Assembly: GCA_001275005.1 (NCBI GenBank)
Contig: JWZX01002746.1
Coordinates: forward strand, 1-41,484
Length of the DNA stretch: 41,484 nt
Direction: 5' to 3'
Source of the DNA: Chrysochromulina tobinii
Lineage: Eukaryota > Haptophyta > Prymnesiales > Chrysochromulinaceae
Shown here: positions 1 through 41,484 of the stretch, in pieces
How the letters are laid out: each line of letters starts with the position of its first letter
How positions within the stretch are numbered: position 1 is the first letter of the stretch
Program-made: the position numbers and the translations under genes
Notes under the pieces: model-generated
What the model was told of the DNA's origin: nothing
What the model saw: only the letters and a program-made list of their open reading frames with translations
Databases searched by the model: none

Positions 1-968
1 CGTCGCAGGGAAATCGCAGAGGCGGCGCAAAGGCCAGAGCAGTCGTAGAGGCGTCGTCGGCAAAAGCGATCGTGGCGCCGTTGCGGGGGCGTCGCGTGGA
101 CAGGCGTCGCAGTCAAGTCGAGTCGAGGCGTCACAAAGGTGTCGCAGAGGCGTCACGAAAGAGCGCTGCTGCATGAGCAGAGTCAAGAGCAGTTGACGAT
201 TGTCCACCTAGCATCCACGTGGGCTGCGAGTGAGTCTGCGGTCATCGTGCGAGTGCACGGGTTGGGTTTCGATGAGATGCATCGTGGCGATCTGCTCGAG
301 GCAGACCGCTCTCCGAGTTACGTGCGCTAACGCGCGGTGGTTCGGTGGCTCACTGATGCAATGGGGGCGGCCTAGGCCGTCTCTCCGCATTGTCACGTGG
401 CTCTTGGAGAAAGTTACCCGAACTTGCCCCGCATATTTATGAAAGTGAGCGGGAATTTGAAACGCGGGGACGCACGACTTGACGGGGGAGCGGATTTGCG
501 TGGTGCGCTGCAGGGGAGAGGTGGAGAGCGGCCATCGCCATCGGTGATCGGAGCATCGGAGCGGGCCCTCCCCCCGCTTCCCCCGCGCCCCAATTGCCCC
601 GCCCGCCGCAATCGCGCAATGCCCCCCCCGAGGTGACGCGTGATCTGGGACGGGGCGGCCCTCGCACTCGTGCGATGTGCTAAGGAATATAAATTATTCG
701 CATTTGCTAGTCATTTGCACTATCAATGCGCGCGTCTGCGCCGAGAGCACGCTGGCAAGGCGCCAGCGTCCTCAGAGACCTCTCACGGAGTATGCTCTCG
801 CGCATGTCACGCTCACACTTATCATGTGATGTGGCCTGGCCCTACAGTCGACTGTAGCGCCCGAGACTTATGCCCGTGGCCCTAGCAAGCACGTGCCGCG
901 CAGCCGAGGTAAGGGAAGCAGTGTTGGACTCAGCAGCCGTCGCGGCCATTCCAACAACAGATCTCAGC
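1..968. other. Gene-free left flank with degenerate ~10-bp repeat
   Basis: I see no supportable gene here. The first ~165 bases are an irregular run of ~10-base units resembling AGGCGTCGCA, visible as GCAGAGGCG, GTAGAGGCGTCG, AGGCGTCGCAG and AGGCGTCAC. They are too degenerate to be a recent tandem array. An AGTCAAGTCG motif sits at 111-120. An AT-rich patch around 684-700 (AATATAAATTATT) stands out from the GC-rich background and could be promoter or terminator sequence. The open frames in this stretch have no recognisable motif and look like chance frames of GC-rich DNA. The right part is the 3' flank of the leftward cytochrome c gene. Confidence 0.6.
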
Positions 969-1477
969 TTACTTCATCGTGTTGAGGTACGCAATCACCT
1001 GTGAGGCGGAGAGCAGATGTGAGTATTGCGCGAGAGCGTGCTGCTCGGTCGGTGTGCTCGAGAACGATGCTCTTTCGCCTCTTGCTGGGAGAAGACTGTG
1101 CGGCATCGCAGGTCCTGACGCGCGCAGCTCGTCGCCGCTGCCGCCGCCGTTGCCGCACGCGGTTGCGGAAGGTGGGGCGCGCGTACATCGGCGCGGTCCT
1201 GCTCCTTCTTGAAACCCGGGAACGCCATGTTGGTGCCCTTGATGTATTTCTTCGGGTTCTCAAGGTAATCGAACATCGTCTGATTGCTCCAGGTGATGCC
1301 CGAGCTTTTGTTGGCGTCGGTGTACTTGAAGCCGGAGACCTGGCCCGACTGACGGCCGATCACGCCGAACAGGTTGGGGCCCTGCTTGTTGGGGCCACCC
1401 TCGTTGCACGTGTGGCAGGTCGCACACTTGGCCTTGAAGATCTTCGCGCCGGACTCAGCCTTGCCAGAATCGCACAT
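969..1477 (-). CDS. CYC: Cytochrome c, one intron
   Basis: Soluble mitochondrial electron carrier between complex III and complex IV in the intermembrane space. Exon 1 is 1477-1187 and exon 2 is 998-969, giving a 106-residue protein. The haem-attachment motif CATCH is at residues 18-22, with C18, C21 and axial His22. [12 protein letters not shown] follows, and the axial Met84 lies in [11 protein letters not shown]. Without splicing the frame runs into unrelated sequence after DRAD. Joining GAT to GTGATTGCG restores the family's C-terminus VIAYLNTMK and stop. A possible 3' splice site (CGCCCACAG) lies 4 bases before the ATG on the coding strand, so a 5'-UTR intron or an additional upstream exon is possible. 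The gene is divergent from NHP2, with 294 bp between the start codons. Confidence 0.95.
999..1186 (-). other. Intron of cytochrome c (188 nt, GT-AG)
   Basis: The donor is GAT|GTACGC and the acceptor is CCGCCTCACAG|GTGATT, on the minus strand. The exon junction is phase 0 and falls between Asp97 and Val98 of the conserved C-terminal helix. The protein family fixes both boundaries, so this is the most secure intron in the window. It lacks the long boundary repeat seen in other introns here. Confidence 0.93.
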
Positions 1478-1771
1478 GGTTCTGTGGGCGCACACACGAG
1501 GCGACCATGCTCAGCGCAGGCCACACGCGCGGACTGCGCACGAAGGCGCGCGCAGGACTGGGTCTCAATGGAGAAAGGTAGGCATGCTTCTTGTGATCGT
1601 CGATGCAAACTCGGCGAAACCATATGAATATGAGGGAGGCGACTGAGAGGGAGGCCCAAAAAATTTCCGAGATCGAGAAGAGTTCCCGATGAAACAAGGC
1701 AGCTTCGAATTGCGCAACCACAACTGCATCAACGGGCGCCGTGTTGAACTACCTCGTGTCACTCATCCAAC

Positions 1772-2245
1772 ATGTCCGACAAGAAGGAGAAGAAGGAGAA
1801 GAAGGAGAAGCGCAAGCGTGAGGAGGACGAGGGCGACAGCGACGACGACGGCCCCAAGAAGATTCGGCTAGTGTCGCCGATTGCCAATCCGCTCGCCGAT
1901 AAGAAGCTGCTCAAGAAGGTGCTCAAGTGCGTCAAGGCAGCGGCCAAGGAGAAGGCCATCCGGCGCGGCGTCAAGGAGGTGGTCAAGGCGCTCAAGAAGG
2001 GCGAGTCAGGCCTGTCGATCATCGCCGGCGACATATCGCCCATTGAGGTGATTGCGCACGTCCCCATCCTGTGCGAGGAGAAGAACATCGCCTACGTCTA
2101 CGTGCCCTCCAAGGAGGATCTCGGAGCTGCGTCGCTCACCAAGAGGCCGACGAGCATCGTTATGATCACCAGCAAACCAGCCTATGCGGACGCGTACGCC
2201 GAATGCGAAAAGGCGATGCGAGCAGTATTGCCTAGCTTTGGATAA
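1772..2245 (+). CDS. NHP2: NHP2, H/ACA snoRNP core protein (L7Ae family)
   Basis: RNA-binding core subunit of H/ACA ribonucleoproteins, which guide rRNA pseudouridylation in the nucleolus. The 157-residue protein has a lysine- and acid-rich N-terminus (residues 1-30) followed by one L7Ae/L30e/S12e fold. The RNA-binding signature RRGVKEVVKAL, the GDISPIEVIAHVP strand and IAYVYVPSKEDLGAA are all present. The strand-helix order and spacing fit NHP2/SNU13; the charged N-terminal extension and ISPIEVI favour NHP2 over SNU13 or ribosomal L7Ae. There is no intron. The ATG at 1772 is the first in frame and gives the expected family length. A strong hairpin follows the stop by about 10 bases. Confidence 0.93.
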   Translation: MSDKKEKKEKKEKRKREEDEGDSDDDGPKKIRLVSPIANPLADKKLLKKVLKCVKAAAKEKAIRRGVKEVVKALKKGESGLSIIAGDISPIEVIAHVPILCEEKNIAYVYVPSKEDLGAASLTKRPTSIVMITSKPAYADAYAECEKAMRAVLPSFG

Positions 2246-2579
2246 AAACGTGCTGGTGCTCGCGGCTGGGACCGTTTCGTCCCGGCGAGCACTGCTGTGT
2301 ACTGAATCTTATCGAAGGGCAACTCGTGTATAAATCCAGGGAGAGTAACCATGATGAGCATGCATAGAGACTAATACAGATCATGATGAGAAAAGCGCTA
2401 ACGTAACGGAAGTCTCTTCCGCCTCAAGCCGTTCTCTTAAGGTCATTTTGCTGGTCCTGAGCAGGGGCCACTCTATCGGCCGTCATCTCGACGTCTCTCT
2501 CGCTCGCTATCAGAGCAACGCGCGCCGGCCTCCGGGTCGCCGCCCCAGCTGTGCGCCTTTCCTTCGCACCACCATCGGC
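2246..2579. other. Convergent 3' flanks of NHP2 and eIF2-alpha
   Basis: Between two convergent stop codons. It contains the hairpin at 2256-2292 and an AT-richer central part (TGTATAAATCC near 2327, then CATGATGAGCATGC). No ORF or RNA gene is recognised. It should hold the 3' UTRs and polyadenylation sites of both genes. Confidence 0.6.
2256..2292 (+). other. Stem-loop in the NHP2 3' UTR
   Basis: GTGCTCGC (2256-2263) pairs perfectly with GCGAGCAC (2285-2292). Inside it GGGAC (2268-2272) pairs with GTCCC (2279-2283), leaving a six-base loop and a small asymmetric internal loop. It begins 10 bases after the NHP2 stop codon. It differs from the metazoan histone 3' stem-loop. It may act in 3'-end formation or mRNA stability; that role is inference. 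Confidence 0.6.
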
Positions 2580-3638
2580 TCATGCGAGGTCGGTGGGCCC
2601 CGCCATGCCCTCCTCCTCCTCGCCCTCCTCCGCATCACCATCCACCTCAGTGTTCTGTGCGTCGAGTGCCGACATCAGGTTGGCGAGCAGCTTGTCGTCG
2701 CGCTCATCGACGGCGCGCGGCGCGGCCTTCACCTGCAGCTCACCCTTGAACTTGCGGATCTCCTCGCGGATGGCGTCGATCGCCTGTCCGAGGACCTCGA
2801 TGCCCTTGTTCTTGTCGAGCGCCGAGCAGAGCATCACGTAGAGCGGCGGAGCGACTAGCTTGATCTTCAGCGGCATGTCGTCCGTGCCGAGGCTGATGCC
2901 CTTCATCAGCGCCCCCTTGATCGCGTTGATCCCCTCGTAGTTGAAGCATGTCACCTCGATGTCCGCGCGGCACTTGATCGCCGTCGGCGTCATGCGCTTC
3001 GCGATATTCTCAAGAAGCAAGCCGCGCAGCTCATCGGTCAATTCGGGCGTGTTGGAGGCGTTGAAGATCGAGTCCGGGTCCGAAATGCAGGCGCAAAAGG
3101 CGGTGTATGCGTGCCCGAACTTGGCGTACAGCGGCCACGCCGACACCTTGTACAACGCCTCCATGTCCATGTGCGTCACCTCGGACACGTGCCGGATGAT
3201 AGAGTGCACCGACCTGGAGCGCTGGAAGCGCTCCTCGCATTTAGCGACGTCCTCGGGCGACACGCGGCGCTTGGACAGGTCGATGTAGCCCTTTTCCTGA
3301 TCCACGCGCAGCACCATGCACACCTCCTGCCTGCCCACCCGGATCAGCTTATTGATCGAGCGGATGCGCCGGCGTGACACCTCCGAGAGCAGGATCATGC
3401 CCTCGCTGTTATTGTACTCGAGCAGGCGCACGTACGCGCCCATCTCAGCGATGGAGGTCACCTGCACCATCACGACGTCATCGATCTCCGGGAAAGCGTT
3501 CTCGTACATCCGGCAGCTCATGTAATACGCGTGTCCGCTGCCGCCTGCAGCACCAGTGTCGGCGCCCTCCTCGCCCTGATCCTTCTCGTCGCCCTCCTCG
3601 CCCTCCTCGTCATCATCGTCCATGTTCTCACGAGGCAT
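2580..3638 (-). CDS. EIF2S1: Translation initiation factor eIF2 alpha subunit
   Basis: Regulatory subunit of eIF2, which brings initiator Met-tRNA to the 40S ribosome. An N-terminal S1/OB domain begins at MSCRMYENAFPE and is followed by helical and C-terminal alpha/beta domains. The stress-kinase target loop is intact: in ILLSEVSRRRIRS the serine before RRRIRS is the classical Ser51 (residue 88 from the ATG at 3638, or 49 from the ATG at 3521). The downstream block GYIDLSKRRVSPED is also conserved. Three ATGs are possible (3638, 3623, 3521). The last gives 313 residues, close to the usual ~315; the first adds a ~39-residue acidic, glycine-rich leader. The C-terminus is acidic, as in the family. 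Confidence 0.95.
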   Translation of the reverse strand: MPRENMDDDDEEGEEGDEKDQGEEGADTGAAGGSGHAYYMSCRMYENAFPEIDDVVMVQVTSIAEMGAYVRLLEYNNSEGMILLSEVSRRRIRSINKLIRVGRQEVCMVLRVDQEKGYIDLSKRRVSPEDVAKCEERFQRSRSVHSIIRHVSEVTHMDMEALYKVSAWPLYAKFGHAYTAFCACISDPDSIFNASNTPELTDELRGLLLENIAKRMTPTAIKCRADIEVTCFNYEGINAIKGALMKGISLGTDDMPLKIKLVAPPLYVMLCSALDKNKGIEVLGQAIDAIREEIRKFKGELQVKAAPRAVDERDDKLLANLMSALDAQNTEVDGDAEEGEEEEGMAGPTDLA

Positions 3639-3849
3639 CGTCCGCAAGCGGTTGCGCGCGCGCTCGCAGGATAGAGCCGCTCAGGCACTCGACACCGCGC
3701 CAGAAGCCCTTCGGACTCGGCGGAGGACCGACGCGACTCGAGAGAATGCAACTAAACGCGTGTGAACAGACCTCTTTCCGCGCGCGCGCCTTTCGCATCG
3801 ATGACGCTGATTCGCGAAACTACGTCTCTTCATAGTTCCTACGCGCAAG

Positions 3850-4932
3850 ATGGAAACCCAGGAGACGAGCCGGAGCGAGGGCTGCGAGCCGCCCGTCTTC
3901 AAGAAGCCGAAGCAGCGCAATAAGCACGTCCGCGCGCGACCATCGGATGATGCCAACGCCGAGGCCGACGACGCTGACGCTGACGGTGCGAGCGGCGGCA
4001 GCAGCGTCGTGCGCTCCGCAAAGACGGCGAAGCCAAACCCACTGGTGCAGTCGACTGGCGGCAGCAGCAGCGGTGGATCGCTGCAAAAGGAGCTCGCGTA
4101 CGGATCGGACGTGCGGCTCACATCGTACGATAACAAGGCGACCGCGAGCAGCGAGCAGGACGTCGAGCATGGCCGCGATGCACAGGCCCAGTATGAGGAG
4201 GCCAAGACGATGTGGGATGATGGTGGCGACGTGGCCGCCGACGGCTCCAAGATCTACCGCGGCGCCAAGGCGTACCGGCAATACACGGGCAAGGCCGAAT
4301 CGTACGACCGCATGGTCAACAGCGGCGCCGGCCCCGCACGCGCGCCCGTGCACTACCGCGCGACATCGCGATTCGACTACCAACCCGACATTTGCAAGGA
4401 CTACAAGGACACGGGCTTCTGCGGCTACGGCGACGCGTGCAAGTTCCTGCACGACCGCTCCGACTACAAGACCGGCTGGCAGCTCGAACGGCAGTGGGAC
4501 GCTGAGCAGAAGGCCAAAGCGCATGCACTCGCGCTCGCTGCATTCGAAGAGTCTGAAGGCGGTAGCAAGGCCGGCAGCAGCGGTAGCGCCGCCGCCGCCA
4601 AGGACGATGGGCTGCCGTTTGCGTGCCTCATCTGCCGCGAGCCCTGGCATGCCAAGTCCAGCCCGGTCGTTACCAAATGCGAGCACTACTTTTGCGAGCG
4701 GTGCGCACTGCAGCATGCGGCCAAGACGAAGCGCTGCCACGTGTGCGCGGAGAACACGCACGGCATCTTCAACAAGGCAACGGCAATCCAGGAGAAGATC
4801 GACGCGATGGCGAGTGCCCTGGCGGTCGAGGCGAGCGGCGGCCTCACCGATGAGCAGATCTTGGCTGAGTACGAGGCGGAGAAGAAGAAGGGCAAGGACC
4901 GAGGAGGGCACGCAGGCTGGGCTATTGTGTGA
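3850..4932 (+). CDS. CWC24: CWC24/RNF113-type CCCH and RING zinc-finger splicing factor
   Basis: Spliceosome-associated protein of 360 residues; the family binds the Bact complex near the 5' splice site and has a ubiquitin-ligase-type RING. Residues ~180-205 hold a CCCH finger in CKDYKDTGFCGYGDACKFLH (C-x8-C-x5-C-x3-H). Residues ~258-298 hold a C3HC4 RING running from CLIC through CEHYFCERC to CHVC. The order CCCH then RING with a ~50-residue linker, and the post-RING stretch GIFNKATAIQEKI, are diagnostic for CWC24/RNF113. The N-terminal ~130 residues are low complexity. No intron. The gene is divergent from eIF2-alpha with ~210 bp between ATGs, and a GCGCCTTTCG motif lies at 3786-3795. Confidence 0.9.
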   Translation: METQETSRSEGCEPPVFKKPKQRNKHVRARPSDDANAEADDADADGASGGSSVVRSAKTAKPNPLVQSTGGSSSGGSLQKELAYGSDVRLTSYDNKATASSEQDVEHGRDAQAQYEEAKTMWDDGGDVAADGSKIYRGAKAYRQYTGKAESYDRMVNSGAGPARAPVHYRATSRFDYQPDICKDYKDTGFCGYGDACKFLHDRSDYKTGWQLERQWDAEQKAKAHALALAAFEESEGGSKAGSSGSAAAAKDDGLPFACLICREPWHAKSSPVVTKCEHYFCERCALQHAAKTKRCHVCAENTHGIFNKATAIQEKIDAMASALAVEASGGLTDEQILAEYEAEKKKGKDRGGHAGWAIV

Positions 4933-5005
4933 AAGTATCGAGAAATGATCCAGTGACGTCGGGGTTTAGACAAAGCTTATGACTACCTACGGGCTTTCGT
5001 TACGA

Positions 5006-5533
5006 TTATACTCTCTTACTCCACAGAGGCTTTATTGTGCCAAGTCTAGTTATGATAAAAAGGCGAACGTCAGCGATGTGGCTTCCGCCACGCAGTGCCG
5101 AAAAGCAGACGGCCTCACCAACGGCGAGTAGACCGACGAGCGAGCACACAAAGATGACCAGGCTAGTCGTGAAATCGTCGTGGTCATCCTCGTAGTAACC
5201 GTCCCCTGCGTCATCATCATCGTCGCCATCGTCCGGTGCGCCCGCCGGCAGGTAGCCTGCCCACGCAGGCACATCGATGTTGTCGCGTGATCCGCAATGG
5301 TCCTCAATGTGAATGTCGACGCCCTGCAAGGCGGCCGCCGTATCTTCGCCGCCCTCGTTAGATGCAGAGGCTGGCGTGATGCTCATTCGGTGCAGGCTGA
5401 GGACCCGACCGAAAAGAAGCCCCTCCTCAGTTCCCTCCTCACGCGGCGGGTCGTCGTATTCATACTTGTAAGATCTTCGGTTCTTCGTGATGTACCGACA
5501 AGTCAAGTCGACACGCCCGAGCATCCCTGTCAT
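5006..5533 (-). CDS. Hypothetical acidic single-pass membrane protein
   Basis: Not recognised. The longest ATG frame gives 175 residues (start 5533); an internal ATG at 5386 gives 126 residues beginning MSITPASASNEGG. The middle is strongly acidic (DDGDDDDDAGDGYYEDDHDD) and is followed by one hydrophobic segment of ~20 residues (SLVIFVCSLVGLLAVGEAV), then a short basic tail. That is the layout of a C-terminally anchored protein. The region 5498-5510 contains an ACAAGTCAAGTCG motif of the kind seen elsewhere in 5' flanks, which slightly favours the downstream start. It converges with CWC24 (73 bp between stops). It may be a real short gene or a fragment; no homologue comes to mind. Confidence 0.4.
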   Translation of the reverse strand: MTGMLGRVDLTCRYITKNRRSYKYEYDDPPREEGTEEGLLFGRVLSLHRMSITPASASNEGGEDTAAALQGVDIHIEDHCGSRDNIDVPAWAGYLPAGAPDDGDDDDDAGDGYYEDDHDDFTTSLVIFVCSLVGLLAVGEAVCFSALRGGSHIADVRLFIITRLGTIKPLWSKRV

Positions 5534-5640
5534 GATCTTGGGGCTTCAACTCCTAATAGTAATAAAGATATTTACGGGTGGGTCGACTGTGATGCGGCGG
5601 GTACCTACTGGAGTCCCTGGTTTGGATCACGGCGTCGAGC

Positions 5641-8600
5641 ATGCACGGCACACTCTCGGTAGTCCTCCAGCACATTGATGGCGTCAGTGACGAGGACGTC
5701 AAAGGCGGCCCAGTCTATTGCTGCGTGCGGCTCAAGCAGCCACATCGCTTCCTCTTCTTGCGCTCGGACCCAGCCGACCTCTCCAGCGGAGCAGCTACTC
5801 TCGACCAGGAGCTTCTCTTCGATGGAGTCATTCTGTCACCAAACGCCGAGGGCACTCTCATCGTCGACGTGTGCACCGATGACGAGATGTGTAAATCCAG
5901 GCTCATCGGAAAGATCCGCTTGCTGCTCGAGGAGCTGCCGAGCGCTTCGCAGGCGTTTACACTCCTTTCAGGCCAGCTGACGCTCAAGTGCGAGCTCGCG
6001 GCTGCGCCCGAGCCCGAGACCTACGAGAACACAGAGCCGACCGGGGTGGCAATCGCAGGCAAGAAGCTACCGCTGCCTCCTTCATCAACCAGCGGCAAGC
6101 CGCCCCTGCCGCCGCCGTCTGCGGCCGCCAAGCCGGCGCTTCCGGCGCTCGTGCCGTCGGCAGCGTTTGGGGGGGACAAACTGACTCCAAAGACCAAAGT
6201 GGCCACGTCAGACATTGAAGATCGCCTGCGGCGCGCTCGCGGCATGACGGAGGCGCTGCAGACGAAGCTGGCCCTGCCGCCTAACAACGCCGCACCGGCG
6301 TCGGTGCCGCCCGCGCCCGCTGCGCCGGGGCCACCTCCCAAGACGGCGCCCGATGCGTCAGGGCTACCGCCCAAGACGGGCGACAAGCCGGATGCGGACG
6401 AGATGGACTCATTCCACTTCTGCGGGCAGCGCGCACGCCCGCGCAAGAAGATCGAGTACGCGCCGAAGGTGCACGAGACGTATCTCAAGCCGCCGCACTC
6501 GCTGCTGTCACGCTGGGGCGCGGGCGTCAACGTCGAAGCAGAGTGCTGCGAGCAGAGCGCTCTGTATGTGCTCGATGCGACTGAGCAGACGCAGATCTCC
6601 GAGTGCAAGGGCTGCCGCATCGTGATCGCGCCGGTCAACGGCTCTGCCTTCCTTATCGAGTGCGTCGACTGCATCATCTCGGTCGCCGCGCGCCAGATCC
6701 GGCTGCGCGACTGCGTCAACTGCGAGCTGCGTGTGTGGGCGCCATCCGACACAGCGCTCATCATCGAGACTTGCGATCACCTGTCGCTCGGGGAATGGGA
6801 ACTCGAGTACGATGGCCTCGAGGAGCAGTTTGGGCTCGCGCGCATCGACGCGACGAAGCCCAATTATTGGGACAAGGTATACGACTTCTCGCCCAGCGCA
6901 AATAGGAGCGAGAAGCACTACACGCTGCTGCCCAAGCGCACCGGCGCGCCGGTGCGGCTCGATGTGACGCCGGAGGGGCTTCACGGCGGGCGCGTGGTCG
7001 AGAGGGGAGCGGACGCAAAGACGGTCGCGCTGCTAGCGGCCGTCAACGGGGCGGCGCTGGTGGAGGACGAGGAGGCGGCGTCGGACGTGACGCCCGTCGC
7101 GCTGCAGCCCTCGGAGCCGGTGCCGCCCATCCCGCCGCCGCCACCGCCGCCGCCGCCACCGCCCGTCGCCACGCCGCCGCCCATCGCCGCGTCCACGTCG
7201 GAGCAGGAAGCTTACCTTGACGACTACGATGACGACCAGGAGGAGAGCGCCGGCGCGGCCCTCGTGCAACCCTCTCCGACGAGTTCAAAGGGCTCGCCGA
7301 CACGGCGCCCTTCCGCCTGGTCGGCGGCGATGGCGACCTCACCCGGGGGTCGCTCATTCACACTGCCGGACTATGACGATGCTGAGGATATCGAGGAGGT
7401 CGAGGACGCCATCGAGGCGTTCGTCGAAGACGACGACGAGGCCACCGCACCCGCGGCTTCGAGCAAAGGCTTCGTGGTCGGCTCCGTGAGCGGCGCGGTG
7501 GGCGGCGGCAGCGGCAGCGGCGGCGGCAGCGGCAGCGGCAGCGGCAGCGGCAGCGGCAGCGGCAGCGGCAGCGGCAGCGGCGGCAGCACTGCTGCGGCCG
7601 ACAGCGGCAACGGCGCTCGCGGCAGCACCAGCAGTAGCCCGGGTAGCCATGCGAACGCCACGAGCCCCAGCAGCACGAGTGGCCGTCATTTGCGCGGTCC
7701 GCAGCTGCCGCCACTCAGACAATCGCCAGCGTCCAAGCTGCCCTTACCTGCCGCGACGCTCTCGCCGCCTGGTGCGGCAGCCCCTCTGTCGCCTCTCAGT
7801 CCTCTGAGATCGTCACCCCAAACGGCTTCTGTGACGACGCGCGACGACCTTCGCGAAGACGCCCGGCAGCGCGCGGCCGCGGCCACGGGTGCGCCGGTCC
7901 CGTCGGCGGTGGCGATGCGCACGCTCGGCGCGAGCGCAGACGATGCAGAGGAGGTAGAGGATCTCGACGTCGAGATCTACGAGGAGGAGTTCGAGGATCT
8001 CGACGTCGAGGAGGATGAGGGCGACGATGAGGCCGGCGCGGCCGGTGGAGGTACCGGGACCGACACAGGTCCCGGCACCGGTCCCGGCACCAAGATCGGT
8101 AGCCTTGTGGAGCGCGCGGCGGCCGCGGCGGCGAAGGATACGGAATGGGCTCGACGAGTAGACGGCTTCGTCCAGACCCGTGTGCTCGGCTATGAGTCGC
8201 TCTCCAAAGGGGCACAAGCGAAGCTGCACGGGACCTTCCAGGAAGTGGTGGACGAGGTCCTCGAGGCACTCCTCGAGGCCACGGGCATCGAAGGCGAGGC
8301 GCTGCTGCACGAGGTGATGCAATTGACCCCCGAGTCGCTCCGACTACCGAGCACACACCGCGCACGGGCGCTCCAGATGCTCGCCCTCGACAACGCGAAG
8401 GCTCTGCATACGCTCATGATGAGCGAGCACAGCGCCGCGCTGGCTGACCCAGTGCGCCGCGCCGCGCTCGTCGCCGGCGCGAACGCGACGTGGCAGAGCC
8501 AGGTGCGCATCTTCCACAGCCCTCGCCCCCCTTCCACAGCCCTCCTTCCCACAGACATCCCTTCCACAGCCCTCGCCCCCCTTCCCCAGCCCTCCTTCCC

Positions 8601-8973
8601 ACCGACATCCCTTTTCCACAGCCCGATGACCTCCTCCCCTCCCTCCCCACAGGTGCGCACTTTCCACAGCCAGCACCGGCTCGCCTTCAAAAGTGGCGAT
8701 GGCTCGAGCGTCCTCAGCTGGACGACGATACACGAGCAGTTCCAGGTGGCCTGCGAGGAGGTGCTCGAGGCGGTCATGGAGCGCGCCAAGGCCGACCCGG
8801 AGCAGGTGCTCACCGCGCTCATGGCCAGTGTGCCGGACCTCGCCGCGAGCATCGCGCCACCCGGCCTCACGCCGCTGCCCACACACGCATGGCTGCCTTT
8901 GCGTGCCTTCGTCGAGTACCAGGCCTTCGAGGAGATGATGAAGGCCGATATGAGCGCATGGGAGCAGCCGTGA
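5641..8973 (+). CDS. RP2-like (C-CAP/TBCC) protein with C2-like N-terminus and C-terminal BART-like domains
   Basis: Unspliced frame of 1110 residues, or 1060 if 8503-8652 is removed as an intron. Residues ~1-110 look like a C2 domain (a tandem of beta strands, LIVDVCTDDEM). Residues ~120-255 are Pro/Ala-rich. Residues ~265-430 are an RP2-type TBCC/C-CAP beta-helix with CKGCRIVIAPVNGSAFLIEC and RQIRLRDC. Arg354 matches the RP2 arginine finger and Glu376 its partner, so GAP activity on ARL3-type GTPases is predicted. The following ~400 residues are low complexity: polyproline, (GS)n and acidic. Two C-terminal modules (~835-935 and ~1005-1110) resemble BART domains; the second has LSWTTIHEQF and ends AFEEMMKADM. 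The likely role is ARL3-dependent ciliary trafficking; the BART assignment is mine and needs a profile search. Confidence 0.8.
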   Translation: MHGTLSVVLQHIDGVSDEDVKGGPVYCCVRLKQPHRFLFLRSDPADLSSGAATLDQELLFDGVILSPNAEGTLIVDVCTDDEMCKSRLIGKIRLLLEELPSASQAFTLLSGQLTLKCELAAAPEPETYENTEPTGVAIAGKKLPLPPSSTSGKPPLPPPSAAAKPALPALVPSAAFGGDKLTPKTKVATSDIEDRLRRARGMTEALQTKLALPPNNAAPASVPPAPAAPGPPPKTAPDASGLPPKTGDKPDADEMDSFHFCGQRARPRKKIEYAPKVHETYLKPPHSLLSRWGAGVNVEAECCEQSALYVLDATEQTQISECKGCRIVIAPVNGSAFLIECVDCIISVAARQIRLRDCVNCELRVWAPSDTALIIETCDHLSLGEWELEYDGLEEQFGLARIDATKPNYWDKVYDFSPSANRSEKHYTLLPKRTGAPVRLDVTPEGLHGGRVVERGADAKTVALLAAVNGAALVEDEEAASDVTPVALQPSEPVPPIPPPPPPPPPPPVATPPPIAASTSEQEAYLDDYDDDQEESAGAALVQPSPTSSKGSPTRRPSAWSAAMATSPGGRSFTLPDYDDAEDIEEVEDAIEAFVEDDDEATAPAASSKGFVVGSVSGAVGGGSGSGGGSGSGSGSGSGSGSGSGSGGSTAAADSGNGARGSTSSSPGSHANATSPSSTSGRHLRGPQLPPLRQSPASKLPLPAATLSPPGAAAPLSPLSPLRSSPQTASVTTRDDLREDARQRAAAATGAPVPSAVAMRTLGASADDAEEVEDLDVEIYEEEFEDLDVEEDEGDDEAGAAGGGTGTDTGPGTGPGTKIGSLVERAAAAAAKDTEWARRVDGFVQTRVLGYESLSKGAQAKLHGTFQEVVDEVLEALLEATGIEGEALLHEVMQLTPESLRLPSTHRARALQMLALDNAKALHTLMMSEHSAALADPVRRAALVAGANATWQSQVRIFHSPRPPSTALLPTDIPSTALAPLPQPSFPPTSLFHSPMTSSPPSPQVRTFHSQHRLAFKSGDGSSVLSWTTIHEQFQVACEEVLEAVMERAKADPEQVLTALMASVPDLAASIAPPGLTPLPTHAWLPLRAFVEYQAFEEMMKADMSAWEQP
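7501..7587 (+). repeat. In-frame GGCAGC hexanucleotide repeat coding for (Gly-Ser)n
   Basis: A run of GGC AGC units, with occasional GGC GGC, encodes the Gly-Ser linker within the RP2-like protein. It is a simple slippage-prone sequence inside a longer disordered region. Length variation between strains would not shift the frame. Confidence 0.85.
8503..8652 (+). other. Probable in-frame intron of the RP2-like gene (150 nt) bounded by direct repeats
   Basis: The donor is CCAG|GTGCGC. The acceptor is an excellent pyrimidine tract, CCTCCCTCCCCACAG|GTGCGC. Length 150 is a multiple of three without stops, so the unspliced frame stays open, but the translated insert (FHSPRPPSTALLPTDIP and so on) is unlike the flanking helical protein. 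AGGTGCGCA..TTCCACAGCC occurs at both ends (8501-8521 and 8651-8671, two mismatches). Internally a ~50-base unit starting TTCCACAGCCCTCGCC is repeated twice. Alternatives are a retained coding repeat or alternative splicing. Confidence 0.65.
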
Positions 8974-9591
8974 GCCTCCTTCCCCAAAACGAGAAGATGG
9001 CGTGCGCGAGTGGCGACCTGGCTCGTGGAGACGGCTCGCTGCATCAAGCGAATGGAAGACTTTCGTGAGTGACTGTGTCGTGCATGTATTCCGGGGCGCA
9101 CTCGCTTTGCTTGCTGGCCGGTAGAAAGTGCTGAATCAACATGGCGGGATATCCATCCAAAATAGGAGGGATTCAATATTATGGCAGGTCCTGTCATGCG
9201 TGTGTTCCAGACCACGACTCACGCTTTCAACACATTAACCGAACCCAAAGCGCAAAGCGGGAGACGAGCGGGTCGTAGCTCGTACACAATGGGCTTCGCA
9301 CAGCCGAGCTTTGGGGCACATATAACTGGATCGATACACACGTGAACAGGTGTCGCGACTCGCTGCCTCGACTCTCAGCAGGTGTCTCTCGACCGGGTCC
9401 GAAATCGAGACCCAGGCCGTAATGGATCGGAAACTACACAATGCATGCAAACAAGTTCCGTAAGAATGTTCAACTTTGACGACATGACGAGTGTCTCAGT
9501 TAGTGTCACCCGCTCCGTGTGCAAGCTCCACGAGGAAGTGAGGCGCGCCTTTATCGGCGAAGCCCTACGCGGCTAAAATTTCGCCCTCTAG
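8974..9591. other. Intergenic: 3' flank of RP2-like gene, 5' flank of hydroxylase-like gene
   Basis: No gene recognised. GCGCCTTT at 9545-9552 lies 47 bases before the downstream ATG and matches motifs in two other 5' flanks (3786 and 36416). An ACATATAACTGG stretch near 9318 is the only TATA-like sequence. Composition is less GC-rich than the coding regions. Confidence 0.5.
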
Positions 9592-11604
9592 ATGATTAGC
9601 ATCGTCCTCATCATTGCGGGTGGTCTCCTCTATCTATTGCGCGATGACGTCGCAGCATGGATACTGCGCAAAACCAACCTTCAGGCTGACGAATACGCCA
9701 GGGGCGCTGTTTTCCCGATGCGGCACGCGTTCGCATTCGTCGCTGCGGTCGTCGTAGTCCTCGGTAAGGGCCCTGTAGCGCTGTTAACGGACGATGGCAA
9801 GACGATCTTGAAGGTGACACGTGCTGACACTTCATCATTGTACGACGAGGCTCTCGACGCGCTCTACGCGGCAGCCGCGCGCAGCAACCGATGTGCAGTC
9901 CTCTGGCGCGAGCCAGGGCTGCAGCACGCTGATGATGAGCGCGGTCTATTGAGCGCCTTGCAGGACGCGGCGGCTCCCTATCGCGCCAGTGTCGAGGATG
10001 CAAGCGCAGCAGCGGAAGCAAAGCGCCTAGGCGCTGCCGCCGCCGCGTCGCGTCGTAGCGGGCGTAGCGCAGACACGTCCAGCATGGCCTTGCTGCTGCA
10101 CAAGCTCGCGGATGCGCTCGAGAGAGACGCCGCTTTGAACGCACTGGCATCTACCGCCAGCCCACAGGATCTGCGGGTCAGGGTCATGGACAAAGGCGAT
10201 GTCACCGATCGGTACTTTGAGCTGAGTCGGATCGAACCAGACGCAGGCTGGTCGGCGGCGCAGAGGAGCATTGCCGCCGAGGTCGTGCGCGTCGCCGTTG
10301 CTCGCTTCGCCATGCTCGCCGACGACCTTCATGACCGCTTCAGGGCACTGAGCGTGTGGCTAGCCGTTGACGGTGAGCACGGCAGTACTACGCGCAGCCA
10401 CTTCTGTGGGGCAGGCACTGATCCGGAGCTCTCGATCATTGCACGTGTCCTTGCGGACGATCTCGTTCATCTCGAGCCGCGCATCCCCGCCTCGAGCCAC
10501 TTTCCCATCTCTGCTCTCGAGGAGGCATCCACGATGGCCTCCGCCCTCGCTCGCGCCGCCGATCACCATCTCCGTGGCGCACAACACGATGCCTCACGAC
10601 GGCGCTTCGAGGCCAACCGCCGGCGCACCACGGTGCTGCTCGCCGAGGATCTTGGTGGCCTGAGAACGCTCACCGACGAGGCGCAGTACCACCGGGCAGC
10701 GACGCTGCTCGCTCCGATTGAAGTGGCGATCCGTGCCGACCCAAATTGGGAAGCGAGTGTGGACGTGGTGACGCACGCCGGAGGCCCTGCTCTCAAGCTC
10801 ACGTCGATCGTGCGCGTGCAGCTGCTGCTAGCGGTCGCCTACGAGCGCAGCGGGCGCCGCGACGAGGCTCAGGCGCTCCATCAGTTTGGGACCGCTCGTG
10901 CCACGCCACAGCAGTCTGGTGGTAGTAGCGGCTCGACAGGCGGCCTGCGCTCGCTTCATCATGGCGGCGTCGCCCCACTCAAGGGGACGAAGCTGCCGCT
11001 GCGTGCGCACGCCTTTTGGCGACGCGAAGAGCTCTCCGAGGAGGCCCAGGCCCTAGTAGAGGCGCTCGAGGCGCACTGGTCAGCCATCGCTCACGAAGCT
11101 ATGGAGGCCATGAGCATAGGAGCCTTCTTGCTCACCAAGGAGAACCTCGCAGCCAGCGCACGCCAATGGCAAAGCCTCGACCTGCGCCGGCGCGCCGAGC
11201 CGGTCGCCGAGCATTGCCGACTCAGCCCTTCCACGTGCAGCCTACTCGCACAGCATGCGGCCACACTGTCACCCATGGGCCAGGCCAAATTCTCGGCCTT
11301 GATCGGTGGCTCGCACATCTTCCCACACGCGGGGCCTTCCAACGGTAGGCTTCGCGTACACCTCGGACTCTACGTGCCAGAGCACGGATACGTAATCTCC
11401 GTGGACGGTGTGAACGCCACTTGGGTACCTGGGCAGGCGCTCGTGCTGGATGACTCGCTCGTGCATGAGGTCTTTGCCCCGCCGGCGGCGCGCGCTCCGT
11501 CGATGCGCATGATCCTCATTGTCGACATCCATCATCCCGATCTGCAGCCAAGCGAGATGGAGCGGGTGCGTCCGTTTGGCCCTCCACACGCCAGCAGCAA
11601 GTGA
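9592..11604 (+). CDS. Membrane-anchored aspartyl/asparaginyl beta-hydroxylase-like dioxygenase
   Basis: A predicted 2-oxoglutarate/Fe(II) oxygenase of 670 residues. The family hydroxylates Asp/Asn side chains of secretory-pathway proteins. The N-terminus is hydrophobic (ISIVLIIAGGLLYLL, residues 2-16), with a second hydrophobic stretch near residue 50, suggesting a type II anchored enzyme. The catalytic domain is at the C-terminus: FPHAGPSNGRLRVHLGL carries metal ligand His579 and DDSLVHEVF carries His625. As in animal ASPH the usual HxD aspartate is replaced (here HAG), so two-His iron binding is expected. MRMILIVDIHHPDL supplies the probable 2-oxoglutarate-binding Arg. The middle is helical with possible TPR-like character but no clear repeat. 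A single exon; the physiological substrate is unknown. Confidence 0.85.
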   Translation: MISIVLIIAGGLLYLLRDDVAAWILRKTNLQADEYARGAVFPMRHAFAFVAAVVVVLGKGPVALLTDDGKTILKVTRADTSSLYDEALDALYAAAARSNRCAVLWREPGLQHADDERGLLSALQDAAAPYRASVEDASAAAEAKRLGAAAAASRRSGRSADTSSMALLLHKLADALERDAALNALASTASPQDLRVRVMDKGDVTDRYFELSRIEPDAGWSAAQRSIAAEVVRVAVARFAMLADDLHDRFRALSVWLAVDGEHGSTTRSHFCGAGTDPELSIIARVLADDLVHLEPRIPASSHFPISALEEASTMASALARAADHHLRGAQHDASRRRFEANRRRTTVLLAEDLGGLRTLTDEAQYHRAATLLAPIEVAIRADPNWEASVDVVTHAGGPALKLTSIVRVQLLLAVAYERSGRRDEAQALHQFGTARATPQQSGGSSGSTGGLRSLHHGGVAPLKGTKLPLRAHAFWRREELSEEAQALVEALEAHWSAIAHEAMEAMSIGAFLLTKENLAASARQWQSLDLRRRAEPVAEHCRLSPSTCSLLAQHAATLSPMGQAKFSALIGGSHIFPHAGPSNGRLRVHLGLYVPEHGYVISVDGVNATWVPGQALVLDDSLVHEVFAPPAARAPSMRMILIVDIHHPDLQPSEMERVRPFGPPHASSK

Positions 11605-12094
11605 GCGCGTGATGGAGACTCTGCTCACGAGCCATCACGCACAGCCTTCGGAAGCAAGAGCTTGGCCTTGCAAGCACGAGCATGGGCGATGTGTAAGCAC
11701 GACATAACGGACGACTCCGAAGGATATACTGATCAGTCAGTCGGTTATCTCGAGGTCCCTCCCCGCGCTCAATCCAACGCCGGCTCGCAGTCCGGCTCCG
11801 CGCGCTCCTGGGGTCAGACGCAAGTACACTGACTTTCACTGAGCACTCGCTTCCGGGGGCCGATCTAAATTATTAGCTAGTGAGATCGTCCTCTCCCAGC
11901 GGGCAGGGTGCTCCCGGCCGCTCTTCGCCCCGCCCTGTGTATTGACTACACTCGGGGCGCCGGGATTGTCACTTTGGCACTCAGCTGGGGTGTGATACTG
12001 ATAATGTAAGATTACTGTATCGGTGCGGGACGGTGTTTATTTCCGAAATCAAATCGCTGAAAAAACGAAAGCTAGAGGTCTAACGGTAGTCGAA
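11605..12094. other. Convergent 3' flanks of hydroxylase-like and ABCC genes
   Basis: No coding signal found. CGCCCCG near 11927 and CGGGGCG near 11953 could form a short stem. AT-richer stretches near 11865 (AAATTATTAGCTAG) and 12000 (ATAATGTAAGATTA) are the likely places for polyadenylation of the two convergent transcripts. Confidence 0.5.
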
Positions 12095-15000
12095 TCACCG
12101 CACCTCGTTCACAATCCTCAACGCCACGTCCGTCGGCACCGTCGGTTCCACGTCGTCCACGTCGGCAGCAGTAGCAGCAGCAGCACAGATCTCGTGCCCT
12201 TGGGTGCCGTCGAGTGCCCGCTCGCGCAGCGCCGCAAATTCGGTCGGACCGAGAGCCCTGGCGAGGCTGGCCAGCACGCCGTCTGGCTGGTCGAGCAGTT
12301 CGGCAGGTGGCCCATGCTCGAGCACCTTGCCGCCGCCCATGACGATGATCGAGGTGTAGTCGATCACCGTGCCGAGCCGATGCGCGATGGTGAGCAGCGT
12401 CGTCTTCTTGAACTCGGAGCGAAGGAGCGTTTGGATGGCCTCATCGGAGGCGCCGTCGAGATTCGACGTGGCCTCGTCCAGCACGAGTAGCCGACGCGGG
12501 TGCAGTAGCGCACGCGCAAAGCAGATGAGCTGCCGCTCGCCTGCGGATATGTTGGCGCCGCCATTTTGGACTTCGACGTCGAGCATGGAGCTCGGCAGGC
12601 GCGCACGCGTGACCACGTCACGATGACGCTCGGCTGTTGCGTCGCCAAAGGGGTCCAGATTATGCGCGACCGTCCCCTTGTACAGGATCGGATCTTGGGG
12701 GATGATCGTCGTCGCCTGGCGCGCCCGGGCAAGGCCGAGGTCGAGCAAGTTCACGCCGTCGATCGAGATCGAACCTCCCATCGGCTCCACTATCCGAAAG
12801 AGTGCGATCATGAGGGTGGACTTTCCCGCGCCAGTCCGGCCGACGATGCCCGCGCGCTCACGTGCAGCGAGGCAGAAGGAGACCCGGTCGAGCACCAGCG
12901 GGAGCCCTGGCCGATAGCGCACACACACGTCCCTGAACTCGACGCGGCCCGCCGCCGGCCAGATAGCGTCTCCCGCGGCCGGGTCGGTGGGCTTCGTGCG
13001 TGCCGCCTCTTGCGGCAGATGGAGGAACTCGAGAAGACGCTCAAGGGCCGTCAAGCTCGTGACGCACGCAATGTATAGCTGCGCCACGATGGAAATGTAG
13101 TACGGCACCACGTACGCGTATGTGATCGCAAGGGCGACCAGCGCAGGGCTGTGCTCGTCGCGCGTGGCGATCAGATAGAGTGCCACGCCCAGCGAGAGCA
13201 ACGCCGAGTACGACGCTTGGACCAGACCCCACGAGTTGAGAGCCTTCTGATGGAATGAGAGGCCCGCCCATTCTTCGATGAGCGCCCGCTGCCGCGATCC
13301 AAAGTACTCTTCGAGCTGCATTGCCCGGATCATGGGTGCGCCGTTGCGCAGCTCGGTGAGCGCCGAGAGGATCGGCGAGACCGCATTATTGGCCATCCGC
13401 TTCACCTCTCGGGAGGAGCGACCGGTAGCATCCATCACGAAGCACAAGTAGCCAACCATCAGGACGGCGGGTAGCGCGAGCAAGCCGCCTTGAAACGCGA
13501 CCGAAAGCACGATGCTCACCAGAGCGAAGCCGCCGAGCTGCAAGGTCGCATCGAGCTCGGCCCACATGGTCTGCTCAATGATCTGCAGATCGCCCGTGAA
13601 TCGGCTCATTGTGCGTCCACTCGGGTTAGCATCGTACCACCACATGGGTGCATGGATGAGACGGCGCACCACCTGCCCGTGTAGGGTGCGTGATGCTTCG
13701 ACCGAACCTGAGGCCCATGCGAGCGAGACGGCGAGCAGCAGGATCGCCTGCAGGAGCGAAAGGCCCGAATAGACAAGCATGTAGCGCAGGTTCACCTGAT
13801 GAGGGTTGCAATCAGTGGCGATGAGCGATCAGAGTCGATCAGAGTCGATTAGAGTCGATTAGAGGCGATCGGAGGTGATCAGAGGCGATCAGAGGCGATC
13901 AGAGGCGATCAGAGGCGATCAGAGGAGTCGAAGAGCATTGAGTGTAGGGACACCTCGGTGCTAGCATCCACTCCAATGGCCTCGTCCGTCGAAAGCAAGT
14001 ACAGGGTGTCGTTGGCCATGGCGGTGGTTCCGTTGGATGAGGCGTGGCTATCATGGGCCGAGGGGGGCGCCGAGTCCCTCTGCGCACGCGCCCAAATCGC
14101 AAGGGTCGCGTCTGCGGCCGCCACCACCGTATATGCGGAAACCAGTAGGGTCATGTACAGAAGGAGAGTCGGCGCGCCCATCGCTCGGTAGTAGCGAAGC
14201 ACGAGGCTGCTCCCGAGGGCTCCGCTCGACTTCTTCTCAGCCATGACGACCGACACACGCGGCTCGGCGGTGGTGGACTGGTCTGCGGCGGGCGAGGTTG
14301 AAGTGTTGGCGACCGTGCTGGGCGGCTGAGCGGTGCCGGAGGAGTCTACCGGCGGTGGCAGGGCGGCCGGCGGGGCCGCTTGCACGAGCTCATCGACCCC
14401 GTCGCGCACACCCAACGAGCCGTCCTCGCCTTGGCTAGGTACGATGGACGTCTCTATGAGCTTGCCACCCTCGATGGTGACGCATCGATCAAAGCCCGCG
14501 CCGAGCAGGTGCGGCTGGTTGAGCGACACGAGGGCGGCGCGCTTGCCGCCGGAGGCGTGCACGTAGTGCTTGAGCGTGCCCATTAGCGCTGCGGCTGTGC
14601 GTACATCAACCGCGCTCAAAGGATCGTCCAGCAGCAGCAAAGTCGGCTCCGCGAGCAAGGCGCGCGCAAGGGCCAGCCGCTGCTGCTGCCCGCCTGAGAG
14701 AGTCACGCCGCGCTCACCTACAGTCGTCTCGAGCCTGTCAGGCAGCCGGGTCAAGTCCTGCTCGAGGCAGCACGCATCGACGAGGCGGGCGAGCGTTTCG
14801 TCATTCACGGCGCGACCCATCACGAGATTCTCCCGCAGCGTGCCTGCAATCGGGCACGCTCGCTCGGGTGAGATTTAGGGGTAGGGTATCACGGTTCGAG
14901 ATCGGTTCGAGATCGAAAGTGATCTCTGGAAGCATGCCTGTGATCGTGAACGCGCGCTGCGGCACCATTCCGATGGATGCTGGGCCTCCTAATCGACCGG

Positions 15001-16753
15001 TAAGCGAGATGGCCTCACCCCAGGCGGAGGCAAGCAACGTCGTCTTACCGCTCCCGACCTGCCCCACCAGCGCCACAAGCTCCCCACCATGCACTCTGAG
15101 CTCGACGCCTTGAAGCACCGTCGCCGCGCGCGCCCCAATGGCAACGGTGGCGGCGGTGGAAGCGGCGGCGGCGGGGGTGGCGAAGGAGGCGGCGGCAGGG
15201 GTGGCAACGGCGGCGGCGGGGGGGGGGGCGGCGTGGTTCTGGATTGCTGCTTTGGGATTCGTCTGCACTACTGCTTTGGGATTCTGCGGTGCGGTGGGGG
15301 AGATTTGCCGGTGGCTTTGCCATTTGATTGGCGGCCTGTGGGGTTGACTTGGCGGCCTCAGGCCAGCCAACTGATGCGTTCTCAAAGCTCAGGAGCGCCG
15401 CCGGAGCACCGGAGCGGGCGTTCGCATCCGCCGGTGCAGCATCCAGTAGCATGCCGCGAGGTGGCTGCTCAGGCAGATCGAGAAAGGCGGAGACGCGCCT
15501 TATGGAGACGAAGACAGACACTAGGTTGTTGAATATGATGGGGAGCAGGATGAACGGCAGCCGAAGCGACTGAAAGACGGAGAGGGCGGGAAAGATGACG
15601 GCGGCCTCGAGCTCGTAGAGACGCGAATAGATGATGAAGGTGAGAGCGGCCGCAACCATGGGCGACGCACGCCCGAGCGCTGTTGACGTCACTGATAGCC
15701 GTCGGAAGCGCCGCTGGTGGTGCAGCTCGATCGTTCGTGCCTGCTGCAGACGCGCGAGGTACGCTTCTTCCCACACCTGCAGACGAGTGCCGATTGGTGC
15801 CAAATGAGTGCCGATTCGTGCCGGCCCATGGCAACGTGTGGCGATCATTGGCCATCACAGGCAGAGTCAGTGGCACTCAGTGGCCATCAGAGCGATCCGA
15901 CCCACACCTGCATCTTGACGACCTTGGCTCCCTCCATAATCTCGCGCATGACGTTCACGCGCTGGTCAGCGGCCTTTAGCATGGCCATCTGGACGGCCTT
16001 GCCCTGCTGGGCAATGTGCCGCGTCAGCACGATGACGAGCGTCATCAAGCCGAGCCCGACTAGCCCCACAGGTCCCAGCGTGAGGAGGAGTGCAATCAGC
16101 CCTCCGACGAGCGATGTGAGCGATGCGCCCGCGGTCGGAAGAAGCTTGAGCAGCCCCTCCAAGCGCAGCAGGTCGTTACCCGCGAGCGAGGTCTCGAGCC
16201 CGTCGCGGCCCTCAGCTACGTGCAGTCGCATCAGCTTCGTCGCAATCAGCTGCAGCGCCGCTGCTGTGAAGCGGAGCGGCGCGACCTCGCCTGCGTAGAA
16301 GAGTCCGAGCCCGCGCGTGTAGTTCTCGAGCCAAACGACCACGGCAAGTGCCACAGCAAGCCCGTACGCCAAAGAGACGCTGTACGCGGGCGGCGAGCCA
16401 TCGATGGGCGGCATCGCGCGCAGCAGCTCGCGCAGCAAGAGCGGCCTCACTAGTGTTACGAGGAATCCAGAGAGTCCGCACAAATACTGGCCGAGGAAGA
16501 AAGCGGAGCCCGCAATGGCCCGACCGGGGCCATAAGCAACGTTGGGCCCTCCTCGCCGCCCACGCGAGCGCTCCTCAGTCCAGTCCGCATGTGCATCCGC
16601 ATACATGTCGCCCAGCGGAGTGCTTCGGAAGGCATCCGGCGTGGTGGGAATGTCCGAGCGATGCAGCGGCCGGCGCCATCCGCGTAGCGCGAGTGGACCA
16701 CACCATAGGAAGAGCACCTTGCTGAATGAACCGGCTGTATCGTACGTTGACAT
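12095..16753 (-). CDS. Full-length ABCC (MRP-type) ABC transporter, four exons
   Basis: An exporter of the MRP type with TMD1-NBD1-TMD2-NBD2 and no long N-terminal TMD0; expected at the plasma or vacuolar membrane. Exons are 16753-15908, 15776-14938, 14843-13954 and 13795-12095, ~1424 residues. NBD1 has Walker [13 protein letters not shown], signature LSGGQQQR and Walker B LLLLDDP, with the Asp typical of ABCC NBD1. NBD2 has [28 protein letters not shown] and the H-loop His in LTIAHR. Start: a GTG at 16783 is excluded and the first ATG is 16753. Odd points are a frame change in the low-complexity linker before NBD1 (C11 tract at 15218-15228), and NBD1 reading VSLNQPHLL where a His is usual. 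Divergent from the TLDc gene. Confidence 0.9.
13796..13953 (-). other. ABCC intron 3 (158 nt, GT-AG) filled with a 10-bp tandem repeat
   Basis: The donor is ACCGAG|GTGTCC and the acceptor is CCTCATCAG|GTGAAC, both phase 0. Joining gives ...[21 protein letters not shown], the expected entry into TMD2. The unspliced frame stops within the repeat. Both boundaries read AGGTG. The donor is inferred from frame and from the repeated AGGTG, so it is less certain than the acceptor. Confidence 0.7.
13827..13926. repeat. Ten-copy 10-bp tandem repeat (CGATCAGAGG type)
   Basis: About ten consecutive 10-base units of CGATCAGAGG and variants (CGATCAGAGT, CGATTAGAGT, TGATCAGAGG) run without gaps. The right half (13870-13920) is nearly perfect and the left half has diverged. 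It lies wholly inside ABCC intron 3, so copy-number change would not affect the protein. It is rich in GATC sites. Confidence 0.9.
14844..14937 (-). other. ABCC intron 2 (94 nt, GC-AG)
   Basis: The junction is set by the protein: ...AFTITG joined to [15 protein letters not shown], the standard Q-loop-to-helical region of an ABCC NBD1. The donor is ATCACAG|GCATGC, a GC donor, and the acceptor is CGATTGCAG|GCACGC. Sequence on either side is repeated: CAGGCATGCTTCCAGAGA at the donor and CAGGCACGCTGCGGGAGA at the acceptor (14 of 18 identical). Internally TCTCGAACCG is duplicated. No GT donor gives the frame and the motif. Confidence 0.85.
15218..15228 (-). other. C11 homopolymer at the ABCC frame change
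   Basis: Upstream of this tract the ABCC frame encodes [14 protein letters not shown]; downstream the NBD1 frame ([19 protein letters not shown]) is shifted. Removing one C from the eleven restores one continuous frame through proline then alanine-rich linker. Either a sequencing or assembly slip, a length polymorphism, or an unrecognised small intron in this low-complexity linker would explain it. Confidence 0.6.
15777..15907 (-). other. ABCC intron 1 (131 nt, GT-AG) with 10-bp boundary repeat
   Basis: The donor is AAGATGCAG|GTGTGG and the acceptor is CGTCTGCAG|GTGTGG, phase 0. It joins EGAKVVKMQ to [10 protein letters not shown], the conserved ABCC coupling-helix sequence; the unspliced frame stops after eight codons. 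GCAGGTGTGGG is identical at both ends. The 3' half of the intron carries repeated CGGCACTC/GGCAC units. The identity of both boundaries means the exact cut could slide, but the protein is the same. Confidence 0.9.
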
Positions 16754-16783
16754 TGCTGGGCTGGGCTCGTCGCGAGGCCGCAC

Positions 16784-16954
16784 CGTCGGTCGGGAGAGCC
16801 GACGACATTATTAGGTCGCGTTCGGAATGATGAGTAACCGCTTCGAAGTTTCAGATCGTCTGGTAGTTTCCTGCTCACCAGTCCAGACGCTTCGTAAAGT
16901 ATCGGGTGACAGACACCATGAAAACTGTGGGGTATTCGGTGTCGCGCTGTGAAA
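16784..16954. promoter_or_regulatory. Shared divergent 5' region of ABCC and TLDc genes
   Basis: Only ~200 bp separate the ATG of the ABCC gene (16753, leftward) from the ATG of the TLDc gene (16955, rightward), so both promoters must overlap here. No TATA box is obvious. The identification rests on gene arrangement only. Confidence 0.5.
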
Positions 16955-17881
16955 ATGCGGTCCGCCTTGTACATGTCGCTGCTTCCGGTCACCGTGGCGT
17001 TCGTGCCCACAAAACCTGCCCTTACGGCACGCGGCTGCGCCAGGGCTCGCACAACGCTTGCGAAAGAGAATCCACTCTTTGGTTTCTTCAAGTCCTTTGA
17101 GCCGGTCGAGGTTGACAGGGATGGCAACGTGGTTGAGAAACCTCCGCCTTCACCTCCTTCGCCCGACACCCGCGACGTAGGCGAGAAGCTCTTCTCGATG
17201 TTCTTTGGCGATCCCCAGCAGGGGGACGTGGCCGGCCTCCGGCGCACCGCGGGTGCACCCGACACATATCCCGCAACCAAGACGGAATTCGCGCTGCCAG
17301 TGGAGGGAGACGATACCGAGATGGCGTTGATCCGACCGCTCCTAAAGAACACGAATCTCGAGCTCCTGCCCCTGCGCCTAGTGTATGACGCGAACAAAGA
17401 CGGTTGGAACGCCGCGTCCTTCCATGGCGGCGTTGACGCCCAGGGCCCGTGTGTCGTCTTATGCAAGACCAAGGGTGGCTGCGTCTGCGGCGGCTACGCA
17501 CCCAAAGGATTCGCGGGCTTCGGCGAATACCGCGGCAGCATCGCGGCGTTCTTGTTCACGTGGCCCGACGGCGACGTTCGCCAGCCCGCAGTCAAGCTGC
17601 AAAAACAGGGCGGTGGGAGCCTCGCTACTATTGATGAGCCTGAGACTGGGCCTCGCTTTGGCGCAGACGGCTTGACAGTCTTCATGAGGCCGGGCAGGGA
17701 GAGGCTGGCCACCTCCAAGCTGGGCCCTTACTACGAGGTCATGCCCGATGGGCGCCGCTCCGTCTTTGGCCCGGGAGACGGCATGACGTGCGAGCTGACT
17801 AGCGTGCGCGCATACGCTGGGTGCTGGCCAGAGGGCGAGCGGATCCCCTTCAATGGCGCGATTCCGTTCGCGCTCGAGTGA
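16955..17881 (+). CDS. Plastid-targeted TLDc-domain protein
   Basis: 308 residues from the first ATG (an in-frame GTG at 16949 was not used). The N-terminus is a signal peptide, MRSALYMSLLPVTVA, followed immediately by FVP, matching the ASA-FAP type cleavage site of plastid precursors in secondary red algae. A basic Ser/Thr-rich transit-like segment follows to about residue 40. Residues ~130-300 form a TLDc domain: LRLVYDANKDGWNAASFH, then CVVLCKTKGGCVCGGY and the GSIAAFLFTW strand. Cytosolic TLDc proteins act in oxidative-stress protection and bind the V-ATPase; the role of a plastid version is unknown. No intron. Confidence 0.82.
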   Translation: MRSALYMSLLPVTVAFVPTKPALTARGCARARTTLAKENPLFGFFKSFEPVEVDRDGNVVEKPPPSPPSPDTRDVGEKLFSMFFGDPQQGDVAGLRRTAGAPDTYPATKTEFALPVEGDDTEMALIRPLLKNTNLELLPLRLVYDANKDGWNAASFHGGVDAQGPCVVLCKTKGGCVCGGYAPKGFAGFGEYRGSIAAFLFTWPDGDVRQPAVKLQKQGGGSLATIDEPETGPRFGADGLTVFMRPGRERLATSKLGPYYEVMPDGRRSVFGPGDGMTCELTSVRAYAGCWPEGERIPFNGAIPFALE

Positions 17882-17934
17882 ATCAAGGTATAATTTGAAA
17901 AGTGCGTCGAGCTCACCGCAACGCACAACACCCT

Positions 17935-18675
17935 TTACTCCGGGAAGGGCAGTGCCCGCGCGACAAGCACAGTCGCGAGTGCGTCTGGCTGAAGGACGTG
18001 CTTACGCCCCCACAGGAAGATATACGTCTTGCCGCCCAGATCGAGCGGCACGAAGCCCTGGGCTGGGTACGGCGAGATGCCTGTGGCAGCGATCGCGGCC
18101 GGGCTCCGGAAGGGTGTGAAGCCCTCGCGCGTCACAAGCTCCGCCACAAGGAAGTCGCGGTCGACCCGGCCGCCCCACATGGTCAGTGTCGAAACCCGCA
18201 GTGACGCGGGCCCGCTGCTGGTCTTGCGACGATAGCTGAGCTCACCCACAATGCGCTCGCAATACCAGGAAAGCGTGGTGCCAGCGCCGATGGTGCCAGT
18301 CACAACGGCCAACAGTGTAGCAGCCTCTGCAATACCGAGGGAGCCCAGGCCGCCACTCGAGACGACTGAATAGGTCGGAAGCAGCACGGCAACGCCAGCC
18401 GTCAGATGCAGGCCCTTGAGCCTGAGCAGAGCGCTCAACGCCTTGACGTGTGCGAAGCGGTACAGACGCGAGCTCTCTTGGCCCGCAGCGCTGCCTGCTG
18501 TCGCAGGAACGCCGGTGGCAGCTTCTGGCTTCGCTGCATCGCGGGGAGCGGCTTCAAGCTTTGTTGCGCCAGAACATAGTGCCCGCCGCGTGATTGTCGG
18601 TTCTGGCGCCGACCGAGCAAAGCACGCCGCGCGCGCGCCGCCGAGCACGCTACAACGCAACCTCATTCGCAGCAT
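17935..18675 (-). CDS. TMEM186-like mitochondrial membrane protein
   Basis: 246 residues. The N-terminal ~70 residues are Arg/Ala/Ser-rich without acidic residues, like a mitochondrial presequence. Then come YRFAHVKALSALLRLKGLHL, a hydrophobic hairpin of two membrane segments (~85-140) separated by SGGLGS, and GELSYRR...LRVSTLTMWGGRVDRDF. The pattern YRF...K...SRLK, two TMs and KVSHLTFWG-like strand matches TMEM186, a complex I assembly (MCIA) factor in animals. TMEM70/TMEM223 relatives are possible because they share the two-TM plus beta layout. Single exon. The ATG at 18675 is the first in frame. Confidence 0.6.
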   Translation of the reverse strand: MLRMRLRCSVLGGARAACFARSAPEPTITRRALCSGATKLEAAPRDAAKPEAATGVPATAGSAAGQESSRLYRFAHVKALSALLRLKGLHLTAGVAVLLPTYSVVSSGGLGSLGIAEAATLLAVVTGTIGAGTTLSWYCERIVGELSYRRKTSSGPASLRVSTLTMWGGRVDRDFLVAELVTREGFTPFRSPAAIAATGISPYPAQGFVPLDLGGKTYIFLWGRKHVLQPDALATVLVARALPFPE

Positions 18676-19489
18676 GGAATCGCGTCGTTCTAAGCGCCCG
18701 GTGTGACGCTGATAGCCTTTTCGCTAACACTTCAGGGGGATGTCATAGAAGTGATTTGGTTGGGGTTTCGTCTCACTCCACACTAACCGTTGGAGCCTCT
18801 GGCGACCGAGTGAGCGCCGCCCGCGCACGCACGCACGCCACTCCGGCCGTCCGGCGTCCGGGGCTGGGTCTACATGTAGTGGGTGTGTGTCTGGCCGTAG
18901 GAGAGGGCCCTGAAACGGAACGTGGAACGGGAACTCCTCTGGCGATCGCTCGGCTTTCGAACCGTCTCGCGTCTCGTCAACTACTTCTTGCACCGCAGCA
19001 CAGGATGCAAACTTATGCAAACACGACGAATCAGTGACAATCTGACAAATATGAAATAAAATCGCACCGGATTCGAAGAAACTAAGAAGAAACGCGACGG
19101 CGAGCTCTCGAGGCTCGAAGCCTGCAGGGGGGTCGGCCGAGACGCACGCACAGAGACGGAGACCGACGGCGCCATGCGCGCGATGCGGATCTCAAAAATA
19201 ATCGAATGCTGAACGTTCAACCGTGAACCGTGCTGAACGATCGAGATACGAGAACGAAATCGAATCGGTCGGGTATCAAAACAGCAGTAATACACGAATC
19301 TTGGTCGTTCTAATCTTGACTCGGGCGACATTTCCTGCACACTAGCGGGCGAGAGTCCACATTCGACGCCTTTCCTATCCTTCCTCGGTGTGACGGCACG
19401 ACCTGACAGTGACGACCATCCGGGCCTCGTGCTCGTCACGTCGATCCCTCGGCAAGTGCACGCAGGCATGCCGCCGCGCGCCGCGTGCG
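18676..19489. other. Long intergenic region between TMEM186-like and DnaJ-X genes
   Basis: Both neighbours are leftward, so this is the promoter of the TMEM186-like gene plus the 3' flank of the DnaJ gene. No conserved coding frame was found on either strand. A patch near 19205-19245 has repeated TGAACG, TGAACCG and TGCTGAACG words. GCCTTTTCGC lies ~40 bp before the TMEM186-like start. Confidence 0.5.
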
Positions 19490-21430
19490 TCACTCCTCGC
19501 CGCGAGCCTTCCTCTCATGCGCATCCTGCATCTCCTGGGCCACCTTTTGCCCCACTGCCTCGACGTGCTTGGCAAAGTCGATGGTCTTCAGCGCGTCGGC
19601 CGAGCCGTACATCTGAAAGACACGGCCCAGGACCACGAGCCCACGCGCACGGTTCTTTCGGCCTTCCTTATCTGTCGACTTGTCGGCAAGGACCTTGTTG
19701 CACACGTGGCGTAGGGTCGACTCGATGTCGAGCAGACTCACTCGCCACATGGACTCGAGCATCAGGAACATCGTGTCCTCCGATGGGTTGCCATCCGGGA
19801 CCGACGCCTCACCCTCTCCCTCGCCGGCAGCCGACGCGCCGCCTTCGGCGCCGTTGGTGCCGCCGCTCGCGCCGCTGCCGCCGCCGCCGCCCTCGCTGCC
19901 GTTGATGGCGATGAGATTGGCCGGCTTCACCTTGATGCACTCACCGTCGCGGTCGATCGCGACCATGTAACGACCCACGCCCTCATCGAACGTCCCTGCG
20001 ACGCCCTCGCACCCATTCAGGTCGGCTCGCGCCGTGAGGCCCTCGATGCGCACCCGCTTGCCGTAGAGGGCACCAGGAGGCAAATCGGCACCAGTCGGCG
20101 GCGCCTCGCTGCTGCTGCTGCTGGGGCTGGGGCTGGGGCTGGTGCTGCTGGTGCCCGGGGCGGGGCTCCCGGCGCTGCTCGTCGCGGGCTTCTTCTTCTC
20201 TTTGGGTTTCTCTCCCTTGATATCCTTACGGTAGGCACGGTACGTCTTGATGGCGGCGCCGGCGACGCGCATCTGCGAGGCAGCGGTGTGGATCGTCTGC
20301 TGAAAGCCCGAGCCGACCGCGTCGATCCCGCCGAGGGCCTGCAGTCCCTTGTGCTCGTAGATGTAACCACATGTCCAAATTAGGGCATCGCCTACCGGCG
20401 CGTTGATGAGCACCTTTGCATGCTGATGCATCTCGGCCTCGAACTCGGCCTCATCGCCGTAGCAGAACTGCTGGAGCAGCCCCTTGAGGTTGAGCGCGCA
20501 CGTCACCTCGCGCCGCTTTTGCTTGTAGCTCATGTAGGCCTCGTCCATCTCACCGCCGTTGGCGAAGATGGTGGCGAGCTTCAGCTCACCGATCAGATAC
20601 TCGAAGGGCTCGGAGCCGAAGAGCATGGCGAAAAAGTGGGTCGGATCGACCATGGTCGAGGTGTCAAGGGCGGCCTTGCCCGACGCGTCGTACTTGGCGC
20701 GCATCTCCTCGTTGGAGAGAATTTGGTACGCCTCGCCTACCTTTTGGAACTTGGCGTGCGCGTTCGGGTCGCTCGTGTTCTTGTCCGGATGCAGCTCCCT
20801 GGCCTTGACGAAGTACGCCTTGCGGATGACGGCGGCGCTCGCGCTGCTCTCGACGCCCAGGACGTCGTACAGCTCCGTCTCCTTGACCTGCCCGCCGCGG
20901 GCCGAGGACGACTCCTTGTCGCCCGCTCGCTTGATCCCGTTCCGCTTGCAGTACTCGTCCTCACTGAGCGCGAGGACCTCCCGGGCCTCCTCATTCAGGT
21001 CGAAGACGACCCACTTGCGCGTGTCCTCGTCCCAGACCTTGCCCGCGTTGCTCTCCGCGAGCGCCTCGGGCGTGTTCCACACTCCACGTCCGAGCTGCAC
21101 CGCACCGACGACCACGCCGGCCACCGGCAGTGCGACCGCGCCTGCGACGCCGGCCGCGAGCCCGCCAAAGAAACCCTTGACACCGTTCTCGCGCGCGCCG
21201 ATGATGGGCGCCGCGACTAGTCCGGTGACGCCCATGGCGGCACCTTTGAGTACGCTCTTTGCAGCGGACGCCGCCCCCGCCTGCACATTCCGCGGCCGGC
21301 GCGTCGAGAAGAGGGTCGGCATGTCATTTTCCGAGGGGCCGCCATCAGTGCCTTCACCCTGCACCACTAACGCCTGGGAGCCGCTCCAGGCGGCCTGGGC
21401 AGCTGGCGACGCCGGCGTAGGTTCGGCCAT
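19490..21430 (-). CDS. DnaJ protein with DnaJ-X domain and glycine-rich hydrophobic N-terminus
   Basis: J-domain co-chaperone of 646 residues. The ATG at 21430 is used because the longer frame starts with TTG. Residues ~55-120 are Gly/Ala-rich and hydrophobic (GLVAAPIIGARENGVKGFFGGLA), a segment that could associate with membranes. The J domain is ~185-250: YDVLGVESSASAAVIRKAY and HPD at 214-216, intact. DnaJ-X follows: HFFAMLFGSEPFEYLIGELKLA. Then come a Lys/Ser-rich linker, a KOW/SH3-like segment (GKRVRIEGLTARADLNGCEG), a glycine linker, and a second DnaJ-X-like C-terminus (ESMWRVSLLDIESTLRHVCNKVL). Similar plant and algal J proteins are ER or cytosolic. Hsp70 partner unknown. Confidence 0.9.
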   Translation of the reverse strand: MAEPTPASPAAQAAWSGSQALVVQGEGTDGGPSENDMPTLFSTRRPRNVQAGAASAAKSVLKGAAMGVTGLVAAPIIGARENGVKGFFGGLAAGVAGAVALPVAGVVVGAVQLGRGVWNTPEALAESNAGKVWDEDTRKWVVFDLNEEAREVLALSEDEYCKRNGIKRAGDKESSSARGGQVKETELYDVLGVESSASAAVIRKAYFVKARELHPDKNTSDPNAHAKFQKVGEAYQILSNEEMRAKYDASGKAALDTSTMVDPTHFFAMLFGSEPFEYLIGELKLATIFANGGEMDEAYMSYKQKRREVTCALNLKGLLQQFCYGDEAEFEAEMHQHAKVLINAPVGDALIWTCGYIYEHKGLQALGGIDAVGSGFQQTIHTAASQMRVAGAAIKTYRAYRKDIKGEKPKEKKKPATSSAGSPAPGTSSTSPSPSPSSSSSEAPPTGADLPPGALYGKRVRIEGLTARADLNGCEGVAGTFDEGVGRYMVAIDRDGECIKVKPANLIAINGSEGGGGGSGASGGTNGAEGGASAAGEGEGEASVPDGNPSEDTMFLMLESMWRVSLLDIESTLRHVCNKVLADKSTDKEGRKNRARGLVVLGRVFQMYGSADALKTIDFAKHVEAVGQKVAQEMQDAHERKARGEE

Positions 21431-21469
21431 GAATCGATTTGCGTTCGGAATCCAGAAAAAAGGGTGTGT

Positions 21470-21535
21470 CTGTGAAGATACAAGCAAGCAGAGGAGGAAG
21501 TACGACTACGCTTGCTTGCTTGCTTGTGAAGATAC
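21470..21535 (-). other. Candidate 5'-UTR intron of the DnaJ gene with repeats at both ends
   Basis: On the coding strand GTATCTTCACA occurs at both ends of this 66-base stretch. The first copy offers a donor (TTC|GTATCT) and the second an acceptor (TATCTTCACAG|ACAC). Inside, AAGCAAGCAAGCAAGC and GCTTGCTTG are complementary and could form a stem. It lies 40 bases before the ATG. Splicing is unproven; the same sequence could instead be a 5'-UTR hairpin. Confidence 0.35.
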
Positions 21536-21572
21536 GAAAGACATGATGAAAAGTTAGGAACGCGCACCGTCG

Positions 21573-22667
21573 TCACCTAGATTTCTTCGCAAGCGCGCCG
21601 AGGAGCAGCCCCGCGATGAAAGCCCCCGCCACCGCCAACTTCCATGCCAGTCCCAGTGCTGGACGTGCCGAGAGATAGATCATCGGTCGCCGATCACGCA
21701 GCTGCTCACCACCCTGTCCCGCCGCCCCGCCGCCCCGCCGCACGTCCTCGATCGCCTCGGCAAGGAAGAGGCCCCGATCGGAAGCCGCGAGGATGAGGAG
21801 AAGTTCGCCCACCGCTGATGCAACCACCGACTGGCCGTTGAAGTGCACGCCGTCCTCGTTCTTGTGTTCCGCCCAGTTGGCGTACACCACACAGAGGTGG
21901 TTTTCATAGGCGCGCACGCGGATAATGGGCTCGTTTGCAAACGAGTACGGGAAGAAGTTGGCGGTCGGCGTGATGACGAGCGATGCGCCGGCCAAAGCAC
22001 ACGAACGCACCGCCTCCGGAAATTCGACGTCATAGCAGACGAGCAGGCAGCACCTGACGCCGTTGCAGAGTGTGAAGACCTCGGCCAGACGACGGCCCGG
22101 CGTGAAGGCGGCCTGCTCGGCTGCGCCAAAGAGGTGTGTCTTACGGTAGATCGATTTCACTGTGCCGCACGAGTCGATGGCAAGCGCCGAGTTGTAGCAG
22201 TGGCCATCGTCGCCCTTCTCATAGAAGCCGAGGACGATCGCGAGAGCATTCTCGCGCGCAATGCGGCAGCACTCCGCAATCTCGGTCGCTTCCGGTCGCA
22301 GCGCGCACGTGCGTGCCATCTCCGAGAGCAGCCGGTAGCCACCGAGAAAGAGCTCGGGCAGGACGAGCAGATCAGCATTGCTATCTGCAGCAGTTCTGGC
22401 GGCCGTCTCGAGAGCGTCGAGCGCCCACGCAGCGCCTCGCACGCTGGCGGCGGGCGGGGGCACGTCTTGCCAGAGCGCGATGGAGAGGGTTGCACCCTCT
22501 TGGGTCACCCTCATGCGCTGCAAAACCGACCCCCCCGTCGGCGCCGACTGTGGGTGCAGCAGGCGCGGTGGCGGCAGCGGCGGCGTCGGCAACTGGCGTG
22601 GCGGGGGCGGTGCTGAAGATGTAAGGCGCGACGTCGACGACGTCCTTGTGCTCCACATCCTCGACAT
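21573..22667 (-). CDS. Carbon-nitrogen hydrolase (nitrilase family) with C-terminal membrane anchor
   Basis: Nitrilase-superfamily amidase. Numbered from the ATG at 22514 (313 residues), the Glu-Lys-Cys triad is complete: E54 in LPELFLGGY, K125 in YRKTHLFG, C160 in LLVCYDVEFPE. The C-terminus has a hydrophobic segment (LAWKLAVAGAFIAGLLLGALA) followed by KKSR, a tail-anchor arrangement unusual for the family. The ATG at 22667 would add 51 residues that are Ser/Thr/Pro-rich and low complexity; I favour 22514 for the core enzyme, but a targeting leader or an upstream exon is possible. Substrate cannot be read from the sequence; a deaminating branch (omega-amidase, N-carbamoylputrescine amidase) is plausible. 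No intron seen. Confidence 0.87.
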   Translation of the reverse strand: MSRMWSTRTSSTSRLTSSAPPPPRQLPTPPLPPPRLLHPQSAPTGGSVLQRMRVTQEGATLSIALWQDVPPPAASVRGAAWALDALETAARTAADSNADLLVLPELFLGGYRLLSEMARTCALRPEATEIAECCRIARENALAIVLGFYEKGDDGHCYNSALAIDSCGTVKSIYRKTHLFGAAEQAAFTPGRRLAEVFTLCNGVRCCLLVCYDVEFPEAVRSCALAGASLVITPTANFFPYSFANEPIIRVRAYENHLCVVYANWAEHKNEDGVHFNGQSVVASAVGELLLILAASDRGLFLAEAIEDVRRGGGAAGQGGEQLRDRRPMIYLSARPALGLAWKLAVAGAFIAGLLLGALAKKSR

Positions 22668-22950
22668 CTTCCGAGGGACCGAGCCCGGGACTATCGACGG
22701 TCTCTAATGTACAAACCGTGCTTTCCAAATTAGGAAACGACCGCTCGCGAGGGGAAACACGCCGCCATCTCCACCCGCACCTGACCTCGACGTTAGGCAC
22801 GCCCATCCCCCGCCGCGTCCGCGTGCACGCCGTCCATTTCCATGTCGCAGGCACCCGGCGAGCAAGCACCGGAAGCAGCCGCGCCGGGCACCCGGGCTGG
22901 CCAAGGGGCTGGCATTGCGGGCAGGCGTGCCCGGCCGGGGCGTGCGCGGT

Positions 22951-23070
22951 GTCAAGTCAAGTCCACTGCTACATGTACCCTCGAGAGGCTTCCCTCGATA
23001 GGCTTCCCTTGAGGCTTCCTATAATAGGTTGGAGCTCGTTGTCTGTTGTTTATGAAGTGACTCTTGACTG
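22951..23070. repeat. MITE-like dispersed repeat, copy 1
   Basis: It begins GTCAAGTCAAGTC and ends CTCTTGACTGAC, an imperfect terminal inverted repeat. In between, CCACTGCT, TCGATAGGCTTCC and GTTGTCTGTTGTTTATG occur in the same order as CCACTGCT, TCGATAAGCTTCC and GTTGTCTAGTGTTTATG in the copy at 41069-41174. No target-site duplication is clear and there is no coding capacity. Confidence 0.6.
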
Positions 23071-23361
23071 ACGTTTCGGATATTCGGAACACCGAACACG
23101 GCGAAACGGCGCCGCGCACCAAAAGCCACTTTTCTTATAGTGCCTGTGTGAAGAAACGCCGTGGCGGGCGGGCGTCGAGTCCCTGCGTCGAGTAAACACC
23201 TCTCCTCTCCATCATTGCTCTCCATATCAAGCGTGAAGAGAAGCAGCGCCAAACAGAGTTGCTGTGGGGAAGGAGAGATGTTTGCTTCCTTGGTTTGCTT
23301 ATCAAGTCAATCATGACGGGGCAGTAACGAGGGTCATGTGTAATATGTGTTCAAGGTATGT

Positions 23362-23511
23362 GTTAACGTTCACGGGGAGAACATTGTGCGAGGGCATGTA
23401 AGGTGTGTGTATTCTGAGCGGGCAGTAACAGTGCCGTAGCAGTGCCGTACCGGTAGCACCGGTTGTCGCGTCGAACGTGTGACATGGTGTGAACGTTCAC
23501 AAAGTCACGTG
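23362..23511. promoter_or_regulatory. Palindromic promoter words and an E-box upstream of the F-box gene
   Basis: A perfect 12-base palindrome GTGAACGTTCAC (23489-23500) and a near copy GTTAACGTTCAC (23362-23373) sit 41-180 bases before the ATG, with CACGTG at 23506-23511. Such symmetric sites usually bind dimeric factors. The function is inferred from position and symmetry only. Confidence 0.4.
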
Positions 23512-23540
23512 CCTCGGCAGACGCGAACACGCGATCAAGG

Positions 23541-25664
23541 ATGAGCATGAAGCACGACGATGACAGCGACGCCGACGACGACAGTGCCTACGGCTTGTCG
23601 ACATGTGAAATATCCTCCGTGCTGGTGAGGACGAAGTGGCTGGCTCACCGATTTTTCGATGCATGCGATTCCGACCGGGCGTTCAAGGCGAATGCACACG
23701 CACTGGCAATCGTTCCGCCATTGACAATGTCCGCCATTGGGACGTTCGACGTGGAGCTTCTGGGCACTCCTGGGCTACGCCTACTCATAGTAACGGCGGG
23801 CTTCTCTGAAGAGGACCTCTTCGACCCGGAAGCCCTCGTTGACCGTGCTTCCATGGCGATGGAGAACATGCATCTTCCTGGAAGCATAGACCACGACCGG
23901 CAGGCATGGGAGCTCAAGCGCGCCCTAAGTATGGTGGCGGTCGTGGCATCGGGGAGGAGACACGAGTTGCACGACGAGCTGCAGCCGACAAGCCAACATC
24001 TGGCGTGCGCCCGCAGCAGCCTCGGGCCCACGGAGCAAGGACGTGCTCGCATAACAGCTGGCCTGCGATTCTTGCGCTGTGCGTACACGTGGCTGAGAAG
24101 GGGGGGCATCGAGCCCGAGCCTGCGCCGGAGATCGGCTTCAACGAGACACACCTTGTTATGGAGCACGAGGTTCAGGATGCACACGATGTGGCTGTGACA
24201 AGCATGCTCCTTCGCACCTGTGACATGAGCAAGCTGCAAGATTTGATGTCCATGGCCGAGATGATGGCCGAGAGGTCAATGGCCGATAGGATATCCATAC
24301 CCAAGAGCACCGCGTCCGCAGTTGCAAGTGAGGCCACACCCTGGCTCTACCTCGTCCAAGCCCTCCTCACGATCATTCAGCCTCCCCCAGCGTTCTACTT
24401 CAAATCCGGTTGGCAGCTTCCCGTTCTCTCAATAGACGATTTGTTCGATCTGGAGCTGCTCAAGGGCCGTGCGCGGGAGGCAGTCGCGAAGCGATGCGAC
24501 GATGCGGCTCCCTTCCCGATGCGAAGCCTGGACGATCGAGCACCACTCATCAGCCTCCTCCACATCGAAACAATCGCGGCCGCAATTCTCGACCACGTTG
24601 ACCCTCGCGAGCACTTTGCCTTCAAGATGACGTGCCGACGTTTCCGCGCCGCACAAATGAGCACCTGGACTCCGCCCGGGCGGGGCAGTAGCCCGCCTGA
24701 GCGGGGCAGTAACCTGACTACAAGGACCTCATTTGGCCTATTTGTCGAGCGCGACCGGCCGGAGCTGATGGAGTGGGCCATCTCTGTAGGCGCTCCCTGG
24801 CCTACTGGTGGAGTGCGCTTGAGGCTCAAACTCAATTACAAGAACGTGAGCACCGATCTGACCGAGCTGAACTCACCACGTTGGCATCTCTTCACAGAGC
24901 TGAAAATGGAGCGTGAGTTGACCACGCCAACGAATGCGTTGACTGGAATGAACTCTGCATGGACTGGGGCGAGGCGGCGGATCGTAAGTCTCTGCGCTGC
25001 GGCAGGTAGCCTTGCTATGCTTCGCTGGGCGCGGTCGCTGCCTGTGCCGTGCCCATGGGACGAGGAGGAATTTTCCTCATGGGACGAGGAGGGATTTCGC
25101 TCCTTGCCCTCGCGCCCCTGCGAGCTAGCGGCGGGCGGGGGACACCTTGCTACGCTCGAGTGGTTGAGAGAGCAGGTCCCGCCACTGCCTTGGGGTAACA
25201 CTCTCGCAGCGGCTGCAAGTGGCGGGCACGAGCGTGTGTTTGAGTGGGCGCTTGCCGCCGGAGCAGGCAACATCCGCAACCAAAGTGTGGTACTTGCGGC
25301 CGCTCGAGGAGGCAGCTTCCCGATCCTACAACATGTGTGGGCAGCAGGTGGTCAAGAGATCGTCCTCGCGGATTTCCGACTTTTGGTCTCCATCGTGAAG
25401 TATCTGGACGCTTCCACTATCTCATGGCTTTTCGAGGAGGTGCTCCCTCCCCACAAGTGGCCAGCCGCTGAAAGGGACCACTTTGGTTGGGTCGCCTCGA
25501 TCTGGTCGGGCGCGGCTGCGCGTGGTAGGCTCTCCGTGCTCCAGACACTCCACGAGATCGGATTCGTCAAGCCTTCAGAGGGCATGCACAGTCACATCCT
25601 CCTCCACGCCTCGAATGGCACGATCAACCATGTCCCTGAATATCTCAGGCCTACACCTGCATAG
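23541..25664 (+). CDS. F-box / ankyrin-like repeat protein (5' part)
   Basis: 707 residues from the ATG at 23541. An F-box-like helical motif is at ~335-375 (LLHIETIAAAILDHVDPREHFAFKMTCRRFR), following a ~330-residue N-terminal region of unknown fold. The rest contains degenerate ankyrin-like repeats ending in LEWLR-type helices: SLAMLRWARSLP, HLATLEWLREQ, RVFEWALAAG, SVLQTLHEIG. Proteins of this layout are common as expanded families in algae and large DNA viruses, where they are thought to be SCF substrate adaptors. The frame stops at 25664, but repeats resume at once in another frame (next entry). Upstream DNA is less GC-rich than most of the window. Confidence 0.6.
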   Translation: MSMKHDDDSDADDDSAYGLSTCEISSVLVRTKWLAHRFFDACDSDRAFKANAHALAIVPPLTMSAIGTFDVELLGTPGLRLLIVTAGFSEEDLFDPEALVDRASMAMENMHLPGSIDHDRQAWELKRALSMVAVVASGRRHELHDELQPTSQHLACARSSLGPTEQGRARITAGLRFLRCAYTWLRRGGIEPEPAPEIGFNETHLVMEHEVQDAHDVAVTSMLLRTCDMSKLQDLMSMAEMMAERSMADRISIPKSTASAVASEATPWLYLVQALLTIIQPPPAFYFKSGWQLPVLSIDDLFDLELLKGRAREAVAKRCDDAAPFPMRSLDDRAPLISLLHIETIAAAILDHVDPREHFAFKMTCRRFRAAQMSTWTPPGRGSSPPERGSNLTTRTSFGLFVERDRPELMEWAISVGAPWPTGGVRLRLKLNYKNVSTDLTELNSPRWHLFTELKMERELTTPTNALTGMNSAWTGARRRIVSLCAAAGSLAMLRWARSLPVPCPWDEEEFSSWDEEGFRSLPSRPCELAAGGGHLATLEWLREQVPPLPWGNTLAAAASGGHERVFEWALAAGAGNIRNQSVVLAAARGGSFPILQHVWAAGGQEIVLADFRLLVSIVKYLDASTISWLFEEVLPPHKWPAAERDHFGWVASIWSGAAARGRLSVLQTLHEIGFVKPSEGMHSHILLHASNGTINHVPEYLRPTPA

Positions 25665-26640
25665 CACGCTTTGCAGCCGCTTCGAGACGTCGCGGAAGTT
25701 TGGAACCACGCTGAATGGAAAGCGAGCTCGCCGCGAGGACGCGGCGGCGGCGGAGGCGCTTGAATGGCTCCATGCGCACTTGGGGCTCGCCCGCACCCCC
25801 GACACCCATTTGGCGGGGACCGAGGCCAGCCTCCTCGCTGCTGCCAAAGGGAGCCTGCGCTGCCTGCAATGGCTGCACGCGATGGGCTGGGTGGTCGACG
25901 CGCGTGTTGGATGTGTGGCGGCATCCCGCGGGAGAGTCGAAATGCTTGAGTGGCTTGATCATGTGGGCTGCCCTTTCGACGAGCGCACGTGGCACATCGC
26001 AAGCCAACGTGCGAGGAAGTGGCTGGAGGCGCACGGCTGCTGCTACGCCGCAGATGCGGACCGCGAGGGCATCGAGAAGAGCCTTGTCGACCATGCGCAG
26101 AACGACGATCTGAGGAACTATGTCCTTGAAGCCATCCCGCGGCTGGCGACGGCGCAGTTTGGTGACCAGGCGATGGCGCCGGGGGGTCGTATTGGATTGC
26201 TACGGTGGGCAAGGGATGAGCTGTGGTTCACGGTGACTGAGAAGTTGATGGATTTGACACGCCGCGACGGTGACCCCAGCATTGAGCGTATTAATTATGG
26301 CGGGAACCAGCCACCGTGGCCCTCCACACTCCCGCGGAGGTTGGCGCCTCTCGCTATGATTGACGAAGCAGTTTCGCACACCCTGGCCATGTGGGCATGC
26401 ATTGGTGACGCCCTCGATAAGGCGACAAAAGCGGCGGGCGTCGAACTCGGTCCACATTTCGACGAGGTGCGTTCCATGTTGGCCCGGGTAGAGGGTGTGG
26501 GTTCCCGGAGTGGGGGGCACCTTGAAATGGGCAACCCGACAGAGTTTGCGGGCTCAATGAGGTTGAGGCGCGCAACTGTTGTCGCTCTGCAGTGGTGGGC
26601 ACGCACAGCAGGTCAGGTACACATACGCAGTCCATGGTAA
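25630..26640 (+). CDS. Ankyrin-like continuation of the F-box gene in a shifted frame
   Basis: The open frame has an ATG at 25630, inside the end of the upstream ORF. It continues the same repeat type: EALEWLHAHLG, SLRCLQWLHAMG, VEMLEWLDHVG, then a C-terminal helical domain ending HIRSPW. It is therefore most likely the 3' part of the gene at 23541 rather than an independent gene. Three explanations remain. One is a frameshift (pseudogene or sequence error) near 25650. Another is a small intron; GC-AG removal of 25582-25648 (67 nt) gives one frame reading KPSE-GLHLHSTLCSRF, with GGCATGCAC at the donor resembling GGCCTACAC at the acceptor. The third is two overlapping ORFs. Confidence 0.5.
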   Translation: MSLNISGLHLHSTLCSRFETSRKFGTTLNGKRARREDAAAAEALEWLHAHLGLARTPDTHLAGTEASLLAAAKGSLRCLQWLHAMGWVVDARVGCVAASRGRVEMLEWLDHVGCPFDERTWHIASQRARKWLEAHGCCYAADADREGIEKSLVDHAQNDDLRNYVLEAIPRLATAQFGDQAMAPGGRIGLLRWARDELWFTVTEKLMDLTRRDGDPSIERINYGGNQPPWPSTLPRRLAPLAMIDEAVSHTLAMWACIGDALDKATKAAGVELGPHFDEVRSMLARVEGVGSRSGGHLEMGNPTEFAGSMRLRRATVVALQWWARTAGQVHIRSPW

Positions 26641-27071
26641 GACCGTTCGTATTTCGTATTGCTATGCGCCGACGCGCGACCGGACGGCCTATTTGGTTCA
26701 TTGCAATCGGTCCAACATTGCCGTTCGGCATAATGGCCGTGCCCACCCTAACCTCCATGCCGATGATCCAACGCTCCGATCTCCCCGCAACCCGACCCCC
26801 CTAGGCCTTCGGCAGCGCGGTGCGCAGGCGACATCCGCCTCGCCCGCGGCTTCTTCCCCCGCGGATCGCCCTCGGCGGCTGGGACAGCTTCAAGTTTTGC
26901 GAAAAGGTCAGCTCTGAATACGGAAACGTAAACGACACGCAGTTGTCCAGTCCGGTCTGCGACGCAGACGCACGCCGCACCAGACGAGAGCGGCGCACGT
27001 AATTAAGAACGTAAGTTTTGCGAAAAGGTCAGCTATGAGAACGACACACGAACACACAGTTGGTCTTCGGT
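26641..27071. other. Convergent 3' flanks with a 22-bp direct repeat
   Basis: It lies between the F-box-type gene and the stop of the AAAP transporter. No gene recognised. The direct repeat described at 26892-27034 occupies its right half. Confidence 0.5.
26892..27034. repeat. Direct repeat pair, 22 bp identical, 121 bp apart
   Basis: AAGTTTTGCGAAAAGGTCAG and the next two bases CT occur at 26892-26913 and again at 27013-27034. Weaker similarity continues for ~50 bases (ACGACACGCAGTTG against ACACACAGTTGG, then TCCGGTCTGCGAC against TTCGGTCTACGAA). This looks like an old tandem duplication of a ~120-base segment in the 3' flank of the AAAP transporter. Confidence 0.75.
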
Positions 27072-28603
27072 CTACGAACCATTCCTCGACGCCGCACCGC
27101 TGTCCCCGCACTGGAAAGGTGCGCTGGTCTGGCCGACATCGTCGATGATGGTGAACAGGGCGCTCGCCGTGCCCAAGACGGTGAAGACGGGGAGGACGAT
27201 GAAGAGCGAGATGGAGCACAGGACGCGGTCGAGGCGCGAGACCGCGCGCCCACGCTGCCGTGCGGCGCCCAGATAGAAGAGCGCAGGCCATCCAAAGATG
27301 ATCGGCGCCCCATTGAAGCCCCCGATGAGCTCCTGCAAGTCGCCAAAAAAGGGGACCGCATTCGAACAGAGCACGGACCATGCCAGGTAGCCGCTCGTGA
27401 CCAGCAGCCAGCGCAGCCGCACCGCTGGCGTCGTCGGGTGCAACGGCGTCGCGCGGAAGGCCTTCGAGTACAGGAATGCGGTCAACGGCTGCGCGGTCAC
27501 TACATACGCGACGAGAATGTGAAAGGCGAGGCAAGCGCCCACCACGCGCTTGAGTGCCCCGTCCGTGAGTGAATCGGGCAGAAAAGGCGCGACCGCATCG
27601 CCCTGCATCCCGTAGGCGACCGTGGTCGTGAGCGTGTATACCATCGTAATGAACGAGTACGCGACGCGGCACGCTGTGGGGAACCGTCGGCCGTCGATCA
27701 TCTCAGATTGTACCTCGAGGAACATCGAATGGCCTTGGTATGCGAACACCTGCGAACAGGAGGATGACGGGGGGCGGGCCGCGGACCTCTGGGATGAGCA
27801 AGAGGCGGGCACAGGCTGCGGGCCATGCCATGCCATGCCAAATGGAAGCCGGGGGCTCAGCGCATCGTTGAGAGTCATCGAGGGCAGCTTACGAAGCTAG
27901 CGAGGCTGCCGTAAGCGTCGAGAAAGGTACCTCCCCGAGGCATGCCCGTGGTTGTTGTACCGACGCGTGCTGAGCTGTCGCTACTACTACTGCCGCCGCC
28001 AAAGCCGGCGATGATGAGCAGGATGGCGATCAGGATGGCCAAGGTCGAGGGCCAAGTGAGATACGATATGGAGGTCAGCGTCGTCAGCTGCAGCGGCAGC
28101 AGCAGCAGCAGTGCGACGATAGAGGTCCACTGCCACGTGCACAGCACTGCGTCGGCTTGGAACAGGACGCGAAGCGAGTCGGCCGTCCCAATCAGGTAAT
28201 ATGGAAGGAGCATCACCCACCCACTGACGACCATGCATCGCGTGAATAGCCCAAAGCGCCGGCCAGCTATTGCGTAGGCCAGCTCCGCGTACGAAGAGCA
28301 CTTGGGGTGAAAGTCATTGCGCACTCGGGCAAGCAGCACTCCGGCATACGTGGATGCAAAGGCGAAGATGAGAAGCGCGAACGCGGACATCACCCATCCG
28401 AGTCCAGCTGCCGCGTAAGGCATTGAAAGCACGCCGGTGCCCACTACATTACCCACTATCAACGCGCTGGATTGCCACCAGTGCGCGCGCCGCTTGAAGT
28501 GGGTGGTAACTTCAACCAGCGCCCCGTCACGAGTCGACTCGACCGGTGCTAGCTGTGCGCCGAGCTCGGGAAAGGTCAGCACAGGAGCGGCGGCCACGGG
28601 CAT
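27072..28603 (-). CDS. Amino-acid transporter of the AAAP family (vacuolar AVT-like), two exons
   Basis: Proton-coupled amino-acid transporter of 462 residues. Exons are 28603-27893 and 27749-27072. The first transmembrane helix has the family signature SALIVGNVVGTGVLSMPYA; about ten or eleven hydrophobic segments follow. The exon junction falls in the conserved helix: GSLASF joined to VFAYQGHSMFLEVQSEM, the standard AAAP IFAYQGH..F..I..EM block. Without splicing neither half is complete. The start at 28603 is the ATG immediately before the hydrophilic N-terminus (MPVAAAPVLTFPELG); the longer upstream frame is noise. Membrane (vacuole, ER or plasma) and substrate cannot be decided. Confidence 0.9.
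27750..27892 (-). other. AAAP transporter intron (143 nt, GT-AG)
   Basis: The donor AGCTTC|GTAAGC is close to consensus. The acceptor is TCCTCCTGTTCGCAG|GTGTTCGC, phase 0. The acceptor sits in a tandem 10-base duplication: TGTTCGCAGG then TGTTCGCATA. The intron contains TGGCATGGCATGGC, a triplicated GGCAT word. Boundaries are set by the conserved FAYQGH motif. Confidence 0.92.
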
Positions 28604-29159
28604 TTTGAAGCTCGACGCGGCGGGGCGAGGGGTACAAGTGCATCTAGACGGGCTGTTTATTCCCTGCACTCTGTCTGTCCTGCGCTGCGGAATTTTGCAG
28701 CGGAATTTCGGAAACGCAAGTTTACCGGTAAGAAGACTTCGGGGCTCCCACACCGAGCGCAAACTTCCCGAGTGGCAACAGCTACCAGATATTTTACAGG
28801 AAATGTGTACGGTGCACGCGCGAGTCCGTAACAGAGTCGCCAGTCGGACGCTCTCGCCTCTCGGACTCGGACCCGGGTCGGCTGGCCCATGCTGGCCTTG
28901 TCGATCTCGTCCGTGTGTGTGAACTGTGTGTGTCCCGGCGCCCAATTGCCGGCTCCCCCTGTGTTTTCTAAGTTTGAGAACGTGTGTTGCCCTGTTGGTA
29001 CCCTGTTGGATATTTGTTGTGGACACTGCTCCAAAAACCGTGCGCGCACATAAGCCTTAGAGTGTGTTGTGGTTATTAGATCATCTCTATTAGATTGGCT
29101 CAAGAAAGACACACAATATACAACACAAACCTAGCACTACGTACGACATCACGAATGTG
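28604..29159. other. Intergenic: 5' flank of AAAP transporter, 3' flank of CNBD gene
   Basis: No gene recognised. AT-rich stretches near 29060-29125 (TTATTAGATCATCTCTATTAGATTGG and AATATACAACAC) are candidates for 3'-end signals of the leftward CNBD gene's neighbour or for AAAP promoter elements. Nothing else supported. Confidence 0.45.
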
Positions 29160-30653
29160 CTACGAATGTGCGAGCGTATTCAGATTCGACCATCTCCCTA
29201 CACGCTCGCTCGCCAGCGACAGAAACTTGGGCACCGCGTTGAGGAAGCCTTCAAAGTGCGGCGCACGCACGACGAGACACCTGGTGGGCTCGGTGCATGC
29301 AGCGGTGCATGGGCGCGGGCGTGCAATTGCCCCGAGGGCGTGGTTAGAGAGCGCTCCCTCGCCAAACCACGAGGTCTCATCTTGTGCCGCACGCTCCCCG
29401 ATCGTCCGCCAAATGCCCAGCACTGGATCGCGCTTGCTCAGCCTCACGCGCCCCTCGAGCAGCAGGTACACACCCGTGAGCGCCGAGGGCCCCTCACTCT
29501 CGTGAAAGACGATCGCACCGCTTGCAAACTCGTGCACCTCCATCAGCGGCGCGAGCGCGCGCGCCGTATTGGGCAGTACGCTTCGGAGGAGCCTCATCCG
29601 CGGCATGAGCCAGGCCACCACCCGAGGGCGCACCTCGGAACGCAGCTCGATGGCGCTGAGCTGGGGTGAGCCACCTCCCTCGACGGCATGCATATCGGCT
29701 GCGCTTAGTATCAGTATGTAGCAGTCCGTCTCGGCCACAACTGACGCGTCGCGCCGGACCCGCGTCGTGATGAGAGCGTCTTCCCCGAACGAGGCGCCCG
29801 TCGTGAGCCGCGTGCTCGTGCCACGCTCCGCTGAATGCATGCGTACCGAGCCGCGGAGCAGGAGGAAGAAGCTGCTCCCCTCGCTCCCCTCGCGGAAGAT
29901 GTTGCCATACCGTTGGAAGAGCTTGTGCCGCCCACGCCGGTAGAGTGCATGCAACTCGCCGTAGGGCAGCGAGCGGAACCAGTGCACATGGCGCATCTGC
30001 CCAATGATCTGCTCGTCGCTCAGGCCGCACTCTAGCTGGATCCGTTCGATTAGGTACCCTCTGATGGCCTCTGATGGCAACTCTTCAGATGTGATTGCCC
30101 TTGTCATCAGGCTCTCTCCGAGCTGAAGCCGCCCCGTCAGGTACCCCGCGCTAATGCTGCTGCCGCTGCTGCCACCAGCCTCGTCAGCCTGATGGCCATT
30201 CAACACTCGTGCCTGCGCCTTGCGGTGGGCGATTGCCTGGCTGATGGCCTTTCTGACCTCCTCGGCCTCGCGCGCCTGCTTCTCGTCATCGGGTAGTTCG
30301 CCAAAAATGGATGGGAAGCGTGACAAGGCCCGCTCCACATCTTCCTCGGCCGGCCGGCCGCTCGGCAGCGGCGGGAGCGGCCCACTTTTGATCATAGAGC
30401 CGCCCTCGAGATATAGAGCTGGCCGCTCTTGTCCTGATTGCTCTCGTGTGTGCAAATAAATGGTCGTGCTGTACTGCGAATGATACTTTCCGCTCACGGA
30501 GGCACGCGCCGCATGCAGAGCGCGAGTGGAGGACGGTCTGCGCGGTGATGTGAGTGGCATCGCGCCCAGCGTCACACGGGGCGAGGCCGGTGTTAGCGAG
30601 CCGGAAATGCGACCCATTTTTATCACCCAACGTGCAAACAAGACAAGGTACAT
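29160..30653 (-). CDS. Protein with two cyclic-nucleotide-binding domains
   Basis: 497 residues from the ATG at 30653; ATGs at 30617 and 30560 are alternatives. The N-terminal ~180 residues are low complexity and helical. CNBD1 (~225-330) shows FREGSEGSSFFLLLRGSV and the phosphate-binding cassette FGEDALITTRVRRDASV with the key Arg and Ala. CNBD2 (~360-475) shows FHESEGPSALTGVYLLLEG and WFGEGALSN but has no clear cassette Arg, so it may be structural. There is no kinase, channel or GEF domain, so this resembles a stand-alone regulator, like a PKA regulatory-type or flagellar CNBD protein. No RRxS inhibitor sequence is evident. Single exon. Confidence 0.82.
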   Translation of the reverse strand: MYLVLFARWVIKMGRISGSLTPASPRVTLGAMPLTSPRRPSSTRALHAARASVSGKYHSQYSTTIYLHTREQSGQERPALYLEGGSMIKSGPLPPLPSGRPAEEDVERALSRFPSIFGELPDDEKQAREAEEVRKAISQAIAHRKAQARVLNGHQADEAGGSSGSSISAGYLTGRLQLGESLMTRAITSEELPSEAIRGYLIERIQLECGLSDEQIIGQMRHVHWFRSLPYGELHALYRRGRHKLFQRYGNIFREGSEGSSFFLLLRGSVRMHSAERGTSTRLTTGASFGEDALITTRVRRDASVVAETDCYILILSAADMHAVEGGGSPQLSAIELRSEVRPRVVAWLMPRMRLLRSVLPNTARALAPLMEVHEFASGAIVFHESEGPSALTGVYLLLEGRVRLSKRDPVLGIWRTIGERAAQDETSWFGEGALSNHALGAIARPRPCTAACTEPTRCLVVRAPHFEGFLNAVPKFLSLASERVGRWSNLNTLAHS

Positions 30654-30678
30654 ATCGTATGCACATATCGTATGTCAA
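30640..30678 (-). repeat. 13-bp tandem duplication at the CNBD gene start
   Basis: On the coding strand CATACGATATGTG is followed directly by CATACGATATGTA. The ATG used for the longest CNBD frame lies in the second copy and an out-of-frame ATG in the first. This makes the 30653 start suspect; 30617 or 30560 may be used. Confidence 0.6.
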
Positions 30679-31195
30679 AAGTCAAATGCATGTTGTGTTC
30701 CCCGAACCCGCACTGCGTCATCCGCCATGGTGTTAAGGTCAATGTGTGTCTTTGTGACACCTGAAGTACGTCGTGACGATACAATTGTACGGGGTCTAGA
30801 CAGTCGTGTTGCAGCTGAGCTCGAGCCGGTGAGGGCTGCTGGAGCTGGTCCGTTGAGGACGGGAGAGCTTTAGCCCGTTAACTTGCTGTTGGTGTTGCTC
30901 AGAACACATAATCATAAAAACAATATACAAAAACCGGAGTTGACGCCCAGACAAGACGAGAGCTGCGCGAGACGAGCCAACATCGATCATGGTTCATGCC
31001 CGGTGACACACCCACATGGTTAACATGGTAAGTCTCTGACTCCATTGTCACGCTGCACGCACTTCCGAGGTCCTTCTCTTTGCATGGTGTGCGCGCCAAT
31101 GGCACTGAGGGCATAGGACATCTCACTCGCTCAGCTGGGCATCCACGCCAGCATGCGCACGGGTGGCAGCTCTTCACTCGCAACCGACCGGCCAC
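30654..31195. other. Intergenic: 5' flank of CNBD gene, 3' flank of kinesin gene
   Basis: Both neighbours are leftward. No ORF with recognisable features and no RNA gene seen. It includes an AT-rich patch at 30905-30935 (CATAATCATAAAAACAATATAC), the best candidate for kinesin 3'-end processing signals or the CNBD promoter. Confidence 0.5.
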
Positions 31196-34100
31196 TCACG
31201 AGGAGACTGTCCAATCTCGACCAATCTCCTTGAGTGCGGACTTGGTGATGCGCGTGGGCGTGGCTCCCGGGTGCGCGGCCAGGTACGCTTTTAGGTTCGC
31301 GAGCGCGTCACGCTCCGCCTGCAGCTCGGCCAGCAGCGTCGCGTGAAGCTGGCGCTCGGCCGCGGCGCGCTCGCGTGCGGCTTCGAGCTCAAGCTGCTGT
31401 GTATCAGCCGCGGCCGCTGCGTCACGCAGCTTGCGCCGCAGCTCACGGTTCGCCTGCTTGTAGTAAAAGTTGTCCTTCCCGAGCACCTCGAGCGTCTGCT
31501 GCGAGGGCGAACGCGCCACCGAGCTCGCGACACTGTCGGGGGTGCGCTCGTCAGCAGAACGCGACTCAGAGCGGCTAGGTGTGAGTGCCGACGTCACCAC
31601 TTCGCCGTCACGGCCCGTGGCCTCGGCGGCGCTGCGATCGGCGTCGGCGCCGGTCGGCGCACCGGCCGGCGGTGGTGGCTGGTCGTGCTGCGACGCTCGT
31701 GATGGCGCTTTTGCATGCTGCAGCTGCGCCTGAAGAGTTTGCACCACGCGCTGCTGCTCGATGAGCTCGCGCACATGGCGCGCATGCGCGTGCTCGAGGC
31801 GGCGCTCGGCATCCGCGGCCGCCTGGCGCGCGGCCGCCTGAGCAGCGGCGACGGCGGCGTCCTTATCGCTCAGCGCGAGCTCGGCCGCCTCGAGCTGGCG
31901 TGCCTTGATCTTCTGGTCGTGGCGCAGCTCGAGCAGCCGGCTCAGGTTCGCCGAGAGCACACGGCGCGCGACCGGTAGGGACATGTGCGCGAGCTGCGCA
32001 TCGAGCTGCTCCGTCGAGGGCATCCCGCCGCCCATCTGCCCTATCGACTCGCGCAGCTCGCCGATGGCCGAGTTGCGGAACTCGAGTGTCGCAGTGAGAT
32101 CCTCGAGCTGCTCCTCGAGCGCACGGAGCTCGGACTGGGCAGCGGCGTCGAGCAGCTCGGCGCCGCCTGCCTCCCCGAGGGCCTCAAGCTCGGCGAGACG
32201 CTCCTGGGCCTCGCGCCGCTCGGTGAGCAATTGGGGCAGCTCCGCGCCGCCCTCGCCCTCGCCGCCCTCGCCGCCCTCGACGTCCTCGACGCCGCCGGCC
32301 TCTCGCTCGCGGGCCTCGGCGATGAGGGTGTCGAGCTGCGCGAGGTGCTGCGAGAGGTCGTCCATCGAGGTGCGCCGCGAGATTGCGGTGCGCATTTGAC
32401 GCAGCTGGAGGGCCTCGCGGGACGCTAGCACGGCCTCCTGCTCCGCGAGCACGGCCTCGCGCCGGCCTAGCTCAACGGCCAGTGCGTCGGCTGCCTCCTT
32501 ACGCTTGAGCAACGCCTCCTCCAAGGCCACCTGCTCCGCGGCTGCCTCCCGCGCTTCCCGCGCCTCCCGCGCGTCGCGCGCCTCGCGTGCCTCGGCATGC
32601 GCCGCATGTGCTGCGGGCGCGGCTTTGGACGGCGACGGGATGAGCGACGGGCGGCTGCAGCCTTCGGCGTCCGCAGCGGCCTTGCGCGCGGTCGCCGCAG
32701 GCTTGGAGGCGACAGCAGGCGTACCATTGGACGTCCGACCGTTGGGCGTCGCCGCCTCGGGCCGGGCCGACAACGGCAGACGGCTGGTCGCTCCCTGTGC
32801 CCCGCCTCCTCCACCGCCTGCGCCGACGCCTGCGCCTGCGACTGCGACTGCGCCGACGCCTGCGCCGACGCCTGCTCCTGCGCCGGTCCCGGTCCCGGTC
32901 CCGGTGCCGCTGCCGCTGCCGCTGCCACTGCCGCTGCGCCGGCGCTGGGGCACGGCACCATCCTGTGTCTGACGCTGCAGCAGCTGCAGCTGGCGCGCGT
33001 TCGTCTGCTCGAGCGTGCGGACCTTCTTGACATACTCCTCCGACTGCTTGCGCAGCATGAGCAGCTCACGCTCGCCCTCGAGCCGACGCTGCTCGTACCG
33101 CTCCTGCTTGGCGCGCAGCGCGTCGCGCAGCCCCGACTGCTGTGACTTCATTCGCGCCACCTCGGCATGCAGCTCGGCGAGCTTACGTTCGGCGTCCTCT
33201 CGTGACTTGAGCGCGCGCTCCTGCTCACGCTGCTTGCGGCGCATCTCGCCTAGCCGGCTCTCGGTCTCCTTAAGACGACGCTCGTACTCGAGGCGCAGCG
33301 AGCGCTTCTGCTCCTCGCTCTTGCCCGCCTGCCGCTCGGCGCTCTCCATCTCGAGCTTCGTCGAGTGCAGCTCCTCCTGCAACGTGACAATCTGGCGCGA
33401 CATCTCGCCCAGTCGCTCCTGGTACGACTGCACCACCGACTTGCTCTCCTGGTCGGCTCGCATCAGATCGCGAATCAGCTCCTCCTTGAGCCGGATGTTG
33501 AGCGTCAGGTCGCGCACCGACGCGGTGATCTGCTGCTGCTGAGCCTCGTGATCGAGCGAGAGCGACTCCGACTCGGCCGCCGCGGCCGCCGCCTGAGAGC
33601 TAAGCTGGCGCTGGTCGTTTTGCAACTGCTCGCGCTCGCGGTCGAGCTCCCGAATGTCGCGCTCGAGCGCCGCGATTTCTTCGCTCGCAGGCAAGGATCG
33701 GCCGACGACGGCGGCGACCACCTCGCCTCCGGCACCCTCCGCGGCTGCCGCCGCCACCGCCGCCGCCGCCGTGCCGTCGTCATCGGTGGGCGCCTCGAGC
33801 ATCTTCTCAGAGAGCTCCTCGTCGCCGCAGAGTACCTCGTCATCTGCCTCGAGGCGCTCCGCATACGCACGGCTGGGCGAGCAGGTGAGGTGTAGCGGCC
33901 CCTCGTCCGCCGCTTCGATGCCGCCGCCTGCGCCACCGCTGCGCTCGCTGCCGCCGCTTCTGACCGAGTCGAGGGTGGCACTGAGTGCAAGCGGGCTGAG
34001 GCCACTGGCACGGCTGCGGGTACTCGCCGCCGAGGGGGGGGTGTCGTAGGGCGCGCCTTCTTCGTCGAGCCGGCGCCGCGCGCTGCCGGCGCGGCTCCGG

Positions 34101-36349
34101 GCGCGGCTGCCAGCAGCAGCCGGCAGGCCGCCCGAGTCGAGGCTATTGGCGTGCGTGCCGTCGTCGGCTTCGTTGACGCCCTCGGTGTACAGCGACGCCT
34201 GCAGAGCGGCGTGCGCCTCCCGCAGCGAGCCGTACGCGCGGTGTAGCTCACGCAACTCCTTGAGCTTCTCCGCAAAGATCTGCTCGTCGCGCCCCAAGTC
34301 GGCCCTCGCTTCAGCCAACTCGGATGCGAGCGAAGCGGAATGAGCCCGACTCTCATGTAGGTCGGCTTCGCGCGCTGCGAGGGCGTTCCGAAGGCGCACC
34401 ACCTCCTCGGCGGCGTGCGCGCGCGCTGCGGCGAGCGCACCGGGGGCACCCTCGCCCTCGCCGCCAGCGTGCAGTGCGCCGACGGGTTCGGTGGGCGAAC
34501 GGCGCGGCGGCGCGGACCAGGGGCGACTTGCGCTCGGAGGGGTTGTGGGGGGTAGCGTCAGTTTGCCACGAGTCTGCGCGCCAGAGGTGCTTGCTGCGAC
34601 GATGGCGTCGTGCGAGGCGGCGGCAGGCGCGAGCAAGCCCTCCTCCAGCTGCGCCAGCTGCTGCACCGCAAGCGACTGCAGCAGCTGGCCGCGCTCGGCC
34701 GCGCGCCGGAGCGCATCGACCACCGACGTCGCTGGCTCTCCGCTCGTCGCTAGATTGTCGTCGGGCTCCAGCAGCGTCACATTCGTCCCCAGCCGATGGG
34801 TGAGCTGTGCCCGCTGTGCTTCGGCGCGCCCCCACTGCTGGATCGTGTGCCGCAGTAGCTGCAACGGCGCCGAGGCGGCGGCCGAGGCGTCGGCCCAGGC
34901 GGCTGTGGAGGAGCGCCGCAGGGGCGAGGCACTCGGAGAGAGGTCAGGAGAGCCAAGGGGCGTGAGCCCCGCGTCGCGTCTCGCTTCCTCCCGACCACGT
35001 GCATGCTGCACGAGCGCGGCGAGCAGCTGCTGCATCTGTTCGGCGGGCAGCTCAGCGCGCATCACCGAGAGCACGTGCTGGCTCAGCGGCAGCGGCATTG
35101 ACGAACCGCGCAGCTCGCCATCCTCGTCGCCATACAGCACCTCACCGCCCTGCTCGTCCACGCGTGCGAGGTTGCCGGCAGGCGGCGGCGGCGGCGGCGA
35201 CGGCAGCTGGCCCTGCTGCTGCTGCTGTTGCCGCTGCAGCTGCGCCTGCAGTGCCGCGATCTCCTCGCGCAGATCCACCACGCTCGGCATCTCGCGATTC
35301 ACAACCGGCTTGTTGGTAATGTTGCGCGCGCGGTTCGCGTACCGGAGCGTGTTGAGCGACTCGTCGAGGTTGCCGTCGGCGGGCGAGACGCACGCGACCA
35401 TGAGGGTGCGCGTATTGCCGCCGAGAGAGTCCTGAAGCAGCCGCGTGAGCTTCGACTCGCGGTACGGCACGTGCTGCGCGAGCGAGCTCTTATGCCGGCC
35501 TTGCTGGTCGCAGAGGGCCGCGATCACGTTGCCGAGCGCCATCAGACCCTGGTTGATCGAGACACTCTCCTTGAAGCGCTGCCCGACGGCGCCCGTCTTC
35601 TTGGCACGCTCGGAGCCGGCCAGATCCACCAGGTGCAGCTTGGACACGATGCGCTCCGCCCCCGCTCCCTTGGGGCGCTGCTCGACGATCACCGAGAAGA
35701 GCGAGTGCGAGCGCGACGAGACGGCGTTCATCAGGGTGGATCCGGTGGCGCGCCAGGCGGAACCGGCCTCGAGGCACTCGAAGAGCTCCTCCTTGGCGCC
35801 CACGGCGCGCTCGTGCACGCCCGTCAAGAAGATGCCGCCAGACGCGTCCTCGCGGATCGAGATCGACTTGGCGGGCGTGCGAGGATTCAGAAGGTCCTTG
35901 ACCTCTTCGTTGTAGATCTCGAGGTAGGTGGCGCGCACGAGGAACTCGGCCTCATCGGCGCGGGCGCGCAGTGCTTCGAAGAGGCCGTCCACCACGCGCG
36001 GCACCACGCCGCGCATCTCGGGCGCGACGCACGAGAGGCTGCCGCTGCCCATAGTGTACGTCTTCCCGGAGCCCGTTTGGCCGTAGGCGAAGACAGTCGC
36101 ATTGTAGCCCTGCATGCACGCCTCGACGAGCGGCGCGCACGCCTCATCATAGACGCTCTGCTGCGAAGCGTCCTCGCCAAAGACAAAGTCGAAGGTGAAC
36201 GCGCGGTCCTTGCCCACCACCAGCTGCCGCTCTGCCGGGTGCACCTTCAGGCACAAGCTCTGCTGCTCGAGCTTCTCCTTGGGGATCATGGGACGCACGC
36301 GCACGGCGACCTTGACGTGGTCGTCGGCGCGTTCATCCTCGGCTGGCAT
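31196..36349 (-). CDS. Kinesin motor protein, kinesin-4-like (KIF4/KIF21/KIF27 group)
   Basis: Plus-end microtubule motor of 1717 residues in one exon. The N-terminal motor domain (~10-350) has P-loop GQTGSGKT at 90-97, switch I NAVSSRSHS, switch II LVDLAGSERAKKTG, and the neck-proximal LNTLRYANRARNITNKPVVNR; all ATPase residues are present. The LAGSERAKKTGAVGQRFKES and ALGNVIAAL blocks are typical of kinesin-4. The stalk contains low-complexity blocks and long heptad coiled coils (~900-1200 and ~1290-1650), with a Gly-Thr/Gly-Ala repeat near 1130-1180 (32797-32945). No WD40 or chromokinesin Cys-rich tail is seen, so KIF27/KIF7-like flagellar function is possible. A divergent promoter is shared with the DUF3638-like gene. 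Confidence 0.93.
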   Translation of the reverse strand: MPAEDERADDHVKVAVRVRPMIPKEKLEQQSLCLKVHPAERQLVVGKDRAFTFDFVFGEDASQQSVYDEACAPLVEACMQGYNATVFAYGQTGSGKTYTMGSGSLSCVAPEMRGVVPRVVDGLFEALRARADEAEFLVRATYLEIYNEEVKDLLNPRTPAKSISIREDASGGIFLTGVHERAVGAKEELFECLEAGSAWRATGSTLMNAVSSRSHSLFSVIVEQRPKGAGAERIVSKLHLVDLAGSERAKKTGAVGQRFKESVSINQGLMALGNVIAALCDQQGRHKSSLAQHVPYRESKLTRLLQDSLGGNTRTLMVACVSPADGNLDESLNTLRYANRARNITNKPVVNREMPSVVDLREEIAALQAQLQRQQQQQQGQLPSPPPPPPAGNLARVDEQGGEVLYGDEDGELRGSSMPLPLSQHVLSVMRAELPAEQMQQLLAALVQHARGREEARRDAGLTPLGSPDLSPSASPLRRSSTAAWADASAAASAPLQLLRHTIQQWGRAEAQRAQLTHRLGTNVTLLEPDDNLATSGEPATSVVDALRRAAERGQLLQSLAVQQLAQLEEGLLAPAAASHDAIVAASTSGAQTRGKLTLPPTTPPSASRPWSAPPRRSPTEPVGALHAGGEGEGAPGALAAARAHAAEEVVRLRNALAAREADLHESRAHSASLASELAEARADLGRDEQIFAEKLKELRELHRAYGSLREAHAALQASLYTEGVNEADDGTHANSLDSGGLPAAAGSRARSRAGSARRRLDEEGAPYDTPPSAASTRSRASGLSPLALSATLDSVRSGGSERSGGAGGGIEAADEGPLHLTCSPSRAYAERLEADDEVLCGDEELSEKMLEAPTDDDGTAAAAVAAAAAEGAGGEVVAAVVGRSLPASEEIAALERDIRELDREREQLQNDQRQLSSQAAAAAAESESLSLDHEAQQQQITASVRDLTLNIRLKEELIRDLMRADQESKSVVQSYQERLGEMSRQIVTLQEELHSTKLEMESAERQAGKSEEQKRSLRLEYERRLKETESRLGEMRRKQREQERALKSREDAERKLAELHAEVARMKSQQSGLRDALRAKQERYEQRRLEGERELLMLRKQSEEYVKKVRTLEQTNARQLQLLQRQTQDGAVPQRRRSGSGSGSGSGTGTGTGTGAGAGVGAGVGAVAVAGAGVGAGGGGGGAQGATSRLPLSARPEAATPNGRTSNGTPAVASKPAATARKAAADAEGCSRPSLIPSPSKAAPAAHAAHAEAREARDAREAREAREAAAEQVALEEALLKRKEAADALAVELGRREAVLAEQEAVLASREALQLRQMRTAISRRTSMDDLSQHLAQLDTLIAEAREREAGGVEDVEGGEGGEGEGGAELPQLLTERREAQERLAELEALGEAGGAELLDAAAQSELRALEEQLEDLTATLEFRNSAIGELRESIGQMGGGMPSTEQLDAQLAHMSLPVARRVLSANLSRLLELRHDQKIKARQLEAAELALSDKDAAVAAAQAAARQAAADAERRLEHAHARHVRELIEQQRVVQTLQAQLQHAKAPSRASQHDQPPPPAGAPTGADADRSAAEATGRDGEVVTSALTPSRSESRSADERTPDSVASSVARSPSQQTLEVLGKDNFYYKQANRELRRKLRDAAAAADTQQLELEAARERAAAERQLHATLLAELQAERDALANLKAYLAAHPGATPTRITKSALKEIGRDWTVSS

Positions 36350-36475
36350 GGCCGCCGCACCAAGGCCTCAGGGAAGAGGACCCACACCTCTGCGAGCCCG
36401 AGCAGGGCCGCTTTCGCGCCTTTCGATGACTTTCCCCGGAGAGACGGGACGCGCAGCCGTTTTGCATTTTTGGAA
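36350..36475. promoter_or_regulatory. Compact divergent promoter with E2F-like site
   Basis: Only 126 bases separate the kinesin ATG from the nearest rightward ATG (36476). TTTCGCGCC at 36412-36420 fits the E2F consensus TTTSSCGC and runs into GCGCCTTTCG (36416-36425), also found in the eIF2-alpha/CWC24 divergent region at 3786-3795. No TATA box. Role inferred from position. Confidence 0.45.
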
Positions 36476-39400
36476 ATGTCGGTTACACTAGTGTGCAGCT
36501 TGAAGGTGGAGCAAAACGCCGTAGTGAGCGTCTGTTCGTACAGAGGAGAGCTTGGCTAGTTTCTTGGCTCGGCCGCTCGCCCCGCCCGCAGAGTCTCAAA
36601 AGCTTCATTGAGGACCTTTCGCTCACGATCCCGGATGACTACAAGCCCGTCCAGGGCTTCATGGACAATCTCAAGGACATGTACCAAAAGAACAAGGGGC
36701 AGATCTGCGATCAGCTCTCGCAAGACGCCGTCAAACGTATTTTCGCCAAGGTCGAACAGATGACGTTCACGGCGGATGACTCTGGGTTGTCGCAGGAGCA
36801 GGAGCAGGAGCAGGAGGAGGAGAAGGAGCAAGAGACAGTCCCTCGTGACGACGACCAGCCTGTCATCCTCTCCGACCTCGCGTTCGCACGCACTAACGAG
36901 GAGGCAGTGCCGTGGAAGATTCCGTGGCTCGCTGAACCGAAGAAATGCATCTTCGACGCACGCACCGATGCGGCCAGGGAGCCGACGCCGACGGAGGGCG
37001 ACACGCTGCCGGCCGGCTGCTTCTACCACGCTAACCAGTTTGGCATCCACCACGGCGAGCGCATCGCCGCGCTCCCAGATGACTTATTGATCAGTCGCAA
37101 CTTTTACAACCCCGAGTGGAAGGGCCCTCGGCGCGTCAAGAACGTGGTCGTGCTGCTCGAGTGGATCCCCTCCCTGCGCGCGCTCGCACAGGAACGCGGG
37201 GGATCCACTCGAGGGGATACACCCCCTGCGCTCGCACAGGAGCGCGGGGGTGGCGCCGGTGCGTCAGGCGTGCCGGCGCTGGACGCGAAGGTCGATTCGC
37301 GCCAGATCAGCGAGGTGCTCTGGGACCTGTTCGCCTGCGGCAACAAACTCACCAAGTATGGGCTGCAGCAGATTCTCGGCCGGGTCCTGTACGGCGAGCA
37401 CACCGATGAGAAGGACGTTGACAGTATGATGAAGGAGCTCGTGGGCAACCAGGGAAGCACGCACGCACTCACCTCCAAGGAGCAGCTCCAGAGGATTCTC
37501 GAGAGCGTCGCGCTCGGGACGGAGCTCAAGGGGCGGCACTTCGTTGCCATCACCCTCCGTGAGGCGGAGGTACTGCGCGCGACGATCCACGCGCGCTCGC
37601 GCCGGCGCTCGTCCGAGCCCTCGATGCTGCTCGACGGCGGCCAGGACACCGTCGTCGGGTTGCGTCTGGTCTCTTCGTCGGGCTTTCGGCTTCTTGATGC
37701 CTCGCACAAGTTCCCCGACTACGCCGACCGCCAGCTCCGCCGCGCCTGCGAGGTGCTTCGCTTCCTCGACCAGCAGACGCACTTCTCGGAGCCGGCCACG
37801 CTGGAGCTGCTGCGCGTCTTCAACCAGACGGACCTCCATACACGCGAGCACTTCCGCCGGCAGATGCTGCTCGGCCGCCGCCGAGAGAACCCGCTGCTTG
37901 AGCACACTCCTCTCTGGACGGTCCTGCAAAGCCCATCCGAACTCGCGCTCCTGCAGCGCACCGCGCTGCGCACCTTTCTGCAGATGGGCCTACGCTGCGA
38001 GTCCATGGTCGCCAAGAGCATCTTCGGCTGGATGGACATCAACCAGGACTCGCTGCTCCAGCTCAACGAGCTGGCGATCGGCCTGGCGGTACTCGAGCTA
38101 TCGAACACCGACGCGGACTGCTTGATGTGGCTCTCGGCGATCGACTCGGACAGCTTGGAGATCTCGTTGCGCAAGTTTACCGAGTTTCTCGAGACGGGCG
38201 CGAGCGCAGCTACGCCGGCCAGCGGCCCAGATGCCGAGACGGACATGGAGAAGCAAGCCAATTGGAGGCCGAAGGTGCTCTTCTCAACGCTTTGCGAGCT
38301 GCGCCAGCGCGCGGAGCTCGACTTGGCGGCTACCGTCCAGGGGCGGCGTGACAAGCTCGTGCGCGTAGTCAAGGAGCTGCGCGATCGCAAGGCCAAAGAG
38401 CTCAAGCAGCGCAACGAGCGCATCTCTACGCAGCAGCGCAAGCTGCTCCTCATCTACGAGCAAGAGGAGGAGCAAAACCTCGGCCCCAATCCGGCGATGA
38501 AACGCGGTGAGATCGTGTACTCCTTCTCGCGCCTCAACCTGCCCAAGAACATCGAGTTCCATGGACTGCCAGATTTCATGCCCGAGGTGGACAAGCAGTA
38601 CGAGGGCAAGCAGTACTTTGCGCTGCACGAGCTTGCCTATTTCTACGTGCGCCCGATACGCGTCGACCGCACGTCCAGCCAGCTGGCGGACGGCAAGGAC
38701 GTATCGGCAGAGCCCACGCCGGCAGAGTCCACACCGGCAGAGTGCACACAGCCAACTGGCGCATCGGCAGAGCCCACGCCGTTGATGACGAAGGGCGCGG
38801 CCGACGGCTCTGGTGCGGCCGACGAGCGCGACGAGGACGAGCCTCGCCCTCAATGCCTGCCGAGGTACTCGATCTATCTGCACATGAAGGTGACCGGGAA
38901 GCCTTCGATCCCGCTGCACCTGGTCGAGATCATGCCGCCCGAGGATGACGGCGACGAGCTGGCGACGCTGCAGCTCGAGACGAACATGAAGGTGTGCGAC
39001 ACGATGCAGATCGAGAGCAGCTTGCGCCAGTGGACCTCGAGCAGCCTTGTGCTCAAGTCGGACTGCTGGGAGCAGGTGACCATCGTTGTGGACTGTGTGA
39101 TGGGCACACTAGCCGTGTACCTCAACGGCGAGCAGATGTACGAGGTACAGGACGCCAAGAAGATTTGCTTGCCGCAGCTCGACGCCAAAGGCAACCTGCT
39201 CGTCAACGGCCCGTTTGCGCTCTGGCCGCACGCGGGCTTCAAGATGTTCCAGGAGTCGGACGTGGCAGGGGTGAAAGTCGCGCTGCGCGAGATGTCGATC
39301 TCTCAGGAGGCGATGACAGCGGAGCAGGTGCGCAAGCAGCACGAGGAGCGTGGCGCGTGGCCGTGCCGAATGTGCCATCGGATGCTCGGCGCCGACCGCA

Positions 39401-40155
39401 CAAAGTGCTGGCAGTGCGCCCACAACAAGCCCAAGTCGGCGACGAAGCCGGTCGACCCGTTGCTCAAGAACGGCGACGTGGCCGGAGTGCGGACGGTGGT
39501 CGCGAGCACCTTTAAGGAGGAGGTCTTGAAGCACTGCGCCAAGACGGGCGCCAACTTTGTGCTCTTCTACTCGAAGGGGCGGTACGCGGCCAAAGAGGTG
39601 CTCGCGGAGTGGGCGCAGCTCGGCAAGCTCTTCGAAGGCATGCCGCTGCACGTGAGCGTCTTCGACCTCGATGAGAACGACCTGCAGGAGGAGCAGGGCC
39701 TGAGCGAGAGCGACAAGCAGATGCTGGCCGAAGTGCTCAAGCGCTCGTGCGACGACGAGGTGCGCTCGCTCGAGCAGCAGCTGCGCGAACGAGACGTCGA
39801 GCTCCAGCAGCTTCGAGCACGCACGCGCCAGGGGGTCATGGAGCAGGTGATGCGCCGGACGCTGCGCCGCGACCTGCACCGTGGATTCCGGTCGTGGCGG
39901 GCTACGTGGATCGATCGGCTCGAGCAGCTGCGTCTGCTTCGGCGTGCGGCGAGCGGCTTCCGCTCGCCAGTCAAAGTGACGGTCGGCTGCAGCTTCGGCT
40001 CGCCATTGACGAGAAGCTCAGCACAGCGGGAGCAGCGCGAGGCGCACTTCCGCGCCGACCTGCAGGCGGCACACACGCGGCGCAAGCAGGAGCTCGCGTG
40101 CGCAAGGGCTGCAGTGCAGCGTGCCGAGATCCGGAGGCCGAGCGTTCACATGTGA
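36476..40155 (+). CDS. C-terminal-type portion of a giant DUF3638/DUF3645-like protein, with zinc finger
   Basis: The frame is open to 40155. The 5' end is uncertain. The longest frame starts at a GTG (36493); the first in-frame ATG is 36661. Splicing 36506-36591 joins ATG 36476 in to give ~1197 residues. The N-terminus resembles the region after the DUF3645 part of giant eukaryotic proteins: LSQEQEQEQEEEKEQE then EEAVPWKIPWLAEP. Then come LLISRNFYNPEW, an EF-hand-like DINQDSLLQLNELA, a concanavalin/LamG-like domain (~38860-39300), a RanBP2-type zinc finger CRMC-x10-CWQC (39364-39417), a thioredoxin-like stretch lacking CxxC (~39540-39690), and a coiled-coil tail. The large N-terminal part cannot lie upstream because kinesin is there. 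Function unknown. Confidence 0.55.
36506..36591 (+). other. Candidate first intron of the DUF3638-like gene (86 nt)
   Basis: The donor is AGCTTGAAG|GTGGAG. The acceptor is CGCTCGCCCCGCCCGCAG|AGTCTC, phase 0. It joins a ten-codon exon starting at ATG 36476 to the long frame at 36592, replacing a GTG-initiated start. Supported only by consensus and frame, not by protein homology. Confidence 0.4.
37157..37250 (+). repeat. Inverted repeat nested in a direct duplication, in frame
   Basis: CTCGAGTGGATCCCC (37157-37171) is perfectly complementary to GGGGATCCACTCGAG (37199-37213). CGCTCGCACAGGAACGCGGG (37181-37200) recurs as GCTCGCACAGGAGCGCGGG (37230-37248). The duplication period is 48 bases, so the frame of the DUF3638-like gene stays open and encodes ALAQERGG twice. 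Confidence 0.85.
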
Positions 40156-40395
40156 GTACAGTCGTTGTTTTTTAAGGGTGCTTCCTAAAAACCTAAAACG
40201 GCCGCCACCGATGTACGATCGCACGCACGCTCTCCTCGGCGGCTGCTCTGTCGCATCACGAGACTACCACGTACCAGACACCAGTGAGGGACCGAGCGGA
40301 CACCAGACAGCGAGACACCAGCGACCGGCAGACACCTCACCGGACCGCTCACCTCGCTCGCTCTCGCCTCGATCCCGCCTCGCTCGCGCGCGTGC

Positions 40396-41013
40396 TCATG
40401 GTTTGGCGTAGTTGCGGGTGTTGCCGCCGTGCTGCAGTCCCTGGAGGTTGTACTGGAGGCCGATGTACTCGTAGCACTTGATGACGATGTGGCCCTGCTC
40501 GTACGCGTCCAGGTAGTCCTTGAAGCTCTGGCCCTGGCTCATGGACGGGCGCTTGGGGTCGACGTGGTCAAGTTGGAAGGACGAGACACCGTACGGTACG
40601 CCAGAACGGCTCACGTAGCCGAGAGCCCGGCCGGTCTTGCAGCAGATCAGCTTGCCCTCGGCGCCGAGCATCTCCTTGAGTTTGATGGCGCCCTCTTTCG
40701 GCGCTCCGTCCTTGGTCCGCTTGGTGTACGACTGCGCGAGCGGGAACTGCTTGATGGCCTTCTTGTCGATGTAGTATCTTGGCCTACCCGTAGCGCCCCG
40801 TGTCACGCACAAGGGCGCGCCCTTGATGGGCAGCCACTCGGCGATGACGCGCTTGCCGGGCTCCACCTTGCCTTTCTTCTTCTTGAGGGGTGCCTTGTCG
40901 ACGACGCCGTTCTGGAAGTGTGCGCGCGCGTGCTCGCTGCGGTGTGCGCCCTTGATGCGGCGGTTCTTGGTGGCGTGGTTCTTGGCGGCGCGCGCGCGCT
41001 TGCGCACAGTCAT
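40396..41013 (-). CDS. Uncharacterised basic protein
   Basis: 205 residues from the ATG at 41013. I do not recognise it. The first 50 residues are very basic (MTVRKRARAAKNHATKNRR, then KKKKGKV) and look like a nuclear/nucleolar or RNA-binding leader. The rest is a mixed, apparently globular domain with RPRYYIDKKAIKQFPL, GKLICCKTGRALGYVSRSG and SSFQLDHVDPKRPSM, ending HGGNTRNYAKP. GC-rich third positions and a well-formed, non-repetitive protein argue that it is real. A ribosome-associated or nucleolar role is a guess from charge only. A TCAAG repeat lies ~56-77 bases upstream of the start. Confidence 0.65.
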   Translation of the reverse strand: MTVRKRARAAKNHATKNRRIKGAHRSEHARAHFQNGVVDKAPLKKKKGKVEPGKRVIAEWLPIKGAPLCVTRGATGRPRYYIDKKAIKQFPLAQSYTKRTKDGAPKEGAIKLKEMLGAEGKLICCKTGRALGYVSRSGVPYGVSSFQLDHVDPKRPSMSQGQSFKDYLDAYEQGHIVIKCYEYIGLQYNLQGLQHGGNTRNYAKP

Positions 41014-41330
41014 CCTCTGAGTCTAGCTTTCCGCGAGGAGTGCGGTGAAGTTTGCGCATGCATACCAAAGTCAAGTCAAGTCAAGTCAAGCCACCACTGC
41101 TGGCCGCCGGAGCACAATCGATAAGCTTCCGTATGGTTGTTGTCTAGTGTTTATGTGAGACTTGACTTGACTTGCTATCAGCTTGTTCTCGGATCAAAAA
41201 GCGTATCGTTGCCGGCATCGAGATGGGGCAGACTTGATGCCGTTACTCGAGTCTCGACCCAAAGGAGAGTGGAGTGGTCTACTATTTTCATGTTTATAAG
41301 GGCCCAACCCTGCACCTGTTTGGGAATTGA
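41014..41330. other. 5' flank of the basic-protein gene, containing MITE-like repeat copy 2
   Basis: The repeat at 41069-41174 covers a third of this stretch. The remainder is AT-richer, including TCATGTTTATAAGGG near 41288, a TATA-like sequence that would suit a rightward gene. No other feature. Confidence 0.5.
41069..41174. repeat. MITE-like dispersed repeat, copy 2
   Basis: It starts with four TCAAG units after AG and ends GACTTGACTTGACTTG, giving 15-16 bases of near-perfect terminal inverted repeat. Internal words CCACTGCT, TCGATAAGCTTCC and GTTGTCTAGTGTTTATG match the copy at 22951-23070 in order and orientation. No coding capacity. Confidence 0.65.
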
Positions 41331-41484
41331 ATGCTAGGAAAATGTGAAGCGGCGTTGCAAACGAATATTTATGTCACGGTTGGGGCGGCGGCAGCGGCTG
41401 CGGCGACCCCAGCGGCGGCGGCGGTGGCGGCGCCTTTGCCTGCTTACGTAATCGCGCGCGCTACGACTCCAACGCCTCTACGGC
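41331..41484 (+). CDS. Possible start of an alanine-rich protein, cut by the window end
   Basis: An ATG at 41331 opens a frame of 51 codons with no stop before the edge: MLGKCEAALQTNIYVTVG followed by alanine/proline-rich sequence (AAAAAAATPAAAAVAAP). It could be a leader or presequence, but GCG-repeat DNA often gives such frames by chance. Partial at the 3' end. Confidence 0.2.
   Translation, partial: MLGKCEAALQTNIYVTVGAAAAAAATPAAAAVAAPLPAYVIARATTPTPLR

Follow-up and report, generated by a model that had tools for sequence, protein, structure and literature searches.

An RP2-type GAP domain joined to two BART-type modules in a predicted protein of Chrysochromulina tobinii

Could a single polypeptide both capture an ARL GTPase and switch it off? 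This question is raised by an open reading frame (ORF) in the window, i.e., the whole stretch of 41,484 nucleotides from the haptophyte Chrysochromulina tobinii that was analyzed here. The plus-strand frame from 5593 to 8973 is free of stops, and in it an RP2-type GAP domain is followed by two BART-type modules. As read from the sequence, this architecture is almost certainly real. The features are as follows.

5641..8973, plus strand: whole ORF, with ATG at 5641; 1110 codons plus stop, or 1060 codons if the predicted intron is omitted
5641..5994, plus strand: N-terminal domain, C2-like at best (residues 1-118; weak PDB matches and a low-confidence model)
6394..6516, plus strand: RP2-type lead-in (residues 252-292), common to the plain paralogue on contigs C693/C1637
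6526..6888, plus strand: TBCC / RP2 GAP domain (residues 296-416; Pfam E = 1.3e-27)
6700..6702, plus strand: R354, aligned with R118, the arginine finger of RP2
6766..6768, plus strand: E376, counterpart of RP2 E138
6961..8106, plus strand: low-complexity linker with Pro, Gly-Ser and acidic runs (382 codons, without an in-frame stop)
8131..8427, plus strand: BART module 1 (residues 831-929; Pfam 24.0 bits)
8485..8946, plus strand: BART module 2, in two parts (8485-8502 and 8653-8946) on either side of the predicted intron
8503..8652, plus strand: predicted in-frame GT..AG intron of 150 bases, C-rich, G-poor and largely made of 50-base repeats

The GAP half and the N-terminal domain

The TBCC domain (Pfam PF07986) scored 96.4 bits, against a curated cut-off of 24.8. 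Its best PDB sequence matches were RP2, with 58.9 bits, and then tubulin cofactor C, with 44.6 bits and less, a ranking made by score alone and not by a tree. Counted along the PDB alignment, R354 and E376 correspond to R118 and E138 of RP2, whose catalytic roles are described in the available text of PMC8271468, and Q352, R356, S335 and F337 pair with RP2 Q116, R120, S99 and F101. The RP2-type TBCC domain with its arginine finger and partner glutamate, as given in the preliminary description, is therefore borne out. The glutamine pair Q115/Q116 of RP2 positions GTP (residue roles from excerpts of PMC4539340 and PMC8271468); Q116 is kept as Q352, and the Q115 position is occupied by R351. At this position K is found in the plain paralogue, R in the RP2-type exon on contig C2001 and H in the Leishmania TBCC domain. 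The main GAP catalytic residues are in place, and GAP activity on an ARL is putative.

The N-terminus had been described as C2-like. A Pfam search found no C2 match at E values up to 10, and a search against the PDB gave two weak matches (E = 0.42 and 1.3), both of which are C2 domains. The structure model of this region was rich in beta strands but of low confidence (pLDDT 44.1). The resemblance thus stands in part, and an N-terminal C2 domain is unproven.

Two BART-type modules and a predicted intron

Across the whole ORF, Pfam ARL2_Bind_BART (PF11527) matched two stretches (E = 1.6e-11). Taken by themselves, module 1 (8107-8502) and the exon-2 part of module 2 (8653-8973; 30.8 bits) both scored above the cut-off of 23, and the spliced pair reached E = 4.4e-16. 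The profile search agrees with the BART assignment made earlier from the letters, and the motifs LSWTTIHEQF and AFEEMM on which that assignment had drawn are in the ORF. We also built an independent BART HMM from 20 domains, 18 from the same genome and two PDB chains, none of them from the window. On this HMM, module 2 scored 48.8 bits and module 1 scored 19.0 bits, and the best of 2000 shuffled modules, 1972 of which were reported, scored 7.9 bits. Module 2 is the better preserved of the two. Modeled from the single sequence, the unspliced C-terminal part was helical (pLDDT 48.9) and gave no useful fold match.

The two modules had been said to resemble each other, and this is confirmed by their alignment score of 82, since none of 2000 shuffles exceeded 54. 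Compared with the 20 other BART domains, module 1 scored at most 67 (with CFAP36) and module 2 at most 72 (with the domain on C1413). The modules score higher with each other than with any of these domains, which fits an internal duplication, by a modest margin and as judged from pairwise scores and not a tree.

The stretch 8503-8652, which begins with GT and ends with AG, is a predicted intron. It contains 57% C and 10% G, against 33% C and 33-35% G in its flanks, and at positions 8511-8624 a 50-base unit is repeated 2.2 times with 93% matches. Because its length is a multiple of three, the frame is open whether spliced or unspliced. When it was omitted, the C-terminal piece improved from 50.8 to 59.5 bits on the Pfam BART profile, the whole protein improved from 51.7 to 57.5 bits on the independent HMM, and the start of module 2 moved upstream of the intron. 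The intron and the exon that follows it agree at 17 of their first 19 bases.

GTPase-contact positions of the modules

The residues of CFAP36 that contact ARL3 have been listed by Lokaj et al. (PMC4635315, in excerpt). E44, E45, L48, T51 and F106 of CFAP36 were taken as the switch-contact set and read in a MAFFT alignment of 22 domains, on which the following readings depend. Module 1 has S, L, G, A and A at these positions, with none of the five kept, and module 2 has G, S, L, T and Y, with three of the five kept when Y is counted for F. The acidic pair corresponding to E44/E45 is absent from module 2, and an R is aligned with the groove position L101. Elsewhere in the genome, among 18 further BART domains, an acid is found at position 45 in 15, L at position 48 in 14 and F or Y at position 106 in 17. 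Since CFAP36 no longer interacts with ARL3 when it carries the double mutation E44/45R (PMC4635315, in excerpt), the absence of the acidic pair counts against binding by module 2. Judged from these positions, module 1 seems to have no GTPase face and is not classed as an ARL-binding BART, and module 2 appears to be intermediate. ARL2/ARL3 binding is thus not supported for module 1 and partly supported for module 2.

Related genes in the assembly

The C. tobinii assembly comprises 53 Mb in 2253 contigs. Among its eight TBCC matches, four places including the window look RP2-type, an assignment made without a tree; the matches on C1020, C369, C1993 and C2009 are not RP2-type by eye. C693 and C1637 carry an RP2-type pair with 99.8% identity over 2244 bases and are therefore perhaps the same gene, assembled twice. 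The C693 protein and the window protein have 49% identity over 205 residues, and the lead-in and tail that flank the TBCC domain are common to both. An exon on C2001 is RP2-type by eye. By sequence, the assembly would have three or more RP2-type loci, the window gene among them. The preliminary description mentioned neither these genes nor the in-frame intron.

At least 20 BART matches were found on 18 contigs, the two of the window included. A Pfam domain scan covered nine other BART ORFs, of 17 further BART contigs. BART was fused to ankyrin repeats (C191), a RING domain (C1108), an NYN domain (C1413) and ankyrin repeats plus a protein kinase (C1797), was present as a pair on C1347, and stood alone on C984, C1973, C1526 and C426. 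The C984 gene is CFAP36-like (E = 8.5e-31 to 4zi3_D), and C1973 carries a gene that is ARL2BP-like by eye.

Other genes of the ARL cycle were also found. C2119 carries an ARL13B-like gene (best match ARL13B chain 5di3_B, 113.4 bits), and C1973 a GMP_PDE_delta family gene that is presumably UNC119-like. A human ARL3 query matched an Arf-family ORF on C511 best, with 52% identity; this ORF starts with MGLLTIL, and we take it to be ARL2-like. A degenerate pattern search of the assembly for TPTQGFN, which we take to be an ARL3 motif, gave no match, and ARL3 was not recognized among the 20 of 36 Arf-family matches that were translated and read. ARL3 may have been lost, be split by introns or be missing from the assembly.

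Proposed capture and hand-over

We tentatively read the window protein as an ARL GAP that carries its own BART-derived and partly degenerate capture arm, from which the GTPase is handed over within one chain, and give this reading somewhat less than an even chance. Lokaj et al. (2015) had suggested such a hand-over, of which this would be a fused form. According to the available text of that paper (PMC4635315), BARTL1 lowers the amount of ARL3 on liposomes, addition of RP2 dissociates BARTL1 from ARL3-GppNHp, and an overlay indicates that a triple complex of BARTL1 and RP2 on ARL3 is possible; its authors raise the speculation that RP2 receives ARL3 from BARTL1.

In the window protein, module 2 would capture a GTP-loaded ARL via the N-terminal amphipathic helix of the ARL and hold it off the membrane. 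The GTPase would then move from the BART arm to the tethered TBCC domain, which would accelerate GTP hydrolysis, and the tether would provide a higher local GAP concentration for the captured ARL-GTP. Module 1, its GTPase face being lost, would most likely have a structural role or bind a partner, and the N-terminal domain might position the protein at the membrane or basal body. We infer the binding of ARL by module 2 and its hand-over to the TBCC domain, the latter from the in vitro finding that RP2 drives a BART protein off ARL3.

The RP2 match, the catalytic positions, the BART scores above the cut-off, the score gain without the intron and the independent HMM with its shuffles argue for capture and hand-over, as do L48, T51 and the aromatic residue at 106 in module 2 and the ARL13B-, UNC119-, ARL2- and CFAP36-like cycle genes, the UNC119- and ARL2-like assignments being presumed. 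Against it count the contact losses, the R at the L101 groove position and at the Q115 position, the lack of a recognized ARL3, the joining of BART to several unrelated domains, and the in vitro result that RP2-stimulated hydrolysis is unchanged by BARTL1 (PMC4635315, in excerpt). ARL2BP has moreover been reported as a co-GEF that stabilizes ARL3-GTP (PMC7817177, in excerpt), which is the opposite direction to a GAP hand-over and therefore argues against it as well.

The earlier proposal that one chain binds and inactivates the same GTPase thus survives in its GAP half and in the architecture, and is weakened in its binding half by the contact positions. Because ARL3 was not recognized and BART is reused in other fusions, a shared GTPase in a flagellar cycle can at most be inferred for the fusion. 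We consider it rather unlikely that the protein is a single-chain ARL off-switch, in which the BART arm would strip ARL-GTP from a membrane or effector and hand it to its own GAP. If it were, a lineage with BART spread over many proteins would have rewired which machines read ARL2/ARL3-GTP.

A doubtful though serious alternative is that the BART modules bind no ARL and form a helical adaptor or dimerization tail that places an ordinary RP2-type GAP. The contacts lost from module 1 and the two missing from module 2 suit such a tail, set beside the acid at 45 and the aromatic at 106 retained in most BART domains elsewhere in the genome, and so do the BART fusions to RING, ankyrin, kinase and NYN domains. 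In the available text of PMC3879569, the added domains of RP2 proteins vary by lineage, and N-terminal motifs of Trypanosoma brucei RP2 suffice for targeting. However, module 2 was recognized by a BART HMM built without it, and its L48, T51 and Y at 106 are more than a mere scaffold requires.

We regard it as improbable that the target is not ARL3 but most likely ARL2 or an ARL2-like GTPase, with ARL3 lost in the lineage. The MGLLTIL ORF, as the best match to the ARL3 query, and the failure to match TPTQGFN in the assembly point in this direction. However, the absence of ARL3 is weak evidence given the 2253 contigs, intron-split genes and partial reading of the Arf-family matches, and genes that are ARL13B-like and presumably UNC119-like are present. 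BART binds ARL2, whereas ARL2, unlike ARL3, is not a target of human RP2 (both from excerpts of PMC4635315).

Finally, a gene-model artefact, in which a neighboring RP2 gene and a tandem-BART gene were read as one, is very improbable: the linker is of low complexity and the single gene is predicted from sequence, but the linker, in a TBCC-to-BART distance of about 400 residues, has no in-frame stop (chance about 0.001 from base composition), against 7, 9, 6, 6 and 4 stops in the other five frames.

The fusion of an RP2-type TBCC domain with BART was not found in the literature searched, including excerpts of PMC4635315 and PMC12700831; the comparison covered this literature and the window's own assembly, and uniqueness to this alga is not claimed. 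The window sequence does not settle the 2015 speculation on delivery from BARTL1 to RP2 (PMC4635315, in excerpt). When two activities are naturally fused, this is classically taken as a hint of sequential action. Under the capture and hand-over reading, a hand-over proposed between two separate proteins becomes testable in a single chain, since capture, competition and hydrolysis are measurable in one polypeptide with point mutants. In this genome, an ARL-reader type of domain has also been combined with RING, kinase, ankyrin and NYN partners.

Comparison with known systems

In human RP2, the N-terminus is acylated and the tail is NDK-like. A Pfam search found no NDK match in the window protein, and its N-terminus consists of MHG and the unproven C2-like domain. 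RP2/XRP2, the ARL3 GAP (PDB 2bx6 and 3bh6), has 34% identity with the window protein over 134 aligned residues, from which it differs further in that the window protein has R at the Q115 position and tandem BART modules at the C-terminus. The plain RP2-type genes of the assembly have an RP2-type TBCC domain as in the window. They differ in that a profile search of C693, C1637 and C2001 found no BART match, and the C693 frame ends in a CaaX-like CIVS.

Trypanosome RP2 (TOF-LisH plus TBCC), whose arginine is essential, likewise has a lineage-specific added part, which in contrast is an N-terminal motif for targeting to the basal body and not an ARL-binding domain (PMC3879569, in excerpt). With CFAP36/BARTL1 and ARL2BP/BART, the window modules have in common the Pfam domain, a similar helix pattern and part of the hydrophobic groove. 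They differ from these proteins in having no acidic pair and, in module 1, no switch face at all, and in being present as two tandem copies on a GAP.

Predicted intron and neighbouring frames

Most of the in-frame intron predicted at window 8503-8652, which splits the second BART module, consists of 50-base repeats, and several CACAG decoy acceptor sites lie within it. Its first 19 bases match the start of the next exon at 17 positions, a likeness that may be a clue to the origin of the intron.

Pfam searches assigned the following neighbouring frames in the window:

9592-11604, aspartyl/asparaginyl beta-hydroxylase
12095-13828, ABC transporter
19490-21505, DnaJ-X protein
31196-36367, kinesin with a KIF21A-like domain (1723 codons)

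Two further long open frames, at 23493-25664 (723 codons) and 36430-40155 (1241 codons), had no Pfam match at E 1e-5.

Related genes in the assembly

No ARL3 was recognised in the C. tobinii assembly, whereas RP2-type, CFAP36-like, UNC119-like and ARL13B-like genes were found. The contigs carrying the plain RP2-type pair, L013 and L014, are 99.8% identical across 2244 bases; the C-terminal end of this paralogue is CIVS, which is CaaX-like.

Four loci (L006, L007, L050 and L052) encode short proteins in which VPEGVxxGDxxxV-like repeats precede a BART domain, and a Pfam scan of L006 and L007 gave no name for the repeat part. Further BART fusions were revealed by Pfam at L002, L003, L005, L051 and L053, comprising ankyrin-BART, double BART, RING-BART, NYN-BART and ankyrin-BART-protein kinase architectures. 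The RING-BART protein contains the EENKL acidic pair, corresponding to the ARL3-contact positions E44/E45 of CFAP36.
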